Origin: a virus
Reading direction: 5' to 3' (one strand)
Virus record (IMG/VR): IMGVR_UViG_3300027608_000021
Span: 19,150 to 83,149 of that record
Length of the DNA: 64,000 nucleotides
The notes beneath the pieces are model-generated. The model was not told the DNA's origin. It did not search any database and saw only the letters and a list, made by a program, of their open reading frames with translations. A program made the position numbers and the translations under genes. Shown here piece after piece: positions 1 to 64,000 of the stretch; within the stretch, counting starts at the first letter, position 1, and every line of letters starts with the position of its first letter.

Positions 1-392
1 GATACAAGGCGGCTCTGCTTATATTAGCGAGGGCGGTCACAAACGAAAAAATTTTGCTTCGCAAAGTCAGGCTGCATTACCACGAAGACCAGTACTGCGC
101 GGACGCGGGGTTCGCCGAGGACTGGGACCACAAGATCACGCTATGCTCTGCCGACATTGATACGGCACTCCACGAGCTAGCCCACGTCGCCACGCACTCC
201 GAGCATTCGAAGCGTTGGGCAAAGTTGCTATTCCGACTGCACAAGAAGTACATGTCACCAATCCAGTGCCAACGCTGGGACTTGCGGGTTGCCCGCGACT
301 ACCCCACCGCAGCACGGTACTATAAGCGGCGCTACAAGCGGGAACCAAGCCCGTTTACCAAGCGCCAGAAACAAGAGACACCAGATGTCTGA
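1..392 (+). CDS. Zincin-like metalloprotease, 5' end cut by window edge
   Basis: The reading frame is open from base 3, and its upstream codons (YKAALLILARAV) match the second copy at 55239-55709 (YKPALLIMARAV). The gene therefore starts left of the window, and the TTG at 54 is not its true start. The visible part holds HELAH followed by a further His and Trp (HSKRW), the HExxH pattern of SprT/WLM-type zinc peptidases. That family assignment comes from the motif only. The C-terminus is very basic (YYKRRYKR). The stop overlaps the next start by 8 bases, so it is translated with the terminase genes. Its role is unknown; processing of a virion or host protein is a guess. Confidence 0.7.
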   Translation, partial: YKAALLILARAVTNEKILLRKVRLHYHEDQYCADAGFAEDWDHKITLCSADIDTALHELAHVATHSEHSKRWAKLLFRLHKKYMSPIQCQRWDLRVARDYPTAARYYKRRYKREPSPFTKRQKQETPDV

Positions 393-942
393 TGAGACGA
401 TCGTTTCAAAAACCCAGGGTCAGCTCCGTCGTGGGCGACCATCTGGGGCACGAAATAAGCCAAAGCTTGATACCCACCAGCTCAACGAGCTGAAGGACAA
501 GATTGGCAGGTTCCTCCCGCAGGCAGACTGGAACTACCTCGCAGGCGTGCTCGAGGGTACGGATAAGCCAATTCTTGAAAAAGATTTGGACATCTTCCTA
601 ACCCTCCAGCTTAAAGCCCTCTTGCCACAACTGGCGCAAGAGATTGAGGGTGGACAGCTGACAAAGGAGGCGACACAGCGCTCGAGCACCATCAAAGAAC
701 TTCTCGCGTTGCGATTCCAAATGGAAAAGCATGAGAAGGGCGAAGATACGCCGAATGCCGTGACGTTTATACAAAATGTCTTTGAATCCCGTGGAATTGA
801 TCAAGCCCGTCTCGCAACTCTCGCAGGAGGATTTGGCGGGTCTATTGAAGGTATCTCCCGCCCTGTACCTAGAACTGCTGACGCAGACGAAGGGACAGCC
901 GACGATACTGGAACCCTACCAAGTGAACTTCCTGAACGATAG
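385..942 (+). CDS. terS: Probable small terminase subunit (TerS)
   Basis: 185 residues. I chose ATG 385 (MSDETIV) because the second copy starts identically and it overlaps the upstream stop. The N-terminus carries an AT-hook-like basic patch (RRGRPSGARNKPK, residues about 14-26), followed by a helical body. The call rests on its position directly upstream of terL, its size and the DNA-binding patch; no signature motif is visible. TerS normally recognises packaging-start DNA and feeds it to TerL. The last 55 codons overlap the terL frame, and the final 30 residues diverge strongly from the second copy while the first 150 are nearly identical. Confidence 0.6.
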   Translation: MSDETIVSKTQGQLRRGRPSGARNKPKLDTHQLNELKDKIGRFLPQADWNYLAGVLEGTDKPILEKDLDIFLTLQLKALLPQLAQEIEGGQLTKEATQRSSTIKELLALRFQMEKHEKGEDTPNAVTFIQNVFESRGIDQARLATLAGGFGGSIEGISRPVPRTADADEGTADDTGTLPSELPER

Positions 943-2197
943 GAGTAAATTCCGACTCGTTGCTAAGTCACGACAGATTGGCTTCTCCTACATCATTTCT
1001 GGAGAAGGACTTCATAACATCTCTACCTCTGCTGGCAAGAAGGTCAACTACGTTTCCATCAATCAGAAGGAAGCGTCGGACAAGATCAGCTACGCCAAGC
1101 AGTTCTACTACTCTATCCCAGAGCAGTCTGGATTCAGGGCTCCCGTCTACACGTCGGCAGAGTTTGAGTTCAGCCTGCACAACCACCCTAATACTTCATA
1201 CATGATTAGCCAGCCCGCATCTGCTGCGGTCCGTGGTGGCGAGAAAGATGTCTACTTCGATGAGTTCGCGTTTATTCGTGATGCTCGCAAGTTGTACGAC
1301 GCTGCCATCCCTGCGACCACACGAGGCAATGGGCGACTGACCGTTGTATCTACACCTCTCGGACAAAGCGGTCTCTTCTTTGAGATGGCGAACGATCGGT
1401 CTCGCTACCCAGAATACTCAGTGCACATTGTGCCCTGGTGGGAATGCTCTATCATGTCCATCGATCCGTCCGAGAGTACGGCGCTTGCGCCAGACTTCGA
1501 TACCGACCAGCGCGTTAAGCGTTGGGGCACGGAATCGATTAAGTCAATTTACAATAACATGGGTCTCGACGCGTTCCAGCAGGAGTACGAGTGCTCCTTC
1601 GCGGATGAGTCGGTCAACTTTTACCCATGGGGTTTGATTGTTAACTGTGTAGACGACGAACTAAATCAGAAGGATTACGATCCTGCCCTCAACTACGTCA
1701 TAGGCATTGACATTGCTAAGAAGATTGACAAGACCGTAGTAACGGTTGCAACTGTCGATGAAGATACTGGCAACATTACAATCCACAAGACATTTGAGAC
1801 ACAGGATGATTATAGCAAACAAGTTGAATTCTTTAACAAGCTTATTGCAGACATTAAGCCTAACCGAGTTACCGTTGATGCTACTGGCGTTGGCGGTGTT
1901 ATTGCGGAACAGCTAGTCCAAAAGCATGGTGGGATCATTGAGGCTGTGACCTTTACGAACTCCAACAAAGAACGCTGGGCAACCACGTTCAAAGGTGACA
2001 TGCAGATGGGCAAGATCCGTTTTCCACGGAAGCGAGAACTTCTTGCAGAGATCCACGCGATTGAGCGCAAGAAGACTGAGGCTGGGAACTACCAGTTTAA
2101 GGCACGCTCTGATGCGCACGACGACTATTTCTGGTCGGCGATGCTCGCAATCTACGGCATGGGTCGCAAGGCTCCTGCTATCAACTTCGCATGGTAA
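776..2197 (+). CDS. terL: Large terminase subunit (ATPase/nuclease)
   Basis: 473 residues from ATG 776. The ATPase half has a degenerate Walker A (AKSRQIGFSY, about 61-70), Walker B (DVYFDEFAF, about 159-167) and the coupling motif VVSTPLG (about 190). The RNase H-like nuclease half has IGIDIAKK (about 309), VTVDATGVGG (about 366) and HDDYFW (about 448). It drives headful or site-specific DNA packaging at the portal. The start is uncertain: ATG 776 has no Shine-Dalgarno site, while AGGAGG at 825-830 precedes in-frame TTG codons at 833 and 845. Protein conservation between the two copies only becomes strong from SQLSQEDLAGLL onward, which favours a later start. Confidence 0.93.
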   Translation: MSLNPVELIKPVSQLSQEDLAGLLKVSPALYLELLTQTKGQPTILEPYQVNFLNDRSKFRLVAKSRQIGFSYIISGEGLHNISTSAGKKVNYVSINQKEASDKISYAKQFYYSIPEQSGFRAPVYTSAEFEFSLHNHPNTSYMISQPASAAVRGGEKDVYFDEFAFIRDARKLYDAAIPATTRGNGRLTVVSTPLGQSGLFFEMANDRSRYPEYSVHIVPWWECSIMSIDPSESTALAPDFDTDQRVKRWGTESIKSIYNNMGLDAFQQEYECSFADESVNFYPWGLIVNCVDDELNQKDYDPALNYVIGIDIAKKIDKTVVTVATVDEDTGNITIHKTFETQDDYSKQVEFFNKLIADIKPNRVTVDATGVGGVIAEQLVQKHGGIIEAVTFTNSNKERWATTFKGDMQMGKIRFPRKRELLAEIHAIERKKTEAGNYQFKARSDAHDDYFWSAMLAIYGMGRKAPAINFAW

Positions 2198-2221
2198 TTA
2201 GTCATAGGAATAACATCCCAT

Positions 2222-2285
2222 GACGGGCTGCTACTAAGCATTGCAAAGATGCAGGGTAACGGTCGAGCGCGTGGCTCCCCCCGTC
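2222..2285 (+). ncRNA. Conserved structured RNA element between terL and portal
   Basis: This non-coding block recurs at 57513-57579. GACGGG (2222-2227) pairs with CCCGTC (2280-2285), and CTGC (2228-2231) can pair with GCAG (2251-2254). GAGC-GCGTG-GCTC (2265-2277) forms a hairpin whose stem is GAGAC/GTCTC in the second copy with the loop GCGTG unchanged, which is a compensatory change. There is no U-tract, so it does not look like a simple terminator. The function is unknown; it could be a packaging-related RNA, a processing site or a translational control element for the downstream zinc-ribbon/portal pair. Confidence 0.55.
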
Positions 2286-2314
2286 CTCATCCCTAATAGA
2301 ACAGAAGGTGCAAG

Positions 2315-2524
2315 ATGCCGAATTCGGTGAAGTGCGCGCACTGCGGCTCACTCTTCGGTATCGAAGGTGAGGACGGAGTACTGCGGATTAAGTTTAAGGA
2401 TCTCTATCGAGAGATTGAAGGTCGAGTCAGCGGTCCATGTCGCAAGTGTGCAATGACTGTTGTATGGCCCAATGAAGATGTAATCCTCATTGCAAAGAAG
2501 ACGAAGGAGGAAAGCCGTGGCTAA
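2315..2524 (+). CDS. Small zinc-ribbon protein (Com-like)
   Basis: 69 residues with two Cys pairs (CAHCGS near residue 7 and CRKCAM near 42), a compact zinc ribbon. ATG 2315 follows AGAAGGTG. In size and layout it resembles the zinc-finger Com regulator of Mu-like phages, but sequence identity to Com is not claimed. It overlaps the portal start by 8 bases, so the two are translationally coupled. The two copies in the window are identical or nearly so at protein level. Confidence 0.7.
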   Translation: MPNSVKCAHCGSLFGIEGEDGVLRIKFKDLYREIEGRVSGPCRKCAMTVVWPNEDVILIAKKTKEESRG

Positions 2525-3812
2525 CATCGAGCGAATCCCCGTAACTCGTTCAACAACTCCACCTCGCATTGAGGGGAGCCAAAGCCGTGAGACACCATTT
2601 AAGTCTCACTCAACGTACACGCGAATGTACAAGCAGCACCCAATTGTCCGTGCTGTTATTGACAAGATTTCGCGTACTGCAGTAGCAACTGGCTATCAAC
2701 TTGTTTCAGTTGATTCAGCTGAAGATCTTAATGATGCTAATGCAAAGAAAATTGATCTGACTTTCCGTCGGTCAAAAATCATTTCTCTGCTTCGCCAGAC
2801 CTACCAAGATCTTTTGATCTATGGTGATGCGTTCTGGTATATCCTCCCAGCGCGTGATGGCGTTCCTTTTCGATTCTATCGAATTGCGCCACAGCAAGTT
2901 AACTTGGTTATTGATACTGAAACTCGTGAAGTAACAAGCTACATTACTCGTGATCCAAAGAATGGACGCGAAGTTCAGTACAATCCAGACGAGTTCTTGC
3001 ACTTTAAGATCGCCGACCCTGACAACGACTTTTATGGGCTAAGCCCACTTGAGTCTCTTGGTTCAACGGTTGCGCAGGATCTATTTGCGCAAACCTACAA
3101 CGAAGCGTTCTTTGCCAACTCAGCCCAGACAGGCATTGTCTTCAATATGAAGAATGCCTCGAAGGAAGAAGTTGAGCGCAACCGAGAGTTCCTTAAGAAG
3201 GAATACACGTCTGCTGCAAATGCACATAAACCGCTCTTGCTTGAAGGCGACGTAGAAGTCAGCAAGTCCGTTTCTTCTCCTGCAGAGATGCAGTTTATTG
3301 AAGGACGACGACAGTTGACTATGGAGATCCTTGCGGTCTTTGATCTGCCGTACACCAAGCTCGGCGGAAGCTCTGAAAGCGCTAACCGATCCCAGAGCTC
3401 TGAAAACGATAAGACGTATCGTACTGAGACAATTCAACCGTTGCAATCAATTGTTGAAGAGATCATTAACGAGAACCTGCTACTCACAACCTTTGGTATT
3501 GACGACGTGCTTTTTGAGCACAAGGAAGTTGATACTCGAGACGAAGAGACGCAGATGAAGTTGTATATTGATGGAATGACACACGGGATCTACGATCTCA
3601 ACTACATCCGAAACCTTATTGGCGTTGCGCCAACTGAGGGCGGAGACGTTGCATTCTTCCAGACTTCGACTGGCTTGGTTCCAGTTTCTGAGGCGCTTGC
3701 TCCACGAGCAACCACACCTCAGGTAACAGAACAGCCTGGAGAAATATCAGCTCCACTTGATACAAACAATCCGACCCCTGCAATTGGAGGCACAGATGGA
3801 GAACCAGCCTGA
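2517..3812 (+). CDS. HK97-family portal protein
   Basis: 431 residues from GTG 2517, preceded by AAGGAGG at 2504-2510. An upstream in-frame start at 2490 would lie inside the previous gene and lacks a ribosome site. Recognisable portal features include GDAFWYILPARDG, the FLHFK...DNDFYGLSPL stretch, and a C-terminal part (LPYTKLGG...SANRSQSSEND) typical of HK97-type portals. The portal forms the dodecameric ring for DNA entry and head-tail connection. The C-terminal 40 residues are Pro/Thr-rich and differ most from the second copy (422 residues). Confidence 0.92.
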   Translation: MANIERIPVTRSTTPPRIEGSQSRETPFKSHSTYTRMYKQHPIVRAVIDKISRTAVATGYQLVSVDSAEDLNDANAKKIDLTFRRSKIISLLRQTYQDLLIYGDAFWYILPARDGVPFRFYRIAPQQVNLVIDTETREVTSYITRDPKNGREVQYNPDEFLHFKIADPDNDFYGLSPLESLGSTVAQDLFAQTYNEAFFANSAQTGIVFNMKNASKEEVERNREFLKKEYTSAANAHKPLLLEGDVEVSKSVSSPAEMQFIEGRRQLTMEILAVFDLPYTKLGGSSESANRSQSSENDKTYRTETIQPLQSIVEEIINENLLLTTFGIDDVLFEHKEVDTRDEETQMKLYIDGMTHGIYDLNYIRNLIGVAPTEGGDVAFFQTSTGLVPVSEALAPRATTPQVTEQPGEISAPLDTNNPTPAIGGTDGEPA

Positions 3813-5625
3813 CCTCCAGCGAGCAGATTCCTACAGTCCTCCAGAGGGCGTTCGTGCAGCTGCAAGGCGTGCATTGAAGTGGATCGAAGAGGGTAAGGCT
3901 GGAGACGGCTTTACTGACGTAGGTCGAAAGCGCGCAGCTGATCTTGCTCGAGGGGCTTCAATGTCACTTGAGACGATCAACCGAATGAAATCGTTCTTTG
4001 CTCGTCATGAAGTTGACAAGAAGGCTACTGGTTTCAGCTCAGGTGAAGAGGGTTATCCCTCACCAGGTCGAGTGGCTTGGGATGCTTGGGGTGGAGATCC
4101 TGGAAAGTCTTGGGCAAATAGTATTGCTACAGAGAAATCTGAAGGCAATGAAGAGCGCGCAATTCTTGGTGAGGTAACAGAGGGCAGTTTTGTCAGCTGG
4201 AACTCACCTACTGGTGTTGCAAACGGTCGCGTAGAGCACGTAATGCCTAACGGCGTTTACGGTTTGCCAGATTCTAACTTTGCACTTCAGGCTACGCCAG
4301 AAGATCCAGCATTGGGCATAAGAATTTATGTACCAGCTGGTGGAGGCTGGGTTGAGACTGAAGCAATGATCGGAAAGAAACTTTCCGAAGTCACAAAGAT
4401 CTCGCCGCTCTACACACCTAGGCAACGATCTGAGGAGCAAATAATGACAACTAACAGCTGGAAGATCACTATCCCAGTCGATCGTGCCGAAGAGCAGGAT
4501 GGCGGGCTGTTCCTCTATGGACAGGCATCAGGTCCCGAGCGAGATTCTCATGGGACTGAGATGGACCCCACTGCGATTCAGGACTTCGCGGATCAGATTG
4601 TATCTCGCGTATCTGATAGTGATCCACTACCTTACTTAGACCATCACATGAAAGATGGTGTCCTCCGCGAACTTGGAGAAGTTGTGGATGGATCTGTTTC
4701 TAGCGACTATAGGTTGAACATCAAAGTTCGCCTACACCCAGATAACCCTGCAGCGGCGTATCTACATAGCCGAATTAAGCAAGGTAAAAAGTATGGGATG
4801 TCGATCGCTGGAGATGGTGTCCAGTACCGCATGATTGATGACCCCTCCTCTGGAGAAAAGGTTATCCGATTCCTCAAGATTAAGTTGAAGGAAATTAGTA
4901 ACACGACGCGCCCCTCGTGGGTACCGTCGTTCGGCACTGTACTCGCTCGCTCTATTGAGGGCGAGGAGATTGGAGAAAATATGGCAGAAGAGCTCGTTAA
5001 GAGCGACGCAACCGAAGTGGTTGATAACGTCGTAGCAAATGAGTCTGCGGAACCCGTTGCCGCTCAGGTGACCGAGCAGACCGAAACCCCCGTCGTTGAC
5101 GTACCTGTTGCTGACGCTGCACCTGCAGCTGAAGTGGCTCCCGCTGTGGAGGCTGCGCCTGTTGAGGCTGCTGCTCCCGATGAGGAGAACGGTGAAGTCG
5201 AGCGTGCACGTATCGCCAAGCGCGATGCGCAAAAGCTCGTCGATGCGTTCAATGCGCTAAAGGGGCATCTCGAGACGCTCGGGGTATTTGAGCCCGACGC
5301 ACCGCAGACTGCAGAAGAGGCACCAGTCGCTAAGACTGAAGATGCTACTGCAGATGAGAATGTGGACTTTAATGGAGTTTCGGTTCGCCGCGACCTCGTT
5401 GAGGCTATTACCGCCTTTGTCACCTCTAAGGTTGACGAGAGCACGGCAGTCCTCCGCGAGACAGTCGAGAAGCAGGCTGAATACATCAAGAAGCTCGAAG
5501 AGCTTCCTGCTGGCAAGTTGCCTGCTGCCGTTGTCCGCGAAAAGTTTGAGACTGGACTTCCAGACCTCGGCTCAATGAGCAATGAGGATAAGTTGAAGTA
5601 CGCTCTCGGTAATATCTACAAGTAA
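3796..5625 (+). CDS. Prohead protease with N-terminal helical domain and C-terminal scaffold
   Basis: 609 residues from ATG 3796 (GGAGG at 3786-3790); an earlier in-frame ATG at 3757 lies inside portal. Three parts are visible. Residues about 8-110 contain SYSPPEGVRAAARRAL and GYPSPGRVAWDAWGG, a helical domain often joined to phage head proteins. Residues about 217-385 are protease-like, with DHHMKDGVLRELGEV (His), GKKYGMSIAG (Ser) and WVPSFG, consistent with an S78/XkdF-type prohead protease. Residues about 396-609 are an Ala/Glu/Val-rich, coiled-coil-prone scaffold. The assembly arrangement resembles lambda C/Nu3. Two well-placed internal starts are annotated separately. Confidence 0.85.
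   Translation: MENQPDLQRADSYSPPEGVRAAARRALKWIEEGKAGDGFTDVGRKRAADLARGASMSLETINRMKSFFARHEVDKKATGFSSGEEGYPSPGRVAWDAWGGDPGKSWANSIATEKSEGNEERAILGEVTEGSFVSWNSPTGVANGRVEHVMPNGVYGLPDSNFALQATPEDPALGIRIYVPAGGGWVETEAMIGKKLSEVTKISPLYTPRQRSEEQIMTTNSWKITIPVDRAEEQDGGLFLYGQASGPERDSHGTEMDPTAIQDFADQIVSRVSDSDPLPYLDHHMKDGVLRELGEVVDGSVSSDYRLNIKVRLHPDNPAAAYLHSRIKQGKKYGMSIAGDGVQYRMIDDPSSGEKVIRFLKIKLKEISNTTRPSWVPSFGTVLARSIEGEEIGENMAEELVKSDATEVVDNVVANESAEPVAAQVTEQTETPVVDVPVADAAPAAEVAPAVEAAPVEAAAPDEENGEVERARIAKRDAQKLVDAFNALKGHLETLGVFEPDAPQTAEEAPVAKTEDATADENVDFNGVSVRRDLVEAITAFVTSKVDESTAVLRETVEKQAEYIKKLEELPAGKLPAAVVREKFETGLPDLGSMSNEDKLKYALGNIYK
4444..5625 (+). CDS. Possible internal translation product: protease plus scaffold
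   Basis: In-frame ATG 4444 (MTTNSWKITIPVDR) is preceded by TGAGGAGC with 7-base spacing. The second copy keeps both the site and the ATG (59711) although the DNA just upstream has diverged. The product would be 393 residues, starting exactly at the protease domain. The point where the two copies become nearly identical also falls here. Expression is inferred, not shown. Confidence 0.4.
   Translation: MTTNSWKITIPVDRAEEQDGGLFLYGQASGPERDSHGTEMDPTAIQDFADQIVSRVSDSDPLPYLDHHMKDGVLRELGEVVDGSVSSDYRLNIKVRLHPDNPAAAYLHSRIKQGKKYGMSIAGDGVQYRMIDDPSSGEKVIRFLKIKLKEISNTTRPSWVPSFGTVLARSIEGEEIGENMAEELVKSDATEVVDNVVANESAEPVAAQVTEQTETPVVDVPVADAAPAAEVAPAVEAAPVEAAAPDEENGEVERARIAKRDAQKLVDAFNALKGHLETLGVFEPDAPQTAEEAPVAKTEDATADENVDFNGVSVRRDLVEAITAFVTSKVDESTAVLRETVEKQAEYIKKLEELPAGKLPAAVVREKFETGLPDLGSMSNEDKLKYALGNIYK
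4981..5625 (+). CDS. Possible nested scaffolding protein (Nu3-like internal start)
   Basis: In-frame ATG 4981 (MAEELVKSDATEV) follows GGCGAGGAGATTGGAG with good spacing, conserved at 60248 in the second copy. The 214-residue product would be the Ala/Val/Glu-rich scaffold alone, by analogy with lambda Nu3, which is made from an internal start inside the protease gene. Confidence 0.45.
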   Translation: MAEELVKSDATEVVDNVVANESAEPVAAQVTEQTETPVVDVPVADAAPAAEVAPAVEAAPVEAAAPDEENGEVERARIAKRDAQKLVDAFNALKGHLETLGVFEPDAPQTAEEAPVAKTEDATADENVDFNGVSVRRDLVEAITAFVTSKVDESTAVLRETVEKQAEYIKKLEELPAGKLPAAVVREKFETGLPDLGSMSNEDKLKYALGNIYK

Positions 5626-5646
5626 TAATAATTAAGGAGACTTTCA

Positions 5647-6522
5647 ATGGCTGACATTGAGCGAGCTCTTAGCACGTCCGTCGCATCTACTGGTGCATAC
5701 CTCCTCCCAGAGGTAGTCGATCCAGTAATCCGCGATTACGTTGCCAAGGCTACACCTGTTCTTAGCGTTGTAACGCGTGTAAACTGGCCTACACAGACCT
5801 ATTACATCCGCAAGCGAAGCGGGCTTCCTACGGCTGCATTCAGCACCGATGGTGGTTCACTTCCAAGCGCTTCAAGCTCGACCTACGCTAAGGTCGCAAA
5901 GACCGTCAAGTACCTGTACACCCGTGGAGAAGTCACTGGTCCGCTTATTGCGGCTGCTGGTGGTGTTGTCAACGCGTTGCAGGAAGAGATTCGCGTCCAC
6001 TCGGGCGTGATTGCTGAGCGACTCGCTACGGCGATTTGCACAGGCGACGGAACCGAAGATACCAACTCTGGTATCATCGGCATCAAGCATCAGATCAATA
6101 CTTCGACCCCTGGCGATGAGGGTGGTACGACGGACGCTTCGGCTGCCGCTCTCACCCTTGCCATGTTGGACAAGGCTCTTGACGACACGAAGGGCGAGGC
6201 TGACGTTATCATGACGAGCCGCGCAGTTCGACGCAAGATCAGTGCCCTTCTTCAGGGTCAGCAGCGCTTCCTCGACCGAGTTGAGGTTGGCGCTGGCTTC
6301 CGCGTTCTTTCGTACGACGGCGTGCCGATCGTTACGGATGACCACTACGAGGAGAACGAGATTCTCGTCTTCCGACGTGCTGACGCGAAGCTTATCGTGA
6401 ACCAGGACTTCACGATGGAAATGCTTGCTAAGACCAAGGACGCTGAAGACTTCTACATCAAGGGGTACTTCGGTTTCGCTCTTGAGGGTCGCCCTGTGCG
6501 CCTCAAGAACTTCACGATCTAA
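5647..6522 (+). CDS. Major capsid protein, HK97 fold
   Basis: 291 residues; TAAGGAGA precedes ATG 5647. The N-terminal part (LLPEVVDPVIRDYVAKATP), a middle GDGTEDTNSGIIGI stretch and the C-terminal DDHYEENEILVFRRAD / LEGRPVRLKNF pattern fit HK97-fold coat proteins. There is no large N-terminal delta domain, in keeping with a separate scaffold. The second copy differs at one residue (Ile to Leu near 239) and by only a few silent bases, far fewer than its neighbours. It lies directly downstream of the scaffold, as usual. Confidence 0.93.
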   Translation: MADIERALSTSVASTGAYLLPEVVDPVIRDYVAKATPVLSVVTRVNWPTQTYYIRKRSGLPTAAFSTDGGSLPSASSSTYAKVAKTVKYLYTRGEVTGPLIAAAGGVVNALQEEIRVHSGVIAERLATAICTGDGTEDTNSGIIGIKHQINTSTPGDEGGTTDASAAALTLAMLDKALDDTKGEADVIMTSRAVRRKISALLQGQQRFLDRVEVGAGFRVLSYDGVPIVTDDHYEENEILVFRRADAKLIVNQDFTMEMLAKTKDAEDFYIKGYFGFALEGRPVRLKNFTI

Positions 6523-6548
6523 TTTTTTAGCGTGAACTAGGTGATGCT

Positions 6549-6574
6549 AGGGGGGTGGAGAAATCCATCCCCCT
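6549..6574 (+). other. Strong GAAA-tetraloop hairpin after the capsid gene
   Basis: An 11-bp stem (6549-6559 with 6564-6574, one G-T wobble) is closed by a GAAA tetraloop, 27 bases after the capsid stop. No T-tract follows, so it probably acts as a 3' mRNA stabiliser, pause or processing site and not as an efficient terminator. It is conserved at 61816-61841. Confidence 0.75.
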
Positions 6575-6598
6575 ACCACACCACACAGAAGGAGGCAC

Positions 6599-6838
6599 AT
6601 GATGCCAAAGGCTAAGAAAGCTAGTATTGAGTTTATTACAGAAGATCTCGACAAGAGTCCAGCACAGGACCGAGAAGGTTTCATCAAGATGCTTTCACCA
6701 GAAAACTGGGAAAAAGTAAATTGCCTTGAAACGTTCTATGACGGAGAGGTCGAAGTAGTAGATGGGGTCGCCTACATTCCAGCTGAAAATACCCATTGGG
6801 TTAATCGGATGCGAATGAATGGGTATGAAGTAGCATGA
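6599..6838 (+). CDS. Small acidic head-cluster protein of unknown function
   Basis: 79 residues. AAGGAGG precedes two consecutive ATG codons (6599, 6602). It has no recognised domain; the central part is acidic and the C-terminus (ENTHWVNRMRMNGYEVA) is well kept in the second copy. Its stop overlaps the glycosyltransferase start (ATGA), so the two are coupled. It could be a head accessory or a partner of the glycosyltransferase. Confidence 0.75.
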   Translation: MMPKAKKASIEFITEDLDKSPAQDREGFIKMLSPENWEKVNCLETFYDGEVEVVDGVAYIPAENTHWVNRMRMNGYEVA

Positions 6839-8016
6839 AGATCCTCATGATCGGTGATTCACCGTTTGTTAAAACTGGTTTTGGAATCGTCAACTCAGTC
6901 GCTGTAGAGCACTTGAAGTCTGTCGGTCATCAGCTGGTGGTCATTGGAGGTCAAGATACGCAGAAGCGTGATCTTGGAAAAGGACATCACTACTATCCAA
7001 TTGAGTCAATTCAAAAAGACGCAATCGGATGGAAGAACGTTTCAATCACGCTGAAGAAGCACAAGATTGATGCGGTACATATCATCGCAGATCCAGCAAC
7101 AGTAGTTATGTGGCTACTCCGCAGGGATCTAATCAAGCTCCCGATTACGGTATACATGCCGATTGAAGGTGCTCCGATGAACTACAACTGGGTTCAGGTG
7201 CTTCAACAGACACCGAACTTGAAGATTATTACTTGCTCTCAATATGGCGTGGATGAACTCAAGCGAAATGGACTTGATTCAACAATGGCATATCATGGAG
7301 TATCAGATGACTTCTATCAGTATGAGCCAGAACACCGACGCTTCCTTCGGGAGTCCGTTGGTTGGGACGACAAGTTTGTCGTTATGAATGTTGCTCAAAA
7401 TGTTGAGCGTAAGCAGTGGCCTCGGCTATTCGAGGCGATTAAGATTGTAGCTTATAAGCACCCGCAAGTGGTGCTCTACGCGCACACCGTGCCGTTTGAT
7501 AACTACCATCTTGGTGGACACGATCTCCCTCAGCTTGCTCACCAACTCGAAATTGTGGATAACGTGCTCTTCTCTGGAAAGCACGCAAAGCACAATGACG
7601 CAGTTGCACTTACTTCCCATAACTATCCTGGTCTTGTTGATCTCTACAACATGGCTGACTGCTTTGTCCTGCCTTCGCAGGTGGAGGGATTTGGTCTCCC
7701 ACTTGTTGAGGCAATGGCATGTGGTCTCCCTGTTGCACACACAAACTACGGCGCTGGAGCTGAAGTTGTTGGTGAAGCTGGAGTACTGATCGAGCCGCAC
7801 GACTGGGTAGTCAATAAGAGTCACAGCCGATACGCGAATCTCAGCCCAGAGTCAATTGCGGCAGAGATTGAAAAAATGTTCGTAAGCCCTTCGTTGCGAG
7901 AGCAGCTTCGAGCCAAAGGAACACAGCGTGCAAAGCAGTTCTCATGGGAAGGCTACCGAACAGCGTTGTGGAGGGCATTTAATGGCGAAGTTAAGACCCT
8001 TTCTAAAAACAACTAA
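6835..8016 (+). CDS. GT-B family 4-like glycosyltransferase
   Basis: 393 residues. The N-terminal Rossmann half starts MKILMIGDSPF with a Gly-rich loop (KTGFGIVNS). The C-terminal half contains NVAQNVERKQWPRL, a DLYNMADCFVLPS strand and EGFGLPLVEAMACG (about 283-296), the E-x7-E nucleotide-sugar motif of GT4 enzymes. It should transfer a sugar from an activated donor; the acceptor is not visible. Its position between capsid and connector genes, conserved in both copies, suggests glycosylation of virion proteins. A role in modifying host surface or DNA is less likely from this context. Confidence 0.88.
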   Translation: MKILMIGDSPFVKTGFGIVNSVAVEHLKSVGHQLVVIGGQDTQKRDLGKGHHYYPIESIQKDAIGWKNVSITLKKHKIDAVHIIADPATVVMWLLRRDLIKLPITVYMPIEGAPMNYNWVQVLQQTPNLKIITCSQYGVDELKRNGLDSTMAYHGVSDDFYQYEPEHRRFLRESVGWDDKFVVMNVAQNVERKQWPRLFEAIKIVAYKHPQVVLYAHTVPFDNYHLGGHDLPQLAHQLEIVDNVLFSGKHAKHNDAVALTSHNYPGLVDLYNMADCFVLPSQVEGFGLPLVEAMACGLPVAHTNYGAGAEVVGEAGVLIEPHDWVVNKSHSRYANLSPESIAAEIEKMFVSPSLREQLRAKGTQRAKQFSWEGYRTALWRAFNGEVKTLSKNN

Positions 8017-8188
8017 TAGGCGAAGACTTACTCGTAAGTTTGCCATTAACAAAAAGTTCTCTATCTCACCAAGGCGAAGGATTGCCTTCAAGCGACGAAG
8101 ACTGCGTTTGATTACTATAGCGCGACTTGCCGCTGCAAAGATGATTCCTGCTTCGTTTCGTAACAAGAAAAAGAGAAAAGTAAACTAA
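7982..8188 (+). CDS. Very basic small protein
   Basis: 68 residues from ATG 7982 (GGAGG 7 bases upstream), overlapping the glycosyltransferase 3' end. Roughly a third is Arg/Lys, including RRRLRLIT and a KKKRKV-type tail. It looks like a nucleic-acid-binding or capsid-lining peptide. The second copy (63249-63452) keeps the basic pattern while many residues change, so charge is what is selected. Confidence 0.7.
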   Translation: MAKLRPFLKTTNRRRLTRKFAINKKFSISPRRRIAFKRRRLRLITIARLAAAKMIPASFRNKKKRKVN

Positions 8189-8197
8189 GGAGGCACA

Positions 8198-8764
8198 ATG
8201 GCGAGGAAGTACATTACCGCTACAGAGTTCAAAGATAAGCCTCTAGGTATTGCTCTTCGCCAGTACTCCAGTGATCAGCTAGACTCTTTGATTGAAATTG
8301 CAACCGAACAGGTTGAAACATTCTGCGAACGAGTATTTGAACAGGCAACGTACACAGAGACGTTCGTTGGCGATGGGTCTTCGACCTACTTGACGCTTCA
8401 GTACCCGTTGAGCTCAGTGACTTCAATCTCTGAAACAACGATTGCAACTACCCCAGTTACAACGACAATTACCCCTAGCACACTAGTTCGGACAACAGAG
8501 TCAGATAAGTTTGGTAAAGTTCTTCTTGGACCTGCCAGTGAAACAACCTTGTTCTCTCCAACGTCCAAGTACACTATTGTGTATACGGCTGGGTATGCCA
8601 CACTTCCGCCCGCTATTAAGCATGCCACTGCGCTCTTTATGAGCGAGTTGGTAAAGCCTGACTATGGTGGAGCTCAAGATACCACGCCAGAGATCATCCC
8701 TCTCAGCAGCCAACAGATTGCCGACTTGCTCAGCATCTACCGCCGCCGAAGGATTGGTGTTTAA
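8198..8764 (+). CDS. Head-tail connector (gp6-like adaptor)
   Basis: 188 residues; TAAGGAGG precedes ATG 8198. The N-terminal helical pattern (DQLDSLIEIATEQVETFCER), a central beta segment and the late YTAGYATLPPAIKHATALF motif are typical of gp6-like head-tail connector proteins, which sit below the portal. It is one base apart from the next gene and repeats at 63462. Confidence 0.75.
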   Translation: MARKYITATEFKDKPLGIALRQYSSDQLDSLIEIATEQVETFCERVFEQATYTETFVGDGSSTYLTLQYPLSSVTSISETTIATTPVTTTITPSTLVRTTESDKFGKVLLGPASETTLFSPTSKYTIVYTAGYATLPPAIKHATALFMSELVKPDYGGAQDTTPEIIPLSSQQIADLLSIYRRRRIGV

Positions 8765-9525
8765 TGGCTTATACTCGTGGTCAAAACGTACCAGCATTTG
8801 GAATTCAACTAAAGCCTACTGTTGTAAGTGATAGGATGCGCAGATTTTTTGGCGTATCCATAGAACGAGAAGTTATCAAGTATAACAAGGGTAAACACCT
8901 TAACGACTTTAAAGAAAATTTAAAGCTTTGGTCGTATGGTTCTTTTGAAGATCTTTCAAGGTACGTTGGTTTAAAAGTTCAAGATTCTATTATAAATAGT
9001 AAAGATGCTACAACTGGTGCAAAGTTTAAACCACTTGCAAGAAAAACGATTGCAGCCCGTGCAATGATGAAAGGTAAACACGCAAAAAACAATGTTCCAT
9101 TGGCACTCACTGGGAAACTTTATGAGGTAGCTACTGGTCGTAGGATCAGGAATGCTGGTGGAAATGCTTCTAGCGGGAACGTCCAGAAAGACGGAATTCG
9201 CTTGCAGCAAAGGGTTAATTACCAGCCTGGAGAAGCTCAGGCTGTTGGTTCATTCTACTGGCAGCTTAGTGGTCCTAAGGTTCGGCACTTGTATGGGTAT
9301 TCACAAGTCTTTAACAACGTCCGTAAAGGCGGTAAAAATAAAGGCAAGTCAATGCCATTTGAAGCTAAGGTACCAGCTAGACCATTTATTCCTAAGTTTA
9401 CAAACAGTTTCTTTAAGATCTGGAAAGCTCAAATAGACAAAGAGTTTAGGAAAGTTATTAACGCTTCTGTTCAAGGCTCTAAGCCAATCGTAAAGAGCTA
9501 CGGGTACGTTGACAAATTCAAATAG
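8764..9525 (+). CDS. Tail completion / virion morphogenesis-type protein
   Basis: 253 residues, basic. PLALTGKLYEVATG and ARPFIPKF resemble the LTGxL and ARPF motifs of the phage virion morphogenesis (gpG/HK97 gp10-like) group, which join head and tail. It starts at the stop of the connector gene (TAATG). The codons are more A/T-rich than its neighbours. Assignment is by motif and position. Confidence 0.6.
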   Translation: MAYTRGQNVPAFGIQLKPTVVSDRMRRFFGVSIEREVIKYNKGKHLNDFKENLKLWSYGSFEDLSRYVGLKVQDSIINSKDATTGAKFKPLARKTIAARAMMKGKHAKNNVPLALTGKLYEVATGRRIRNAGGNASSGNVQKDGIRLQQRVNYQPGEAQAVGSFYWQLSGPKVRHLYGYSQVFNNVRKGGKNKGKSMPFEAKVPARPFIPKFTNSFFKIWKAQIDKEFRKVINASVQGSKPIVKSYGYVDKFK

Positions 9526-9534
9526 GAGACACCC

Positions 9535-10005
9535 GTGGAAGAAATTATTGACCGTCTTATTGAAGAGATCAGAACATTGACGAGCTTGACTCGCGCCGAC
9601 GGTGGTCTCGCAGATGTCCTAGAAGTAAAGTCAGTCTATTTTGGAGATCCTGGCATCATCCCACAAAGCCTTATGCCTTGTGTGATGGTTGAGCCAATTG
9701 CTGAGTCTCCAAATGGAGAGACAACCTCTTATGACAAGAGGTTTATGGAGATCAACATCCTTTTGATGCTTGATGCTCGAGAGTACTTTGAAGTGGACGC
9801 TGAAGAGGCAATGGGAGATCGTAAACTCGTCCAGTCTGCCGCGCTGGTCTCCCGATATTTTAGGTCTCAGGACAAGCGACAGCTTGGCGGACTAGTCAAT
9901 GACATCATGGTGAATGATACCACCTATGATATTCAAGATCGTGGTAACGCGATCGTCAAAACAGCAAGGGTCAACCTTCAAATCATGAAGGCGTTTACCC
10001 GCTAA
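9535..10005 (+). CDS. Probable tail terminator / neck protein
   Basis: 156 residues from GTG 9535 with AGGAGA upstream. No decisive motif is present. Length, an alpha/beta pattern and placement between the tail-completion and tail-tube genes fit a tail terminator (lambda gpU-like). Confidence 0.5.
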   Translation: MEEIIDRLIEEIRTLTSLTRADGGLADVLEVKSVYFGDPGIIPQSLMPCVMVEPIAESPNGETTSYDKRFMEINILLMLDAREYFEVDAEEAMGDRKLVQSAALVSRYFRSQDKRQLGGLVNDIMVNDTTYDIQDRGNAIVKTARVNLQIMKAFTR

Positions 10006-10016
10006 GGAGAAAATAC

Positions 10017-11024
10017 ATGGCTAACAACATTGGCGTTGGCGCTCTAGGGTATATCGCCTACGGCAAGGAAACAACCGAGGGTACATTCGTTACCGCAGGT
10101 AAGTTCCTCGCTGCCAACAACTTTAACTTCGACGACACAAACGAATACCTCAGCCCGATGACAATTCGCGGTACTAAGGATATGACTCTTGCCATGCCTG
10201 CTCCGTTCAACGTGACGGGTACGCTTGAGATGCCTCTTGTTCCAGACGACATCGAACTGCTTCTTAAGTCTGCGTTCTCGGCTTCTACGGTTACGACCGC
10301 TGGCGCATCGAGCAGCTATTCACACGTCTTCACTCCTGGTGCTATCTCTCCAACGTTTACGTTTGAGGGTTACACGGGTGGTAGCGACGGTCTTACTACC
10401 GACGGCTTGATTCGCCAGTACGGTGGTGTTCGCGTGAACACGCTTGAGCTCCGCGCATCCTTCGGTGAAATCGTAACTGCTTCATTCGGTCTTGACGGTT
10501 CAACCCGCCAGACGAAGCCGCTTTCTGGTGGAAACCTTGATCCGCTCAGCCCAGTCTACGCAAGCACGTCACTGCAGCCATTCCACTTTAATGGTGCGAA
10601 GGTTCAGTTCGACGGTACTGATAAGGCAACCGTGAAGGATCTTACCTTCTCGATTAATAACAATGTGGAGCACATCGGTACCCTCCGCCAGACTCGTAAC
10701 TTCAGCCGTGTTGCCTCTGGTGCACGAGAAATTACGATGTCGATGTCCATGGACTTCCAGGACACAAGCGACTACCAGGCTCTCCTCGACGAGGACGAGT
10801 TTGGCGTAACGCTGGTATTCCGTGGCTCGCTGGTTGGCGGCTCGGTATACAACCAGCTTACTGTTGACCTTCCACGCGTGAAGTTCCGACGAGTCGGTGT
10901 GCCGATCTCTGCTGGCGACTTCATTACGCAGGATGTTGAGTGCACGGTCCTTAAGCCGAACGCATCAGACATTGCTACGGTAACGCTGGTCAACGGCAAG
11001 AGCGCTGCTCTCGCTGGTCTTTGA
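10017..11024 (+). CDS. Major tail tube protein
   Basis: 335 residues, beta-rich. The start (GVGALGYIAYGKETTEGTF), Ser/Thr/Gly-rich strands and a repeated immunoglobulin-like layout match large tail tube proteins of siphoviruses. It sits immediately before the tail chaperone and tape measure genes, the standard order. TAAGGAG precedes ATG 10017. Confidence 0.8.
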   Translation: MANNIGVGALGYIAYGKETTEGTFVTAGKFLAANNFNFDDTNEYLSPMTIRGTKDMTLAMPAPFNVTGTLEMPLVPDDIELLLKSAFSASTVTTAGASSSYSHVFTPGAISPTFTFEGYTGGSDGLTTDGLIRQYGGVRVNTLELRASFGEIVTASFGLDGSTRQTKPLSGGNLDPLSPVYASTSLQPFHFNGAKVQFDGTDKATVKDLTFSINNNVEHIGTLRQTRNFSRVASGAREITMSMSMDFQDTSDYQALLDEDEFGVTLVFRGSLVGGSVYNQLTVDLPRVKFRRVGVPISAGDFITQDVECTVLKPNASDIATVTLVNGKSAALAGL

Positions 11025-11060
11025 TCTGATATAGTATAAGAAAGAGGAGTTAAGACTTCC

Positions 11061-11435
11061 ATGACTGAAAATACTTCAAAGTTCCTTCGTCCTGTTGATA
11101 AGACGTTGACGAAGCGATACGAACACGACTCTGGCGACTGGATTGAACTTCGTCAGAATCTTTCAAAGCGTGAGGTTAATGCGATCCTTCGGGTCATGCC
11201 AACTGATGTTGCTGACAGTACGAAGGAAAAGAGCGGGGCTGAAATGGTAGACGTTCTTACGTCTGTCGCAGAGACCCTGTTCACAAACCTGGTTGTCGGC
11301 TGGTCAGTCGATGACTCCCCGAAGGTAGAGACCTACCTTTCCCTTCCAAGTGATGCTGCTAACTGGGTTGATAAGATCCTGTTTGAGCACTTCAACGGTC
11401 AGTCACTAAGTGGTGACGAAGCGGGAAAGCAGTAG
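11061..11435 (+). CDS. Tail assembly chaperone, G-like product
   Basis: 124 residues, unframeshifted product. It is followed by an overlapping reading frame entered by a -1 shift at GGGAAAG (11423-11429), the same arrangement as lambda gpG/gpGT. G-like proteins coat the tape measure during tail polymerisation. Confidence 0.8.
   Translation: MTENTSKFLRPVDKTLTKRYEHDSGDWIELRQNLSKREVNAILRVMPTDVADSTKEKSGAEMVDVLTSVAETLFTNLVVGWSVDDSPKVETYLSLPSDAANWVDKILFEHFNGQSLSGDEAGKQ
11423..11429 (+). promoter_or_regulatory. Programmed -1 frameshift site GGGAAAG
   Basis: The heptamer is read G GGA AAG in the zero frame, fitting X XXY YYZ and identical to the lambda G-GT slippery site. It lies two codons before the zero-frame stop at 11433-11435. 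The -1 frame is open from here to 11731. Confidence 0.85.
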
Positions 11436-11731
11436 ACCTCGCTAAGGCGGCGGCGGAAGGATACACAAGAGGAAACATTTTCCAAAAGTATCCACGTTTA
11501 GCTGAGGCGTACGCCCTATTTGATCAATGCCGAGTACGGCAACTAGTAGTTCATGAAGTACCGAAGCCTGGAGGCAAACAAACGGAGATCCGAATGGTCT
11601 ATGTACCAGTCGGATACTCCTTCTTGCCATACCAGGGAGGACTGCTCGATCAGCCTGCTTATATTGTTGATGCCTTTTCCCAGTTTATGCATGGGGAACG
11701 TATAGCATCCAATAAATCGCTGACGAAGTAG
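11429..11731 (+). CDS. T domain of frameshifted tail assembly chaperone (GT)
   Basis: 100 codons in the -1 frame, from GCA at 11429 to TAG at 11729-11731. Combined with the first 123 codons from 11061 it gives a fusion of about 223 residues. The extension begins AVDLAKAAAEGYTRGNIF and has no good start codon of its own, supporting expression only by frameshift. In lambda the T part binds the tail tube protein. Confidence 0.8.
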   Translation, partial: AVDLAKAAAEGYTRGNIFQKYPRLAEAYALFDQCRVRQLVVHEVPKPGGKQTEIRMVYVPVGYSFLPYQGGLLDQPAYIVDAFSQFMHGERIASNKSLTK

Positions 11732-11737
11732 CCACTA

Positions 11738-11775
11738 GATGCCCACACAGGCTCCCCCTGTGTGGGCATCTTTTT
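11738..11775 (+). terminator. Intrinsic terminator before tape measure
   Basis: A perfect 14-bp stem (11738-11751 with 11757-11770) and a CTCCC loop are followed by TTTTTATTT. It lies between the chaperone and tape measure genes, so tape measure expression would need read-through or antitermination, or the element tunes the level of the large downstream transcript. Confidence 0.85.
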
Positions 11776-11792
11776 ATTTCTCTGGAGGTGAA

Positions 11793-14700
11793 ATGGCAGA
11801 CGTAAAATTTAATGCGCGAGTAGAAGCGGATCTAAGTCCTCTTTCCCAGGCAGCATCTAATATGGCTGGGATCTTTGCAAAATTCGCCCCAAAGGATCTG
11901 AAGAAGCAGTATGAAGAACTTGGTCGATTTATTGGTAAAGCTCTTGATCCACAACAGGGTCTAAAGAACGTACCAATTTCTGGTCGAGTAAAGATTGGAT
12001 CCGAAATTGCCAAGGGTATGGGTGAGGCGGAAAAAACCGTCAACAGTCTCGCAAGAAGCCTTGGTGGTAAACTCGGCAAAGAGTTCGAGTCTGTTAATAC
12101 TACTGTAAACAAGGTCAAGAGAACTACAAAAGACCTTGAGGCTAAAGCCCTTGAAAGAACGCTGCGGAATTCTGCTAATGAAGTTCCAAAGATTAGCACC
12201 GCGCTCTTCAAGGTTAACGGAGCATGGCGACAGATTTCTGCAGATGCAGAAGGATATCGAAAGAAGCTTAAAGATCAGGCTGTTCAGGTAGGAGAAATCC
12301 GCCAAAGAGTGTCAGATCTTCGCAAGGAATACGATCTTCGTGTTCCTCTTGCGACTAATGCAGCTGGCGTTAAAAAGCTTGGTGAAACCCAGGCACGTCT
12401 TAAGCGAGCAGAAGCCGAGCTCACTAAAGTTGTTACCAAGTATGGTGCTGAACAGAAAGCTCAAGAGAGCGAACGGAACCGCATCCTTGGAACAATTAAT
12501 AATACACTTAGTACTGGTCTTTCTACCCTTAAACTAACAAAGGCAGAAGAGGCTAAGCTAACAACAAGCGAGAAACTTCGTCTTGTTACGCAGAAACAAA
12601 TTACTGAAGAGCAGAAGCGTCAGACGCAAATTGCAACTGAACAAGCTCGAATTGACCAAGCTCGTAGGCAAGCATATGCCTTAACGATCGCTGGCGGTCA
12701 GCTCAAGAACTACGGCGATCAGCTACAAGTTCTTGGTAGAGAGTCATCTCAGGCATTTGGAGACGTTGAGTTCCAGGTCCTTCGCGCCGCAGCTGCAACA
12801 AGCGGTTCTAGGGACATGGTTGTTGAAATGACCGAAGAGTCGAAGCGACTCTCTGAGCAAATGGGTTATTTCAAGTCCGAAGAAATTGCCAGGGGCATGT
12901 ACTTCTTTGCATCAACAACTGGTTCTGCGGTCAATAGCGTTGAAGAGCTGAGCATAATGATGGGCCAACTTACGCCTATTATGCAAGCTGCAGCTATTAC
13001 GCAAAGCGACATGGAAACAACGATTAAGGGTGTCTACGGAATCCTTAACCAGTTCAGTCGACCTATGGAAGATGCAGCATCAGTAACTGAGATGCTGTAC
13101 TACGCAGCCCAAAAGACTGCAGCAGAGCTTCCAGACTTCGTTGAATCTTTGAAGATGCTTGGTCCTGTGGCAGCACAGGCTGGGGTAAGCTTTGAAGATA
13201 CGCTGAAAGCGCTTGCAATCCTTGCAGACAACGGAATTCGTGGAACGATGGCTGGACGCGCTGTTCGCCAAATGTTCCTTCAATTAAACGACCCAGCAGC
13301 AAGAGCAACCAAGGCACTGGATGGTGCAGTAAAATCGCAACTTGGATTGAACAAGAGCTTTAAGCAGCTTGTGTTCCCTAAGGGCGAATTTATCGGTATG
13401 GCTGGTTACATTCGCACGCTTGCGAAAGTAACTGCAAACATGAACGATGAGCAAAAAGGTAACATCATTGGTGTTATCGCAACTGCTGCAGAGGTTCCAG
13501 CACTTACAAAACTTATTGAAGCTGAAACCGAAGCAATGAAGCGTGGTACCAGTGCCATTAGTGATAACACTAAGGGTGTTGGAGACGCAACAAGAGCTCG
13601 TGAACTATTCGCACAATCAGTAGATCTTGTTGGGCAGTCAACAAAGGCTTCCCTCGGCAGGATCGATAACGCAATTCAAAATATTAAAGCAACGCTTGGT
13701 GCCGCACTAGCGCCAGCAATTGAAGAACTATCATTCCGAATAGCAGATATTGCTAAAAGGTTTGACGATTTTGCAAAAGCAAACCCAGAGTTGCTAAAGA
13801 CTTTAGCAACACTTACTGTACTTTCAGGAGTTGTGATGACAGCTGGAGGAGCAATCCTCGGTCTTGTCGGAGCTATCTTGCTTGTTGTACGAGTAGCATT
13901 TTCAGAGATTAGGCTGCTTGTTGGTGGACTTTCTAAGATTGGTCCAGCAGCAGCTGGTGCAGCCACAGCAGCAGAGGGAATGACAGCTGTTGCAGGTGGT
14001 GCAGTCAACGCACTTCGCGCAATTAATCCTTTTACTGCTACGTTTAAGTTCCTTAGTAAGCTTGTTACAGGACTAGGTAATAAGATTAAAGCTCCGTTTG
14101 TTGCACTAAGCGGAGGAGCAAAAGCTTCTACTGGCATTATGGCTGGTTTGGGCAAGACGTTAAGTGGTTTCCTTGGTGGAATTACCAAGTTCGCACGGTT
14201 TATTTCTATTACATGGCAAGCATTCCTAACGATTGCTGCTGGTATTTTTGTCGGGTTCTTCCAGGCAATTAGTGGTGGTAAGAAAGAGACTGACGCACTT
14301 TCAGGCGCGGTGAGTGTCCTTGGAGAAGTGTTCAAGTTTGTTAGCGGTGTCCTTGATGTCCTTACAGCTGGCTTTGGCTTGCTGTTTGAGGCTGCGAGAT
14401 TTGTAGGAATTCAGCTGGGAAAGATCTTTGGACCAGATGGTCCTCTTGGATTCCTTCCAGGTCTTATCGGAACAGTGTTTGGTGGAATTGGCGATCTCCT
14501 TGGTGGAATCGGTAATGCAATCAATACTGTTACAGCTGAGTTTAAGAAACTAAACGACGACTCTCTTGATCCTAATAAGGAAAAACTTAAAGAAATTGAA
14601 CTACAGATTGCTTCTTTAACGGAGCAGTCTTCCAGGTTCTACGGATCTGCAGCAGAAGATAATGCTGCCAGGATTAAGCAGCTACAAAATGAAAAGAAGT

Positions 14701-16460
14701 ATCTTGAAGATCTAATCAGCTCTACGTCTAGAACTGCTTTGGAGCAAGAGAAGAGAATCTCTCAAGCTAAAGAGATTCAGACACAGATTGATGTCCTTAC
14801 TGCGTCGATTAAGAGTCTTCGTGGTGAAGAAAAGAAAGCCGCAGAAGCTAGGATTAGCGCTCTTAACCTTGAGCGCGGTAAGTTGCTTGCAATCGTTGAA
14901 GCAACTCGCTTGGCAAACGCAGAGCGAACGTATTTCCTGGGAGGAAACCAGGACATCGTTGCAGCCAGAGAACGAGCAAATCAAAATCTGCTCGGTGGTG
15001 GTGGTGGCGGTGGAGGTGCTGGCGGAGGCGGAGGCAGTGGCGAGCAAAAGACAGCACGAGAGAAGGCTCTCGAGCTGGCTCAGCAAGCTGCAAGTCTTGC
15101 CGAAGCACTCTACAAGATCGAAGGAATTAATCTTAAGGAACTGATTAGGAAGACCATGGGCAAAGTGGCGGAAGCCATGAAGCTTGCGATTAATCTAACT
15201 GCTCCTTACGCTAAGGCGTTTAAGACAGCCACTCTCGAGAAGGTAGGAAATTTTGCTGGTGCTGTAGGAAGCGTTGCTTCCGCAGTTGGCGGCATGGTTG
15301 ATGCAGCTGAAAAGCTGGCTACCTACAAATCTCCAAGTGCGGCTAACCTAAAAAAGATTATCTCAGATATGTCTGTCGCAATGAAGTACATGATTGCTGA
15401 GGCGAAGAAGTTTGCTGGCAGTCAGGTGATTGCGGTTGAGGCATATTCTGCTGGCGCTCAAGCAGTTGTTGGATCTATTGCAGCTGCTGTTGATGCATTT
15501 AACTCGATGGCAACTGGTGTCTATCAACCGCCTGAGCGTGTGCTTAGGCAAGTTGCTGAAGACATTAGCAAAGCAGTGCAGGCTTTCGTAAGTAAGCTTA
15601 GCTCTGCGCCGACACAGCCAATGCTAGACAAAGCAAAGGCATTCGCTGAGGCAGCAAACGCTGTTCTTGGCACTATCGGTAGTGCTATCGGCTCGTTTAA
15701 AGATCTACGAAACTACGTCAAGCCGCTTGCAAGTGATCTTCAGGCGGTTGTGAACACCATTGAAACTGCTGTTCGACAGATGCTTGTTTCGATGGGTCGG
15801 TTCTCGCTGAACAAAGATCAATGGGAAGTTGTCAACACGTTCGCAAATGTAGCTAAGGCGATTGCTGATGCAGTCGGTGGAACTTACGATGCGTTTGTAA
15901 AGCAGATGGACTTCGTTGATCAGTTCAGGGAAGAAATTGATTACGATAAGGTCTTTGGTTGGATTGAAGACGGTATCCGCAAGATGGCAGATATCGCTTC
16001 TTCTATGCCAGTTGGAATGATTGCAATGGCAAGAGATGCCGCAGACGCTGCTAAGGCTATCGCCGAAGCGCTTGAAGCATTCTTTAACCTAGCAGTCAAT
16101 ACTGGTGGAGACCCAGCATTACTTGCTGACTCACTCCAAGGAGCTGTAAATTCAGTACTATCAATCATTGAAGCGTTTGCAACGACAAGTCAAATTGTCG
16201 GAGCACACTTTGTTGATAGTCTGATTGTGGGAATGCAGTCCCGTGAGTCTGCACTCGCAGCTGAGGCTAATCGGTTGACTCAGATTATGAGTGGGGCTGG
16301 AACGTCGATTACTCGACAGAACAACAACACCATGACAATCAACCATGTGGTCACTGACCCGAACGGCGTTCTCAAGAATGCTTCGGCTCAGGAAGTAGCA
16401 AGCCTGCTGAGCGGGGATGTATTTATTAACAACCTCGTTCACAGCATCAAAACGCAGTAA
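11793..16460 (+). CDS. Tail tape measure protein
   Basis: 1555 residues from ATG 11793 (GGAGGTG upstream). The N-terminus is coiled-coil; roughly residues 300-500 match the TP901-type tape measure core (AATSGSRDMV, MGYFKSEEIARGMYF, LADNGIRGTMAGRAV). Hydrophobic stretches follow near 670-710 and 800-830. A Gly-rich linker lies near 1068-1085, and a long helical, Ala-rich repetitive C-terminus follows. By the usual ruler of about 1.5 angstrom per residue the tail would be roughly 230 nm, a long siphovirus tail. Confidence 0.93.
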   Translation: MADVKFNARVEADLSPLSQAASNMAGIFAKFAPKDLKKQYEELGRFIGKALDPQQGLKNVPISGRVKIGSEIAKGMGEAEKTVNSLARSLGGKLGKEFESVNTTVNKVKRTTKDLEAKALERTLRNSANEVPKISTALFKVNGAWRQISADAEGYRKKLKDQAVQVGEIRQRVSDLRKEYDLRVPLATNAAGVKKLGETQARLKRAEAELTKVVTKYGAEQKAQESERNRILGTINNTLSTGLSTLKLTKAEEAKLTTSEKLRLVTQKQITEEQKRQTQIATEQARIDQARRQAYALTIAGGQLKNYGDQLQVLGRESSQAFGDVEFQVLRAAAATSGSRDMVVEMTEESKRLSEQMGYFKSEEIARGMYFFASTTGSAVNSVEELSIMMGQLTPIMQAAAITQSDMETTIKGVYGILNQFSRPMEDAASVTEMLYYAAQKTAAELPDFVESLKMLGPVAAQAGVSFEDTLKALAILADNGIRGTMAGRAVRQMFLQLNDPAARATKALDGAVKSQLGLNKSFKQLVFPKGEFIGMAGYIRTLAKVTANMNDEQKGNIIGVIATAAEVPALTKLIEAETEAMKRGTSAISDNTKGVGDATRARELFAQSVDLVGQSTKASLGRIDNAIQNIKATLGAALAPAIEELSFRIADIAKRFDDFAKANPELLKTLATLTVLSGVVMTAGGAILGLVGAILLVVRVAFSEIRLLVGGLSKIGPAAAGAATAAEGMTAVAGGAVNALRAINPFTATFKFLSKLVTGLGNKIKAPFVALSGGAKASTGIMAGLGKTLSGFLGGITKFARFISITWQAFLTIAAGIFVGFFQAISGGKKETDALSGAVSVLGEVFKFVSGVLDVLTAGFGLLFEAARFVGIQLGKIFGPDGPLGFLPGLIGTVFGGIGDLLGGIGNAINTVTAEFKKLNDDSLDPNKEKLKEIELQIASLTEQSSRFYGSAAEDNAARIKQLQNEKKYLEDLISSTSRTALEQEKRISQAKEIQTQIDVLTASIKSLRGEEKKAAEARISALNLERGKLLAIVEATRLANAERTYFLGGNQDIVAARERANQNLLGGGGGGGGAGGGGGSGEQKTAREKALELAQQAASLAEALYKIEGINLKELIRKTMGKVAEAMKLAINLTAPYAKAFKTATLEKVGNFAGAVGSVASAVGGMVDAAEKLATYKSPSAANLKKIISDMSVAMKYMIAEAKKFAGSQVIAVEAYSAGAQAVVGSIAAAVDAFNSMATGVYQPPERVLRQVAEDISKAVQAFVSKLSSAPTQPMLDKAKAFAEAANAVLGTIGSAIGSFKDLRNYVKPLASDLQAVVNTIETAVRQMLVSMGRFSLNKDQWEVVNTFANVAKAIADAVGGTYDAFVKQMDFVDQFREEIDYDKVFGWIEDGIRKMADIASSMPVGMIAMARDAADAAKAIAEALEAFFNLAVNTGGDPALLADSLQGAVNSVLSIIEAFATTSQIVGAHFVDSLIVGMQSRESALAAEANRLTQIMSGAGTSITRQNNNTMTINHVVTDPNGVLKNASAQEVASLLSGDVFINNLVHSIKTQ

Positions 16461-16465
16461 TATAC

Positions 16466-16491
16466 GGGGGAGGGGCTTTGGCTCCTCCCCC
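16466..16491 (+). other. GC-rich hairpin after tape measure
   Basis: An 11-bp stem (16466-16476 with 16481-16491, one G-T pair) with a TTTG loop and no T-tract, directly after the tape measure stop. It resembles the post-capsid hairpin in design. Confidence 0.7.
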
Positions 16492-16505
16492 TAATGGGGG
16501 TAGCA

Positions 16506-19466
16506 ATGCCAGGTCCTTACAGTTGCTCAGAAGACGCAACCGCGATTAATAATCCAAATGGGTCTGGTTATACTTCAGACTGGAATGCCAATGGCGTAAT
16601 GTCTCCTATTGGGGTCAACACTAATGGCACAATCCTTTTCCGAGCGCGAATGCAATTCACTGGATTTTCAGCTACTGGAATCCAAAGCATTACCAATGCT
16701 AAGCTAAAGCTTTATTACTATCATAGTGGCACCTCTTCAAATAACGCTGGAAACTCTGGCACTAGCACAAATCGTATCGTGCAAGTATACTTGGCAAACA
16801 GTACAAACAGTATTGTGGACACTGGTGGTGGAACTCCATTTCCAGCTTCTGGCTGGACAAGCAAAAGTGGATACAACTGGGAAACGCAATTTGCCAACGG
16901 AACATACTATTCTGGAATCTCTGCTACAGAGACAATTAGCGGAGTAACTTCTAACGGAACACTCGTAGAAGTTGACGTTACAAATCTTATGCAGTACCTT
17001 ATCAGCAATCCAGGATTTACTTTCCGAGGATTTTTGCTGAAGCTTGACGCTGAAGGATCGAGCAATACAAACTCTTTTGTTCAATTCTACTCTAGGAACT
17101 CTTCATTTCCTCCAGTTCTTGAAACCACAGAAGTAACAAACACTGCTCCGAATGCACCGACAGGTCTTTCACCTACTGGTGGGGCTGTTGTTACATCTAA
17201 GGTTCTTAGCGGAACGCTAAGTGACCCTGATGCTTCGGATTCACTCTCAGCAGTACAAGTTCAAATTGCAAGTGATTCTGGATTTACATCAATCGTTTAC
17301 GATTCTGGAACAGTATCAGATACTGGAACTACATTTTCAGTAACCCATAACGCTTCTTTGACCTACAACACAACTTATTATTGGCGAGCTCGAACAAAAG
17401 ATCTTGCTGGTCTTTGGGGTCCGTATTCTTCTGGTGATACTTTCAGGCAGAATACAAAGCCAAACACACCAAGTGGTCTTACGCCTACTGGCGGAGTTCT
17501 TGTTCCAAGCCTTACACCGACGTTTAGCGGTCAAGGATCAGATCCTGACCCAGGCGACTCACTTGCTACGGCAAGAATCCTAGTATACCGTACCAGTGAT
17601 AACACGCTGATGTGGGATAGTGGAGACTTTGCTTCTGGAGTTGCTTCGTTCACTAAGCAGTACGGAAATGGTGGAACTGTTTACTTTAACTTGAGCTACG
17701 GCACATCGTACTACTGGAATGCAACAGTTAAAGACACAAACAGTGCTTCTTCATCGACATCCTCGTCATCTACATTTGTAACAGATATCGCTGGTGTTAC
17801 AGACATGACACCTAACATTACGAATGGTACGACTGGTTGGGTTAAGACGCTAACTCCATCTTTTAACTTTGTAACTCCAGCAAATATGAATCAGTATACG
17901 TTAAAATTCTATGATACAAATAATACTCTTATTAGTACAATTGGACCAACTGCGGTAAGCCCAGTAGCCACAACTCTGGCAACTGCTTACACCTACAGCG
18001 GGTCCCCAGCGCTAGAGTATGGCACAAGATATCAATGGACTGTAACCTGGAGGGATACAAGCAATGTAACCCAGCCAGAATCTGTAAAAGCTGCGTTTTG
18101 GATCAATGCTGCACCAGTTGCAAATAATGTTAGTCCGAGCAATAATCAGGCAGTTACATCAATTAACCCTGTTATTCAAACAGCTTTTGCTGATCAGGAT
18201 CTTGCAAACGGATTTGAAGATTCCCCAACAGCTCTGTCAATCGAAGTAAGTCGAGCAAGCGATAGCGTTGTTATGTATACCATGACTAAAACCGCATCTT
18301 TGGAAAGTGGTGTTAACTCACTGTTTCAAGGCGCTTCTGGTGTAACTACTACTGCTGGGGCTGGCGGCACTACACTTACTAAGAATGTTCAGTATCGTTA
18401 CCGAAGCCAGTACACGGACAACTCTGGTGCTTCAAACGCACAAGGTTCCTATACTGACTATGTGTTTTTTAAGCCAACAGACGGTCCTACAATTTCTTCC
18501 CTTGCGGTGGATGCAAGTGACCTAACAACTGGAAAAATCAATAACGCGGTTCCTCTTCTAAGTTACACATATACTGCGGCGTTTGGTAAGGCTCAAAAGA
18601 GCCGACGCTTGAGGATTATTGAAACAAGTTCTGGCAATTCTGTGCGGTACGACAGTGGGTTTATTCTTACTGCGGATGCATCATTTGATTCGCCAGCTGA
18701 TATCATCCTTAACAACGCTACCTATAAGTTCGAAGTAACAGTACAGGATAGCGACGACATCGAGTCCTCTACGATTTCTGTAACTTACGTTGCCTTGTGG
18801 AATGCACCAGCAGTTATTACTGGGCTTAGCATTGAGCAGGGCAACGGAACTTTAAAGTTGACATGGGACCAGTCATCTGATGCATCTTTCACAAAGTACA
18901 ATGTGTACCGTCGAGACTACGGTAGCTCTGTACCTTATGAATTCATTACAAGCATTCAAGATATTGGAACAGTAAACTACACAGACTTCTCTGCTGGAAT
19001 TGGTGCAAGGTATGAGTATAAAGTTACTCAGACTTCTACTCCAGTAGGCTCCAATCCAGTTGATTCCGATATCGATGCGACGACCCTTACGGTTGGAGCC
19101 TCAATCTACGACAACTGGTTTATTGTCTATGACGGCAATGAGGCGCTTGGAGTTGAGCTTTATGTTGACTCCGAGGACCGAACTAATCCATATCAAGAAG
19201 AGATCTTTGAACCGTTTGGTCGATCCAAAAAGGTTGTGGTCCGATATGGTCAGTATGGTGTAGAGGGAAACATTTCAGCATACATTCCTAACGATGAGGT
19301 CGAGGTTAAGCTATCAAAGATCAAGCAGCTTTTTGAGCTGAGTGTTCCTCTTTACCTAAAAACACCATTTGGTGATGTATACAAGGTTTATTTTAGCACT
19401 CCATCCTACCAGTACGCAACTGGTGGAACTGTAAAAATTTCAGTAGGATATATTGAGGTTGACTAA
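16506..19466 (+). CDS. Large tail protein with fibronectin-like repeats (distal tail region)
   Basis: 986 residues from ATG 16506; an alternative ATG at 16494 lacks a ribosome site. The N-terminal 220 residues are a beta-sandwich resembling DNRLRE-type carbohydrate-associated domains. Repeated segments then follow with fibronectin/CBM character (TAPNAPTGLSPTGG, TYYWRARTKD, TPSGLTPTGG, SYYWNATVKD). The C-terminal part (YEYKVTQTSTP, then a compact domain ending VKISVGYIEVD) looks like a distal tail or hub-attached domain. It probably forms the tail tip and binds host glycans. Confidence 0.7.
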   Translation: MPGPYSCSEDATAINNPNGSGYTSDWNANGVMSPIGVNTNGTILFRARMQFTGFSATGIQSITNAKLKLYYYHSGTSSNNAGNSGTSTNRIVQVYLANSTNSIVDTGGGTPFPASGWTSKSGYNWETQFANGTYYSGISATETISGVTSNGTLVEVDVTNLMQYLISNPGFTFRGFLLKLDAEGSSNTNSFVQFYSRNSSFPPVLETTEVTNTAPNAPTGLSPTGGAVVTSKVLSGTLSDPDASDSLSAVQVQIASDSGFTSIVYDSGTVSDTGTTFSVTHNASLTYNTTYYWRARTKDLAGLWGPYSSGDTFRQNTKPNTPSGLTPTGGVLVPSLTPTFSGQGSDPDPGDSLATARILVYRTSDNTLMWDSGDFASGVASFTKQYGNGGTVYFNLSYGTSYYWNATVKDTNSASSSTSSSSTFVTDIAGVTDMTPNITNGTTGWVKTLTPSFNFVTPANMNQYTLKFYDTNNTLISTIGPTAVSPVATTLATAYTYSGSPALEYGTRYQWTVTWRDTSNVTQPESVKAAFWINAAPVANNVSPSNNQAVTSINPVIQTAFADQDLANGFEDSPTALSIEVSRASDSVVMYTMTKTASLESGVNSLFQGASGVTTTAGAGGTTLTKNVQYRYRSQYTDNSGASNAQGSYTDYVFFKPTDGPTISSLAVDASDLTTGKINNAVPLLSYTYTAAFGKAQKSRRLRIIETSSGNSVRYDSGFILTADASFDSPADIILNNATYKFEVTVQDSDDIESSTISVTYVALWNAPAVITGLSIEQGNGTLKLTWDQSSDASFTKYNVYRRDYGSSVPYEFITSIQDIGTVNYTDFSAGIGARYEYKVTQTSTPVGSNPVDSDIDATTLTVGASIYDNWFIVYDGNEALGVELYVDSEDRTNPYQEEIFEPFGRSKKVVVRYGQYGVEGNISAYIPNDEVEVKLSKIKQLFELSVPLYLKTPFGDVYKVYFSTPSYQYATGGTVKISVGYIEVD

Positions 19467-20671
19467 TGTATAGTGGTATCCCGAATCTCAACGAATTCAA
19501 AGAAGCGCTGCTTGCGCCAATCCGAGACGTTAAGATTCGGGTTACTGCTTTAAATAGCAGTCTGGTGCCAATTCAGGAGGTTACCGCCTCCACAATTGAA
19601 GGAACAGTATACGTCGATACGTCGAGGGCAACACGGCGAACGTGTCAGCTCCGACTCATTGATAAGAACGGCGAGTACACGCCAAAAGATTCTAGCTCAG
19701 TCTTCTACTGGGACAAACTGATCAAGATTGAGTATGGACTGAAGATCGATGGTGAGTACACATATGTACCCCTAGGTGTCTTTACGATTGACCGATCTGA
19801 GATAATTGCAGAGAACGGCGCAGCTGTTATCAACATTGATGGCAGCGACCAGTGGGATTCGTTCTCTATGGCAACTTTCACCAGCAATAGTGGATGGGCA
19901 AGCGGAACTTCTATTAACCAGATTATCTCCGATACAGCAAGCCTGTGTGGATTACCTTTGACAAGAATTACCCTTGACCCACTAGGAAGTCGAAGTGCGA
20001 CCGAAAAGCAAGTCAACGTAACCTGGAAGTATTTTATTGGCGATAATATCGGTCAGAAGCTAAAAGACTGGGCTCAGGACTGGTCAATCGATATCTACTT
20101 TGATGTCAATGGCAACCTTGTCACCCATGACATGACCCTGCCACCATACACTGGTACCTCCAACAGCGCACCAGATGCATCATTCGCAGTTGGTGACAAT
20201 GCTATTATGCTTGGTATCCAAAAGGCTCAATCATCTCACACAATCTTTAACCACATTGTAGTTACTGGAGATACCTCCGATGGTACAGCAGCGGTTCGCG
20301 GCGAGTATATTGAAGGTACTGGTACAAATGTCAACACTTCACCGCTGAAGAGGACCTACAACGGTCGAGTAGGAACTGGTCTTACAATTCAAGAACTTGG
20401 ATCAAAGATTCTTGTAATTCGAACTACTACGCTTAAAACTTCTCAGCAGTGCCTCGACCGAGCAAAAGTTGAGCTGTCTAAGAATCTTGTCGTTGAGGAA
20501 ACGATTCAGTTGCCGACCATTGTAAACCCTTTATTTGAAGGTCACGATGTTATTGAGATTACTGAGCAGAACACTGGTCTCCAGCAGCAGAAATATACAC
20601 TAGATTCTTTTGATATTCCAATGCGCTCTAGCCGACAAGTTCTGAACGTCAAGAAGATGAGGGCACTCTAA
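19466..20671 (+). CDS. Tail hub / baseplate-like protein
   Basis: 401 residues, starting at the previous stop (TAATG). An N-terminal beta domain (STIEGTVYVDTSRATRRTC), KIEYGLKIDGEYTYVPLGVF and DGSDQWDSFS, plus a C-terminal TLKTSQQCLDRAKVELSKN / DSFDIP segment, match the general layout of siphovirus tail hub proteins (gp27-like fold). Named from layout and position. Confidence 0.6.
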   Translation: MYSGIPNLNEFKEALLAPIRDVKIRVTALNSSLVPIQEVTASTIEGTVYVDTSRATRRTCQLRLIDKNGEYTPKDSSSVFYWDKLIKIEYGLKIDGEYTYVPLGVFTIDRSEIIAENGAAVINIDGSDQWDSFSMATFTSNSGWASGTSINQIISDTASLCGLPLTRITLDPLGSRSATEKQVNVTWKYFIGDNIGQKLKDWAQDWSIDIYFDVNGNLVTHDMTLPPYTGTSNSAPDASFAVGDNAIMLGIQKAQSSHTIFNHIVVTGDTSDGTAAVRGEYIEGTGTNVNTSPLKRTYNGRVGTGLTIQELGSKILVIRTTTLKTSQQCLDRAKVELSKNLVVEETIQLPTIVNPLFEGHDVIEITEQNTGLQQQKYTLDSFDIPMRSSRQVLNVKKMRAL

Positions 20672-21726
20672 TGGCAGATATTGGCGATAAGTCGTTTACC
20701 ACAGACATGATTCAGCTGATCAAAGATGCTGTTAAAGCAGAGCTTGGCACAAATGCATTTATTAACCGCTATCTTGCAGAAGTTACCGTAGTTAACTCTA
20801 CAACCTCTGAGATTACTGTAAAACTATCTGGATCAGACGTAGCAACTGATGGATTCCGCTCAAGAGGGTTGCAACTACCATCTGTTGGAGATCAAGTAAT
20901 TGCATGCGTAGATGGTCAAGACCGCTGGATTGAATCGGTGGTTCGCCCAGCAACAAGTACACCATATCTGCAAATCTCCTCTGGTGCTATTACTGGAGTC
21001 GCTGGAGCACCAACTGGCTCTGTTCTTGGGTGGCTCACTGGAACGGCTCCTACGGGCTGGCTTTTCTGCGATGGCACTTCATACGCATATGACACCTACC
21101 CAGCCTTAGGAGCGCTCCTAGGGGGGTCTGCGGGGGGAAATTTCAACGTCCCAGACATGAGGGATCGATTTCTCGGGTCTTTGGCTGCTGTCGGCACATG
21201 GTCCAATACCACAGGGGCAATTGGACCAAATAGCACGATTACAAATAGCCGTGCACATACACATTCAACATCTCACAGCCATAACCACAATCATACATTC
21301 AGTGGATCGTCTCATACCCATGGAGCTGGAACATATAATCCAACTGCAACAACAATTGGAGCACTAGCAACCACTCAAGCTGGATTGCATAGCCACACAG
21401 CGCCGATAGTAACTGAATCAAGCGGTTCACCATCCTCAACGGTTAACAGGGACTCTGGAGGAACTGCGGCTGCAACTGCATCGTCGACGCATACACACAG
21501 TTATACCGCTGGCGCATGGACAACTACAACTGCAACTTCTCATGACCATGATGTAACAGTTCCTTCTCACGACCACGGATTTAACGGAGATAGTGGAGGA
21601 GCTACACCATCAGGAACAATCGGTTCTGATAGCACAGTAGACACAACTGATACTGGCGCAGCAACGTATAGCGGATCTGACATTTCACCGAAAGCAACAA
21701 GACTAAACTTTATTATTAAAACCTAA
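20671..21726 (+). CDS. Tail collar-domain protein with histidine clusters
   Basis: 351 residues. An N-terminal OB-like region (YLAEVTVVNSTTSEITVKL) resembles baseplate spike bases. A phage tail collar domain follows (TGTAPTGWLFCDGTSY, FNVPDMRDRFLG, about 120-175). The C-terminal half is Thr/Ser/Gly-rich with many His-x-His clusters (HTHSTSHSHNHNH, HDHDVTVPSHDHGF), likely metal-coordinating turns in a trimeric fibre as in T4 gp12-type proteins. Confidence 0.8.
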   Translation: MADIGDKSFTTDMIQLIKDAVKAELGTNAFINRYLAEVTVVNSTTSEITVKLSGSDVATDGFRSRGLQLPSVGDQVIACVDGQDRWIESVVRPATSTPYLQISSGAITGVAGAPTGSVLGWLTGTAPTGWLFCDGTSYAYDTYPALGALLGGSAGGNFNVPDMRDRFLGSLAAVGTWSNTTGAIGPNSTITNSRAHTHSTSHSHNHNHTFSGSSHTHGAGTYNPTATTIGALATTQAGLHSHTAPIVTESSGSPSSTVNRDSGGTAAATASSTHTHSYTAGAWTTTTATSHDHDVTVPSHDHGFNGDSGGATPSGTIGSDSTVDTTDTGAATYSGSDISPKATRLNFIIKT

Positions 21727-21735
21727 GGAGGGCTT

Positions 21736-22089
21736 ATGCCTGCTGGAAAGCATGACATTATTATCGAGCAAGGGGCTACCTTTCGACGGGTTATTACCTG
21801 GAAGGACTCGGCTGGAGCCGCAATTAATCTTACTGGCTATACTGCCAAGATGCAAGTACGAGAGCGTGTCCGTGATACGGACGTTGTGCTTGAGTGCAGC
21901 ACTGCAAATGGTCGGATTACGCTTGGAGGTAATCTTGGAACAATTACCATTGTTGCACAAGATGAAATTACAGCAACTCTCAGCGAGATGCCAAAGGCTG
22001 TCTATGACCTTGAACTTACCTCGGCTGGCGGAGAAGTTACACGCCTGCTTCGCGGGTACGCACAGATCGTTCCAGAGGTGACAAGATGA
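21736..22089 (+). CDS. Small tail-fibre accessory protein
   Basis: 117 residues; AGGAGGGCTT precedes the ATG. The start (IEQGATFRRVITWKDSAGA) and NLTGYTAKMQVR motif are common in a family of phage proteins found beside tail fibre genes. Predicted beta fold; the biochemical role is unknown. It overlaps the next gene by ATGA. Confidence 0.7.
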   Translation: MPAGKHDIIIEQGATFRRVITWKDSAGAAINLTGYTAKMQVRERVRDTDVVLECSTANGRITLGGNLGTITIVAQDEITATLSEMPKAVYDLELTSAGGEVTRLLRGYAQIVPEVTR

Positions 22090-22427
22090 CAGATATTGTA
22101 AACATTGAGAGCCCGAACACGGTTGTAGAAATAGATGAAACGAACCTAGAAGTAACGATGGCTGCAGCAGGACCGCAAGGTCCATCTGGCGCTGCTGGAG
22201 CTCAAGGACCTGCAGGTGCTGCTGGAGCATCACACTCTACATATGTACATAACCAGAATGTACCCGCAAGTTTTTGGGACATCACCCACAATCTTGTTTC
22301 ATACCCTTCAGTATCGGTTATTGATAGTACGGGCGGTTTCGTCGTTGGCGATATCAGCTACGTGTCGAATAACCGTCTAACAATCACTTTCTCTGGGTCT
22401 TTCTCAGGGCAAGCATTTTTGAATTAA
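22086..22427 (+). CDS. Collagen-like tail-fibre protein
   Basis: 113 residues. Gly-x-y triplets (GPQGPSGAAGAQGPAGAAG, about 32-50) form a short collagen-like trimer segment, followed by a small beta domain (ASFWDITHNL...NRLTITFSG). Such proteins trimerise as tail fibre tips or adaptors. Confidence 0.75.
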   Translation: MTDIVNIESPNTVVEIDETNLEVTMAAAGPQGPSGAAGAQGPAGAAGASHSTYVHNQNVPASFWDITHNLVSYPSVSVIDSTGGFVVGDISYVSNNRLTITFSGSFSGQAFLN

Positions 22428-22436
22428 GGAGATACC

Positions 22437-23789
22437 ATGGCTACAAAGTTTCTTGCTAATATTAACCTAAGTCAGAACGAACTCCAGAACGCTCGAGTCC
22501 AGAACCTGACAACGACACAGATCAACGCGATCTCTGCTCCAGTTGAGGGTCAGATTGCTTATGATACGACGCTTGATGTACTGAAGTATTATAACGGTAC
22601 TGCTTGGACCGCACTTTCTAGTGGTGCTGGAACCGTCACTGCCGTTACTGGTACTGGCGCAATCTCATCGACTGGCGGAACAACCCCAGCGATCAGCATT
22701 GCCGACGCAACAACCAGCGTCAAGGGCGCTGTGCAACTCAGCGATTCTACGAGCACGACGAGCAGCATCCTTGCTGCAACCCCTACTGCGGTAAAGGCTG
22801 CGTACGACGCGGCTGCTGCTAAGGTAGCCAGCGTTACTGCTGGGTCTGCGCGAGTAACGATCGGCGGAACTGCAACTGCACCTACGGTGGATGTTGCTGC
22901 TGCTACAACCAGTGTTGCTGGTATCGTTGCACTCTCTGACTCAACCAGCACGACGAGCAGCGTACTTGCTGCTACGCCAACTGCTGTAAAGGCTGCGTAT
23001 GACCTCGCCGCTGGTAAGGCAAACACTTCCGACAAACTGAGCGTCTTTGCTGCGACCACCTCTGCCGAACTTGCTGGTGTCATCTCTGATGAGACTGGTA
23101 CTGGCGCGCTGGTCTTTGCAAACACTCCTACCCTCGTTACGCCAAACATTGGCGTAGCGACTGGTACGAGCCTTGTGCTTTCTGGCGACCTGACGGTCAA
23201 CGGAACCACGACGACCGTAAACTCCACAACCGTAACGGTTGACGACAAGAACCTTGAACTTGGTTCTGTTGCAAGCCCAACGGATGCTGGTGCTGACGGC
23301 GGAGGTATTACCCTCAAGGGTACGACTGATAAGACAATTTCCTGGGTAGATGCTACGGATGCATGGACTCTCTCTGAGCATGCAGACCTTGCTGCTGCCA
23401 AGGAATACAAGATCGCTGGAGCAAGCGTGCTCAGCGCATCGACTCTTGGAAGCGGCGTAACTGGCTCAAGCCTTACGTCGGTTGGAACGATTGCCACAGG
23501 CGTGTGGAATGGTACTGACATCGCTGTCGCAGACGGCGGTACTGGTTCTGGCACGGCTGCTGGTGCTAAGACGAACCTTGGCTTTATGACCCGCTACGCG
23601 GTCACGGCAACGTGGACCGCTGGCGAAAACAAGACCATTACGCACGCCCTTGGAACCAAGGATGTGACGTTTAGCGTCTACGATTCTTCAGATAACTACG
23701 TCATTGCTGACGTTGTTACTGCAACTACAAATACTATTACGGTAATGTGCAGCGTTGCTGGCGATTACCGAGTAGTAGTAATCGGCTGA
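22437..23789 (+). CDS. Long tail fibre protein with internal repeats
   Basis: 450 residues. The N-terminal attachment-like segment (MATKFLANINLSQNELQN) and GQIAYDTTLDVLKYYNGTAW motif are typical of phage fibres. A block of about 63 residues containing LSDSTSTTSSILAATPTA is repeated with small changes (about residues 93-190), then come beta-helical Thr-rich strands and a C-terminal DVTFSVYDSSDNYVI domain resembling the end of the 22086-22427 protein. A candidate host-recognition fibre. Confidence 0.8.
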   Translation: MATKFLANINLSQNELQNARVQNLTTTQINAISAPVEGQIAYDTTLDVLKYYNGTAWTALSSGAGTVTAVTGTGAISSTGGTTPAISIADATTSVKGAVQLSDSTSTTSSILAATPTAVKAAYDAAAAKVASVTAGSARVTIGGTATAPTVDVAAATTSVAGIVALSDSTSTTSSVLAATPTAVKAAYDLAAGKANTSDKLSVFAATTSAELAGVISDETGTGALVFANTPTLVTPNIGVATGTSLVLSGDLTVNGTTTTVNSTTVTVDDKNLELGSVASPTDAGADGGGITLKGTTDKTISWVDATDAWTLSEHADLAAAKEYKIAGASVLSASTLGSGVTGSSLTSVGTIATGVWNGTDIAVADGGTGSGTAAGAKTNLGFMTRYAVTATWTAGENKTITHALGTKDVTFSVYDSSDNYVIADVVTATTNTITVMCSVAGDYRVVVIG

Positions 23790-23807
23790 TAACCGAAGGA
23801 GGTTTAC

Positions 23808-24389
23808 ATGCCTAAGTTTACTGCGTCATTAAATCTCCCGAAGTACGCCACGGCTCCAGCGAGTCCTGTGGACGGAGACGTTTACTACAACACGACTGAC
23901 AACAAGGTCTACTCACGCATCAATGGTGCGTGGGTAGACCTTGCTGCTTCTGGTGGTGGTGGTGGTGGTAATGCCGTGTACTATCAGACAACTGCTCCAG
24001 CAACTGGAAATGATGGGGACATCTGGATTGACTCTGATACATTTACCGTAGAGGCTAGCGGAGCAAACGGAGTTAACGCTTACAATGTTCCGATCACAAC
24101 ACAAGCAACTGCAAGGGATATTGCCCTAACAGATCTTGGAAAAATGATTGAGTCAACTTCTGCAACTGCAGTAACAATTACAGTTCGTTCAGATGGTGTC
24201 GTCCCTGGTTTTATTGCTGGTGATCAGATTATGATTCTTCAGTCTGGGGCTGGGCAGGTTACAATTGCTGGTAACGGTGCAACTATTAACGGCACACCTG
24301 GTTTGAAATTGAGGACCCAGTGGTCTTCAGCAACGCTTATTAAGCGAGACGCAAACACTTGGGTACTTATTGGGGATACAACGCCATGA
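23808..24389 (+). CDS. Short fibre protein, first of a duplicated pair
   Basis: 193 residues. It begins MPKFTASLNLPKYATAP with the fibre motif VDGDVYYNTTDNKVYSRING, a Gly linker, then a beta domain ending KRDANTWVLIGDTTP. That C-terminal domain is paralogous to 25440-25931. Its stop overlaps the propeller gene start (ATGA), so the two are made together. Confidence 0.75.
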   Translation: MPKFTASLNLPKYATAPASPVDGDVYYNTTDNKVYSRINGAWVDLAASGGGGGGNAVYYQTTAPATGNDGDIWIDSDTFTVEASGANGVNAYNVPITTQATARDIALTDLGKMIESTSATAVTITVRSDGVVPGFIAGDQIMILQSGAGQVTIAGNGATINGTPGLKLRTQWSSATLIKRDANTWVLIGDTTP

Positions 24390-25411
24390 TTTCCGCAACC
24401 TCTTCAATGACTCAAAGTATTCAGACAGGTTTTCCCGCTATTGCCGTTTCGCATAACACTACCCCATTCATTGCCGCCTACCCTTGGACTGGTGCGTTTG
24501 GAACCAAGGTTGCCAACCCAGCAACGCTGCCTGGAAGCAATGGGCAAGGAGTCACGTTTACCCCATCAGGTAGCCATATTGCCATATCGTACGGCACAAG
24601 TCCATACATTTCCGTCTACCCTTGGCGGGGGTTGTTTGGAACAAAGGTTGCAAACGCAGCAACACTGGTTGCAGGCAGCGGTTTCAGCGTAGCCTTCACT
24701 CCGTCAGGCGACCATATCGCTGTAGCGCATAGCACCACCCCATTCATCTCCGTTTACCCTTGGACAGGAGATTTTGGGACCAAGGTTGCTAATCCAGCAA
24801 CGCTGCCTGCAGCCACTGGCAACGGCGTAGCCTTCACCGCATCAGGTAGTTATATTGCCACGGCGGAATTTAACTCCCCATATGTCGGTGTCTACCCTTG
24901 GAATGGATCGTTTGGGACAAGGGTTGGCAATCCTGCAACGCTGCCTGCGGGCACTGGTCGCTCCGTAGCCTTCACCCCATCAGGTGATTATATTGCCGTT
25001 GGGCATAACACCACCCCATACATTTCCGCTTACCCTTGGACTGGTGCGTTTGGGACAAAGGTTGCTGATCCAGGAACCCTGCCTGCAAGCACTGGCAACG
25101 GCGTAGCCTTCACCCCGTCAGGTAGTTATATTGCCGTTGCGCACGCCACCACCCCATACATTGCCGCCTACCCTTGGACTGGTGCGTTTGGAACCAAGGT
25201 TGCCAACCCAGCAACTACTCCTTCAAGCACTGGCAGCGGCGTAGCCTTCACCTCGTCAGGCGACCATATCGCCGTAGCCCACACAGGCACTCCGTTCATC
25301 GCCGTCTATCCTTGGACAGGAGCATTTGGGACGAAGGTTGCTAATCCAGCCGTGTCACCTGCACAGGCTGGGTACAACGTAGCCTTCAAGGCAAGTACGG
25401 GAAAGCAATAA
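24386..25411 (+). CDS. Seven-repeat beta-propeller tail protein, copy 1
   Basis: 341 residues from ATG 24386. Seven repeats of about 47 residues each carry a YPWxGxFGTKVANP core and a GVAFTPSGSHIAV strand, as in a 7-bladed propeller. The repeat phase starts mid-blade, compatible with velcro closure. There is no signal peptide or enzymatic motif. Coupling to a fibre gene suggests receptor binding at the fibre tip. The DNA repeats are also strongly conserved, so repeat recombination could reshape it. Confidence 0.75.
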   Translation: MISATSSMTQSIQTGFPAIAVSHNTTPFIAAYPWTGAFGTKVANPATLPGSNGQGVTFTPSGSHIAISYGTSPYISVYPWRGLFGTKVANAATLVAGSGFSVAFTPSGDHIAVAHSTTPFISVYPWTGDFGTKVANPATLPAATGNGVAFTASGSYIATAEFNSPYVGVYPWNGSFGTRVGNPATLPAGTGRSVAFTPSGDYIAVGHNTTPYISAYPWTGAFGTKVADPGTLPASTGNGVAFTPSGSYIAVAHATTPYIAAYPWTGAFGTKVANPATTPSSTGSGVAFTSSGDHIAVAHTGTPFIAVYPWTGAFGTKVANPAVSPAQAGYNVAFKASTGKQ

Positions 25412-25439
25412 AGTAGAATGAAAAAAATTTGGAGGTTAC

Positions 25440-25931
25440 ATGGGAAATAAGATGTATGTTAGGAGCGCTGGTTCATGGGTAGAAACAACTGCTGGTTCTG
25501 CAGTTACTACTTCTGCGTCTATTCCTTCTAGCCCAGTTACTGGACAAACATATTTTAATACTACTGAAGATGTTCTATATGTTTACGATGGATCAGCTTG
25601 GTATCCTGCGGCAAATAAAGATTTGAATATTGAACAAAGGACCAGTTCTCAGGTGCTTGCGCTTGCAGACAAAAATCTTCTTATTGAAATGAACGTCGCA
25701 ACTGGAAATACGGTTTCAATCCCAACTGATGCGTCTGTTTCTTTTCCAATTGGAACACAAATTAATATCTCCCAACTTGGTATTGGTCAAACAACTATTC
25801 AGGCAGTAACTTCAGGAACTACTACCGTTGTCGGATCTCCAGGTCTTAAACTTCGTGCGCAGTATTCGTTTGTAACGTGTATTAAGCGCGCTGCAAACTT
25901 CTGGATTGTAGTTGGAGATACAGCAGCATGA
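25440..25931 (+). CDS. Short fibre protein, second of the duplicated pair
   Basis: 163 residues; TTGGAGG precedes ATG 25440. It has the GQTYFNTTEDVLYVYDGSAW fibre motif and a C-terminal domain (GSPGLKLRAQYSFVTCIKR...WIVVGD) paralogous to 23808-24389, but a different N-terminus. It overlaps its propeller partner by ATGA exactly as the first pair does. Confidence 0.75.
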   Translation: MGNKMYVRSAGSWVETTAGSAVTTSASIPSSPVTGQTYFNTTEDVLYVYDGSAWYPAANKDLNIEQRTSSQVLALADKNLLIEMNVATGNTVSIPTDASVSFPIGTQINISQLGIGQTTIQAVTSGTTTVVGSPGLKLRAQYSFVTCIKRAANFWIVVGDTAA

Positions 25932-26947
25932 TTCCTGGAGTTGTTGCACAGAATATTCAAACAGGATTTCCGTCTATCGTCATCGGTAATTCAACGAGCA
26001 CATTTATTCACGCCTATCCTTGGGCGGGTGGGTTTAAAACAAAGGTTGCTGATCCAGAAACCATGCCTGCTGGTGAGATTAGTGGCATAGCATTCACGCC
26101 ATCTGGTAGTCATATCGCCGTATCACACACAGGCTCTCCATTTGTTTCCTCCTACCTTTGGCGTGGTGCATTCGGAACCAAGGTTTCCGATCCATCAACC
26201 CTTCCTGCGGGGGATGGGCGAGGCGTAGCCTTCACCCCATCAGGTGATAACATCGCCGTTGCGTACAACGGCTCACCAGGAGTTTCGGTGTATCCTTGGA
26301 CTGGAGCTTTTGGAACCAAGGTTGCCAACCCAGCAATACTGCCTGGAGTTACAAACAGCGTGACCTTCACCGCATCAGGTAGTTATATTGCCACGGCGGA
26401 ATTTAGCTCTTCATATATCGGTGTCTACCCTTGGAATGGATCGTGGGGGACAAGGGTTGCTAATCCAGCAACGCTGCCTGTAAGCATTGGTAACGATGTA
26501 GCATTCACGCCATCTGGTAGTCATATCGCCCTTGCGCATAACTCCACCCCATTTATTGCCGTTTACCCATTTGCTGGGACGTTTGGAACCAAGGTTGCTA
26601 ATCCTGCAACGCTGCCTGTGGGCAATGGGCGAGGCGTAGCCTTCACCCCGTCAGGTAGTTATATTGCCGTTGCGAGCCAAACCACCCCATTCATCTCCGT
26701 TTATCCCTGGACTGGTGCGTTTGGAACCAAGGTTGCTAATCCAGCGTCGGGGATTCCAAGCAGTGGGCAAAAGGTGCAGTTTGACTACTCTGGTAGTTAT
26801 ATTGCCATTGCGCACGACTCCAGCCCATTTGTTTCCGTTTACCCTTGGACGGGAACATTCGGGACAAAGGTTGCCAACCCAACAGTACTTCCAGGTGGCA
26901 CTACGGGGAAAAACGTAACCTTTAAGGGAAACACTGGTAAGTTATAG
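25928..26947 (+). CDS. Seven-repeat beta-propeller tail protein, copy 2
   Basis: 339 residues, again seven YPW-type repeats, several degenerate (SSYLWRGAFGTKV, AVYPFAGTFGTKV). Some blades are closest to the corresponding blade of copy 1 (the TAEFSSSYIGVYPWNGSW blade against TAEFNSPYVGVYPWNGSF), so the whole fibre-propeller pair was duplicated and then diverged. Confidence 0.75.
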   Translation: MIPGVVAQNIQTGFPSIVIGNSTSTFIHAYPWAGGFKTKVADPETMPAGEISGIAFTPSGSHIAVSHTGSPFVSSYLWRGAFGTKVSDPSTLPAGDGRGVAFTPSGDNIAVAYNGSPGVSVYPWTGAFGTKVANPAILPGVTNSVTFTASGSYIATAEFSSSYIGVYPWNGSWGTRVANPATLPVSIGNDVAFTPSGSHIALAHNSTPFIAVYPFAGTFGTKVANPATLPVGNGRGVAFTPSGSYIAVASQTTPFISVYPWTGAFGTKVANPASGIPSSGQKVQFDYSGSYIAIAHDSSPFVSVYPWTGTFGTKVANPTVLPGGTTGKNVTFKGNTGKL

Positions 26948-26957
26948 TGTATAATTA

Positions 26958-26982
26958 ACCCACCAAAAAACTTTTGGTGGGT
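26958..26982 (+). other. Perfect 11-bp hairpin at end of fibre region
   Basis: ACCCACCAAAA pairs with TTTTGGTGGGT around an AAC loop. There is no T-run after it, but the stem itself ends in A/T, so weak termination or mRNA 3'-end protection is possible. A TATAAT at 26950-26955 with a poor -35 lies just upstream and could be a promoter for the next genes; this is weak. Confidence 0.6.
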
Positions 26983-27012
26983 AATATAGTGCCGAAAGGC
27001 AAGGAGTATATC

Positions 27013-27396
27013 GTGATTGTTACAGACGAGAAGAAGATCCAAGACCTCGCAGACAACGTAGTCATGCGAACGCACGAAGTGTATCAGTACGATCTGAACA
27101 TTTCTAATTATCAGACAATTCTATCCGCAAGCGACGGCTCTTACCCAGCACACCTTCGCGCCTTGATTAACCTTTCGGACGATCAGGCTGTTGAGCAGTG
27201 TCCGATTGGAGATCTCGCAGAACTTGCAGAGCTCCAGCAGTATACTCGAGTCTCAAAGCTTATCCGCTCAGAGATCGTAGAGCGAACAAAGACAAACAGC
27301 ATCTTGAGCGTAATCGCCGCACAACTTCACACACTTCTTCCTTCAACCGAAGATTACGATGCTGCTATTGATGCTGCAGTCGCCCGAAGGGGATAA
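27013..27396 (+). CDS. Unknown protein after the fibre cluster
   Basis: 127 residues from GTG 27013, chosen because AAGGAG lies 6 bases upstream; the longer frame would read through the hairpin. Mostly helical and acidic, with no recognised motif. Position between fibres and lysis genes suggests a fibre chaperone or tail accessory, unproven. Confidence 0.65.
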   Translation: MIVTDEKKIQDLADNVVMRTHEVYQYDLNISNYQTILSASDGSYPAHLRALINLSDDQAVEQCPIGDLAELAELQQYTRVSKLIRSEIVERTKTNSILSVIAAQLHTLLPSTEDYDAAIDAAVARRG

Positions 27397-27418
27397 TCAA
27401 AGTAATTAGGAGTACCCT

Positions 27419-27604
27419 ATGACTAAAGGTCAAGCAGATCTTATCCTTGAACGGCTTGACCGAATTGAGGGTGATCTCACACTGATCAAACTAGAGATGG
27501 CTGAAACACGAGGCGCATATCGGCTTGCTAAGTTTGTGATTGCCCTTCTGGGCGTAAGCGGACTAGGCGGCGTTACCGCGTGGCTCGCAGGGCAGGGCAA
27601 ATAA
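27419..27604 (+). CDS. Small coiled-coil/membrane protein (XhlA-like)
   Basis: 61 residues: an N-terminal heptad helix (LILERLDRIEGDLTLIKLEM) and one C-terminal transmembrane helix (residues about 37-57). This layout matches XhlA-type lysis accessory proteins. It starts the lysis-side genes; its stop overlaps the next start (TAATG). Confidence 0.6.
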   Translation: MTKGQADLILERLDRIEGDLTLIKLEMAETRGAYRLAKFVIALLGVSGLGGVTAWLAGQGK

Positions 27605-27852
27605 TGACAACAGAAGTAATTTGGTGGGTGACCTACCACGATAACTACCCTGGAAGAGAAGGCATGATGCATGGATACTTTGCCAATGCAGATTGTGGAA
27701 CCAGCGAACTAAGGAATGCTCCTATTGAACTTCATCCAGCAAGTGGATGTCTAATTGACCATGAGTCAAGAATTGCAGAAGTAGAAATTCCACAATGGAT
27801 TAAGACTGATTTAGAGCGAAACCACTGGGAAAAAGAAAACAACAACTCGTAA
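27604..27852 (+). CDS. Small unknown protein
   Basis: 82 residues from ATG 27604. Rich in aromatic residues and His at the N-terminus (EVIWWVTYHDNYPGREG); no family recognised. Translationally coupled to the XhlA-like gene. Confidence 0.55.
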   Translation: MTTEVIWWVTYHDNYPGREGMMHGYFANADCGTSELRNAPIELHPASGCLIDHESRIAEVEIPQWIKTDLERNHWEKENNNS

Positions 27853-27873
27853 ACATACCCTGAGGAGGTGCGT

Positions 27874-29064
27874 ATGAACCGACTCAGAGTTACTATAGTA
27901 ACCACGATTATCTTCACCGCCGCGTTTACTGCGGCACTATTCTCCGCCACCCCAGTCAAGGGACTGGAAGATGCGGATACCTGGGATCAGCAGGTTGATG
28001 CCAATGGCACAATCACGCTGGAAGAAGGCTCTGTCGTAATCAACGGGTCGAACAATCCGTTGACAGGGCAGCCTTGGCAGAATACTTCAACGCAAATCAC
28101 CACCGACTCTTCGGTCGGTGAGACAGTCGTTTTTGACTGGTCTTATTTCACAACAGACGGCTCGTTTTATGACAAGCCTCAGGTTGCCTGGAACGGCGAG
28201 TGGTATAACCTCGTTGAAGGAAATGCTCAAGCAGGAAGCGGAACAATTACTGGATATATCACCGCTGGTGGTATTTTCGGGTTTAGAGTTCTGTCTACCG
28301 ACTCCTGCTGTGGCGTAGGGACGCTTACGATTACGAATACTTCTTGGATTGTCGGACTTCCGCCAACTCCAGAGCCGACTCCTGAACCAACCCCAGAACC
28401 AACCCCGACTCCTGAGCCGACACCAGAGCCAACGCCTGAGCCGACACCGACTCCTGAGCCTACGCCTGAGCCCACGCCAGAGCCAACACTGCCACCAACT
28501 CCTGAGCCCACGCCTGAGCCAGAACCAGAGCCGACTGTAGAGCCGACTCCTGAGCCAGAGCCAGAGCCAGAGCCAACGGCAGAACCAAGCGAGGAGCCGT
28601 CAATTGAACCAGAACCAGAGCCAGAGCCGTCTACCGAACCCGAACCGTCGCCCGAAGAAACAGAGGAGCCTGAAGAGTCTCCTGTGGTATCTCCTGATCC
28701 CACTGATGTACCTGATCCTAAACCCGAATCCGATTTGCCAGATCTAGGCGAAGTAGGAGAAGCGGTTGAGGCTGTGGCAGAGGCTATCGGAGAAACATTT
28801 GAAGCTATCGGAGAAACATTCGGAGAGGCTTTAGAAACGGTGGTAAATCTTGGCGCTGACCTTTCCGAAGAGGAGAGGCAAGAAGTCCAAGCGCCAATTG
28901 TATCAGCGATTATCGTAACGCAAGTCGCTCAAGCGGCTGTCTCGATGGCTATTGCTGCACGACCAACACCTCCAAGCGCACCAACCCCAACGCCTTCAGG
29001 CGGTGGCGGAGCGCCTGTCGGTGATGCAAAAAGTAGTGGATCAACGAAGAGGAGCCGTCAATGA
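27874..29064 (+). CDS. Secreted proline-rich (TPEP-repeat) protein
   Basis: 396 residues from ATG 27874 (GAGGAGG upstream). Residues about 1-30 are a signal peptide with a hydrophobic core ([14 protein letters not shown]) and a likely cut after an Ala or Gly near PVKG. A beta-sandwich-like domain follows ([19 protein letters not shown], one CC pair). Then comes a long Pro/Glu/Thr stalk of PTPEP units (about 165-285), an acidic helical segment and a Gly-rich basic tail. The design is that of a cell-wall-spanning surface protein, unusual inside a lysis region. It overlaps the next ORF by ATGA. Confidence 0.7.
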
Positions 29065-29231
29065 TTAAGAAGATCATTAATGAAATCGTAGCAACTGGCT
29101 GGACTGTTTTTGGTCTTGCTATTGCATGGGCAGTTCTGCCCGATGGAGCAACCCGCGACTTTGTTGGCGCGACTTTGTTGTTCCTGACACTAATCTGGGG
29201 TCTTACGATGCCCCTTCGCATCAAGGAATAG
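29061..29231 (+). CDS. Short two-helix membrane protein, holin candidate
   Basis: 56 residues. Two hydrophobic helices (about 12-28 and 37-51) are separated by a short polar turn (PDGATRD), with a positive N-terminus (MIKKII) and C-terminus (PLRIKE). It starts within the stop of the previous gene and sits just before the endolysin, so class II holin is a reasonable guess. Confidence 0.6.
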
Positions 29232-29240
29232 GAGAGACTC

Positions 29241-29855
29241 ATGAAGTTTAAGGTCAAGTCACAACTCGACCACGTTGAAAAGGGCGGCATTCTTGACGAC
29301 TGCGGTCCTTCTAGTGCCGCTGCCGCTGTTGCTTGGGCAACCAAGTACAAGTTGGACCCAAGTGCTGGAGACGGCATCAAGGCGAAGGAGCGCGCTACTG
29401 GCTTCGTCGAGAAGCAGGGCGTATCCGACAACGGTTCGTCTCTCGGCGACCTCGTTAAGACGGTCAAGCAACTTGGTGCAACCGCCCGACCTGCAAAGTC
29501 TTGGGACGATGTTGTCGCATCTGCCGCTCGCGGTGCTGCGCTAATCGTCTGGGTACAGCAGGCTGTTGGATATCCAGATGTGGAGATCTCGCAGTGGCAC
29601 AAGAAGTGGGAGACCTACTGGAAGAAGGCTGGACCATCACACATCAAGGAAGGCTACGGTCATATGACTGCGGCTTGCTTTGATGCGGTGGAAGGCTGGC
29701 AGTGGGCATGCCCGACTCGCTCAGGCAAGGGCAAGGAACAGTTTGCCGTGAAGGTGACGGAAGCGCAGTTGAAGGCTATCGCAGACTCCAAGAGGGTCTC
29801 TGGCAAGGACAAGGCTCTTCCTCACAAGCACGTCGTCATTGTAGAAGTAAAGTAG
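29241..29855 (+). CDS. C39-like cysteine peptidase endolysin
   Basis: 204 residues. DDCGPSSAAAAVAWA places the candidate nucleophile Cys at residue 21, and YGHMTAACF supplies His near 140, the Cys/His arrangement of C39-like and related papain-fold peptidases. There is no signal peptide, so export would rely on a holin. Flanked by small membrane proteins, it is the best endolysin candidate in the window and would cut peptide cross-links. No separate wall-binding domain is visible. Confidence 0.7.
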   Translation: MKFKVKSQLDHVEKGGILDDCGPSSAAAAVAWATKYKLDPSAGDGIKAKERATGFVEKQGVSDNGSSLGDLVKTVKQLGATARPAKSWDDVVASAARGAALIVWVQQAVGYPDVEISQWHKKWETYWKKAGPSHIKEGYGHMTAACFDAVEGWQWACPTRSGKGKEQFAVKVTEAQLKAIADSKRVSGKDKALPHKHVVIVEVK

Positions 29856-29864
29856 GAGTATTGA

Positions 29865-30158
29865 ATGTATCAGGACATTAAGAACGGTATTCGCTGGGTA
29901 ATTGATAACACTGGCGTTGATGAGGCTCTGATTGAGTTCTTCCGAACATTTATCACGGTATCAATCTCAGTTGCGCTCGGACTTGGCATCCCGCTCCTTG
30001 ACATTTCTGGCGGAGACTTCCGAACAGTTTTGTCGGCTGGTCTTGCTTCAGGACTTCAGGTTCTTATCAAGTTCCTAGATCCTAAGAACACACAGTTCGG
30101 GATCAAGGAGAAGAGCAAGGACGAATCGGTGGACGACACCAAGCAGTTCCAGATCTAA
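29865..30158 (+). CDS. Holin-like membrane protein
   Basis: 97 residues with two hydrophobic segments (about 28-47 FITVSISVALGLGIPLLDI and 53-68) and a charged hydrophilic tail (GIKEKSKDESVDD). Position after the endolysin and size fit a holin. Which of the three membrane proteins here is the true holin cannot be told from sequence. Confidence 0.65.
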   Translation: MYQDIKNGIRWVIDNTGVDEALIEFFRTFITVSISVALGLGIPLLDISGGDFRTVLSAGLASGLQVLIKFLDPKNTQFGIKEKSKDESVDDTKQFQI

Positions 30159-30166
30159 TCTAAACG

Positions 30167-30209
30167 AAACTCGCCCCTCTCAGGCTTCGTGCTTGAGGGG
30201 GGCAGTTTT
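30167..30209. terminator. Bidirectional terminator between convergent operons
   Basis: AAACTCGCCCCTC (30167-30179) pairs imperfectly with GAGGGGGGCAGTTT (30195-30208), flanked by A and T runs on both sides. It serves the rightward structural operon and the leftward 30-34 kb operon. Confidence 0.75.
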
Positions 30210-30833
30210 GTGTTTCCTGTAGATAAAGAAGCGACCGACCCAATCTGTCCCGCCAAACGCCTCGTCCATTGCTGCTTCGCTGCGTTGGATTGGCAGCAAC
30301 TCTGGGTGTAGTTCTGCGATCTTCTTCTCCCACCACTCACGGGTACGCATCGTCACATGGGTAGCGTCCACATCATCGTGCGCGGAAGCACCGTCAGAGA
30401 GGGCGATCCGCATCCAGAGTTCTCCGCTGTCCTTGAGGACTCGCAGCATTTCGCTGAGGATTCCTGGAATCTTGTCCTCGTCAATGTGCTCAAAGAACTC
30501 CCATGAGGCAACAACATCAAACATCCCTGTGGTATACGGCAAGCCATCAGCGGCATCTGCGCAGACGAGCGCACCTTTTGCAAATGGGGCACAGTTCTTT
30601 ACAGCGTATTCGCTGATGTCTATGCCGAGCGCCTCGTGTCCACGAACGTTGGCATGGTGCACGAACCATCCCTTTGCTGCGCCCACATCAAGGATAGTCA
30701 ATCCACGGTTGGCGTGGGGATACTCAATCTGCTCAACGATAGGAACCCAGCGTGGGTCATCGGAGTAGTTGAGGTAGTTGGAGCCTTCGGCTCGCTCAAA
30801 GTACCCTTCGCCGTATCGTGGGTCGTGAGTCAT
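30180..30833 (-). CDS. SAM-dependent class I methyltransferase
   Basis: 217 residues from the ATG at 30833, which overlaps the upstream stop (ATGA) and follows GAAGGG. Motif I is LDVGAAKGWF; later DVVASWEFFEHI and a post-motif RVLKDSGELWM follow the Methyltransf_11/23 pattern, with an N-terminal DPRYGEGYF. The substrate is not visible; such enzymes in phages often act on sugars or lipids of surface structures. Confidence 0.8.
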   Translation of the reverse strand: MTHDPRYGEGYFERAEGSNYLNYSDDPRWVPIVEQIEYPHANRGLTILDVGAAKGWFVHHANVRGHEALGIDISEYAVKNCAPFAKGALVCADAADGLPYTTGMFDVVASWEFFEHIDEDKIPGILSEMLRVLKDSGELWMRIALSDGASAHDDVDATHVTMRTREWWEKKIAELHPELLPIQRSEAAMDEAFGGTDWVGRFFIYRKHKTAPLKHEA

Positions 30834-31015
30834 TCTTCCCTTCTCCGATCTTTCTTTGCCCATCCTTCGCCCTTGTACCTAACTGCAGGTACAGAGAAAA
30901 TGCGCTTCATTTTTGTGTTGTCATCTGGGCAACGGACTTCTTTTACGACGCTCATTGAATGCTCCTGCTCTATGATCAGGTCGCACTTCTTGCAGATGTA
31001 TTCGTATGTTGGCAT
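30830..31015 (-). CDS. FmdB-family zinc-ribbon protein with a reduced second knuckle
   Basis: 61 residues. MPTYEYICKKCD and the C-terminal RIFSVPAVRYKGEGW match the FmdB regulatory-protein family. The second zinc knuckle, usually CPxCG, is CPDDN here, leaving three cysteines, so zinc binding may use another ligand or be lost. Coupled to the methyltransferase. Confidence 0.75.
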   Translation of the reverse strand: MPTYEYICKKCDLIIEQEHSMSVVKEVRCPDDNTKMKRIFSVPAVRYKGEGWAKKDRRREE

Positions 31016-31016
31016 A

Positions 31017-31178
31017 TTATTTTATATTAATTAGAGCGGCCAATGTTACAATATGAATAACCAGAGCGGTGTTCCTCGCAGCCAAAGATTCTCCTTCCTT
31101 GTGCTGCATGTATGCCCTAGCAAAGCCGATGCTCTGGAATAGCCAAATAATAACTAGCCATGCATACCAAAAATTCAT
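31017..31178 (-). CDS. Small two-helix membrane protein
   Basis: 53 residues from the ATG at 31178, preceded by GGAGG and overlapping the stop of the RlpA-like gene. Hydrophobic segments (MNFWYAWLVIIWLFQSIGFA and TALVIHIVTLAALINI) flank a charged loop. Function unknown. Confidence 0.6.
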   Translation of the reverse strand: MNFWYAWLVIIWLFQSIGFARAYMQHKEGESLAARNTALVIHIVTLAALINIK

Positions 31179-31687
31179 CGTGGATCCTCCATCTTATCTA
31201 GAATCGCAAGGGTAATCTTCATAACCCCACGACTCTTTGGGACACCCAGTGCGTCCCAGACTGCTGGAGCAAGGTCAATGAGACGCTCGTCTCCCTTTGC
31301 CTTACGTCCCTTGCACTCGCAGTAATCCACCACCCAGACTAGCACGCTGCGCTCTGTCAGGAGAGAAGTGACGAGGACTGGATATGGCTTCATTGCAAAC
31401 CTAAAGTTGTGATGAAGCCTCAACTCTGGTCCTGCCGCCCCGTAGAACTCGTACGGACCCTTGTCCTGATTGCGTGCTGGACCCCCCTGTTCTCGCGTGT
31501 ACCAAGCATTGTTCTTAGAAGCATCATAGTGCGTAGCAAGACCTTTGAGCATCACAATATCCTTAATGGTGACCTCTGGAGTTGGAGTAGGTTCTGGAGT
31601 CGGTGCTGGAGCAAGCGGTCTCGGTAGCGTATTGGAAAACGCCACTACGAAGATCGCCGTCAGCAGCGAACTCAGTAAGAACCTCAT
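31175..31687 (-). CDS. Secreted RlpA-like double-psi beta-barrel protein
   Basis: 170 residues from the ATG at 31687 (TAATG with the upstream stop). An N-terminal signal/anchor (RFLLSSLLTAIFVVAF) and a TPEPTPTPE linker precede a domain with KGLATHYDAS, LVWVVDYCE and ERLIDLAPAVWDALG, the pattern of RlpA-like double-psi barrels. Cellular RlpA proteins bind or cut denuded peptidoglycan. Here it may act in wall modification outside the main lysis cassette. A GTG at 31708 is an alternative start. Confidence 0.65.
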   Translation of the reverse strand: MRFLLSSLLTAIFVVAFSNTLPRPLAPAPTPEPTPTPEVTIKDIVMLKGLATHYDASKNNAWYTREQGGPARNQDKGPYEFYGAAGPELRLHHNFRFAMKPYPVLVTSLLTERSVLVWVVDYCECKGRKAKGDERLIDLAPAVWDALGVPKSRGVMKITLAILDKMEDPR

Positions 31688-32043
31688 TAGTCGCTGAACC
31701 CTTGCCACGAAGGAGTGTCAATCTTATCTACAAATACTGGCATACATGCACCATCCTTTGCTGCATATGCCCCAGCAACATTGAAGTCAAAGTACTCCTC
31801 TGCCTCCAATCGGAAGTCCCGATCCGCCCCGTCAAAGGGGAACGAGTCTTTTGCACTCTCGCGGAACTCTTGCTCAAGCATATCTATGATCTTATCACGG
31901 TCGTAGATTGCCACATTCTGGTGACCGTGGCTTGCCGTAAAGTGGCTCCCAAAGCCGATCAGAGCATCACGGAATTGATCCATGATAACTGTACCAGCAT
32001 ACTGCTCGTGCAGTTCTTTCTCTCGCTCAGTCTGCTCAGTCAT
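31687..32043 (-). CDS. Unknown acidic protein
   Basis: 118 residues from the ATG at 32043 with AGGGAG upstream. Contains FGSHFTASHGHQNVAIYDRD and an acidic C-terminal half; no family recognised. Cotranscribed with the XRE regulator. Confidence 0.6.
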   Translation of the reverse strand: MTEQTEREKELHEQYAGTVIMDQFRDALIGFGSHFTASHGHQNVAIYDRDKIIDMLEQEFRESAKDSFPFDGADRDFRLEAEEYFDFNVAGAYAAKDGACMPVFVDKIDTPSWQGFSD

Positions 32044-32044
32044 G

Positions 32045-32497
32045 CTAGAACTCCCTGCGCTTGTATCGCGGAGCCTGCTCGTCCTCTCCATAAAGATCCT
32101 CAATGGAGATGTTCAGGATCTCAAGCAAGGCTGGGATCATGTTAGAGCGGGGCGTAGTTCGCCCATGCTCCCACAAACTCAACGCTGCCTGAGTGATCCC
32201 AAGAGAATCTGCAACCTGCTTCTGCGATACATTTGCTGTCTTTCGGTACCTTCGGATATTGTTTCCGATCGTCGTAGCTGTTTGAGCAACGTCAAGGGAT
32301 CGGACCCGATACTGCGGCGTTTCGTACCCCTTGACCTGATCTGTGTTTACAACGACTGGATCTTTTGACCCTGCAATGCGAACGACATAGTAGTCCACAG
32401 AAGCGCCATCTTCGGTGGTTGCAGTCATGCGCTCCTTGAGTATCTCCGCCCTAACGGAAACGATCTTCCCGCTCTTAAATGAAAAGTCTACGGACAT
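32045..32497 (-). CDS. XRE-family HTH regulator with N-terminal domain
   Basis: 150 residues. Residues about 78-135 form a classic Cro/CI HTH (NNIRRYRKTANVSQKQVADS, ITQAALSLWEHGRTTP). The N-terminal 70 residues are a beta-rich domain of unknown role. Located in the operon controlled by the promoter at 34007-34035, which has a palindrome at its start point, so autoregulation is plausible. Confidence 0.8.
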   Translation of the reverse strand: MSVDFSFKSGKIVSVRAEILKERMTATTEDGASVDYYVVRIAGSKDPVVVNTDQVKGYETPQYRVRSLDVAQTATTIGNNIRRYRKTANVSQKQVADSLGITQAALSLWEHGRTTPRSNMIPALLEILNISIEDLYGEDEQAPRYKRREF

Positions 32498-32514
32498 CTA
32501 GTGCCTCTCTTTCT

Positions 32515-33141
32515 CTACCGACGAAATGTGTGCGTCTCTGGGTATCCATCCACTTCCGTTGTTGGAGTTGGTCGGATGCCCTTAGCGTACCTGAAAATCT
32601 GTTCCATTGCTTCTTCTTGCGCGACATAGTTCTTGTGCCCCTCTGCCTCAACGGACAGTGCCCACACGAAATCAATCGGGTCTACCTTACCAAGAGAATC
32701 CCAGTCCTTTGAAAAGCCTAGGCAATACTGCTTGGTGATATGACCATCGTATGTCTTGCCGTTAATGTAACTGCGCTTTGAATCCCTGACCTTGATGTAT
32801 CCATTGAAGACAACGTTCACGAAGTCTTTCACGAACATCTGTTCTCCGTCCGCTTCTCTCGCGGCTTTATGCAGATCCGCTATCGTCGCCTTCCCGCTCG
32901 TCACCCTCGTCCGAATACGAGATGCCATATCCGAGAGATAAGCCAAGCGCTTCTTCTGTTCGTCGGTAAGCGGCATCAAGATCTTCAAATCGCCCAACAG
33001 TCGTCGGACTTCCGCAAGTGACGCGGGGACACCATGCCCATGATCCATTGCCACTACTCTTGGCAAGGACGTAGGTGTTGTCTCCGCAGACCGAACAAGT
33101 GGGACCGTCACCGAGTTGCCGAACTTTAAGTTTTCGCTCAT
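32515..33141 (-). CDS. Unknown protein; 5' part overlaps another frame
   Basis: 208 residues if started at the ATG at 33141, which overlaps the stop of the Cys-rich gene (ATGA). The C-terminal 150 residues (LTDEQKKRLAYLSDMASRIR, ITKQYCLGFSKDWDSLGKVD) look protein-like; the first 55 look less so and run opposite in phase to the zinc-ribbon gene 32867-33157. A start at 32976 would remove most of the overlap but lacks a clear ribosome site. No family recognised. Confidence 0.55.
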   Translation of the reverse strand: MSENLKFGNSVTVPLVRSAETTPTSLPRVVAMDHGHGVPASLAEVRRLLGDLKILMPLTDEQKKRLAYLSDMASRIRTRVTSGKATIADLHKAAREADGEQMFVKDFVNVVFNGYIKVRDSKRSYINGKTYDGHITKQYCLGFSKDWDSLGKVDPIDFVWALSVEAEGHKNYVAQEEAMEQIFRYAKGIRPTPTTEVDGYPETHTFRR

Positions 33142-33157
33142 TCTTCACAATCTCCAT
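32867..33157 (-). CDS. Small zinc-ribbon protein
   Basis: 96 residues from the ATG at 33157 with GAGG 6 bases upstream. CSVCGDNTY and WCPRVTCGSP supply a probable zinc site; the C-terminus is acidic (DEGDEREGDD). It overlaps 32515-33141 in another frame over about 275 bases. The Cys pairs argue that at least its first half is real. Confidence 0.55.
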   Translation of the reverse strand: MEIVKNERKLKVRQLGDGPTCSVCGDNTYVLAKSSGNGSWAWCPRVTCGSPTTVGRFEDLDAAYRRTEEALGLSLGYGISYSDEGDEREGDDSGSA

Positions 33158-33380
33158 CGCAATCCTCGTTACTGCAGTTGTTCGTGCATTCCCATGCGCA
33201 ATCTACTTCTAGATTCCAATCACAGGCTACACAATCACATTGCCTAACTTTGACGACTGGCTGCTCGTCCAAATCCTCCGCTGGGGATTCCTTGGACGAG
33301 CGTCGCCCTTCATCTTCCTCAGCAACGACAGCAATAATTACTTGCTCATCGTCTAGGCTGAGTTCAGACCAATCAGTCAC
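33138..33380 (-). CDS. Acidic cysteine-rich protein
   Basis: 80 residues from a GTG at 33380 overlapping the upstream stop by 8 bases. The last 35 residues contain nine Cys (CDCVACD, CAWECTNNCSNEDCDGDC), likely a metal cluster. The N-terminal half is Asp/Glu-rich. No family recognised. Confidence 0.65.
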   Translation of the reverse strand: MTDWSELSLDDEQVIIAVVAEEDEGRRSSKESPAEDLDEQPVVKVRQCDCVACDWNLEVDCAWECTNNCSNEDCDGDCEE

Positions 33381-33945
33381 CGTTTACCAGAGAAGCGACA
33401 GCCGCAGCATACGCTGGGTCAATCGTCGGTGCGGTGTTTGTTGGAGACTGGCTAATCTCCGCAGATGCTCCGCTTCGGCGACCGCCAAGTGGCTTAATCG
33501 CAACGACACGGTTCTTCTGCTTGCCGTCATTCTTTCCGAGGTAGACAATCAGCGAGAGGCGAACCTCACGACCGACCAACTCCTCCGTGTCTCCCGACGG
33601 AATCTTGGAGTTAAGATCCGCAATGCCATTTGCTGCGAGGAAGAACTGGCGAGCAATGCTTGCCGTGCCGTCCTGCTTGAACCCCATGCGGCTTGGATCA
33701 ACGTCCTTCCAGATCCAGCGTGACTCAACCTTGTTGCCGTCAATGTCCTCAATCGGAGCACCGTCAGCGAATGAAAGAATGTCAAACTTAATAGTGAAGA
33801 CATCAATGATCTTCCCCTCAAAGTTTGGCTTAGCCTGCTGCTTGATCTCAATGATCTTGGCACGATAGTCTTCGTTTCCTGGAAGTGCCTTTCGGTCTTC
33901 CACTCCACTAAACTCGTCTGCCCCAGGAACTGAATAGTTAGCCAT
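33373..33945 (-). CDS. DUF669/SSB-like DNA-binding protein
   Basis: 190 residues; first gene of the leftward operon. A beta-rich core (YRAKIIEIKQQ, IDVFTIKFDILSF, GREVRLSLIVYLG) with a flexible Ser/Thr/Ala tail resembles phage DUF669-type and other single-strand-binding proteins. It sits opposite the replication genes. Family assignment is by pattern only. Confidence 0.5.
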   Translation of the reverse strand: MANYSVPGADEFSGVEDRKALPGNEDYRAKIIEIKQQAKPNFEGKIIDVFTIKFDILSFADGAPIEDIDGNKVESRWIWKDVDPSRMGFKQDGTASIARQFFLAANGIADLNSKIPSGDTEELVGREVRLSLIVYLGKNDGKQKNRVVAIKPLGGRRSGASAEISQSPTNTAPTIDPAYAAAVASLVNGD

Positions 33946-33985
33946 TCTAACTTACCTGCCTTTCTTTTCTCTCTCTATCTATCTT

Positions 33986-34000
33986 ACCTGTTATTCAGGT
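33986..34000. promoter_or_regulatory. Operator-like palindrome at leftward start point
   Basis: ACCTG-TTATT-CAGGT, a perfect 5-bp inverted repeat with a 5-base spacer, located where transcription from the 34007-34035 promoter should begin. A candidate site for the XRE regulator of the same operon. Confidence 0.5.
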
Positions 34001-34006
34001 CAGCCC

Positions 34007-34035
34007 AGTATAAGGGATAACAAATCCGCTGTCAA
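34007..34035 (-). promoter_or_regulatory. Sigma70-type promoter for the leftward 30-34 kb operon
   Basis: On the minus strand TTGACA (34035-34030), a 17-base spacer and TATACT (34012-34007) give an almost perfect consensus. The first start codon lies about 60 bases beyond. No comparably good promoter is visible for the rightward genes starting at 34151, although the A/T-rich stretch 34080-34115 (TATAAG, TACAGT) could serve. Confidence 0.8.
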
Positions 34036-34150
34036 CACACTCTACAATTTTACTTATATAAACCACCCCTTCCACAAGTTATAAGTATAACATATCCACA
34101 ACCAGTGTGGTACAGTGCCTCCGTCAAGCAATACAGCGATAGGAGGTTCT

Positions 34151-35083
34151 ATGCCAGTAATCGGGTTCATATCGTCGGACGGTACATCAGATCAGCCAGA
34201 AGGTCAAGGGCACTGCTCATTTGAGTTTGCCCTCCAACTGGCTAAGGATCGTCATGGGGCGTTTCCTTATCCGTACCCACTCCTCAAAGGAATCGTAGAC
34301 TCCGTTCAGAATCGGGGCGACTACATCAGCGCGACTTCCGTGCTGCACTGTCTCCGCGCTGACTACATGAAGCGGAAGGAAAACTACTACTCCACGGTGG
34401 AGTCAATGTATCCGTCGTTCCGTGGGACGCTGTTCCATGGGCTGCTGGAAAAGAACGCGCCAGACAATGCGCGGATTGAAGAAAAACTTAAGCGAACCTA
34501 CAAAGGCATTGAGATCGGTGGAACATTTGACTCGGTGCTTTGCTTCCCTGACGATGCGGACAAGAAATATATTATTCAGGACTGGAAGACGACGGAAAAT
34601 TTGCCGAAGTACGACAGCCCATACTCGTCGCACATCGTCCAAGTAAACCTCTATCGCTGGCTGCTTGGGTTCAAGCCTGAAGATGTCGTGATGGAAGTTC
34701 ATTACTTCTCCATGAAGGGTCATAAGGTCTGCCAACTTAAAGACGGCACAGGCATTGCTCGTGGCGGACGATCTCCAGTCAACCAGCATTGGTCTGACGA
34801 AAAGGTGGAGTCGTACCTAGACGACCGACTGATCAAACTCAAAGCCTCAATGGTCGCTGGGATGCCAATGCCATACAACATGGTTGGAGAGGACGAGAAG
34901 TGGGAGTGCGAGTACTGCCCAGTTCGGCAGAAGTGCGCAACACTTGCTCGCAGCGAGGAAGAGGCAACTTGGCGCAAGCGCGCTGGCTTGCCACCGACTG
35001 GTGCTGAGGGCGAAGATTCAGTAGCGTGGGTAGAACTCATCAAGGGCGTAGAGGCTCGCATCTCTAAGGCTGGTGCAAAGTGA
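34151..35083 (+). CDS. Cas4/RecB-like PD-(D/E)XK nuclease
   Basis: 310 residues from ATG 34151 with AGGAGG 4 bases before. GTFDSVLCF (Asp), YIIQDWKTT (catalytic D-x-K), QVNLYRWLLG (QxxxY motif) and C-terminal ECEYCPVRQKC cysteines fit the RecB/Cas4 nuclease family, which resects DNA ends and often binds an Fe-S cluster with such cysteines. First of the rightward replication genes, overlapping the helicase by GTGA. Confidence 0.8.
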   Translation: MPVIGFISSDGTSDQPEGQGHCSFEFALQLAKDRHGAFPYPYPLLKGIVDSVQNRGDYISATSVLHCLRADYMKRKENYYSTVESMYPSFRGTLFHGLLEKNAPDNARIEEKLKRTYKGIEIGGTFDSVLCFPDDADKKYIIQDWKTTENLPKYDSPYSSHIVQVNLYRWLLGFKPEDVVMEVHYFSMKGHKVCQLKDGTGIARGGRSPVNQHWSDEKVESYLDDRLIKLKASMVAGMPMPYNMVGEDEKWECEYCPVRQKCATLARSEEEATWRKRAGLPPTGAEGEDSVAWVELIKGVEARISKAGAK

Positions 35084-36435
35084 ACGCCACTGCTGCAGTA
35101 GGCACCACGCCGCACAGCAAGGAGGCAGAGGCTTCCTTCCTCGCGTCGTGTCTCATTGACGAGAACGCGATAGAGATTGGTCTGGACTTGGACATGAAGC
35201 CAGAGGACTTCTTCTCGCCAGCGCACGCTGACATTTGGAAGGTGATGACCAGCCTGAAGAACAACCGCAAGGTCGTTGATATGGTCACGGTCTCCGATGC
35301 CTTGCAAGGATGCGCGAGCATTGAGTTTCCTGCGACATTCATCACGGACTTGAGCCGAGCCAACGCTGGGCTTTCGTACAACGCAAAGGATTACGCGCAG
35401 ATCGTCCGAGATAAAGCGAGCCGACGCGCTCTGCTCACTGCCACCCAGCAAATCGCTGGGCTGGCGTACGACGAGAGCCGTCATGTGGATGTGATCTTTG
35501 ATCAGGCTGACGCGACATTCCGTCGGGTCACCGCAAAGGTCGTGGACACTGGTGTAGACCCAAGCCCTGCTGCGGTCATTGAGCGCATGGAGCAAACCAA
35601 GTCCAGCGGAGTCCCAGTGAAGTTCCCGCGACTCAACCAGATTACTGGCGGTCTCGTGAAGGGTCATCTCTGGGTCGTCGGTGGCTTCTCGTCCACAGGT
35701 AAGAGCGCATTCGCGGTCAATCTGCTGGACGATGTTGCTCGTGCTGGACAGGCTTCGGTGATGTTCTCCACGGAGATGAGCGCGGAGCAGTACATGCACC
35801 GTATGATCTCCCTGACGAGCCAGATCCCGCAGCGCGTGCTGAAGAACGGCGCGATGACGCTGGAAGAAAGCACGCAATACAAACTGGCGACTGACTTCTG
35901 GAAGTCCAAGAAGGTCATGATCTACGATAGCCTCTACACGGTCACCAAGATCCGACGCGCTGCCAAGCGCATCAAGGAACAGCAGGGGCTGGATGTCGTC
36001 TTTGTGGACTTCATTCAGAACCTGTCGGAGACTGGCGATGAGGTCAAGGACGCTCGCCTTGCCGCGATCCAACTGCAAGCGATGGCGAAGGAACTGGATG
36101 TCTGCGTCGTTGCGCTGAGCCAGATCTCCAACGCCCAAGCGATGCAGCAGAACGAGACTGGTGCGATGGGTAACTACTACGCCTTCAAGGGCAGCGGGGC
36201 GATCAAGGATGCCGCCGATGTTGCCATCATGCTTGACCGCGACCGCGTGAACAAGCCTGATGTTCTCTGGGTGAATGTCGTCAAGAACCGACACGACTCC
36301 ATTGACCGAATGGCTGCGTGGTTTGATCTCTCCACTGGTACAATCCGAACCATGAGCATTGACGAACAACTTGCGGCTGATCCAAACAGCGGTCGCCGCT
36401 CCAAGCAAAAGGAGAGCAGCGATGAAGTTTCCTGA
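35080..36435 (+). CDS. DnaB-like replicative helicase
   Basis: 451 residues from GTG 35080. The N-terminal DnaB domain (HSKEAEASFLASCLIDENAI) is followed by a RecA-like motor with Walker A GGFSSTGKSAF (about 201-211), Walker B VVFVDFIQN (about 306) and the LSQISN and GSGAIKDAADV motifs near the end. It unwinds DNA at the fork. No primase or polymerase gene is visible, so host enzymes are probably recruited. Confidence 0.9.
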   Translation: MNATAAVGTTPHSKEAEASFLASCLIDENAIEIGLDLDMKPEDFFSPAHADIWKVMTSLKNNRKVVDMVTVSDALQGCASIEFPATFITDLSRANAGLSYNAKDYAQIVRDKASRRALLTATQQIAGLAYDESRHVDVIFDQADATFRRVTAKVVDTGVDPSPAAVIERMEQTKSSGVPVKFPRLNQITGGLVKGHLWVVGGFSSTGKSAFAVNLLDDVARAGQASVMFSTEMSAEQYMHRMISLTSQIPQRVLKNGAMTLEESTQYKLATDFWKSKKVMIYDSLYTVTKIRRAAKRIKEQQGLDVVFVDFIQNLSETGDEVKDARLAAIQLQAMAKELDVCVVALSQISNAQAMQQNETGAMGNYYAFKGSGAIKDAADVAIMLDRDRVNKPDVLWVNVVKNRHDSIDRMAAWFDLSTGTIRTMSIDEQLAADPNSGRRSKQKESSDEVS

Positions 36436-36667
36436 AGGCGTAACCGTAGAGCAGGTGTTCACTGAGAACTCTGGAGACTTGACATCAGAAGCACGGCGAG
36501 CCATTGACGAGTTGGTGAACAAGGACATCCTGATCACGCTAAAGGGAAGGGTAAAGTTCGTCGGTAGCCGAGTACTTACCTTCCAAGCGACAGATGCATA
36601 CGACAAGGTGGATACCATCGGAGTCAGGGCAAGCGATATCGTGGGGCTGGAGTTCCCAAATGAGTAA
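36422..36667 (+). CDS. Small unknown protein in replication operon
   Basis: 81 residues from ATG 36422; AAGGAGAG lies 7 bases upstream inside the helicase 3' end. A small alpha/beta protein (TLKGRVKFVGSRVLTFQATD) without a recognised family. Confidence 0.6.
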   Translation: MKFPEGVTVEQVFTENSGDLTSEARRAIDELVNKDILITLKGRVKFVGSRVLTFQATDAYDKVDTIGVRASDIVGLEFPNE

Positions 36668-37046
36668 CCAGATAACGCAGAGCGAGCAGGAACTGCTGGC
36701 TCATGTCCTGCAAATGCTTGGAACAGGTCAGGCAACAACACAGAATCTTGACGACTACTTAATTGGATACGCCGTGCTAGGGCGTATTGTAGCCATTGCA
36801 CAGGGTGAGTCAGAGCGGTCGGAGCAGGAGCGAAAGATCGCATGGGCACGCGCATTTGCTGACGCAAAGTCATCACCAGAAAAGACGAGTGACAAACTCG
36901 CCGAAGTGAAAGCAGACCTCGTGGTAGAGAGCCTACGGCTCAAGGAAATAAATGCCCGTGAGCGACTGACCAACCTTCGCAATACTTGGCAAGCGGTGGA
37001 GCAAGCCATCAACGCCATCAAGTTCTTGGGAAGGAACGGTGCGTAG
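36660..37046 (+). CDS. Helical protein in replication operon
   Basis: 128 residues from ATG 36660, overlapping the previous stop by 8 bases. Almost entirely helical with charged coiled-coil-like segments (SEQERKIAWARAFADAKSS); ends INAIKFLGRNGA. Function unknown; a helicase partner is possible from position. Confidence 0.6.
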   Translation: MSNQITQSEQELLAHVLQMLGTGQATTQNLDDYLIGYAVLGRIVAIAQGESERSEQERKIAWARAFADAKSSPEKTSDKLAEVKADLVVESLRLKEINARERLTNLRNTWQAVEQAINAIKFLGRNGA

Positions 37047-37442
37047 GTGAAAGACCCATTCCGAAAGCCGCCAGTAAACGCTGGGTCTGGGGTGGTGTGC
37101 GTAGACTTTGACGGCACGCTATTTCCATACCGACCGCTATACGAACTGAACCCACCAATCAACGGCGCGGTTGAGGCGGTGCGCTGGATGAAGGCACAGG
37201 GGTACAGGATCGTGATCTTTACCTCTCGCTGCTCTACAACTTGGTGCGAGCAGTCAGGAGAGAGCCTCTCCGCAAACCTCATCTGGGTCATTGACCGACT
37301 CATTGAGAATGGTATTCCATACGACGACATCACGGCAGAGAAAATCCCAGCAGAGTTTTATATTGACGACCGAGCGATTGAGTTCCGAGGAGATTGGAAC
37401 GAAGTCCTAGAGCGAATGAAGTCAGAACGGAGGGTGCATTGA
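37047..37442 (+). CDS. HAD-like phosphatase
   Basis: 131 residues from GTG 37047. The motifs VCVDFDGTLF (nucleophile Asp near 20), IVIFTSR and AEFYIDDRAI give a compact HAD hydrolase of the type phages use on nucleotides or nucleic-acid ends. Next to the dNMP kinase, so a nucleotide role is likely. Confidence 0.75.
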   Translation: MKDPFRKPPVNAGSGVVCVDFDGTLFPYRPLYELNPPINGAVEAVRWMKAQGYRIVIFTSRCSTTWCEQSGESLSANLIWVIDRLIENGIPYDDITAEKIPAEFYIDDRAIEFRGDWNEVLERMKSERRVH

Positions 37443-38053
37443 AAAACATCGGTATCGCTGGCAAGTTCGCTGTCGGCAAGACGAGTGTTGCGAACATTCT
37501 AGAAGCCAACCACGGGTATGTGAGGATGTCCATTGCGTCCTCGCTCAAGCAGTTTGTCAACGAAATGTACGCCCGAGATGTGTATGGCACGGACGAGGGC
37601 GCGACCCTGCAGAAGTCCGACTCCATTACGGTGAACACTCCAGACGGCAGACGAATGGTGACGGTTCGCCAGTTGCTGCAGGACATTGGCAATCAAATGA
37701 AACTGATTGACCAAGACATTTGGCTGCGTGGTGTTCGGCATCAGGTACTCCTTTGGAATGAAATGGGGAAGTCGGTTGTCATTGACGATGTTCGTTTCCC
37801 GCGAGAAGCAGAGTACCTCAAGAACATTGGCTTCATAAATGTCCGACTCACCGCGAGCGAGGATACTCGCCTTGAGAGGTACTTCAGGACATACGGCATC
37901 AACCCGAGCCGACAAGAGATCAACGACAAAAGCGAGACGCTCGTGGATTCTATCATCCCTGACTATGACCTAGATGGTGAACGCTCCGCAGAGGAGTTGG
38001 CTGATGTTCTTGCAGCCATCGCTGTGGAGCATACATATGATCTACTGTACTAG
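37439..38053 (+). CDS. Deoxynucleoside monophosphate kinase-like P-loop protein
   Basis: 204 residues from TTG 37439, just after CGGAGGG and overlapping the previous stop. P-loop GIAGKFAVGKTS (about 5-16), VVIDDVRFPREAEYL and RLTASEDTRLERYF follow the pattern of phage dNMP kinases (T4 gp1-like). It supplies dNTP precursors for replication. Confidence 0.75.
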   Translation: MKNIGIAGKFAVGKTSVANILEANHGYVRMSIASSLKQFVNEMYARDVYGTDEGATLQKSDSITVNTPDGRRMVTVRQLLQDIGNQMKLIDQDIWLRGVRHQVLLWNEMGKSVVIDDVRFPREAEYLKNIGFINVRLTASEDTRLERYFRTYGINPSRQEINDKSETLVDSIIPDYDLDGERSAEELADVLAAIAVEHTYDLLY

Positions 38054-38165
38054 GTGCAGAAAGAAGTTTAATGGCATGGAAGCCGCAATGAGAAAGTTTG
38101 GAAAGAGCAAGAAGGTTCAATGCCCCTTCTGTTCGGAATGGATTGAGTATGCTAAAGCCGTTTGA
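38037..38165 (+). CDS. Tiny zinc-ribbon protein
   Basis: 42 residues from ATG 38037 (TGGAG upstream), overlapping the kinase 3' end. YCTRCRKKF and QCPFCSEW form a C-x2-C/C-x2-C ribbon. Function unknown. Confidence 0.6.
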   Translation: MIYCTRCRKKFNGMEAAMRKFGKSKKVQCPFCSEWIEYAKAV

Positions 38166-38532
38166 CGAGGGAGAAGTCATTCGCATTGAAAGCATTGTGT
38201 TCTCCTTAGATGGCGACATTGACTACATCAAGTTTCTGATCGCCGAACAACCCTACATAAGAAGTGCGATGCTTGCAACTAGCCCACCTAGCGACCCAGA
38301 GGAATGGACTGGGCGTTATCCAACCACCATTGGGAACGCCCTTCATTGTGACCTCGTTGAGTTGGAGGCTTGGCTTGAGACTCTCTCCCAGATTGACCGA
38401 GAGATTCTTACTGAATGGGCGAACCGCCAGAAGGCGAAGCCCTACTTTGCTGCTGCCAAGATCAGGCGCGTGAAGCACCTGATTGGTAAGTTCCCACAGG
38501 CGAGCCGTCGCCGAAGGAGCGGCAGTGCGTAA
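38149..38532 (+). CDS. Unknown helical protein
   Basis: 127 residues from ATG 38149, overlapping the zinc ribbon. The C-terminal half (LETLSQIDREILTEWANRQ, AAAKIRRVKHLIGKF) is helical and ends in an Arg/Ser-rich tail, suggesting nucleic-acid contact; no family recognised. Confidence 0.55.
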   Translation: MLKPFDEGEVIRIESIVFSLDGDIDYIKFLIAEQPYIRSAMLATSPPSDPEEWTGRYPTTIGNALHCDLVELEAWLETLSQIDREILTEWANRQKAKPYFAAAKIRRVKHLIGKFPQASRRRRSGSA

Positions 38533-38728
38533 TAACTTTGCAGGAGACCAAGCACTCAAGTTTTTGTACGAGAAGTATTTGGAGGATCGTGAGAAGTCAG
38601 GCAAGAAAGTCAGTTTCCATAAATGGTTGAAGGCACGAGGCATCCTCTCTCCCGATGCGGAGCAGATGATTCGCCAGAACGAAGTGTCACTATCAGAAGA
38701 AGGATATGAAAATGAGGAGAAATCATAA
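38525..38728 (+). CDS. Small charged helical protein
   Basis: 67 residues from GTG 38525 with AAGGAG upstream. Motif ALKFLYEKYLEDREKSGKK; acidic C-terminus. Unknown; coupled to the phosphoesterase (TAATG). Confidence 0.55.
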   Translation: MRNNFAGDQALKFLYEKYLEDREKSGKKVSFHKWLKARGILSPDAEQMIRQNEVSLSEEGYENEEKS

Positions 38729-39822
38729 TGCCGAACAGTGGATTCTTTTGGACTCAGGAGATGATAAAGAAACTTCTGACCGTTACCAAAGAGCAGTTCT
38801 TGGGTGACCATCCAGAAGTTACTAAGCACGCCTATCGTCAGCGATTGGCAGAGGAGTTGAAAACGATGAAAGACAAGGCGAAGGTAGCGGTCGTAGATGT
38901 GCCGCTTGTCCAAGTGCACCACGAGATTGCGCCTGTGACCCCAGTCAAGTACTCGTACATTGACAAGATTGGTAAGCCGATTGAGAAGCGTGGCGAGATT
39001 GTGGTCGCGGCTGGTGACTTCCAGTTCCCCTTTGAGGATCCAGAAGTCTTTGCTGCGTTCTTGACTTTCATTGCTACCGAGAAGCCAGAACGCATCGTGC
39101 TGACTGGCGACATCCTTGACCTGACTAGCGTCTCCGCATTTGAGCGAGACCCTCGTCTTGGGCTTCCTGTTCAGGATGAGTTGAATCACGCGCATAAGCG
39201 ACTAGCCGAGATCCGCGCAGCGGCTGGCAAGAAGGCTAAGATTCTGTTCATCTACGGAAACCACGAAGCGCGCTTCTCCAAGTGGCTGTCCCGCAAGGCT
39301 CCCGATCTTGTTGGACTTCACGATGCGAATGGTGTTGAGATGCTTTCGCTCGCCAACCTCTTGAGGCTGGATGCTTTGGACATCACTCCTTGCATCTCCG
39401 ATGGTGTTGCCTACAGTGGTCCTGAGCACCTGCGTTCGTACTATAAAATCACCGAGGACTTGATTGCCACACACGGAACTTACTCGCGTACTGCTGGTGG
39501 TGCTGCGTCCATTATTCCGATTTGTGAGGCTGCGGGCGTTTCCGTTGTCGGCGGGCACGATCATTCGCAAGGGATGGCGTTCCGCACTGTCGGTGGTTTC
39601 GCCGAACTGGAGGAGAAGCGAATGGTCGCCATCTCCACTGGTATGATGTGCCGCCGTACCGAACTGGGATACCTCGCCCAGCACCAAGTCGCTCGCTGGG
39701 CTGCTGGCTTCGCGGTCATTGAACTGTGGGGCGACAAGGCTGGTGAGTGGCAGCCCGACTTCGCGTCTTGGACTGGCACTGCTCTGGTCTGGCGCGGCAA
39801 GCGATATGCGGGGAAGCCGTGA
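38728..39822 (+). CDS. Calcineurin-like metallophosphoesterase
   Basis: 364 residues. Metal-binding motifs are AAGDFQFPF (about 95), LTGDILDL (about 127), YGNHEARF (about 177) and VGGHDHSQ (about 276). The first motif has Gln in place of the usual His (D-x-Q), a variant I recall in phage enzymes. The N-terminal 90 residues form a helical extension of unknown role. It could act on nucleic acid or cyclic nucleotides; the substrate is not deducible. Confidence 0.82.
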   Translation: MPNSGFFWTQEMIKKLLTVTKEQFLGDHPEVTKHAYRQRLAEELKTMKDKAKVAVVDVPLVQVHHEIAPVTPVKYSYIDKIGKPIEKRGEIVVAAGDFQFPFEDPEVFAAFLTFIATEKPERIVLTGDILDLTSVSAFERDPRLGLPVQDELNHAHKRLAEIRAAAGKKAKILFIYGNHEARFSKWLSRKAPDLVGLHDANGVEMLSLANLLRLDALDITPCISDGVAYSGPEHLRSYYKITEDLIATHGTYSRTAGGAASIIPICEAAGVSVVGGHDHSQGMAFRTVGGFAELEEKRMVAISTGMMCRRTELGYLAQHQVARWAAGFAVIELWGDKAGEWQPDFASWTGTALVWRGKRYAGKP

Positions 39823-40382
39823 AGTCTCGCGGACGAGATAGCGGTATGTTGCGTGATCCATTCGGTAAGCCGCTTGTGAAAACCGAATCACAATCCACCC
39901 CCGAACAAAAGAAATCCAAGCGTGCGCTGCTTCGCCGATCCAAAGATGTGGAGCGGGAGTTTGCGCGCTGGCTTACTAGTGAGGACGGCTTTGATGAGAA
40001 GTACCGAAACCTCACTTCGTCCACTGGTCGTATCGGTCAGATCACTGGTATTCAAGCAGACATCCTTTCTGTTCACTATTTGGGTGAAGCGAAGAATGAG
40101 AAATTTCCACTGAAGTGGCTACGATATTGGCACAAGATTGTCCAAAAATCTACGGAGTGGAGGAAGGATCCAATCCTTCTGATCCTCCCTCCTAACCGAG
40201 CCGAAGTAGATCCGAAACTACCTGCGCTCCACATCATTACGCCTGAGCGTCACGCAGAACTTCTCCGCAAAGAGAAGTACTACGACGAACACGATGGTGA
40301 TGCGGAAGCAAAGTTCATCCAGCCAATCAACCCTAACCCAGTTACCAAGATTGTAAAGGAGATAAAGAATGGCGGGAAGTAA
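39819..40382 (+). CDS. Hjc-like Holliday junction resolvase / PD-(D/E)XK nuclease
   Basis: 187 residues from GTG 39819 (GTGA with the previous stop); ATG 39846 is an alternative. KDVEREFARWL (Glu), TGRIGQITGIQADIL (Asp) and YLGEAKNEK (E-x-K) follow the catalytic layout of Hjc-type resolvases. It would resolve branched DNA before packaging. Confidence 0.65.
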   Translation: MKSRGRDSGMLRDPFGKPLVKTESQSTPEQKKSKRALLRRSKDVEREFARWLTSEDGFDEKYRNLTSSTGRIGQITGIQADILSVHYLGEAKNEKFPLKWLRYWHKIVQKSTEWRKDPILLILPPNRAEVDPKLPALHIITPERHAELLRKEKYYDEHDGDAEAKFIQPINPNPVTKIVKEIKNGGK

Positions 40383-40569
40383 GAAGCCAGCCAAGATCGC
40401 GGTCAAGGGAAACTCCGCGAGTAAGGCGTTCCCAATCAAACTCTGTGCAAAGTGCAACAAGACCATCACCGCTGCGAAGGATTATGTCCCGCTTCAAGAG
40501 ATGTCGTGGGATAATAATCGCTTCTCGCGTAGGCAACTTGATTGTCACCGAGCGTGCATCAAGATCTAG
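40369..40569 (+). CDS. Small Cys/His protein
   Basis: 66 residues, AAAGGAG 7 bases before ATG 40369, overlapping the resolvase end. LCAKCNKT and DCHRAC could bind zinc; the N-terminus is Lys-rich. Last gene of the rightward replication operon; its stop overlaps the convergent gene end by 4 bases with no terminator between them. Confidence 0.6.
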   Translation: MAGSKKPAKIAVKGNSASKAFPIKLCAKCNKTITAAKDYVPLQEMSWDNNRFSRRQLDCHRACIKI

Positions 40570-41057
40570 GCTCCTCGCCCATCAAGTTGTGGGTGAGACG
40601 GCGCACCGCCGTACTCGTGGCGACGCTTGTAGTTGTACTTGCGTTGGTAAAACAAATGCTTGTTCACCATCTCAAGTGCGCGGCTCGCATCGCTGCGATC
40701 CCATCCCTCAACCATAATGCTGCCCTGCTCCGCTTGCGACGCTGGCAAGACCAAGACACTCCCGACAAGGAATGACTTGACATCCAGTTCGTCAAGGAGT
40801 GCGGTGGCATTGCGGTTGAGTTGATTGATCGGCTCCCACAGAGCCTCAGGGTCGCCGTAAATAGTTACGAGCATCCCCTTGCTGGGGTCTACAATCTCTG
40901 GCAGCCAGATGTCGCGGAATAGAATCCCAGCATCAGGGGCGGTGATCAACTTCTTGATGGTACTGATCCACGCCTTATGACTGAGCGTCTGCTCGTCAGA
41001 GAACCGCACGATCTCTGGCTCGCTGGTTGCACCAATAAACAATCCGTACTTACTCAT
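40566..41057 (-). CDS. Unknown protein downstream of VWA/AAA+ pair
   Basis: 163 residues from the ATG at 41057 (GGAGGAGAG upstream). An alpha/beta protein (YGLFIGATSEPEIVRF, GMLVTIYGDPEALWEPIN) with a basic C-terminus (RKYNYKRRHEYGG). Last gene of the large leftward block, after the CobT-like gene. Confidence 0.65.
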   Translation of the reverse strand: MSKYGLFIGATSEPEIVRFSDEQTLSHKAWISTIKKLITAPDAGILFRDIWLPEIVDPSKGMLVTIYGDPEALWEPINQLNRNATALLDELDVKSFLVGSVLVLPASQAEQGSIMVEGWDRSDASRALEMVNKHLFYQRKYNYKRRHEYGGAPSHPQLDGRGA

Positions 41058-41071
41058 CTCTCCTCCTTCCA

Positions 41072-43255
41072 CTATCCGATCATCCCACGCTGGGTAAGTT
41101 TGCGCAAGAGGCTCGCCATCTTAGTAGGCAACTCCGATGGATCATTGCAGTCAATGAACTCCTGATACAGGCGACGATTGTCCTCGTCTGCACCATAGAC
41201 TCCGATGCCTACACCGATCACGATGCCGCCCTCGCGCTTGATGTCATTGACTAGATCCTTGACATTCTCTGCAACCGCTCCGTCCGTGAACTGGATGACC
41301 ACTCGCCTCTTGGCATCCACGCCCTTGAGCCGCTCCCACGCCATAGCCAGACCTTCTGCCGCTGGCGTACCGCCACCACCCCACATCCACATATTGGCGA
41401 GGGTTTCGTGCGTTAGCGGATCATTGAACCGCTTAGCGATACCTACGCGCCAGTCAGAGAATGTGTGTACCTCGTGAGGAATGTTAGAGCGCGACAGCGC
41501 GCTAGACATTAGAGCCGTGGACTGGATTGCATAGTAGAGCGGCGGGATAATCCCACGGCGACCATACATTTCTTTGCGCGCTGCGTCCATATCAAGTGTG
41601 CTCTTGTGACCATTGTTGATCCAGTCCTGCGCGAGCCTGAACACTGATGCCTCGTGGCTAATAACTTGCTCAGCAAAATCCTTCAGCATATTGGTGTGAG
41701 CCGCGCCCTCCGTCATTGAGCCGCTGAGATCCACCGACAGAACAAACGCGCTGCCGCCGTTGCGACCAGTGTGAGGCTCGCGGAATATATCCAACTTACC
41801 CAGCGTACCCTGCGATGCGCGGCGTGTATCCAACTTACCGCTGCGTGCAAACTGCCGACTCTTGCGACCAGCATTTGTCTGAGAGAATGTCCGCATCTGC
41901 ATTGCCAGCGCATTTGCGTATCCACCAACCTGTGCCACCATATTCGCAGCACCAGCCTTATCCTGCTTGACGATCTCCTCTGATGACTCGTAATACTCTG
42001 ACCGCCCAACAGCGACAACATTCACATACTTGCCGTCATAACCGACCTTACCGCTACCGATTGAAACCTTGACGCGACCGTGCTCATCCGTGCCGCTCTT
42101 GAGATCCCAGTCCAACTTGTTGATCGGGCTATTCGTAGCGAGCGGCGTAGCAGCGACATTGGTCTGCGGCGCGAAGTAAGTGGACTGCTCCACATTGTCG
42201 CTCCACAGCGTTGCCTCTGGCTTGAGTGCGTTCAACTTCTTGGCGAGTGAGCGAGCACGGCGGCGAATAGAATCGCTCGTCGCACCACCGATTACCTTGT
42301 CGTTCTTGCCGTCTCCGTTGATTTCGCCGTGTGATTGGTTGACTTGCGACTGAACTCCCATACGGCTCGCAGCCTCCTGCTCGTGCCGACGCTCATCCGC
42401 ATCGTAGGTCGTGCTTTCGGTCTCGCTTACTTGACCTGTGCTTGGATTGCTGCCAAGCCCTCCCGCTCCTGCGGATGGTGTCTGCCCACTTTCGGGTCTA
42501 GGAGAGGCGTTCTGGCTGGGGGAGCCGTCAGACCCCACCCCCTGAGACTGCGCCCCGCTCCGTGGCTCCTGCCCCCCTGTACGAAGGTTAGGATTGCCCC
42601 ACGGGGCGTTTCTGGCTTGCTCAACTGGGCTGATTTGTGGCTGTGCAGCAGCCTTTGCTTTCCGACCACGGCTGGCGATCTGATCTGCGACTTCATCAAA
42701 GAGAGGGAACACCCGCTCTACGATTGGCAGCAACTCCTCCGTTGTCTTTGCAGCACGAGCCGCATCACGCAGACCAGCGGCGCGAAACTTCTTGACAAAC
42801 TCACGCGCTCGTGGCTTGAGATTCTGTTCATCATATTCATATCCTGCTACCTCTAGATACATTGACTTGATTGCCTGAATGATCCACGCTTCGCCCTTGA
42901 TTTGTGGCATCGTCTGATCCACAAGGTTGCGCTGGAACTGCACGCGCAGACCACGCTTCTTGTGGAACGAGCGTCGCTCCATACGCCCATCCTCAAGAGA
43001 GTTGAGCAGCATCATAGTACCCTCGTCCAAATAGCGAGCCGCTGTTGGCGAAGTGCTTGTGATGTGCAGAGCCTCGTGCGCTGCCAAGTCTTGCGCGAAT
43101 GGCGACCCGACTGGCAGACTCACGACGCGCTGAGGAATGTGTGTGTTGGCTCCGTGCTCAATGTCACGGATCGCAACTGACTCGCCCTTGTTGCCAGCAA
43201 AAGCGTCAATGTACGCAGCCAACTGGGTGCGATTGAAGCGATACTTCTTAGGCAT
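41072..43255 (-). CDS. CobT/DUF2201-like VWA protein with HExxH motif
   Basis: 727 residues from the ATG at 43255, overlapping the AAA+ stop by 8 bases. The N-terminal half has AAHEALHI (HExxH, about 60-64), as in DUF2201-type metallopeptidase/VWA proteins. A long Gly/Ser/Gln-rich disordered segment spans about 215-330. The C-terminal VWA domain has the MIDAS DLSGSMTEG (near 508) and QFTDGAV (near 655). It resembles the CobT partner of CobS in cyanophages and cobaltochelatases. With the MoxR-type ATPase it should form a remodelling complex; the target is unknown. Confidence 0.82.
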   Translation of the reverse strand: MPKKYRFNRTQLAAYIDAFAGNKGESVAIRDIEHGANTHIPQRVVSLPVGSPFAQDLAAHEALHITSTSPTAARYLDEGTMMLLNSLEDGRMERRSFHKKRGLRVQFQRNLVDQTMPQIKGEAWIIQAIKSMYLEVAGYEYDEQNLKPRAREFVKKFRAAGLRDAARAAKTTEELLPIVERVFPLFDEVADQIASRGRKAKAAAQPQISPVEQARNAPWGNPNLRTGGQEPRSGAQSQGVGSDGSPSQNASPRPESGQTPSAGAGGLGSNPSTGQVSETESTTYDADERRHEQEAASRMGVQSQVNQSHGEINGDGKNDKVIGGATSDSIRRRARSLAKKLNALKPEATLWSDNVEQSTYFAPQTNVAATPLATNSPINKLDWDLKSGTDEHGRVKVSIGSGKVGYDGKYVNVVAVGRSEYYESSEEIVKQDKAGAANMVAQVGGYANALAMQMRTFSQTNAGRKSRQFARSGKLDTRRASQGTLGKLDIFREPHTGRNGGSAFVLSVDLSGSMTEGAAHTNMLKDFAEQVISHEASVFRLAQDWINNGHKSTLDMDAARKEMYGRRGIIPPLYYAIQSTALMSSALSRSNIPHEVHTFSDWRVGIAKRFNDPLTHETLANMWMWGGGGTPAAEGLAMAWERLKGVDAKRRVVIQFTDGAVAENVKDLVNDIKREGGIVIGVGIGVYGADEDNRRLYQEFIDCNDPSELPTKMASLLRKLTQRGMIG

Positions 43256-44240
43256 TAGCCACCTCCTCAACTACAGGCTGGTTCTCATCGTCACCAGCGA
43301 ACGCATCCAAGAACAACTTGTGCACGACAGGACGATCCTCGCCGTTGATCTTATTGGTGAACGCAATCTCCACCGCAGCCATAATGCTGATCTCCGTTGA
43401 GAGCAGCGCAATGTCAATCGCACGGCGTGTACTTGCAGTCACGAACATTGAGAGCGGCTGTTGCGTAACCTTCTGGGTCTCTGTGCCATCCTCATTCTTG
43501 ATGGTCTCCAGTACAGGCTCGCCAAGACCAGCCGCACGGCGCACGCTGTTGAATACCTCAACGATGCGAGTCGCACGAGAGTGCTTGATCTTTCCAGCCC
43601 GAGCGATGACCGCTGCTTCCTTCTCAGGATTCTCTAGCCCGAGATACGCAACCTCTGCCACAATGAAGCGGTCAAGAGTTGCCTCGTTGAGAATGCGAGC
43701 ACCAGCGTACTGACCGCTGTCTGCAGGGTTCGCTGTAGCCACCAACATAAATGCTGGATGCGGCTCAATGAACTCTGCACCATCTGGCTTCTCATAGATA
43801 TTGAGTCGGTACTCTGTTGCCAAGAAATCGTGCAGTCGCATTAGCGTCCGCTCGTCGGCAGCGTTGATCTCGTCCAACACGAGGATGCCACCCTGACGCA
43901 AAGCATTAGGCAGCGCGCCATCACGCCACTCCACAGCGATGCCGTTCTTACCAGATACAGGGATCGGCATACCAATCAACTGATCCGTCGTCGTGCCTTC
44001 AGCCAGCGAGACAACATAGACAGGCAGCCCCAACTGATGCGCGAACCAACGCACAGCAGCGTTCTTGCCAGTACCAGTATGCCCACTCAGCAACACAGGT
44101 CGCTTGTGCTTGAACCCTAGAGCGAGAGCCGTAGCCTCCTCACCCTGAACCTCGTAATCCTCCGCAGCAGGGATCAAATGCTCCCCACCTGAAACCTTTG
44201 GCTTCTCCAACGAGATGCCCTGAATCTGAACTTCTGCCAT
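43248..44240 (-). CDS. MoxR/CobS-type AAA+ ATPase
   Basis: 330 residues. Walker A GHTGTGKN (53-60), Walker B ILVLDEINA (119-127), a sensor 1 ATANPAD stretch and LNEATLDRF fit MoxR-family ATPases, which nearly always pair with a VWA protein, here the next gene. GGAGGT precedes the ATG at 44240, after a type A repeat. It likely loads or remodels a protein with its VWA partner. Confidence 0.88.
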   Translation of the reverse strand: MAEVQIQGISLEKPKVSGGEHLIPAAEDYEVQGEEATALALGFKHKRPVLLSGHTGTGKNAAVRWFAHQLGLPVYVVSLAEGTTTDQLIGMPIPVSGKNGIAVEWRDGALPNALRQGGILVLDEINAADERTLMRLHDFLATEYRLNIYEKPDGAEFIEPHPAFMLVATANPADSGQYAGARILNEATLDRFIVAEVAYLGLENPEKEAAVIARAGKIKHSRATRIVEVFNSVRRAAGLGEPVLETIKNEDGTETQKVTQQPLSMFVTASTRRAIDIALLSTEISIMAAVEIAFTNKINGEDRPVVHKLFLDAFAGDDENQPVVEEVANA

Positions 44241-44270
44241 ACTACCTCCTTCATTGCTACACCTTCCTAT

Positions 44271-44296
44271 CCTCTAGCCGAAACCATTTCATAGAT
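44271..44296 (-). repeat. Type A repeat upstream of AAA+ gene
   Basis: Variant with CTATGAAATGG and GGCTAGAGG only; 31 bases before the MoxR-type start. Confidence 0.8.
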
Positions 44297-44299
44297 CTC

Positions 44300-44447
44300 C
44301 ATCCTTACTTGTTGCTGGTTTGTGAGGGGTGCACTCTTACTACAAAGTCCTCACCGACCAATCTTGAGGCATATGAACCAAAGGTTCGCCTCAGCAGAAG
44401 TGTGTCCGTTAGTAGCGTCTGCCACCTCGCTATTGGTGCGACCCCTT
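44300..44447. other. Non-coding or degraded stretch with strong hairpins
   Basis: No gene with a plausible start fits. Minus-strand stems include GAGGC-GAACC-TTT-GGTTC-GCCTC (with an internal bulge, around 44364-44392). One frame is open for about 59 codons without a start codon (ending VVRVHPSQTSNK), so it may be the remnant of a gene or a frameshifted extension of the small ORF beside it. Confidence 0.4.
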
Positions 44448-44597
44448 TTATTGGAGACCTTTCACCGAGAGCGGCGCATCTGGCTTATCTAGAATCCACC
44501 AGATACTATTGCTCAGGGTTACCACGAGTCCCAAAAGGATCGCACCCAGACAGAGAACCTTACGATTCTCTGGCGAGTGGGGTGTTCTAAGTCCCAC
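44448..44597 (-). CDS. Possible small membrane protein
   Basis: 49 codons from a GTG at 44597. One clear transmembrane helix (VLCLGAILLGLVVTLSNSI). No good ribosome site lies directly upstream; the GGAGA after the type A repeat belongs to a nearby 30-codon ORF in another frame. A 13-bp imperfect hairpin covers the start. Moderate to low confidence. Confidence 0.35.
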   Translation of the reverse strand: MGLRTPHSPENRKVLCLGAILLGLVVTLSNSIWWILDKPDAPLSVKGLQ

Positions 44598-44620
44598 TCA
44601 CCAGAGACCATATTGTCTCC

Positions 44621-44649
44621 TACCCTCTAGCCGAAAGTGTTTCACATAT
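44621..44649 (-). repeat. Type A repeat
   Basis: Between the HicA-like gene and the uncertain 44.3-44.6 kb unit; middle bases vary (ACACTTTCGGCT). Confidence 0.85.
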
Positions 44650-44678
44650 CCCTTTCGGTAAAGAGATTATAAATATTT

Positions 44679-44876
44679 CTAAATGTTTAGTCCGTATCTG
44701 CGAAGATCTCGCTTGAGATTCTGCACGGCTCGCCCATCGCTAGGCGTGAACGACGAGAACACCTTCACGCCAGTCGGGGAGACCCACGACAGATGCGTGT
44801 TCTTTCTCTGCTCCACGCGCCAGCCCTGAGCCACCGCGATCTCAAACAAATCCCTATAAACCTTAGGCACTTTCAT
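44679..44876 (-). CDS. HicA-like small protein
   Basis: 65 residues from the ATG at 44876, overlapping the upstream stop (ATGA). GWRVEQRKNTHLSWVSPTG followed by a hydrophobic strand and LKRDLRRYGL has the size and pattern of HicA-type double-stranded-RNA-binding-like toxins, with His in the strand as in HicA. No HicB antitoxin is adjacent, so a toxin role is doubtful. Confidence 0.5.
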   Translation of the reverse strand: MKVPKVYRDLFEIAVAQGWRVEQRKNTHLSWVSPTGVKVFSSFTPSDGRAVQNLKRDLRRYGLNI

Positions 44877-45013
44877 TTGATAGCCGTCCAAATGATTACG
44901 CCGAAAGTGATGAGCGCGCACACCACGATGGTGGCATCCTGCCGCTCTCGTGTCTTGCGAGCCTCCTTCACATAGTATGACTCAATGTTGCGAACCTTCT
45001 TGCGTGTCCTCAT
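44873..45013 (-). CDS. Small single-helix membrane protein
   Basis: 46 residues: a basic N-terminus (MRTRKKVRN) and one transmembrane helix near the C-terminus (TIVVCALITFGVIIWTAI). Both ends overlap neighbours by ATGA. Function unknown. Confidence 0.65.
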   Translation of the reverse strand: MRTRKKVRNIESYYVKEARKTRERQDATIVVCALITFGVIIWTAIK

Positions 45014-45375
45014 TCTCCACCTCCATTCTCCAAGTCCAAGTAGCGAGACTTCTTACCCACTACGAAATCTAGTTGCGTCTGCAACCTTTTTGCCTCGTCC
45101 AGTTTGAGACGGATCGGCATCAGGTCGTCAGCCAGATCCCGATTGTTCTGTGGGCTTGAGACCCAGATCGTGACGAGCGCATCCTGACCAAGTTCGTGCT
45201 GCTCGTCAAAGTCAGCATCAACCCACAGGGAAATCTGACCGACAACACCAACGAACGGATCGCTGTGTGTTGGTACTTCGTCCCCGAATGAGAACACATT
45301 CTTATCGTTCTCTTGTCGCTCAATAGTTGCGTGAACAGATTCCTGAATCACCAACGGAAAATCTTTCGCGTTCAT
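45010..45375 (-). CDS. Unknown acidic protein
   Basis: 121 residues from the ATG at 45375 (GGAGG 6 bases before). Beta-rich middle (VGVVGQISLWVDADFDEQHE) and a helical C-terminus; no family recognised. Confidence 0.65.
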   Translation of the reverse strand: MNAKDFPLVIQESVHATIERQENDKNVFSFGDEVPTHSDPFVGVVGQISLWVDADFDEQHELGQDALVTIWVSSPQNNRDLADDLMPIRLKLDEAKRLQTQLDFVVGKKSRYLDLENGGGE

Positions 45376-45377
45376 AC

Positions 45378-46133
45378 TCAACCTCCAATCCCCATAAAGC
45401 CTTCGTCATTCCAAAGGCGCATACCATTATCGTAATACTCCTTGCTGATCACCCGCTTAGGGTCGTCCTCCCAGAACGGATCAACCTCAATAGTATCGCC
45501 CTCGTCCTCAACGCTCCAGAACCCTTCGTTCGTGCATTCTCCTGCGATGAAAGTATTCTCGCCAATGAAGCCCATTCCCATCTCAGCGAACTTGATATGC
45601 ACCACAGCATCAGGGTACTTCGCCGACAGAGCCTCTACGATTCGCATCGGTGGAGACCACGCCGTATCAAAGTTCACGAACGCAGACTTGCCAGACTTGC
45701 CGATATGAACATCGTCTCCACCAACGCTCCACTTCGTGCCCCAGTTTGCAATGTTCCAGTTCCACCAGAACAGAGGATGCTCCGACACCTTGATTCCCAA
45801 ATGATCAGGACAACGCTCAACAGCAGAGCCAATCTCGCTGGCAAATGATCCGTCAATCTTGGAGTGATCCTTGAGTGGCGGCTTGCCATTGACTAGCCAC
45901 ACACCATTAGGAGTCTCGCCCACATATTCAGACTTGCACTCGCAGCCCACATAAGAGTGCTGCGACGGCTCGCCCTTATAAATCCGCTCATCCTCTGGGT
46001 CGCCAATCGGCGGCGGTACAATCTTGGCGAAGTCAAAGTCAGAGTGATCCGACTTGATCTCCCCAAGAATCTCCGCGATTCTCTCCTCGCTCTTTGCCGT
46101 GAGCGTGATCTCGTTGCCGCACCAGTTAGGCAT
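45378..46133 (-). CDS. DUF1281-like (YubB-type) protein
   Basis: 251 residues from the ATG at 46133 (TAATG). The start MPNWCGNEITLT and later WGTKWSVGGD and FDTAWSPPMRIVEALS are hallmarks of the DUF1281/YubB ferredoxin-like family common on phages and plasmids. Biochemical function unknown. Confidence 0.75.
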   Translation of the reverse strand: MPNWCGNEITLTAKSEERIAEILGEIKSDHSDFDFAKIVPPPIGDPEDERIYKGEPSQHSYVGCECKSEYVGETPNGVWLVNGKPPLKDHSKIDGSFASEIGSAVERCPDHLGIKVSEHPLFWWNWNIANWGTKWSVGGDDVHIGKSGKSAFVNFDTAWSPPMRIVEALSAKYPDAVVHIKFAEMGMGFIGENTFIAGECTNEGFWSVEDEGDTIEVDPFWEDDPKRVISKEYYDNGMRLWNDEGFMGIGG

Positions 46134-46336
46134 TACTCCCACTCCTTTCGCTTCTTGGCGTAGCGACTAGCCAACGCCACATCCACCTTATCGTAAACAA
46201 AGTACGCTACAACCAGCGCACCAAGACCAGCGAGACCTCCGACGATAAGACCGAGAGAGTTCCCGCCACTTAGCCCTGCGATAAACCCACCACCGAATAT
46301 AAACACCACCATTAGAAACTTCTCTGACTTGCTCAT
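46133..46336 (-). CDS. Small glycine-rich membrane protein
   Basis: 67 residues. Two transmembrane helices rich in Gly (VVFIFGGGFIAGLSGG and LIVGGLAGLGALVVAYFVY), then a basic tail (YAKKRKEWE). GGAGG precedes the start, with a type A repeat upstream. Confidence 0.65.
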   Translation of the reverse strand: MSKSEKFLMVVFIFGGGFIAGLSGGNSLGLIVGGLAGLGALVVAYFVYDKVDVALASRYAKKRKEWE

Positions 46337-46363
46337 ACTACCTCCTTCTATATATATCTATCT

Positions 46364-46390
46364 AACCTCTAGCCGAAACCATTTCACAGA
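46364..46390 (-). repeat. Type A repeat
   Basis: Upstream of the 46336-starting membrane protein and of the block 44679-46336, with no internal repeat between those five coupled genes. Confidence 0.9.
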
Positions 46391-46392
46391 GT

Positions 46393-46803
46393 CTATTCCC
46401 AAACATACGGCAAGTCGTTTGACTCGTGCCACCCAAACTTGCTGTAATAATCTGCGTCCTTGCGGAGCAGATTGCTACGATGCGACTCGTGGAAGTCGTC
46501 GCGTCCCAACCACGGCGGCACTACGACAGCCGTTTCGTAGTCGCGGTACGCCAGAATCTTGTCGCGGCAAGTGTCCTTGTACCCGCGCTTGATCCACTCG
46601 TCGCACATCGCTACGCCATAAACCACGAGGCAGTTCTCATACCCTCGCCACATCTTTGCAGCGGGGTGATTGACCCACCCTTTTGTCTCGCCCTTGAGAG
46701 CCTTGAGCAGTTGGAGCGTCTCCACTCGCTGCTTGCCTAGTCTCTGTCTGTCAAGAACCTGAGCAGACTTCACGAAGTCATTGTATGGCAGGAATGTTTG
46801 CAT
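46393..46803 (-). CDS. MSMEG_6728/pyrimidine-dimer glycosylase-like protein
   Basis: 136 residues from the ATG at 46803. MQTFLPYNDFVKSAQVLD, RLGKQRVETLQLLKAL and WVNHPAAKMWRGY closely follow the MSMEG_6728 family related to T4-type pyrimidine dimer DNA glycosylases. May repair or modify DNA; experimental function of the family is uncertain to me. Confidence 0.75.
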   Translation of the reverse strand: MQTFLPYNDFVKSAQVLDRQRLGKQRVETLQLLKALKGETKGWVNHPAAKMWRGYENCLVVYGVAMCDEWIKRGYKDTCRDKILAYRDYETAVVVPPWLGRDDFHESHRSNLLRKDADYYSKFGWHESNDLPYVWE

Positions 46804-47216
46804 CAGTCCCACCACCAGAGCACAGAGTCTCCGCGATCCTCAAACTCGTCGGCTCCCAACGCAGAGCCTCGCACGGATGCCTTCATCCGCTTGTATTCGT
46901 CTGCGCTGTATGCGTTCAGACCTTCTAGCGAAAGCCGTGCGTCCTCTCGCCCACAGCCAACCAAGTAGCCGTGATACTTCACCTCAATACCTTCCGCTTC
47001 TAGTCGCCCTGCTTCTTTGATCAGAGCAAGCGTGCCGATGAAGTTATTCCAAAGTTGGTAGTCGGTAAGAGCACCTCCTGCCAACAGAGCCTCCTCCATC
47101 TTATCCCACGGCACATCGCTGAACCGACGGAGACCGCCAGACCAGTCATCGTGCGTGAAGTACGGAGACAGAATCTGCTCTACCTGATCTACAATCTGCT
47201 GCTTCTCGTCAGTCAT
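46803..47216 (-). CDS. Unknown protein
   Basis: 137 residues. An N-terminal helical segment (QIVDQVEQILSPYF) and a Trp/Asp-rich end (GDSVLWWWD). Coupled to the genes on both sides by stop/start overlaps. No family recognised. Confidence 0.65.
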   Translation of the reverse strand: MTDEKQQIVDQVEQILSPYFTHDDWSGGLRRFSDVPWDKMEEALLAGGALTDYQLWNNFIGTLALIKEAGRLEAEGIEVKYHGYLVGCGREDARLSLEGLNAYSADEYKRMKASVRGSALGADEFEDRGDSVLWWWD

Positions 47217-47419
47217 TACTCCACCTCCTCATCTAAATCCTCAAACCCAGAGACAAGAGCCTCCCCGACAATCTGTCGCGGATCGCTATCGTAAGCCACA
47301 GGAACGGCTCGGTCAATAACCTTGTCGTCCTCCTGAACCACGATCACATCCAGCCCCTCAATATCGGTCGTCGCCTCTGCGACTAGACCACCACGAATCT
47401 GAACCACAATCACAGGCAT
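47216..47419 (-). CDS. Small acidic protein
   Basis: 67 residues, beta-rich start (MPVIVVQIRGGLV) and acidic end (FEDLDEEVE). GAGGAGG precedes the ATG after a type A repeat. Confidence 0.6.
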   Translation of the reverse strand: MPVIVVQIRGGLVAEATTDIEGLDVIVVQEDDKVIDRAVPVAYDSDPRQIVGEALVSGFEDLDEEVE

Positions 47420-47433
47420 ATCTACCTCCTCTC

Positions 47434-47462
47434 TACCCTCTAGCCGAAACTATTTCACAGAT
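47434..47462 (-). repeat. Type A repeat encoding a protein C-terminus
   Basis: The stop codon of 47450-47791 lies inside this copy; TCTGTGAAATAG encodes Ser-Val-Lys-stop. Confidence 0.9.
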
Positions 47463-47791
47463 GCTTCTTGCTCGCTTGGCACACACCCAACGCAGTACGG
47501 CTCACCCCTGTCGGTATCAAGTCGCCCTGTCTCTGGGTTGTACCAAACAATATCGTCCTCCACTACAACGCTGTCGCAGACCGCGCAGTTCTCAATGTCG
47601 TCAAACTTGTCCGCTCTACGATCCTCGCATCCGCGACAATAAATCATTGCCACACCAGACCAGTTCTTTGCGCTTACAAAGTATTCCTTGCCAACAAAGT
47701 CGTCTGCTAACTTCTCGTCGCATTGGTCGCACTTAGTCGGCTCAATGCTTTTGAGTATCTTTCTCCCTAGTTGCGGCGAAACTCTGCTCAT
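47450..47791 (-). CDS. Multi-CxxC zinc protein
   Basis: 113 residues with CDQCDE, YCRGCED, CAVCDS and YCVGCV, enough for two zinc sites. Its last three residues (SVK) are encoded by the intergenic repeat. Confidence 0.65.
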   Translation of the reverse strand: MSRVSPQLGRKILKSIEPTKCDQCDEKLADDFVGKEYFVSAKNWSGVAMIYCRGCEDRRADKFDDIENCAVCDSVVVEDDIVWYNPETGRLDTDRGEPYCVGCVPSEQEASVK

Positions 47792-47793
47792 TG

Positions 47794-48000
47794 CTACTCC
47801 TCCTCGTAGCCGTCAAACCACGCGCCATACTTATCGGTGTGTGCTTTGCCAGCCTCGCTAGTTGCCGTGCTGCTGCTCGTATCAGGATCATTACACCAAT
47901 GCTGAGCCTGTTCTAGAGTCTTACCTCTAGCCAGTACCCGCGTAGGATACTCGTCGCTGAAATACATTCGTACTACCCGATACTTCTTGCCGTCAGACAT
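47794..48000 (-). CDS. Small phage protein with DPxTSSxTxTS motif
   Basis: 68 residues from the ATG at 48000 (GGAGGAGACGA before it). YRVVRMYF, LEQAQHWCNDPDTSSSTATS and GAWFDGYEEE match a small uncharacterised family I remember from actinobacteriophages. Function unknown, but it is a useful host-range clue. Confidence 0.7.
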   Translation of the reverse strand: MSDGKKYRVVRMYFSDEYPTRVLARGKTLEQAQHWCNDPDTSSSTATSEAGKAHTDKYGAWFDGYEEE

Positions 48001-48217
48001 TCGTCTCCTCCTTATCACCCGCTAGGGTAATCCAGTCAATCTTTCCTGCCCCGAACAGGATTGCCTTTGGGTCAATATTGTATGACTGAGCAACATACTG
48101 AGCCATACCTTCCTCCGATCCGCAGTCGCTGCATACCATCGTCTTGTTATCGTATCGGGATAGTGCCCCTCTGATTGCGTCAAACTCCTTGCCACAGCCA
48201 TTGCATTCCTGAATCAT
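47993..48217 (-). CDS. Small zinc-ribbon protein
   Basis: 74 residues, CNGCGKEFDA and MVCSDCGSEEG. Overlaps the next gene start by 8 bases. Unknown role. Confidence 0.65.
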   Translation of the reverse strand: MIQECNGCGKEFDAIRGALSRYDNKTMVCSDCGSEEGMAQYVAQSYNIDPKAILFGAGKIDWITLAGDKEETNV

Positions 48218-48231
48218 TTCTGCACCTCCTT

Positions 48232-48261
48232 CTACTCTCTAGCCGAAATCATTTCACAGAT
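48232..48261 (-). repeat. Type A repeat encoding a protein C-terminus
   Basis: The stop of 48249-48614 is inside it (again Ser-Val-Lys before the stop). Confidence 0.9.
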
Positions 48262-48614
48262 TCCTTCTCAACGCTTTTGTTTGACCCGCATTGGTGGCAG
48301 CGGTAGGTCTTGCCATCCCACTTGCCGACCTCTGGCTGAACCTCTACGCCTCCTGTGTCGGTCGTAGCGAATCCGTCCTTGTGGACATCGTTGCCACACT
48401 CACACACGAGGAAGTCGCCCTCGTACCTGATGGCGTGCTCCTGATGGTCGTAGGCTCGTCCTACCTGAACCGCGTGGATATCCTCCTCCCACCACTCTGA
48501 GACTTCCATATCCTGTGCGATTGCGACAGCCTTGTCCATCGCCTCCGCTGCGGTCTTTGCCTCTACTCTGATCTCAACATCCGCAACCTTGCGAACCTCT
48601 ACTTCCCAAATCAT
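48249..48614 (-). CDS. Unknown protein with zinc-ribbon end
   Basis: 121 residues. An N-terminal alpha/beta domain (WEVEVRKVADVEIRVEAKTA) then CECGNDVH and CHQCGSNK. Ends ESVK, encoded by the repeat. Confidence 0.65.
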   Translation of the reverse strand: MIWEVEVRKVADVEIRVEAKTAAEAMDKAVAIAQDMEVSEWWEEDIHAVQVGRAYDHQEHAIRYEGDFLVCECGNDVHKDGFATTDTGGVEVQPEVGKWDGKTYRCHQCGSNKSVEKESVK

Positions 48615-48886
48615 TAGTTCACCTCCTCGTCAATGAAACCTTCTAGATGAAACTCGTCCACGATTATAAATGCGGGAACCTCCGTGCCGTACTTCTTGTG
48701 AACCACCCCATCAGGCATCGGAATGTCCTCAAAGTTGTCGCCGCTGCGGTATGCCTGAATCGCCTTCTTTGCTACCTCAATCATAAAGCGTGGCGGTGCG
48801 GGGTACAGGTTGCTCGTCATATGCCACTCCAATGCGACATCCTCGCTCGCTGCCTCGCGCATCCCCATCAGTCCTGCGTATCCCAT
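48614..48886 (-). CDS. Unknown small protein
   Basis: 90 residues; GGAGGTCAT precedes the ATG. Middle PPRFMIEVAKKAIQAYRSG is helical, end acidic. No family recognised. Confidence 0.6.
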   Translation of the reverse strand: MGYAGLMGMREAASEDVALEWHMTSNLYPAPPRFMIEVAKKAIQAYRSGDNFEDIPMPDGVVHKKYGTEVPAFIIVDEFHLEGFIDEEVN

Positions 48887-48900
48887 ATGACCTCCTTCCT

Positions 48901-48926
48901 ACTCTCTAGCCGAAACTATTACATAC
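48901..48926 (-). repeat. Type A repeat
   Basis: Variant TATGTAATAG; overlaps the end of the unit that begins at 49230. Confidence 0.85.
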
Positions 48927-48930
48927 TTGA

Positions 48931-49230
48931 TCAGTTGTAGTCGGTGCTCCAAATAACTTCTGAGATTCCTCCGTCGTGAAGCATCCACTCAACTTCTGTG
49001 AGTATCCTCCCCTTGACTTCCTTTGTTGCAAACTCCTCCTCACAATCCGAGCACCAGAGAGACTCTACTTCTGTGCCGTCCACAAAGATGTCGTCTCGTG
49101 GCTCCTCAACCCAGAACGCTCTACCCGCGTCGTCAATAGGCTTCAGGTTTGCCAGTACCTTTGCCGTGATCGTGATCCCCGAAGCCTCATCACCCGCTAC
49201 CTTAGCCCGATCACAAGTGTGCTTGTACAT
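48931..49230 (-). CDS. Unknown acidic protein
   Basis: 99 residues from the ATG at 49230 (AGGAGG 6 bases before). One CSDC pair near the middle and a Trp-rich C-terminus. No family recognised. Confidence 0.6.
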   Translation of the reverse strand: MYKHTCDRAKVAGDEASGITITAKVLANLKPIDDAGRAFWVEEPRDDIFVDGTEVESLWCSDCEEEFATKEVKGRILTEVEWMLHDGGISEVIWSTDYN

Positions 49231-49242
49231 AGACACCTCCTT

Positions 49243-49272
49243 CTAGCCTCTAGCCGAAACTATTTCACAGAT
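49243..49272 (-). repeat. Type A repeat
   Basis: Continues into a GAAGGAGG ribosome site for the 49230 start. Confidence 0.9.
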
Positions 49273-49274
49273 CT

Positions 49275-49541
49275 CTACTTCGTGGGAAACTTGGCTGAGA
49301 GCCACTCGTAGGCTTCCTTAGCCTCCTCGTCCCCTTGTGCCATTGCGTTTCCCAGATGCCCTGCAATGTTGATGACTGATCCGATCAAAGCACGAGCATC
49401 CTCGCGCTTCTTGCGACCCGCAGCCAAGAACACCACATTATCTGCAAAGAGTGCAGCCATCGCCGCGTACCCCTGCTTCGTGGGAGTCAGGTCAATGAGA
49501 CCATTCTCCTGTTTGATTGCCTCGTCCTTCATCACGCTCAT
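49275..49541 (-). CDS. Unknown helical protein
   Basis: 88 residues from the ATG at 49541. Ala-rich helices (MAALFADNVVFLAAGRKKRE). No family recognised. Confidence 0.6.
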   Translation of the reverse strand: MSVMKDEAIKQENGLIDLTPTKQGYAAMAALFADNVVFLAAGRKKREDARALIGSVINIAGHLGNAMAQGDEEAKEAYEWLSAKFPTK

Positions 49542-49554
49542 ACTTACCTCCTTC

Positions 49555-49582
49555 ACACTCTAGCCGAAACTATTTCACAGAT
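49555..49582 (-). repeat. Type A repeat
   Basis: GGCTAGAGTG variant, directly before GAAGGAGG for 49541. Confidence 0.9.
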
Positions 49583-49583
49583 C

Positions 49584-49814
49584 CTATCGCTTGCCAAGAG
49601 CCTCGTCGGTCAGGTTCATCCCCATCTGCGTATGAATCTTGAGCCGATCCGTGTCGCCGTGCTTGTCGTACTCCTCCAATGCCAGACCATACGCTACCGC
49701 TGCGTCCACGAACGCACGCGCCGCCCTGCCGTCCTGCGTGGTCAGCGAGTTCAGAAACGCGAAGTCCCGCCGACCTTCCAAGAATCCTCTAAGCATCCCA
49801 TTGTCTGCTGCCAT
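49584..49814 (-). CDS. Unknown small protein
   Basis: 76 residues, helical (RAARAFVDAAVAYGLALEEY). GGAGG precedes its ATG at 49814. Confidence 0.6.
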   Translation of the reverse strand: MAADNGMLRGFLEGRRDFAFLNSLTTQDGRAARAFVDAAVAYGLALEEYDKHGDTDRLKIHTQMGMNLTDEALGKR

Positions 49815-49830
49815 AGTCGCACCTCCTTCT

Positions 49831-49858
49831 ACTCTCTAGCCGAAATCATTTCACAGAT
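49831..49858 (-). repeat. Type A repeat
   Basis: Followed by GAAGGAGG for the gene at 49814. A G-run/C-run hairpin (about 49866-49896) lies on its upstream side and may end the 49908-50327 transcript. Confidence 0.9.
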
Positions 49859-49907
49859 TCCTTGCCGTTGGGGGGATCAGTCGCCCGACCCCCCCCCACC
49901 GATACCC

Positions 49908-50327
49908 CTAGTCCATCCTTGATCGGAACCCTACGCCCTTGTAGCCCTTGCTCGTGAGGTAGCGTGCCACCGCTCCTGCTGCCGCCTCCTTGCGAGACAT
50001 AGACTGACCGAATCCTGAGACCCAGAGATCTACCCCGCCGTCGTAAGAGTTCTTGTGAGCAGAGAATACTCCACCCCTAGCGTCCCCATAGTTCCTGAGG
50101 ATCGCCTTGCCAAGAGCCGTATTGAGCGGCACATTGACCCACGCGAATCCACACGCTCCCCCTGAGACATCCCAGCGTTGCCCAGTTGCGGAGTCCACCA
50201 CTACCATCGGTGTAGGGCTGTCTCCCAGTCCTGCGGCGCAACCCTGAGCGATTGCCTCAATGAGATCCTGCTCAATGACGAGCCGCTGAGCCTTCGCTGC
50301 TCTAATCTTATCCTTCACATAACCCAT
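49908..50327 (-). CDS. Unknown protein
   Basis: 139 residues from the ATG at 50327 (GGGAGG 7 bases before). A helical N-terminus, then a compact Gly-rich domain (SGGACGFAWVNVPLNTALGK) and RYLTSKGYKGVGF. Recalls small actinophage proteins of unknown function. Confidence 0.65.
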   Translation of the reverse strand: MGYVKDKIRAAKAQRLVIEQDLIEAIAQGCAAGLGDSPTPMVVVDSATGQRWDVSGGACGFAWVNVPLNTALGKAILRNYGDARGGVFSAHKNSYDGGVDLWVSGFGQSMSRKEAAAGAVARYLTSKGYKGVGFRSRMD

Positions 50328-50370
50328 ACCATTACCTCCCACTATCAGGGGATCAGATTGTCTGACCCTC

Positions 50371-50400
50371 CTACCCTCTAGCCGACATCATTTCACAGAT
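50371..50400 (-). repeat. Type A repeat with 5' leader hairpin
   Basis: Followed by a stem-loop at about 50350-50367 and then the ribosome site of 50327. Confidence 0.9.
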
Positions 50401-50402
50401 CC

Positions 50403-50576
50403 TTACTTCTCCAATCGTACTGGAGTTTCGGTGGACTGATCAAAGCCAACCTTCGCACCAAGCCATACGAAATCCTCGTGATCGCGCACGAGTTTCGCGC
50501 ACTTCGCCTGATCGTTAGCAGCCGCTGCTGCCTCCATCTCCTGCTCAATCTGATCCAGTTTCTCCTGAATGGTCAT
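50403..50576 (-). CDS. Small helical protein
   Basis: 57 residues from the ATG at 50576 (AGGAGGTAGGG before). A heptad-rich helix (LDQIEQEMEAAAAANDQ). Unknown role. Confidence 0.6.
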   Translation of the reverse strand: MTIQEKLDQIEQEMEAAAAANDQAKCAKLVRDHEDFVWLGAKVGFDQSTETPVRLEK

Positions 50577-50610
50577 CCCTACCTCCTGCTCTGAGGGGAT
50601 CATCCCCTCC

Positions 50611-50639
50611 TACCCTCTAGCCGACATCATTTCACATAT
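50611..50639 (-). repeat. Type A repeat with 5' leader hairpin
   Basis: Leader hairpin GAGGGGATGATCCCCTC at 50593-50609, then AGGAGG and the 50576 start. Confidence 0.9.
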
Positions 50640-50716
50640 GTTTAGCATAAAATATTAGTATTATATTACACATATATACCCCAGAAAATCGCCCGAAATA
50701 CCCTATTTATATCAAC

Positions 50717-50890
50717 TCACAGGGGAGTCTGCTTCCCTCTCCTAGCCGATTCTGCTTCCTGCTCTCTACGCTTCTGGCGTGCTTTCTCCATCAGTTCATT
50801 ATGGAGTCGGAGCGTGCCCTTCCCACTCATCACCATACGGAATGAGCGTGAATCCACCTTATTGTCTCTATTGCTCTTGATGTAGTCCAT
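50717..50890 (-). CDS. Small basic protein
   Basis: 57 residues from the ATG at 50890 (GGAGGATAGACTG before). Very basic (ARQKRREQEAESARRGKQ), helical; possible nucleic-acid binder. The stretch 50640-50716 after it is A/T-rich and holds a degenerate repeat copy near 50661-50676. Confidence 0.65.
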   Translation of the reverse strand: MDYIKSNRDNKVDSRSFRMVMSGKGTLRLHNELMEKARQKRREQEAESARRGKQTPL

Positions 50891-50903
50891 CAGTCTATCC
50901 TCC

Positions 50904-50932
50904 TACTCTCTAGCCGAGATCATTACATAGAT
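50904..50932 (-). repeat. Type A repeat
   Basis: Variant ATCTATGTAATGATCTC; upstream of 50890. Confidence 0.9.
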
Positions 50933-50999
50933 GACCTCAGTCCATACCCCTCAATACTAGGCGACGCTCGCCGCGTGCTTATTTGTTGTGCTGCCCTCT

Positions 51000-51027
51000 A
51001 CCCTCTAGCCGAGAACATTACACATTT
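51000..51027 (-). repeat. Type A repeat without an evident gene
   Basis: The 70 bases between it and the next repeat contain a GGCGA-GCG-TCGCC hairpin but no ORF. Confidence 0.85.
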
Positions 51028-51056
51028 GCCCAGTCTTGGCAAGCCTTTCCCACCAG

Positions 51057-51208
51057 AGCCAAAAGCATTTCACATATCCCACCCGCGTGAATGGTACATC
51101 TGTTCTATTCGCCACTAGCAAGGGGGTTATCCACATATGTGAAACAATCCTGTGAAACATTACACATATACCACCCCCCTGAAACGGAGCCATAATCATT
51201 TCACATAT
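51057..51208. repeat. Cluster of type B and inverted repeat copies
   Basis: Type B copies at 51057-51077 and 51188-51208 flank an inverted copy at 51134-51149 and a near-palindrome at 51151-51170 (TGTG...CACA). The 51030-51287 stretch has no gene. Confidence 0.8.
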
Positions 51209-51222
51209 AAGTATAAGAGAAT

Positions 51223-51254
51223 GGACAGAGAGGGGTAGGAGTCCCTCCCTGTCC
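51223..51254 (-). terminator. Terminator-like hairpin after 51288-51611
   Basis: Stem GGACAG-GAGGG with CCC-TC-CTGTCC on the minus strand, followed by ATTCTCTTAT. A moderately T-rich tail. Confidence 0.6.
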
Positions 51255-51287
51255 TAGTGTCTTTGTGCTTCTCCTACTTCGGCGGAC

Positions 51288-51611
51288 TTAGCGGACGATT
51301 GCGGAGACCGCTCCTCGTGGCAACCCTACGCCCTGCCGCACCACGCTCTGGTGTCGCCCTGTCGTGTGGCTGTACTTCTCCGCTGGCACAACCCACTCGC
51401 CCCGCTTCGTGTACCACGCGATTGGTGTGCTGTACGAGTAGACTACATACGAGACTTCTCCCGCTGTGATGTCTGCCAGCCACAACTCCTGCGCCCTGCC
51501 GTAGATGATCCCTGATCCGTTAGGGCTGCGCGTTGCCCAGATGCTGTTGCCTCTGAACTCTGCACGCTGCGCCACTTTACCAATGGCATCGTGCCGTGTC
51601 GTGTATCCCAT
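51288..51611 (-). CDS. Small actinophage-type protein
   Basis: 107 residues from the ATG at 51611 (GGAGGTCAA before). MGYTTRHDAIGKVAQRAEFR, SYVVYSYSTPIAWYT and a late TTGRHQSVVR motif match a small family I associate with actinobacteriophages. Function unknown. Confidence 0.7.
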   Translation of the reverse strand: MGYTTRHDAIGKVAQRAEFRGNSIWATRSPNGSGIIYGRAQELWLADITAGEVSYVVYSYSTPIAWYTKRGEWVVPAEKYSHTTGRHQSVVRQGVGLPRGAVSAIVR

Positions 51612-51646
51612 TTGACCTCCTACTATCTGAGGGGAACTTCCCCTCC

Positions 51647-51675
51647 TACCCTCTAGCCGAGAACATTTCACATAT
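51647..51675 (-). repeat. Type A repeat with leader hairpin
   Basis: Leader hairpin at 51629-51645 (GAGGGGAAGTTCCCCTC), then AGTAGGAGG. A type B copy lies upstream at 51691-51711. Confidence 0.9.
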
Positions 51676-51715
51676 CCTTATGACAGCCAGAGCCAACATC
51701 ATTTCACATATATGG

Positions 51716-51757
51716 AGAAAAAGCAAGGGGGGAGCACCCCGTCGGATACTCCCCCCC
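51716..51757 (-). terminator. Intrinsic terminator of the 51.8-51.95 kb unit
   Basis: GGGGGGAG pairs with CTCCCCCC on the minus strand and is followed by TTGCTTTTTCTCC. Confidence 0.7.
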
Positions 51758-51950
51758 TGTATCGGGTTGATTCCTACACCCCCCGTCGGGGATGTGCTCC
51801 TCGCCACCCTACCGCTCCCAGATTTACAGAGTCTGCCCTAGCGGTCATCGCTCCACCTGCATCTCCAATACCCGCATTTGAGGCTGCGGCATTTTGATCG
51901 CTCGTCCGATCGCCTCACCTTAGGGAGAGAGTTCCTAGGATCTCTCCTCC
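51757..51950 (-). ncRNA. Candidate structured non-coding RNA cassette
   Basis: Bounded by a type A repeat (51951-51979) and a terminator, but the longest good ORFs are 24-26 codons. On the minus strand consecutive stems can form: GGAGAGA/CTCTCTCC (51924-51947), GATCG/CGATC, CCGCA/TGCGG, CCGCT/AGCGG enclosing CAGA/TCTG, and CCCC/GGGG. Spacing fits a regulatory RNA of about 190-240 bases. Tiny peptides such as the 24-codon ORF after GGTGGAGCG cannot be excluded. Confidence 0.45.
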
Positions 51951-51979
51951 TACCCTCTAGCCGTAATCATTTCACATAT
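51951..51979 (-). repeat. Type A repeat before the RNA cassette
   Basis: Same form as those preceding protein genes; a type B copy is at 52008-52028. Confidence 0.9.
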
Positions 51980-52032
51980 GGATAGAACAGATGTTCTATT
52001 TGGCCAGAGCCACAATCATTTCACATATAATA

Positions 52033-52067
52033 TAAAAGAAAAGGGGAGGGCTGCCCACCCTCCCCTT
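52033..52067 (-). terminator. Intrinsic terminator after 52071-52310
   Basis: AAGGGGAGGG/CCCTCCCCTT stem (52041-52050 with 52058-52067) followed by TTCTTTTA on the minus strand. Confidence 0.8.
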
Positions 52068-52070
52068 CCC

Positions 52071-52310
52071 TTAGACCTTCTTGCTGATTGTTCTAATGGC
52101 TGCCAGATCCCAGAAGCCATCACCTCGTGCCTGATCATTGAGGAGGATCCTCCCCGAGATCAACGCGCCCTTGTTCTTGTACTCCCCTGCGGCTGCTGCT
52201 GCGGCGTACCGCATCACCTCCGCACTTGGTGCAATATTGGTGAGTGTACGCTTCGCGTGTCCACCCTTCCCGAACTGCGCCCAACGCTTCAGACCCCAGA
52301 CCTTACGCAT
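52071..52310 (-). CDS. Small basic protein
   Basis: 79 residues; GGAGGGTCAAG precedes the ATG. A basic N-terminus (KVWGLKRWAQFGKGGHAKR), an Ala-run (YAAAAAAGEY) and a compact end. No family recognised. Confidence 0.65.
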   Translation of the reverse strand: MRKVWGLKRWAQFGKGGHAKRTLTNIAPSAEVMRYAAAAAAGEYKNKGALISGRILLNDQARGDGFWDLAAIRTISKKV

Positions 52311-52347
52311 CTTGACCCTCCTACTAGTGGTGGCGTATCTCGCCTCC

Positions 52348-52375
52348 TACCCTCTAGCCGAGATCGTTTCACATT
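52348..52375 (-). repeat. Type A repeat with leader hairpin
   Basis: Leader hairpin GGCG-AGATA-CGCC at 52332-52344, then CTAGTAGGAGG before 52310. Confidence 0.9.
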
Positions 52376-52392
52376 AGATAACTAATAAAGAG

Positions 52393-52498
52393 AGCCAGAA
52401 CCATTTCACATATGCTACTAGAATCATTACACATATAAAATAATAAAACGCCGATATGTGAAATGATTATAAAAATACATCCCTAATGTGAAATGATA
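52393..52498. repeat. Two type B copies facing two inverted copies
   Basis: 52393-52413 and 52421-52436 read leftward; 52454-52468 and 52484-52498 read rightward. The only place with a symmetric convergent array. Confidence 0.8.
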
Positions 52499-52513
52499 GT
52501 GGCACGGGGGTTC

Positions 52514-52537
52514 GGGAGGAGGCTCCTGCCTCCCCCC
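52514..52537 (-). terminator. GC hairpin after 52549-52848
   Basis: GGAGGC-AGGA-GCCTCC on the minus strand with extra G/C pairs; no T-run. Confidence 0.5.
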
Positions 52538-52548
52538 TCCCCTCCCTC

Positions 52549-52848
52549 TTAGAAGTGCGGATCCATATACTCTCGCGCTTCTCCGAGTGTGAGTCCGTAC
52601 ACGCTTGCTCCTGGAACGTAGAACTCCGTGCCTCGCTTTGTATCCTTCAGTCTGAACTTCATCTCTCGCCCGTTGAGTCCGCCGCTTGTAATGTATCGCA
52701 CCACGACCTCTTTTGTGAGCCGCCCGTTGCGCTTGGCTGCCGCTTCTGTTGCGAAGGGTACGATCCTCACAACCTCTGCCGCGTATGAGTCCGATCCGCA
52801 ATGGATCGTTGCTGGCATCCCCAGCGCGAGTCCTTTGTACCAGTCCAT
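52549..52848 (-). CDS. Unknown beta-rich protein
   Basis: 99 residues; GGAGGGTCAG precedes the ATG. The start MDWYKGLALGMPATIHCGSD recalls small actinophage proteins; FRLKDTKRGTEFYVPG in the middle. Function unknown. Confidence 0.65.
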   Translation of the reverse strand: MDWYKGLALGMPATIHCGSDSYAAEVVRIVPFATEAAAKRNGRLTKEVVVRYITSGGLNGREMKFRLKDTKRGTEFYVPGASVYGLTLGEAREYMDPHF

Positions 52849-52879
52849 CTGACCCTCCTACTCTGAGGGGAACTGCCCC

Positions 52880-52908
52880 TCACCCTCTAGCCGCAATCAT
52901 TACATATA
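52880..52908 (-). repeat. Type A repeat with leader hairpin
   Basis: Leader hairpin GAGGGGCAGTTCCCCTC at 52865-52881, then GTAGGAGG. Confidence 0.85.
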
Positions 52909-52914
52909 TAGCGG

Positions 52915-53109
52915 AGCCACAAGTATTTCACATATACGCCACTAGTTGAGGGTATATTCTTTGATTGTGCCACTAGTTATGTGAAATAGTCTCATATTTC
53001 GTGCGTGCCAACATCATTTCACATATACTAGTCAAAACAAATAAATCATTTCACATATTGCCAGACGCTGCCAAGTTTCGCCCAAATGTGGCACGATCAT
53101 TTCACATAT
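52915..53109. repeat. Dense repeat array in a gene-free gap
   Basis: Type B copies at 52915-52935, 53006-53026, 53041-53058 and 53090-53109, plus an inverted copy at 52978-52990. No ORF lies in the 52850-53145 gap. Confidence 0.8.
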
Positions 53110-53143
53110 GATAGGGGAGGGTGATTGTCCACCCTCCCCTATC
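53110..53143 (-). terminator. Perfect 14-bp hairpin after 53146-53484
   Basis: Stem 53110-53123 with 53130-53143, loop GACAAT on the minus strand, immediately followed by a type B repeat. No T-run. Confidence 0.6.
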
Positions 53144-53145
53144 CC

Positions 53146-53484
53146 CTAGATCGTGATCGTCTGACCCTTTGCCAGATTGTAGATCGCCATCTGGCGATTC
53201 TCCCTCCCGAGTCTCATAGCATCCCGCTTCGTGCGGACGATTGTCGTAGGATCCAGATGGATTGTATCGCCATCCACCCACGCTCCCAGATGCCGAGTCC
53301 CGAACCGATACCAGATGAGGAACAATGCCTGACGGATTGTCGTCTCCGTTGCCGTGATCGGGAGCCTGATTGCCGTCTCCGTCGTGGCTCCTACGGCATA
53401 CCCCCGCTTCGGGGTGATCGGGGTGAGGGTGCGACTCTTGATCGTCGCTCCGCCATCCCGCAGGATTCTATCGCGTAGATTCAT
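53146..53484 (-). CDS. Unknown protein with DP(T/x)-R-AxRLG motif
   Basis: 112 residues. TPITPKRGYAVGATTETAI, HLGAWVDGDTIHLDPTTIV and LGRENRQMAIYNLAKGQ match a small family seen in actinophage accessory regions. Function unknown. Confidence 0.65.
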   Translation of the reverse strand: MNLRDRILRDGGATIKSRTLTPITPKRGYAVGATTETAIRLPITATETTIRQALFLIWYRFGTRHLGAWVDGDTIHLDPTTIVRTKRDAMRLGRENRQMAIYNLAKGQTITI

Positions 53485-53521
53485 CTCCTGATCCTCCTAC
53501 TAGTGGAGTGCTCTTGCCCTC

Positions 53522-53588
53522 CTACCCTCTAGCCGAGATCGTTTCACATAGCATAAAAAATATGCGGAGCCACAATCATTTCACATAT
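53522..53588 (-). repeat. Type B + type A tandem
   Basis: Type B at 53568-53588 and type A at 53522-53550 lie in the same orientation, 17 bases apart, before the 53484 gene; the clearest example of the paired arrangement. Confidence 0.9.
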
Positions 53589-53596
53589 AACACAAT

Positions 53597-53632
53597 AAAA
53601 AAGGCAGGGAGGTACGCTGACCCCCCTGCCTT
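53597..53632 (-). terminator. Intrinsic terminator after 53637-53801
   Basis: AAGGCAGGG-GG stem with CC-CCCTGCCTT, followed by TTTTTTATT on the minus strand. Confidence 0.8.
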
Positions 53633-53636
53633 CTTG

Positions 53637-53801
53637 TTAGATTCTGCCGTCTCGTCGTGCCTTCTCGTATAGTGCCGCACGACTCTCCAAGTAGTCCTGA
53701 CGATCCTGATACTGCTCAATCTTTTGGATGATTAGCATCCCTGTGAGTACGAATAGTGCACCACCTGTGAACGCCGTCAAGATTGCCGAGATCTCTACCA
53801 T
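53637..53801 (-). CDS. Small membrane protein with coiled-coil tail
   Basis: 54 residues from the ATG at 53801 (GGAGGAAACGGCA before). One N-terminal transmembrane helix (ILTAFTGGALFVLTGMLII) then a charged helix (KIEQYQDRQDYLESRAAL). Unknown role. Confidence 0.65.
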   Translation of the reverse strand: MVEISAILTAFTGGALFVLTGMLIIQKIEQYQDRQDYLESRAALYEKARRDGRI

Positions 53802-53838
53802 TGCCGTTTCCTCCTACTAGTGGAGAGCACTTCTCTCC

Positions 53839-53867
53839 TACCCTCTAGCCGAGATCATTTCACATAT
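53839..53867 (-). repeat. Type A repeat with leader hairpin
   Basis: Leader hairpin GGAGAG-AAGTG-CTCTCC at 53822-53838, then CTAGTAGGAGG. Confidence 0.9.
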
Positions 53868-53908
53868 CCGCGTGATGGAATACCTTAAAAGCAAGCCACT
53901 AGAAGAAG

Positions 53909-53984
53909 CATATGTGAAACAATCTCAGACTCATAATCATTACACATATAAGATTGTGTGCGGTGCCAGAATCATTTCACATAT
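53909..53984. repeat. Inverted copy plus two type B copies
   Basis: Inverted copy 53909-53923; type B at 53931-53949 and 53964-53984, the right-most members of the family. Confidence 0.8.
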
Positions 53985-53992
53985 GAATGAGC

Positions 53993-54036
53993 AAAAAAAA
54001 AGGGAGACCAGGGCAGCCTCGCCGCCCTGATCTCCC
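53993..54036 (-). terminator. Strong intrinsic terminator after 54059-54688
   Basis: A 13-bp stem (54024-54036 with 54002-54014, one G-T) is followed by nine T on the minus strand. Confidence 0.9.
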
Positions 54037-54058
54037 TCTTGCCGTAGCAGCCTCGCTG

Positions 54059-54688
54059 CTAGTCTCGGCTGGAGTGTGCACCGCCTTCGGTGCGTGCCTT
54101 CGCACGATTCACCGCTACTCGCACCGCGTTAGCGGTGGTGCGGATCCCTCGTGCGCGCAGGTTCGCAGCGACCTTCGCAGCGTACCCGTAGTGTGCACCG
54201 CCGACTGCCTCCAGTTCGGCGAGAATCGCAGCATCATTCGCTGCGCCTCGTGCACCGTTAGCAGCACCGCGTGCCGCCAGTTCTGCACCGTGTGCAGCGA
54301 CCGTGTGAGAGTGTCGCACCGCGACCACCGCTGCGACCAGTGCGCTACGCTCCGCATCCGCACCGCGCACCGCGTGCGCATTGTCTGCGACCTGATCGGC
54401 CAGCACAGATCCCAGATCCGTCATCTCGCCATCCTTGCCGCTCACCGCTTGCGAGAGATAGGCGAAGCGCACCGCTGCGCCATCCCCTAGCCGCTCCTCA
54501 CGGTTGGCATTGTACGCAGCGCGCACCGCTGCAGCGACCGTAGCCGCAGGATCAGTCGCGAGAATCATGAGCGCATCCTGCGCCATATCCTCACGATCGG
54601 CATACCCTCTAAGGCTGCCAGTATGGAGCGCGGCAACGGCTGCCGATACCTCGCGGATAATCTCCGCCGTGATCCTCTTGTGAGACAT
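54059..54688 (-). CDS. Alanine-rich, possibly sigma-factor-like protein
   Basis: 209 residues from the ATG at 54688 (GGGAG 8 bases before; ATG 54694 is too close). YADREDMAQDALMILATDP (about 29-47) resembles sigma region 2 of ECF-type factors. The C-terminal NLRARGIRTTANAVRVAVNR could be a helix-turn-helix like region 4. The middle is extremely Ala-rich and GC-rich, unlike its neighbours, suggesting transfer. First gene of the leftward block with its own terminator. The sigma assignment is tentative; other HTH regulators are possible. Confidence 0.45.
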   Translation of the reverse strand: MSHKRITAEIIREVSAAVAALHTGSLRGYADREDMAQDALMILATDPAATVAAAVRAAYNANREERLGDGAAVRFAYLSQAVSGKDGEMTDLGSVLADQVADNAHAVRGADAERSALVAAVVAVRHSHTVAAHGAELAARGAANGARGAANDAAILAELEAVGGAHYGYAAKVAANLRARGIRTTANAVRVAVNRAKARTEGGAHSSRD

Positions 54689-54763
54689 ATTCATGTCTCC
54701 CTTCTCCCTCGTCTATAGGCAGCGAGGGGCTGCAGCAGATCGGAGACCCGACCTGATGCCATC

Positions 54764-54829
54764 AGTATAGCCGAAAAGCAAGAAGCGCGTTTTCGTGAAT
54801 ATTCATCAGGTTTCGTGCTTAATATTCAT
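54764..54829 (-). promoter_or_regulatory. Candidate leftward promoter with direct repeats
   Basis: TATACT on the minus strand (54769-54764) has no matching -35. Instead, two direct repeats of TTTCGTG plus AATATTCAT (plus strand 54791-54806 and 54811-54829) sit where an activator would bind. The leader down to 54688 contains GC-rich stems. Confidence 0.45.
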
Positions 54830-55238
54830 AAAAAAACGAGAATATGCACCCCCTCCGCACCGCTCCACGACAGGCGTGCGGGCACCTATTAAGTACCTAG
54901 AGGAAATATATACAGAATCTGAAATATTATATAAGTAAGAACTTATGTTGGAAGCACAAAGACAGCATCGCTTGACGATGCACACGCAAAGACACCTAAT
55001 CTAACCCAGGTCGACCGTGGGGAAACTCTACGAAACGCTCTCTGGAACTTGACTCCTACCCCTCCTCCCCTAAGAAAATAACCCAGGCTAACCTGGTATA
55101 TGTTATAAAATATAAGTGGTACTATTATATGAGACCAAAATACCCTCAAAAAGCGCGTATAGAGTGAAGGGTAAATTTCTTAACAGTAAGATAATCTAAC
55201 CCAGTTAACCCAGCTAATGAGTATATGGGAGTATATCC
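54830..55238. other. Divergent intergenic region between leftward block and second head module
   Basis: No gene found. It is A/T-rich with TAACCCAG motifs at about 55002, 55079, 55197 and 55206 and an inverted repeat CCAGG-CTAA-CCTGG at 55083-55096. It separates two promoters and could also hold the packaging or replication start, though no iterons are clear. Confidence 0.5.
54972..55000 (+). promoter_or_regulatory. Candidate rightward promoter for the head module
   Basis: TTGACG (54972-54977), 17 bases, CCTAAT (54995-55000). The -35 lies inside a palindrome GCATCG-CTTGA-CGATGC (54965-54981), a possible operator. Confidence 0.5.
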
Positions 55239-55709
55239 ATGAGACATCCAGATTGGTTTTCCAGTCTACCATTTAAGGTGGTATGCGGGAAAGGCATGAC
55301 AAAGGATTATCTCAAGAGGTATAAGCCAGCTCTGCTTATCATGGCGAGGGCGGTCACAGACCATAAAATTTTTTTGCGCCAGGTCAGCCTGCATTACCAC
55401 GCTGACCAGATGTGCCGCGACGCGGGGTTCGCCGAGGACTGGGTTCACAAACTTACCCTCTGCTCCGCCGACATTGACACGGCTCTCCACGAACTAGCAC
55501 ACGTCGCCACCCGATCGGAACACTCCAAGCGGTGGGCGAAGTACCTGTTCCGACTGCATAAGCAGTATATGTCACCGATTCAGTGCCGACGCTGGGACTT
55601 GCGGGTTGCCCGTGACTATCCAGTAGCCGTGCGCTACTATAAGCGGCGATACAAGCGGGACCCAAGCCCGCTTCGCAAGCGACCAAGAAAAGAGACACCA
55701 GATGTCTGA
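55239..55709 (+). CDS. Zincin-like metalloprotease, second copy (complete)
   Basis: 156 residues from ATG 55239 (GGGAG upstream). HELAHVATRSEHSKRW repeats the HExxH...H pattern of the first copy. It shows the missing N-terminus: a basic segment (MTKDYLKRYKPALLIMARAV) before the zinc domain. Overlaps TerS by 8 bases. Confidence 0.72.
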   Translation: MRHPDWFSSLPFKVVCGKGMTKDYLKRYKPALLIMARAVTDHKIFLRQVSLHYHADQMCRDAGFAEDWVHKLTLCSADIDTALHELAHVATRSEHSKRWAKYLFRLHKQYMSPIQCRRWDLRVARDYPVAVRYYKRRYKRDPSPLRKRPRKETPDV

Positions 55710-56265
55710 TGAGACGATCGTTTCCAAGACCCAAGGGCAGCTCCGTCGTGGGCGACCCTCTGGGGCAAGAAATAAGCCAAAGCTTGATACCCAGCAGCTC
55801 AACGAGCTCAAGGACAAGGTTGGCAGGTTCCTCCCGCAGGCAGACTGGAACTACCTCGCAGGCGTGCTCGAGGGTACAGATAAGCCAGTTCTTGAGAAAG
55901 ATCTGGACATCTTCCTTACCCTCCAGCTTAAAGCCCTCTTGCCACAACTGGCGCAAGAGATTGAGGGTGGACAGCTGACAAAGGAGGCGACACAGCGCTC
56001 GAGCACTATCAAAGAACTTCTCGCGTTGCGATTCCAGATGGAGAAGCACGAGAAGGGCGAAGATACGCCGAATGCCGTGACGTTTATACAAAATGTCTTT
56101 GAATCACGAGGAATCGACCAAGCTCGGCTCGCAACTCTCGCAGGAGGATTTGGCGGGTCTATTGAAGGTATCGCCCGCCCTCTACCTGGAACTTCTCACG
56201 AAGACCAAGGGGGAGCCGACGAAGCTAGAGCCGTATCAGATCAACTTCCTGAACGATCGGAGTAA
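55702..56265 (+). CDS. terS: Probable small terminase subunit, second copy
   Basis: 187 residues, nearly identical to 385-942 through residue 150, then divergent (LPGTSHEDQGGADEARAV) where the terL frame takes over. Same AT-hook-like N-terminus. Confidence 0.6.
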   Translation: MSDETIVSKTQGQLRRGRPSGARNKPKLDTQQLNELKDKVGRFLPQADWNYLAGVLEGTDKPVLEKDLDIFLTLQLKALLPQLAQEIEGGQLTKEATQRSSTIKELLALRFQMEKHEKGEDTPNAVTFIQNVFESRGIDQARLATLAGGFGGSIEGIARPLPGTSHEDQGGADEARAVSDQLPERSE

Positions 56266-57514
56266 GTTCCGTCTTGTCGCTAAGTCGCGTCAGATTGGAT
56301 TCTCCTACATCATTTCAGGAGAGGGTCTGCACCGCGTTGCTACCTCGACTGGCAAGAAGGTTAACTACGTTTCCATCAATCAGAAGGAAGCGTCGGACAA
56401 GATCAACTATGCCAAACAATTCTACTACTCAATCCCTGATAAGTCTGGCTTCAAGTCTGCCGTCTACACGTCTGCAGAGTTTGAGTTCAGCCTTCACGAT
56501 CACCCGAATACTTCATACATGATCAGCCAGCCCGCTTCTGCAGCGGTCCGTGGCGGCGAGAAAGATGTCTACTTCGATGAGTTCGCATTTGTGCGAGACG
56601 CTCGAAAGCTCTACGACGCTGCCATACCTGCGACTACTCGAGGCGATGGTCGGCTGACCGTTGTATCTACACCTCTCGGACAAAGCGGTCTCTTCTTTGA
56701 GATGGCGAACGATCGGTCTCGCTACCCAGAATACTCAGTGCACATTGTGCCCTGGTGGGAATGCTCTATCATGACCATCGATCCAGCCGAGAGCACGGCG
56801 CTTGCGCCAGACTTCGATACCGACCAGCGCGTAAAGCGGTGGGGTACGGATTCGATTAAGTCCATTTACAATAACATGGGTCTCGACGCGTTCCAACAGG
56901 AGTACGAGTGCTCCTTCGCGGATGAGTCGGTCAACTTTTACCCATGGGGTTTGATTGTTAACTGTGTAGATGACGAACTAAACCAGAAAGACTACGACCC
57001 TAATCTCAGTTACGTTATCGGAATTGACATTGCCAAGAAGATCGATAAGACTGTAGTCACTGTGGCTACAATCGACGATGACACTGGCAACATCACTATC
57101 CACAAGACATTTGAGACACAGGATGACTATAGCAAACAAGTTGAGTTTTTCAACAAACTTATTGCAGACATTAAGCCTAACCGAGTTACCATTGACGCTA
57201 CTGGCGTTGGTGGTGTTATTGCGGAGCAGCTAGTTTCTAAGCATGGTGGCATCGTTGAGGCTGTGACCTTTACGAACTCTAACAAGGAACGATGGGCGAC
57301 AACCTTTAAAGGCGATATGCAGATGGGCAAGGTTCGCTTCCCTCGCAAGCGCGAGCTCCTCGCGGAGATCCACGCCATTGAGCGCAAGAAGACCGAGGCT
57401 GGTAACTACCAGTTCAAAGCTCGCTCCGATGGGCACGACGACTATTTCTGGTCGGCGATGCTCGCAATTTACGGTATGGGTCGCAAGGCTCCTGCCATCA
57501 ACTTTGCATGGTGA
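56093..57514 (+). CDS. terL: Large terminase subunit, second copy
   Basis: 473 residues with the same motifs as 776-2197. Substitutions are mostly conservative (KTKGEPTKLEPYQINF). DNA is identical over stretches such as the VVSTPLG region and clearly diverged in others, a mosaic pattern. Confidence 0.93.
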   Translation: MSLNHEESTKLGSQLSQEDLAGLLKVSPALYLELLTKTKGEPTKLEPYQINFLNDRSKFRLVAKSRQIGFSYIISGEGLHRVATSTGKKVNYVSINQKEASDKINYAKQFYYSIPDKSGFKSAVYTSAEFEFSLHDHPNTSYMISQPASAAVRGGEKDVYFDEFAFVRDARKLYDAAIPATTRGDGRLTVVSTPLGQSGLFFEMANDRSRYPEYSVHIVPWWECSIMTIDPAESTALAPDFDTDQRVKRWGTDSIKSIYNNMGLDAFQQEYECSFADESVNFYPWGLIVNCVDDELNQKDYDPNLSYVIGIDIAKKIDKTVVTVATIDDDTGNITIHKTFETQDDYSKQVEFFNKLIADIKPNRVTIDATGVGGVIAEQLVSKHGGIVEAVTFTNSNKERWATTFKGDMQMGKVRFPRKRELLAEIHAIERKKTEAGNYQFKARSDGHDDYFWSAMLAIYGMGRKAPAINFAW

Positions 57515-57579
57515 CGGGCTGCTCTCCGAGCATTGCAAGGGCGCAGGGTAACGGTTGAGACGCGTGGTCTCCCCCCGTC
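57513..57579 (+). ncRNA. Structured RNA element after terL, second copy
   Basis: GACGGG (57513-57518) pairs with CCCGTC (57574-57579); hairpin GAGAC-GCGTG-GTCTC at 57557-57571. It begins inside the terL stop codon, whereas the first copy has about 24 extra bases before it. Confidence 0.55.
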
Positions 57580-57608
57580 CACCAACACATATAGACAGAA
57601 GGTGCAGG

Positions 57609-57818
57609 ATGCCGAATTCGGTGAAGTGCGCGCACTGCGGCTCACTCTTCGGTATCGAAGGTGAGGACGGAGTACTGCGCATCAAGTTTAAGGATCTCTA
57701 TCGAGAGATTGAAGGTCGAGTCAGCGGTCCATGTCGCAAATGCGCAATGACCGTTGTCTGGCCCAATGAGGATGTAATCCTTGTTGCAAAGAAGACCAAG
57801 GAGGAAAGCCGTGGCTAA
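57609..57818 (+). CDS. Small zinc-ribbon protein, second copy
   Basis: 69 residues from ATG 57609, differing from 2315-2524 at essentially one position near the end (ILVAKK for ILIAKK). Confidence 0.7.
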   Translation: MPNSVKCAHCGSLFGIEGEDGVLRIKFKDLYREIEGRVSGPCRKCAMTVVWPNEDVILVAKKTKEESRG

Positions 57819-59079
57819 CATCGAGCGAATCCCCGTAGTCCGTTCACAGACTCCACCTCGGATCGAGGGGAATCAAAACCGCGAGACACCCTTTAAGTCT
57901 CACTCAACTTACACGCGAATGTACAAGCAGCACCCTATTGTCCGTGCTGTTATTGACAAGATTTCGCGCACTGCCGTTGCGACTGGCTATCAGCTGTCCC
58001 CCGTTGATTCAAAGGACGAGCTGAACGAGTCAAACGCCCAGAAGATAGACCTGACTTTTCGTCGGTCAAAGATTATCTCACTTCTGCGCCAGACCTACCA
58101 AGATCTTCTGATCTACGGTGATGCGTTCTGGTATATTCTCCCAGCGCGTGATGGCGTTCCGTTCCGATTCTATCGTATCGCGCCACAGCAGGTAAACCTT
58201 GTCATCGATACTGAGACCCGTGAGGTGATGAGCTACATCACCCGCGATCCAAAGAATGGACGCGAGACTCAGTACGAGCCAGATGAGTTCCTGCACTTCA
58301 AGATCGCGGACCCAGACAACGACTTCTACGGGCTAAGCCCGCTTGAGTCGCTTGGCTCAACCGTCGCGCAAGATCTGTTCGCGCAGACGTACAACGAATC
58401 ATTTTTTGCTAACTCAGCCCAGACAGGCATTGTCTTCAACATGAAGAATGCCTCGAAGGAAGAGGTCGAGCGCAACCGAGAGTTCCTTAAGAAGGAATAC
58501 ACTTCGGCTGCGAACGCACACAAGCCGCTCCTTTTGGAGGGCGATGTGGAAGTCAGCAAGTCCGTTTCCTCACCTGCAGAGATGCAGTTTATCGAGGGTC
58601 GTCGTCAACTGACTATGGAGATCCTTGCGGTCTTCGACCTACCATACACCAAGCTCGGCGGAACCTCTGAAAGCGCAAACCGCTCACAGAGTGCTGAGAA
58701 CGACAAGACCTATCGAACGGAGACAATCTCTCCTTTGCAAGGTATTGTTGAAGAAGTGATTAATGAAAACTTAATCCTGACAACGTTTGGTATTGATGAC
58801 GTGATGTTTGAACATCGTGAAGTTGACACCCGAGACGAAGCGACTCAGATGAAGTTGTACATTGATGCACTAACTCATGGAATCTACGACTTGAACTACA
58901 TTCGTAACCAGCTAGGATTGGCTGCAATTCCGAACGGAAGCGAGCCGTTTATTCAAACCTCGACTGGTATCTTGCCAGTATCTCAGCTTCTTGGTGGAGC
59001 TCCACAGCCAAACACGCCAGCCCCAGCAGAACCTGTTGGAGATGCGACTGACGATGTAGTGGAGGACCCTGATGTCTAA
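57811..59079 (+). CDS. Portal protein, second copy
   Basis: 422 residues from GTG 57811. The core is nearly identical in protein sequence to 2517-3812, but silent changes are common and the last 50 residues are replaced (LAAIPNGSEPFIQTSTGILP). Confidence 0.92.
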   Translation: MANIERIPVVRSQTPPRIEGNQNRETPFKSHSTYTRMYKQHPIVRAVIDKISRTAVATGYQLSPVDSKDELNESNAQKIDLTFRRSKIISLLRQTYQDLLIYGDAFWYILPARDGVPFRFYRIAPQQVNLVIDTETREVMSYITRDPKNGRETQYEPDEFLHFKIADPDNDFYGLSPLESLGSTVAQDLFAQTYNESFFANSAQTGIVFNMKNASKEEVERNREFLKKEYTSAANAHKPLLLEGDVEVSKSVSSPAEMQFIEGRRQLTMEILAVFDLPYTKLGGTSESANRSQSAENDKTYRTETISPLQGIVEEVINENLILTTFGIDDVMFEHREVDTRDEATQMKLYIDALTHGIYDLNYIRNQLGLAAIPNGSEPFIQTSTGILPVSQLLGGAPQPNTPAPAEPVGDATDDVVEDPDV

Positions 59080-60892
59080 GATCGAACGAGCAGAATCATA
59101 CAGTCCTCCAGAGGGCGTTCGGGCAGCTGCAAAGCGTGCACTGAAGTGGATCGAAGAAGGAAAAGCTGGAAGCGGCTTTACTGACGTAGGTCGAAAACGC
59201 GCAGCAGATCTTGCTCGTGGAGCAGAGATCTCTGTTGCAACACTTGGACGAATGAAATCGTTCTTCGCTCGACACGAAGTTGACAAGAAGGCTACAGGCT
59301 TTAGTTCAGGAGAAGAGGGATACCCCTCTCCTGGTCGAGTTGCTTGGGATGCTTGGGGCGGAGACGCTGGTCAATCGTGGGCTAATAGCACTGTTAAGGA
59401 CGAAAGGTCTGAAGACGATGAGGAAGAGCGTGCAATGGCAGGAGAAGTAAAAGAAGGCGATTTTGTCAGTTGGTATTCACCATCTGGTCTCGCTAGTGGT
59501 CGCGTAGAACATCTAATGCTTGACGGCATTTATGGTCTACCAGACTCAAATTTTGCACTCCCAGCAAGTCCAGAAAACCCAGCACTGGCAATTAGGATTT
59601 ATCAGCCAGCTGGTGAGGGATGGATTGAAACTGAAATGAGCATCGGCAAGAAAATGTCTGATGTCACGAAGATCAATCCTCTTATGAGCATGCGCTCTGA
59701 GGAGCCACAAATGACAACTAACAACTGGAAAATCACTATCCCAGTCGATCGTGCCGAAGAGCAGGATGGCGGACTGTTCCTCTATGGACAGGCATCAGGT
59801 CCCGAGCGAGATTCTCATGGGACTGAGATGGACCCCACTGCGATTCAAGACTTCGCGGATCAGATTGTATCTCGCACAAACGATGGTGATCCACTACCTT
59901 ACCTAGACCATCACATGAAAGATGGTGTCCTCCGCGAACTTGGAGAAGTTGTGGATGGCTCTGTTTCTAGCGACTACAGGTTGAACATCAAAGTTCGCCT
60001 ACACCCAGATAACCCCGCAGCGGCGTATTTGCATAGCCGAATTAAGCGTGGTAAGAAGTATGGGATGTCGATTGCTGGAGATGGTGTCCAGTACCGCATG
60101 GTTGATGACCCCTCCTCTGGAGAAAAGGTTATCCGATTCCTCAAGATTAAGTTGAAGGAAATTAGTAACACGACGCGCCCCTCGTGGGTACCGTCGTTCG
60201 GCACTGTGCTCGCTCGCTCCATCGAGGGCGAGGAGATTGGAGAAAATATGGCAGAAGAGCTCGTTAAGAGCGACGCAACCGAAGTGGTTGAGAACGTCGC
60301 CGCAAATGAGTCTGTGGAACCCGTTGCCGCTCAGGTGACCGAGCAGACCGAAGCCCCCGTTGTTGAAGCACCCGTTGCTGACGCTGCACCTGCAGCTGAA
60401 TCAGCTCCCGTCGTGGAGGCTGCGCCTGTAGAGGCTGCTGCTCCCGCTGAGGAGAACGGTGAAGTCGAGCGTGCACGCATCGCCAAGCGCGATGCTGAGA
60501 AGCTTGTCGAAGCATTCAACGCGTTGAAGGGGCAACTCGAAACGCTCGGGGTATTTGAGCCCGACGCACCACAGGCTGCAGCAGAAGTACCAGTAGCTAA
60601 TACTGAAGATGCTCCTGCAGATGAGAACGTGGACTTTAATGGGGTTTCGGTTCGCCGCGACCTCGCTGAGGCTATTACCGCCTTTGTCACCTCTAAGGTT
60701 GACGAGAGCACGGCAGTCCTCCGTGAGACAGTCGAGAAGCAGGCTGATTACATCAAGAAGCTCGAAGAGCTTCCTGCTGGCAAGTTGCCTGCTGCCGTTG
60801 TCCGCGAAAAGTTTGAGACTGGACTTCCAGACCTCGGCTCAATGAGCAATGAGGATAAGTTGAAGTACGCTCTCGGTAATATCTACAAGTAA
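59072..60892 (+). CDS. Prohead protease/scaffold, second copy
   Basis: 606 residues. The N-terminal third is diverged from the first copy, while from the internal ATG 59711 (MTTNNWKITIP) on it is almost the same. Internal starts at 59711 and 60248 keep their ribosome sites. Confidence 0.85.
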   Translation: MSKIERAESYSPPEGVRAAAKRALKWIEEGKAGSGFTDVGRKRAADLARGAEISVATLGRMKSFFARHEVDKKATGFSSGEEGYPSPGRVAWDAWGGDAGQSWANSTVKDERSEDDEEERAMAGEVKEGDFVSWYSPSGLASGRVEHLMLDGIYGLPDSNFALPASPENPALAIRIYQPAGEGWIETEMSIGKKMSDVTKINPLMSMRSEEPQMTTNNWKITIPVDRAEEQDGGLFLYGQASGPERDSHGTEMDPTAIQDFADQIVSRTNDGDPLPYLDHHMKDGVLRELGEVVDGSVSSDYRLNIKVRLHPDNPAAAYLHSRIKRGKKYGMSIAGDGVQYRMVDDPSSGEKVIRFLKIKLKEISNTTRPSWVPSFGTVLARSIEGEEIGENMAEELVKSDATEVVENVAANESVEPVAAQVTEQTEAPVVEAPVADAAPAAESAPVVEAAPVEAAAPAEENGEVERARIAKRDAEKLVEAFNALKGQLETLGVFEPDAPQAAAEVPVANTEDAPADENVDFNGVSVRRDLAEAITAFVTSKVDESTAVLRETVEKQADYIKKLEELPAGKLPAAVVREKFETGLPDLGSMSNEDKLKYALGNIYK

Positions 60893-60913
60893 TAATAATT
60901 AAGGAGACTTTCA

Positions 60914-61789
60914 ATGGCTGACATTGAGCGAGCTCTTAGCACGTCCGTCGCATCTACTGGTGCATACCTCCTCCCAGAGGTAGTCGATCCAGTAATCCGC
61001 GATTACGTTGCCAAGGCTACACCTGTTCTTAGCGTTGTAACGCGTGTAAACTGGCCTACACAGACCTATTACATCCGCAAGCGAAGCGGGCTTCCTACGG
61101 CTGCATTCAGCACCGATGGTGGTTCACTTCCAAGCGCTTCAAGCTCGACCTACGCTAAGGTCGCAAAGACCGTCAAGTACCTGTACACCCGTGGAGAAGT
61201 CACTGGTCCGCTTATTGCGGCTGCTGGTGGTGTTGTCAACGCGTTGCAGGAAGAGATTCGCGTCCACTCGGGCGTGATTGCTGAGCGACTCGCTACGGCG
61301 ATTTGCACAGGCGACGGAACCGAAGATACCAACTCTGGTATCATCGGCATCAAGCATCAGATCAATACTTCGACCCCTGGCGATGAGGGTGGTACGACGG
61401 ACGCTTCGGCTGCCGCTCTCACCCTTGCCATGTTGGACAAGGCTCTTGACGACACGAAGGGCGAGGCTGACGTTATCATGACGAGCCGCGCAGTTCGACG
61501 CAAGATCAGTGCCCTTCTGCAGGGTCAGCAGCGCTTCCTCGACCGAGTTGAGGTTGGCGCTGGCTTCCGCGTTCTTTCGTACGACGGCGTGCCGATCGTT
61601 ACGGATGACCACTACGAGGAGAACGAGCTTCTCGTCTTCCGACGTGCTGACGCGAAGCTTATCGTGAACCAGGACTTCACGATGGAGATGCTTGCTAAGA
61701 CGAAGGATGCTGAAGACTTCTACATTAAGGGGTACTTCGGCTTCGCTCTTGAGGGTCGCCCTGTGCGCCTCAAGAACTTCACGATCTAA
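60914..61789 (+). CDS. Major capsid protein, second copy
   Basis: 291 residues, one substitution (ENELLVF for ENEILVF). Only a handful of silent differences, far below neighbouring genes. Confidence 0.93.
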   Translation: MADIERALSTSVASTGAYLLPEVVDPVIRDYVAKATPVLSVVTRVNWPTQTYYIRKRSGLPTAAFSTDGGSLPSASSSTYAKVAKTVKYLYTRGEVTGPLIAAAGGVVNALQEEIRVHSGVIAERLATAICTGDGTEDTNSGIIGIKHQINTSTPGDEGGTTDASAAALTLAMLDKALDDTKGEADVIMTSRAVRRKISALLQGQQRFLDRVEVGAGFRVLSYDGVPIVTDDHYEENELLVFRRADAKLIVNQDFTMEMLAKTKDAEDFYIKGYFGFALEGRPVRLKNFTI

Positions 61790-61815
61790 TTTTTTAGCGT
61801 GAACTAGGTGCTGCT

Positions 61816-61841
61816 AGGGGGGTGGAGAAATCCATCCCCCT
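61816..61841 (+). other. GAAA-tetraloop hairpin after capsid gene, second copy
   Basis: The same 26 bases as 6549-6574, with flanks differing slightly. Confidence 0.75.
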
Positions 61842-61865
61842 ACCACACCCTATAGAAGGAGGCAC

Positions 61866-62105
61866 ATGATGCCAAAGGCTAAGAAAGCTAGTATTGAGTT
61901 CATCACAGAAGATCTCGACAAGAGTGCAACACAGGACCGAGAAGGTTTTGTTAAGATGCTCGCTCCAGAGAACTGGGCAAAAGTAAATTGCCTTGAAACA
62001 TTCTACGACGGCGAGGTCGAAGTAGTGGATGGAGTCGCCTACATTCCAATCGAGAACACCCACTGGGTTAATCGGATGCGAATGAATGGGTACGAAGTAG
62101 CATGA
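61866..62105 (+). CDS. Small acidic head-cluster protein, second copy
   Basis: 79 residues, counterpart of 6599-6838 with about eight substitutions. Confidence 0.75.
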   Translation: MMPKAKKASIEFITEDLDKSATQDREGFVKMLAPENWAKVNCLETFYDGEVEVVDGVAYIPIENTHWVNRMRMNGYEVA

Positions 62106-63277
62106 AGATCCTCATGCTCGGTGATTCACCGTTTATTAAAACTGGTTTTGGAATCGTCAACTCAGTTGCTGTAGAGCATCTGAAGTCTAGCGGTCACCAG
62201 CTGGTGGTCATTGGAGGTCAAGACACGCAGAAGCGTGATCTTGGCAAAGGGCATTACTACTATCCGATTGAGTCTATGTCTAAAGATTCTCTTGGATGGA
62301 AGAACGTATCTATCACGCTGAAGAAGCACAAGATTGATGCCGTACACATTATTGCAGATCCAGCAACTGTATGTACGTGGCTACTTCGCCGAGATCTGAT
62401 CAAGTTCCCTATTACGGTATATATGCCGATTGAGGGTGCTCCGATGAACTATAACTGGGTTCAGATTCTACATCAAACACCTAACCTAAAAATCATTACA
62501 TGCTCGCAGTACGGAGTTGAAGAACTTAAGCGAAATGGGCTTGAGTCAACAATGGCGTATCACGGAGTATCTGATGACTTTTACCAGTATGAGCCAGAGC
62601 ATCGACGGTTCCTTCGGGAGTCCGTTGGATGGGATGACAAGTTTGTTGTCATGAATGTGGCTCAGAACGTTGAGCGTAAGCAGTGGCCTCGGCTATTCGA
62701 GGCAATCAAGATTGTAGCTTACAAGCACCCGCAAGTGGTGCTCTACGCGCACACCGTGCCGTTTGATAACTACCATCTTGGTGGACACGATCTCCCTCAG
62801 CTTGCTCACCAACTGGACATTGTACAGAACGTGCTATTCTCAGGAAGGCACGCAAAACACAATGACTCAGTTGCTTTAAGCTCTCAAAACTACCCTGGTC
62901 TTGTTGACCTTTACAACATGGCTGACTGCTTTGTTCTACCTTCGCAGGTAGAAGGATTTGGTCTCCCACTTGTTGAGGCAATGGCTTGCGGTCTTCCAGT
63001 CGCTCACACAAACTACGGCGCAGGTGCTGAAGTTGTGGGAGATGCTGGTGCACTCATTGAGCCGAATGACTGGGTAGTGAATAAGAGTCATAGTCGATAC
63101 GGAAATCTCAGCCCAGAGTCGATCGCGGCAGAGATTGAGAAGATGTTCCTTAGCCCGTCACTGCGAGAGCAGATGCGAGAGAAGGGACTGAGCCGTGCAA
63201 AGCACTTCTCATGGGATGGCTACCGAACAGCGTTATGGAGGGCATTCAATGGCGAAAGCTCGACCGTTTACGAATAA
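62102..63277 (+). CDS. GT4-like glycosyltransferase, second copy
   Basis: 391 residues; EGFGLPLVEAMACG is unchanged, changes cluster on the acceptor-side N-terminal half and the C-terminus (GESSTVYE replaces GEVKTLSKNN). Confidence 0.88.
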   Translation: MKILMLGDSPFIKTGFGIVNSVAVEHLKSSGHQLVVIGGQDTQKRDLGKGHYYYPIESMSKDSLGWKNVSITLKKHKIDAVHIIADPATVCTWLLRRDLIKFPITVYMPIEGAPMNYNWVQILHQTPNLKIITCSQYGVEELKRNGLESTMAYHGVSDDFYQYEPEHRRFLRESVGWDDKFVVMNVAQNVERKQWPRLFEAIKIVAYKHPQVVLYAHTVPFDNYHLGGHDLPQLAHQLDIVQNVLFSGRHAKHNDSVALSSQNYPGLVDLYNMADCFVLPSQVEGFGLPLVEAMACGLPVAHTNYGAGAEVVGDAGALIEPNDWVVNKSHSRYGNLSPESIAAEIEKMFLSPSLREQMREKGLSRAKHFSWDGYRTALWRAFNGESSTVYE

Positions 63278-63452
63278 AACTAATACCAAGTCGCTTGTCC
63301 GTAAGTTTGCGGTCAATAAGCGATTCAGCCTTTCCCTTCGTGGACGACTCCGCTTTAAGCGGCGTAGGTTGCGCTTGATTACTCGAGCACGACTTGCAGC
63401 AATGAAGTTTATTACTGCACCGTTCTCTGGAAAGAAAAAGAAGAAAGTCTAA
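63249..63452 (+). CDS. Very basic small protein, second copy
   Basis: 67 residues from ATG 63249, overlapping the glycosyltransferase. RLRFKRRRLRLITRARLA is kept; ends GKKKKKV. Confidence 0.7.
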   Translation: MAKARPFTNKTNTKSLVRKFAVNKRFSLSLRGRLRFKRRRLRLITRARLAAMKFITAPFSGKKKKKV

Positions 63453-63461
63453 GGAGGAATC

Positions 63462-64000
63462 ATGGCGCGACAGTATATTACTGCTACGGAGTTTAAGGAT
63501 AAGCCCCTGGGCATTGCTTTGCGTCAGTATTCTACCGACCAGCTAGAGTCTCTTATCGAGATTGCTACTGAGCAAGTTGAGAGTTTCTGTGAGCGAGTCT
63601 TTCAACAGACAACCTACACAGAGACCTTTGTTGGCGATGGGTCGACAACGTACCTGACGCTTCAGTATCCCTTGATTTCTGTTACGTCTATTACGCAAGT
63701 AACAATTGCAACTACTCCAGTAACGACATCTGTTACGCAGAGTACGCTAGTTCGTACAACTGAGACAGATAAGTTTGGGAAAGTCTTGCTGGGTCCATCT
63801 AGCGAGATTGATACGTTTGCACCAGACTCTAAGTACACTATTGTGTATAGTGCTGGCTACGCAACGCTACCGCCAGCGGTCAAGCACGCTACTGCGCTGT
63901 TCGTCAGCGAGCTAGTAAAGCCTGACTACGGTGGAGCGCAAGATACTACTCCAGAAATTATTCCTATGAGCAGTCAGCAGATTGCGGACTTGCTCAGCAT
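63462..64000 (+). CDS. Head-tail connector, second copy, 3' end cut by window edge
   Basis: About 179 codons visible from ATG 63462 (AAGGAGG upstream), matching 8198-8764. The stop lies beyond the window. Confidence 0.75.
   Translation, partial: MARQYITATEFKDKPLGIALRQYSTDQLESLIEIATEQVESFCERVFQQTTYTETFVGDGSTTYLTLQYPLISVTSITQVTIATTPVTTSVTQSTLVRTTETDKFGKVLLGPSSEIDTFAPDSKYTIVYSAGYATLPPAVKHATALFVSELVKPDYGGAQDTTPEIIPMSSQQIADLLS

Follow-up and report, generated by a model that had tools for sequence, protein, structure and literature searches.

The window, a 64-kb stretch of an 83,149-bp record (IMG/VR IMGVR_UViG_3300027608_000021) of an uncultured bacterial virus, carries approximately 36-38 copies of one short DNA signal ahead of early genes. 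Nucleotides 1-27,885 of the record belong to a second, related phage which has a syntenic early region and a different repeat. Based on the pattern of the original prediction and allowing up to three mismatches, 30 matches were identified between 44,276 and 53,984, 29 of them on the minus strand. Dinucleotide shuffles are expected to yield 0.03, and this excess over shuffled sequence had been named beforehand as a test. An iterated weight matrix gave 36 sites (31 minus, 5 plus) ranging from 44,296 to 53,984 and none elsewhere in the 64 kb. The predicted number (about 38), the shared orientation of most copies and the absence of the repeat from the rest of the window were all confirmed. One or two weaker extra copies (for example 53,056, minus strand) take the total near 38. 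The repeat had also been placed between nearly all transcription units. Not every gene has one: operon-internal genes such as 44,679-46,142 and the head gene of the leftward region (54,059-54,694) carry no copy.

Two distinct elements were recognized. Type a comprises 19 minus-strand copies, exactly the number predicted, in which the core is fused to a leader, running on into AGAGGGTAGGAGG or a close variant, and which are placed before genes. Type b comprises 17 shorter copies (12 minus, 5 plus) without the leader tail, located in intergenic DNA.

44276..53984, minus (31 minus, 5 plus): repeat array of about 36-38 copies, from pattern search and weight matrix
53835..53867, minus: type-a example, core ATATGTGAAATGATCTCGGCT plus AGAGGGTAGGAG, followed by a 5' hairpin, a second Shine-Dalgarno sequence and ATG
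53867, 53551, 52909, 52376, 51979, 51675, 51027, 50932, 50639, 50400, minus: first ten type-a core starts
49858, 49582, 49272, 48928, 48261, 47462, 46391, 44649, 44296, minus: remaining nine type-a core starts
53568..53588, minus: type-b example, core followed by CCGC, without leader; the type-a element at 53551 lies 37 bp further downstream
53984, 53949, 53588, 53109, 53026, 52935, 52436, 52413, 52028, 51711, 51208, 51077, minus: type-b copies
52454..52504, plus: inverted type-b pair just past the end of gene 52549-52848
51135, 52977, 53910, plus: other type-b copies
51985..51996, no strand assigned: LexA-like box GAACAGATGTTC, flanked by one type-b and one type-a element

Type-b elements preferentially lie 26-28 bp from type a (34 of 57 pairs), and this spacing points to DNA-bound factors. 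Strict helical phasing at 10.5 bp is not claimed, since the best-fitting period varies between groups. Type-a leaders fall within a narrow range of distances to start codons. In a short-leader class the tails carry GGAGG directly before the start codon, and in genes with long leaders a second Shine-Dalgarno sequence follows the hairpin. The two types were separated by folding z-scores; a simple hairpin/stem score gave no separation. On inspection, the sites did not show a -35 element conserved at its usual spacing. LexA-like boxes lie 6-14 bp ahead of some type-a cores.

Five strong minus-strand intrinsic terminators were located directly before array sites.

53998..54040, minus: terminator closing the sigma-like head gene and preceding the array
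53598..53635, minus: terminator right before the type-b/type-a pair 53588/53551
52036..52072, minus: terminator right before the pair 52028/51979
51724..51759, minus: terminator ending the first non-coding RNA, ahead of the pair 51711/51675
51223..51254, minus: terminator before the sites at 51208 and onward

Eight sigma-70-type promoters were identified in the array region versus 8.8 in shuffled sequence, which is no excess. With terminators between the units and host-type promoters at chance level, promoters are needed, and the repeat is the only recurrent element present there.

Two of the type-a elements precede conserved structured RNAs which contain no open frames.

51722..51958, minus: first structured non-coding RNA, immediately following the type-a element at 51979
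44300..44628, minus: second structured non-coding RNA, immediately following the type-a element at 44649

The first was found in six phages of the group and in an unrelated contig, L058, where a TTGACA-type promoter occupies the slot of the type-a element; it had no match in Rfam. The second has a folding z-score of -6.75. Searches for tRNA, tmRNA and Rfam families were empty or not meaningful.

The array was compared with the sister phage in the same record and with related contigs, giving six phages of the group. A complete sister genome, 57,186 bp long and bounded by an exact terminal repeat of 127 bp, has 40 of its 42 pattern matches on one strand, all inside the early region. Orthologous genes of phages A (the present array) and B keep their slots: 12 of 13 with a site and nine of nine without one agree (Fisher p = 2e-5). 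The repeat itself has been replaced wholesale. The A and B weight matrices gave zero cross-matches, and the portion of type a nearest the start also differs between phages, the leader tail being AGAGGGTAGGAGG in A, ATATGGTAGGAGG in B and GATAGTGGGAGG in L011. The terminases of A and B are 93% identical.

The first leftward gene and the region upstream of it are the following.

54059..54694, minus: candidate reader, sigma-like protein of 211 amino acids, without an array site of its own
54700..55238, minus: non-coding region with TATAAT-like sequences, candidate host-read early promoter region

In each of the six phages the sigma-like gene stands at the head of the array, and it has no site in any of them. 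Its counterpart in B lies at record positions 17,829-18,473. Its product shows 42% identity between A and B, against 93% for the terminase; several other early proteins are equally diverged. Its sequences fall into three groups which match the three motif groups, a concordance drawn from three groups of related phages. No sequence match was found in Pfam, PHROG or PDB, and profile comparison with E. coli sigma factors and phiEco32 gp36 was not significant, the best alignment often lying on region 2.2. Foldseek analysis of a second low-confidence model returned about 29 sigma-factor chains among the 50 PDB matches listed, none significant alone; a first low-confidence model showed no sigma enrichment. 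The product is a likely reader of the array; its assignment to the sigma factors is weak. The original prediction had proposed two readers, the products of 54,059-54,688 and 32,045-32,497. By position, and by divergence in step with the motif, the former is the better candidate. The latter, a helix-turn-helix protein, has a 78% identical counterpart in the complete sister phage (the window copy may be of A or of B origin), and this identity despite a different motif argues against it. The region at 54700..55238 is partially conserved among phages with different repeats.

It is rather probable that type-a elements are phage-specific promoters before nearly every early transcription unit, read through the sigma-like protein. 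A phage-specific promoter was among the roles originally suggested and is supported by the terminators, the lack of a host-type excess, the non-coding RNAs and the TTGACA-type promoter in L058; a regulator-binding array, also suggested, may apply to type b. Transcription would most likely start about 7-9 nucleotides past the 21-bp core of type a. The mRNA would then open with a short hairpin and, behind it, the second Shine-Dalgarno sequence, or else have the GGAGG leader at its very start. The reader would most likely be host core RNA polymerase redirected by the very diverged product of 54,059-54,694. This protein is probably made first, from the conserved host-type promoter region, its gene standing at the head of the array. 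Type b has the same core without the downstream TAGAG/TATATGG part; it probably serves as an auxiliary site bound by the same factor or by a partner of it, preferably 26-28 bp upstream of type a. If one trans-acting factor reads all sites, factor and sites would diverge together, and sister phages would come to have different repeats in the same slots. A bolder, tentative reading is that these proteins form a family of phage sigma factors that is new and escapes profile searches, in which fast turnover of promoter specificity could have rewritten, in concert, some 20 promoters and about as many auxiliary sites between phages with conserved slots and terminases 93% identical.

Rather unlikely is an arrangement with no phage sigma factor, in which the repeats are promoters or promoter-proximal sites for host sigma together with a phage DNA-binding activator, either the 54,059-54,694 product or another protein. 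The weak sigma likeness of the candidate is in keeping with this, as are the helix-turn-helix protein at 32,045-32,497 and the type-b copies, which without the downstream part resemble pure binding sites at a preferred spacing. However, the sites have no conserved host-type -35/-10 pair, the start-proximal part of type a varies between phages in a way host sigma is not expected to tolerate, and the 32,045-32,497 protein shows 78% identity in a phage with another motif. A repressor operator or stoperator array, in which many oriented sites are bound to stop transcription, is improbable. It would account for the multiple oriented sites, the group-specific consensus co-varying with a trans factor and the nearby LexA-like boxes, which hint at regulation, but the sites are limited to one arm, fused to gene leaders and held at a narrow distance from start codons. 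The units are already split by terminators and hence require promoters there. In cluster A mycobacteriophages, stoperators act by blocking elongation and are for the most part not found at promoters (PMC6550527). Very improbable is an element of translation start or of the mRNA like cluster K SAS, with the tail GGCTAGAGGGTAGGAGG as an extended ribosome-binding site. A translation-start role, too, was among the original suggestions, and it fits the GGAGG that short-leader tails carry immediately ahead of start codons. Against it, type a also precedes non-coding RNAs, type-b copies do not stand before any gene, and the genes with long leaders have another Shine-Dalgarno sequence past the hairpin.

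Among INPHARED phage records there was no nucleotide match to the array region and no match to the sigma-like protein, and terminase matches were distant only; therefore no cultured relative could be used. Bacterial genomes scanned for a host with a terminase profile yielded nothing. Terminase relatives at 46-52% identity, and L028, are phages rich in tRNAs, and an array of this kind was not seen in them. Searches with another early protein and with a profile of the sigma-like family gave no new lineages. The GC-rich repeats of L014, which adjoin a tyrosine recombinase gene, were set aside as a different thing.

If the preferred reading, phage-specific promoters with a sigma-like reader, is right, these phages, which share a gene layout, contain at least three matched factor/promoter sets (TATGTGAAATGAT..GGCTAGAG, TGTTAGGGTTTAGGGTATATGG and AAGCCCGTAATGG..GGGTTGATAG), and the rewriting of a whole regulon could be read directly and tested. 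This would be a natural experiment in the co-evolution of a transcription factor with its entire regulon, could supply orthogonal factor/promoter pairs, and would offer a very diverged sigma-like family to solve along with two uncharacterized structured phage RNAs.

In T7-like phages a single-subunit phage RNA polymerase reads short conserved promoters before many units, with a purine-rich start. The present array is alike in its short conserved putative promoter before many units and its purine-rich start; none of the genes inspected, in a look that was not exhaustive, stood out as coding for such a polymerase.

The original prediction likened the array to SAS/ESAS and to stoperators while calling the sequence different; the likeness held for architecture, and the sequences are indeed unrelated. 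In cluster K, many early genes are preceded by a pair of elements, of which one lies closest to the start codon and the other farther upstream. The upstream part has a subcluster-specific consensus, and ESAS are thought to hold promoters; SAS is a 13-bp sequence, GGGATAGGAGCCC, and ESAS consist of 17-bp inverted repeats with SigA-type -35/-10 hexamers (PMC3203893, PMC11373665). The present array shares the pairing of near and upstream elements before early genes. It differs in having no host-type hexamer pair above chance and in that the whole element differs between sister phages. Neither GGGATAGGAGCCC just before start codons, where the group tails stand instead, nor ESAS-like 17-bp inverted repeats with a SigA-type promoter were found, the upstream element being mostly a direct copy of the same core. 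With stoperators the array has in common many oriented sites and a consensus co-varying with one DNA-binding phage protein (here a candidate). Unlike stoperators, the sites are placed after terminators and fused to leaders, and a genome-wide spread was not seen, all sites lying at 44.3-54.0 kb here and in the early region only in the complete sister genome.

In phiEco32 (gp36) and phage 7-11, host polymerase is redirected to short, conserved promoters of the phage by a sigma factor that the phage encodes; the consensus varies among relatives, and early genes are read from host-type promoters (PMC4331800). Here too, a recurrent promoter-like intergenic motif was found in the sense of transcription and unlike the host-type consensus, and the phiEco32 motif TAATGTATA and 7-11 motif TGTAATGTTATA resemble the TGTAATG / GAAATGAT part of the present core. 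Those phages have about ten or fewer sites serving long operons and late genes, and a recognizable sigma gene, whereas the present array would provide about 20 promoters for single small genes and short operons, with a candidate sigma factor that matches no profile. Unlike theirs, it pairs an auxiliary element with many of the putative promoters and has leaders attached to them.

Iterative weight-matrix searching of the window identified 36 sites between 44,296 and 53,984 and none elsewhere, 31 of them on the minus strand. The original prediction had described a repeat array seemingly confined to approximately 44-54 kb with one main orientation, and both points were borne out; the pattern first described, allowing up to three mismatches, gave 30 matches against 0.03 expected. 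In 19 minus-strand copies (type a) the core runs on into AGAGGGTAGGAGG or a close variant, immediately before genes or RNA genes, while the 17 copies lacking this tail (type b) are located in intergenic DNA, five being inverted. Two type-a copies extend 13 bp into the final codons of the gene before them; all other copies lie outside the listed genes. Type-b elements are spaced 26-28 bp from type-a elements in 34 of 57 pairs, with minor clusters near 36, 48 and 55 bp. LexA-like boxes (GAAC-N4-GTTC) were found 6-14 bp ahead of some type-a cores, which suggests SOS control and presumably points to a host with a Gram-positive-type LexA.

Window 51985; L001 14000, 14160, 16905; G001 84, 244, 1564, 2009: LexA-like boxes GAACannTGTTC inside the array, several of them separating a type-b from a type-a element

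Five strong minus-strand terminators are located directly in front of sites. Since promoters are required for the genes behind them, and no other element recurs there, the repeats are read as promoters; sigma-70-type promoters in the array region did not exceed chance (8 versus 8.8). Type-a elements also precede two conserved RNAs that lack a conserved open reading frame, neither of which was matched in Rfam.

Window 51722-51958 (-); L001 15380-15602; L043 1195-1426; L058 911-1039; also L011, L012 and L013: first structured RNA, ~180-235 nt
Window 44300-44628 (-); L001 6500-6844; L041 12640-12910: second structured RNA, ~330 nt, upstream of a MoxR-like ATPase gene
Window 41072-44240 (-): CobS/CobT-like pair located downstream of the final array site, consisting of a MoxR/CobS-like AAA ATPase and then a von Willebrand factor A protein

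The first RNA, present in all six phages, carries a CCTAGGA hairpin and a GACGAGCGA core, with two-sided changes in 12 of 47 predicted pairs. In its homologue in L058, an unrelated 90.8-kb phage contig, TTGACA with an 18-bp spacer occupies the type-a slot. The second has a folding z-score of -6.75. Folding of long-class leaders is better than that of shuffled sequences (mean z per phage from -1.2 to -1.95), which is not so for type-b flanks (z about -0.4 to 0). Strong stems begin most frequently 8-9 nt past the type-a core (26/53, versus 7/36 for type b), and a simple stem score by itself fails to separate the two types. Taken together, the evidence, including leader folding and stem onset, makes a transcription start ~7-9 nt after the type-a core likely. 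Among the roles first offered (phage-specific promoter, regulator-binding array, translation-start element), the promoter is favoured by the terminators, the chance level of host-type promoters and the sites before non-coding RNAs.

The window belongs to an IMG/VR record (G000; 83,149 bp) that contains two sister phages, 1.5 genome lengths in all: A, which carries the repeat described above, and B. The record may be an assembly chimera or else a genuine tandem. Record 1-27,885 (B) is a second version of record 57,209-83,149, with identities of ~86% for the structural part and 75-82% over most of the early part; in window coordinates the overlapping copies are 1-8750 and 55320-64000. Further related contigs were obtained through terminase searches. 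One, 3300044970_001263, is a complete B-type sister genome of 57,186 bp with an exact 127-bp terminal repeat (genome length, ~57.06 kb), in which 40 of 42 pattern matches are on one strand and all 42 inside the early region. In another, L014, dense GC-rich repeats CAGCCCGTAACGG.. (1-4630) adjoin a tyrosine recombinase gene.

The early region of B has the genes of A in largely unchanged order with another repeat, which reads GTATGTTAGGGTTTAGGGTATATGGTAGGAGG in front of genes and GTGTGTTAGGGTCTAGGGTCAGG where it lies between genes. Three contigs with terminases 77-78% identical have type b as GTGTGTAATG or ATGTGTAATG and the following type-a elements:

L011: AAGCCCGTAATGGTCTGGGTTGATAGTGG
L013: AAGCCCGTAATGATGTCGGTGGATAGTGG
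L012: CCCGTAATGGTTGGTGTATAGAG

At 14 bits the B matrix found 43 sites in B, 44 in the complete sister genome and none in A. The A matrix, with 36 sites in A, found none in B, in the sister genome or in contig L009. Among A genes that have an orthologue in B, 13 carry a type-a site, and 12 of these 13 orthologues carry a B-type site; none of the nine orthologues of A genes without a site has one (Fisher p = 2e-5); the sister genome agreed with A at 12/12 and 8/9, respectively. Site positions have thus been kept and the sequence replaced at every site. As structural proteins of A and the B-type sister can be 98% identical, motif type tracks the early region and the gene at its head rather than the structural genes.

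Window 54,059-54,694 (-) in A; record 17,829-18,473 in B: head gene, at the start of the leftward region, followed by the array
Window 54700-55240 (-): conserved region upstream of this sigma-like gene, with repeated CTGGGTTAGATTA

The head gene occupies the same place in 6/6 phages and has an array site of its own in none. In contrast to the sites, a portion of the non-coding sequence upstream of this gene shows strong conservation between A and B and includes TATAAT-like stretches, a pattern to be expected if the host polymerase reads this DNA. The head-gene proteins of A and B are ~42% identical (terminases, 93%). Inspection of the family revealed DxEDxxQE, which we take to resemble sigma region 2.2, 'DGLTIGE.IAD', presumably similar to the stretch that precedes region 4, and a pair of C-terminal helices that includes VRxxxxRAxxR. 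Profile searches gave no support for sigma likeness, and hhalign comparison with the sigma factors of E. coli and with phiEco32 gp36 was not significant, the best alignment lying mostly on region 2.2. Confidence was low for both of two AlphaFold models (mean pLDDT, 58 and 57); with the second, ~29 of the 50 PDB matches listed by Foldseek were sigma chains and a few viral sigma factors also matched, all with E above 0.1, while the first gave no such enrichment in sigma chains. A promoter array is therefore considered quite probable, and its reading by the head-gene protein as a sigma factor somewhat better than an even prospect.

The array had been likened to the SAS/ESAS of cluster K and the stoperators of cluster A. 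The former likeness holds for layout (PMC3203893, PMC11373665) and the latter for many sites co-varying with one protein (PMC6550527), but defining features of both are lacking. In way of working the array would come closest to the phage sigma factor systems known from phiEco32 and 7-11, although its promoter number, its leaders, the pairing with type-b elements and an unrecognisable sigma set it apart; their promoter motifs, TAATGTATA and TGTAATGTTATA, respectively (PMC4331800), are similar to the TGTAATG/GAAATGAT part of the A core.

Follow-up and report, generated by a model that had tools for sequence, protein, structure and literature searches.

A phage array of largely single-gene units behind repeated putative promoters whose sequence differs among close relatives

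Known phage features include sigma factors, phage-specific promoters and morons, the last being variably present single genes that each have a promoter and a terminator to themselves. In their classic form, morons stand alone and are expressed in lysogens, from promoters of the host type. In Cluster K phages, the SAS and ESAS are short conserved repeats placed just upstream of many non-structural genes, and the ESAS, 17-bp inverted repeats with normal -35 and -10 sequences, have a subcluster-specific consensus and were proposed to bind proteins of differing specificity and to contain promoters (PMC3203893, PMC11373665). Cluster A phages carry 20-30 stoperators, asymmetric intergenic sites oriented with transcription, whose consensus varies between subclusters along with the regulator (PMC6550527, PMC9283540). 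At T4 middle promoters, which depend on sigma appropriation by MotA and AsiA, a phage box stands in place of the -35 and the -10 is host-like (PMC2988021). Finally, the sigma factors that phages such as SPO1 (gp28/gp34) and T4 (gp55) encode for lytic development are often very divergent (PMC9429907).

We analyzed a 64,000-nucleotide stretch of viral DNA (hereafter the window), in which a first-pass annotation had described a repeated order of terminator, B repeat(s), A repeat, leader hairpin and one small gene. This order is real on the minus strand from ~50.9 to 54.0 kb, where six or seven units consist of one or more B boxes, an A element, a 5' hairpin, a gene and a terminator. It does not extend to the distal zone or to the first array gene, gpS (54059-54694, 211 aa), which has no A element, and one unit holds a structured non-coding RNA instead of a protein gene. 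In the direction of transcription, gpS and its terminator (53998-54040) are followed by a B box (53965-53984), the A element (53840-53867, box plus hexamer GAGGGT) and gene of F27 (53637-53801, 54 aa) and a terminator (53598-53635). Then come a B box (53569-53588) lying 37 bp upstream of the A box of F0, the A element (53524-53551) and F0 itself (53146-53484, 112 aa), with a strong 3' stem (53108-53148) and a B box directly after it. F28 (52549-52848, 99 aa) has its A element at 52882-52909, with the B box (52916-52935) 26 bp farther upstream, and its U-less stem is followed by two inverted boxes on the plus strand (52454-52505). The B box of F9 (52071-52310, 79 aa) lies at 52394-52413, 37 bp upstream of the A element (52349-52376), and a terminator at 52036-52072 closes the unit. 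The non-coding RNA (51724-51950, including its own terminator at 51724-51759) is preceded by an A element (51952-51979) and, 49 bp upstream of that, a B box (52009-52028); it is conserved, and searches of the segment found no tRNA and no Rfam family, with nothing beyond chance-level matches. The A element (51648-51675) of F1 (51288-51611, about 107 aa) has its B box 36 bp upstream (51692-51711), and a weaker terminator-like stem follows the gene (51223-51254). Last, F5 (50717-50890, 57 aa) lies behind two A elements (51000-51027 and 50905-50932).

Beyond this point, in a distal zone spanning 44269-50639 on the same strand, A elements stand ahead of genes or small operons, with neither B boxes nor, at 46-50 kb, strong terminators; the A boxes start near 50639, 50400, 49858, 49582, 49272, 48928, 48261, 47462, 46391, 44649 and 44296. 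Between 45 and 56 kb we counted 21 terminator-like hairpins with T-rich tails, compared to 6.3 ± 2.6 in shuffled sequences. Among the terminators listed in the first-pass annotation, those at 53993, 53597, 52033 and 51716 correspond to such hairpins, while the site at 53110 is a strong stem lacking a T-tract; a stem at ~52.5 kb resembles it, with an inverted box coming next. Leader hairpins of about -8 to -15 kcal/mol lie directly 3' of the -10-like hexamer in most proximal units and are missing from most distal ones.

The paired repeats were also borne out, with 37 box matches of at least 15 bits in the window's array, 0-1 in shuffles and zero in the remainder of that genome searched. In A elements the box adjoins a -10-like hexamer, [T/G]ANNNT, whose inner bases vary in two of the relatives (L and G007), while B boxes are the same box without the hexamer and are as conserved as A boxes. 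Both A2 and T6 were present in 130/134 A sites and in 1/82 B sites, a distribution that makes the A element most likely a promoter. Boxes ahead of genes repeat in direct orientation at distances of 26-57 bp, and the distance from a B box to the next box is mostly 26 or 27-28 bp; some B boxes of the window are orphan and some inverted, and inverted boxes start 33-77 bp ahead of the next forward box. The Rayleigh test for helical phasing reached significance in L, G007 and G010; the signal was weaker in G011 and G012 and not significant in the window's array alone (p 0.42). Since the dominant spacing of 26-28 bp drives it, we claim only a preferred spacing. The B boxes may give the system that acts on A elements additional sites to bind.

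As assembled, the window's contig carries a second, diverged copy of the array, and further arrays lie on other phage contigs; the L-type part of the window's contig ends at ~24.6 kb of the contig, at a join (~24.6-25.6 kb) on whose two sides the array types may come from separate molecules. A nucleotide search of phage records with the whole region gave no match. Six phages share the layout, each with its own homogeneous box sequence (ATATGTGAAATGATTTCGGCTA in the window's array, W; GGTATGTTAGGGTTTAGGGTA in L; AAGCCCGTAATGGTCTGGGTT in G010), specific to the phage type and found in arrays only. Gene content and order are not invariant, even though F0 and F1 are found in 6/6 phages: the shared families run F0, F28, F9, ncRNA, F1 in W, F9, F0, ncRNA, F1 in L and F9, F0, F28, ncRNA, F1 in G007. 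Alignment with masked boxes showed that the order of F9 and F0 is reversed between W and L, and that two neighboring cassettes have exchanged places between G010 and G012. A position-specific gene of G010 (49908-50342) had no match in the other records. The ends of homologous blocks concentrate near boxes, with 35/57, 47/66, 14/15 and 20/27 of them at most 25 nt away, compared to 20-29% of array positions; intergenic breakpoints are expected anyway, because genes must stay whole. Neither tyrosine nor serine recombinase families were found (Phage_integrase was searched in four records, and Resolvase was also searched), nor was a tyrosine integrase that an integron-like reading could pair with attC-like sites. 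Homologous recombination within shared intergenic DNA is enough for cassette exchange. The initial idea of a swappable cassette array was largely right, except that the repeats look like promoter elements rather than dedicated recombination sites.

The product of the first gene is a candidate reader of the boxes. Orthologs of gpS occupy the first array position in 6/6 phages, the protein evolves fast, and of all genes tested it is the one whose divergence best follows that of the boxes. The identity of gpS correlated with A-box similarity with a rho of 0.94, compared to 0.60-0.82 in five control genes, and against B-box similarity its C-terminal helix reached 0.81 (controls, 0.26-0.55), in a set of six related phages whose pairs are non-independent and in which other array genes also co-segregate with box type. 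The sole match to Sigma70_r2 in five records was the gpS of L, at 11.9 bits for a cut-off of 24, and HHalign aligned the matching part to region 2, weakly (p 0.028); gpS stayed below Pfam thresholds and the Sigma70_r4_2 profile gave no match. Structural models of gpS are poor (pLDDT 58-61). Foldseek retrieved no sigma factors and no useful match with the first AlphaFold model (W-first, pLDDT 58), and the low-confidence model of the L protein matched nearly exclusively chains of sigma/RNA polymerase complexes, each with a non-significant E-value. Still in low-confidence models, domain 2 superposed on sigma-28 with a Z of 6.4 (2.4 Å over 61 residues) and the C-terminus on sigma domain 4 with a Z of 4.9 (2.6 Å over 51 residues). 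We regard gpS as a probable, highly divergent sigma factor. No RNA polymerase was present among ten larger proteins scanned.

From these data we infer, as a reasonably probable reading, a leftward early/middle array with many copies of one phage-specific promoter, the A element, directed by gpS as a sigma factor for about 20-26 such promoters. The promoter would comprise a phage-specific box of ~20 bp, lying roughly between -34 and -13, that abuts the -10-like hexamer. gpS would be made first, from a different promoter, and would thereafter bring the host's RNA polymerase to every A element. Proximal-zone transcripts would each begin at or near the hairpin, carry one gene or the ncRNA and end at the terminator, giving insulated single-gene units, while in the distal zone A elements would feed small operons. 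The B boxes, upstream at preferred spacings, may offer that system additional binding sites, and recombination within shared intergenic stretches would add, remove and reorder units.

As a rule, a sigma factor does not bind DNA when free, which makes a separate DNA-binding protein the better match for the B boxes. One could argue for a MotA-like activator: a phage protein, gpS or another, would bind every box itself, replace the -35 contact at A and recruit host sigma-A holoenzyme to the -10, with B boxes as second sites for cooperative activation. The conservation of the hexamer-less B boxes at preferred spacings, the existence of inverted boxes and the similarity of the A hexamer to a host -10 agree with it, as does the pairing of a host -10 with a phage box centered at -30 in T4 (PMC2988021). 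However, the gpS model matches favor sigma domains 2 and 4, if weakly, and the box abuts the -10 here, while the MotA box is 12 ± 1 bp away (PMC2988021). We consider this activator rather unlikely.

Less probable still is an operator or stoperator array, in which a phage repressor would block initiation at A and elongation at B and at inverted boxes beside stems. Many asymmetric, mostly transcription-oriented intergenic sites with phage-type-specific sequences recall Cluster A, inverted boxes immediately follow U-less stems, and an XRE-type protein is encoded. Such a repressor would nevertheless silence nearly every array promoter, and there is no sign of lysogeny given the lack of tyrosine and serine recombinase families. 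The XRE-type protein (78% identity between W and G007) keeps an almost identical recognition helix in both despite their different boxes, and is also unlikely as their reader. Sites like the 13-bp GGTGGMTGTCAAG of Cluster A had six two-mismatch matches for 2.7 expected, none of them inside the cassette zone. Finally, it is very improbable that A serves translation, as an RNA-level start element or an extended ribosome-binding site of one long polycistronic mRNA, comparable to the Cluster K SAS. A does end with an AGGAGG-like sequence near start codons, and the leader hairpins are kept in structure and not in sequence. However, A is not solely a ribosome-binding signal, because it also stands ahead of the ncRNA, where no substantial ORF is present; a second AGGAGG sits immediately ahead of the start codon in proximal units, boxes are found inverted and without a leader, and T-tract terminators separate the proximal units.

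Returning to the gpS-directed array, the box sequence differs throughout among relatives, apparently matched to a fast-changing phage regulator, and we propose that the boxes of related phages are entirely different because reader and boxes drift together. Tentatively, this could amount to a private promoter language, in which a fast-evolving phage sigma, 18-26 promoters and 11-15 hexamer-less boxes shift specificity together, such that phages with a 93% identical terminase have mutually unrecognizable early promoters. If so, each array would be insulated from those of relatives, and cassettes would still move by exchange of the segments between boxes. We found no description of a near-monocistronic early array with the same layout and different promoter sequences in close relatives. 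It would offer natural cognate and non-cognate regulator-promoter pairs in close genomic backgrounds, making the joint specificity change of a regulator and tens of sites directly testable, a natural experiment in the rewriting of a set of switches; orthogonal sigma/promoter pairs are also potential tools. The array illustrates how small accessory genes can be gained or swapped with their neighbors undisturbed.

Compared with known systems, the units resemble morons, by sequence only, in their own predicted promoter and terminator and their variable presence; unlike morons, several stand in series behind one shared, putatively phage-specific promoter, conserved genes are included and no sign of lysogeny was seen. 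As with the Cluster K SAS and ESAS, array boxes are restricted to non-structural genes and their consensus varies by phage type. The 13-bp SAS itself (GGGATAGGAGCCC) is absent near start codons (one match with two mismatches for 0.97 expected), and the boxes are not imperfect 17-bp inverted repeats with a short spacer, as the ESAS are, but for the most part direct repeats spaced by at least 26-28 bp that abut the -10; unlike in Cluster K, terminators and leader hairpins form single-gene units. The sites share with Cluster A stoperators their asymmetry, intergenic position, orientation and phage-type specificity, but at gene starts most of them carry a -10-like hexamer, no integrase was found, and the box difference between close relatives is far larger. 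A MotA-dependent promoter is similar in layout only, with a phage box next to [T/G]ANNNT in A sites, and differs in that here box and -10 are contiguous, additional B copies lie upstream, units are monocistronic and the box differs among close relatives. Like SPO1 gp28/gp34 and T4 gp55, gpS would redirect host polymerase to phage promoters; unlike them, it lies below profile thresholds, and its putative promoters differ in sequence between close relatives and serve mostly single genes.

The array of each of the six phages compared carries a single box family. With the consensus taken at -34 to -13, the A elements, in which the box abuts a -10-like hexamer, read ATnTGTGAAATGnTnTCGGCTA in W (the array type of the window), nGGTATGTTAGGGTTTAGGGTA in L (the second array type of the record), nGGTnTGTTAGGnTnTAGGGTA in G007, nAAGCCCGTAATGGTnTGGGTT in G010, nnAGnCCGTAATGGTTGGTGTA in G011 and nAAGCCCGTAATGnTnTCGGTG in G012. 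The numbers of A elements, forward B boxes (the same box without the hexamer) and inverted boxes were 19/13/5 in W, 26/15/2 in L, 24/14/3 in G007, 26/14/7 in G010, 18/11/5 in G011 and 21/15/8 in G012. We looked for W-type boxes in the L array and for L-type boxes in the W array, and found none either way. Outside the arrays, a search for L-type boxes matched once in the W genome, and G007 had no match.

The hexamer has A2 and T6 together at 130 of 134 A sites and 1 of 82 B sites, in a sorting that used the first bases after the box, A2 included. Because A2 helped to define A against B, T6 is the cleaner test, and taken alone it is present at 131 of the 134 A sites. The inner bases are variable in L and G007, like those of a -10 element. 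A hairpin comes directly after the proximal A elements, different in sequence between phages and the same in kind, and beyond it proximal units show a second ribosome-binding site. We infer from the sequence that transcripts begin at or near this leader hairpin; the usual -10 spacing would put the start a few bases inside its first arm. The dominant distance from a B box to the next box is 26 in L and G007 and 27–28 in G010–G012; others fall at 32–38, 46–51 and 53–57, and 39–45 is absent from all six phages. These spacings, whose counts include many homologous units across phages, suggest that proteins may be bound on one DNA face; in W tested alone, helical phasing was not significant.

The source IMG/VR record has 83,149 bases, of which the window covers 19150–83149, and holds two diverged array copies, W (window 44.3–54.7 kb) and L (contig 6.4–18.5 kb, locus L047). 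The terminase-capsid genes are present twice in the window (289–8016 and 55702–63277), offset by about 55–57 kb, with DNA identity mostly around 70–90%, the exception being a stretch of about 1 kb that is 99–100% identical in both copies (contig 24.6–25.6 kb). This joining stretch is capsid-gene sequence (window about 5.5–6.5 kb and 60.8–61.8 kb). Contig positions from about 16.5 to 24.6 kb match record G008 at 91–99% (type L), and the remainder outside the L-type part behaves as a single genome of type W. Given the duplicated genes and the L-type part against the W-type rest, the record is two related phages joined, through either an assembly chimera or real mosaicism. Terminase searches yielded further records, with long arrays in G007 (57,186 bases, with overlapping ends), G010, G011 and G012 and partial ones in G003 and G008. 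The G011 terminase frame is broken (record 28216–29637), by sequencing error or in reality. A more distant relative, G014 (terminase 73%), carries in the equivalent stretch (L042/L043, record about 26–29 kb) a partly palindromic repeat family of its own, CAGCCCGTAACGG.

The first-pass annotation described a chain of single-gene cassettes, each with paired repeats and its own terminator. The cassette order does repeat in window about 50.9–54.0 kb, and does not hold at 46–50 kb, where there are A elements only, without B boxes or strong terminators. Terminator-like sites are in excess (21 against 6.3 expected). Of two 3' stems with no T-tract, one is directly followed by a B box and the other by an inverted box (window 52454–52505). 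In the array regions L034 (G010) and L038 (G012), too, several inverted boxes stand right behind such stems, and these inverted boxes look as if a bound protein replaced the U-tract in termination. One array unit is predicted to encode RNA: a structured non-coding RNA of about 230 nt (window 51724–51950, minus strand), obtained from the six-phage alignment and consensus fold, is conserved at an equivalent position in each of the six phages. Two-sided compensatory change affects 15 of its 54 consensus pairs in that alignment, the longest open frames of the segment have 32–54 codons, and an Rfam search with it returned no family.

The proposal that cassettes are gained or swapped agrees with gene order in the relatives: with boxes masked, the order of families F9 and F0 is reversed between the W and L arrays, and two neighbouring cassettes have changed places between G010 and G012. 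Without masking, the ends of aligned blocks are strongly enriched near boxes compared with array positions in general. Such alignments may extend to the box end since boxes resemble one another, and breakpoints would have to fall between genes in any case if genes are to stay whole.

A candidate sigma-like reader of the boxes is gpS, encoded at the array head in all six phages, without an A element, and the most diverged among the tested genes common to them. Over 15 phage pairs, gpS identity ranks with A-box similarity at a rho of 0.94 (0.60–0.82 for the terminase and four array proteins), and its C-terminal helix with B-box similarity at 0.81 (0.26–0.55 for the same five controls). This helix is N-x-[VA]-R-V-A-V in W and G010–G012, with GAAATG/GTAATG boxes, and EAIHMAV in L and G007, with TTAGGG boxes; overall, W gpS is 41% identical to that of L and 40% to that of G010. 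Such covariation is suggestive of gpS as the reader rather than proof, because the six phages are related. The L ortholog gave one sub-threshold Sigma70_r2 match, HHalign of gpS against sigma factors gave a weak alignment, and matches to the L gpS model were nearly all sigma/RNA polymerase complexes, each with a non-significant E-value; Z scores were modest. Upstream of gpS (window about 54750–54780), a TTGC-like block lies 12 nt before a TANNNT-like hexamer, an arrangement that by eye appears common to W, L, G001, G003, G007 and G008 and is perhaps the gpS promoter. An XRE-type helix-turn-helix protein (window 32045–32497, minus strand) is unlikely as box reader. Scanning ten larger proteins against Pfam identified DnaB, PD-(D/E)XK, a dNMP kinase-like protein, MoxR-like AAA, VWA and a tail protein, with no RNA polymerase among the ten; the MoxR-like ATPase adjoins the VWA-domain protein inside the leftward gene block (window 41072–44240, minus strand).

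An actinobacterial host is plausible, since relatives of one array protein occur in phages of Microbacterium and Gordonia; one bacterial-genome scan gave only a distant terminase relative (26%). We found no precedent for the array in the open-access library searched. The nearest known systems are the Cluster K SAS/ESAS, Cluster A stoperators, T4 middle promoters and phage-encoded sigma factors. On the features tested, the boxes fall outside the SAS/ESAS and stoperator repeat families, and the array would work like a phage-specific promoter regulon of moron-like units.
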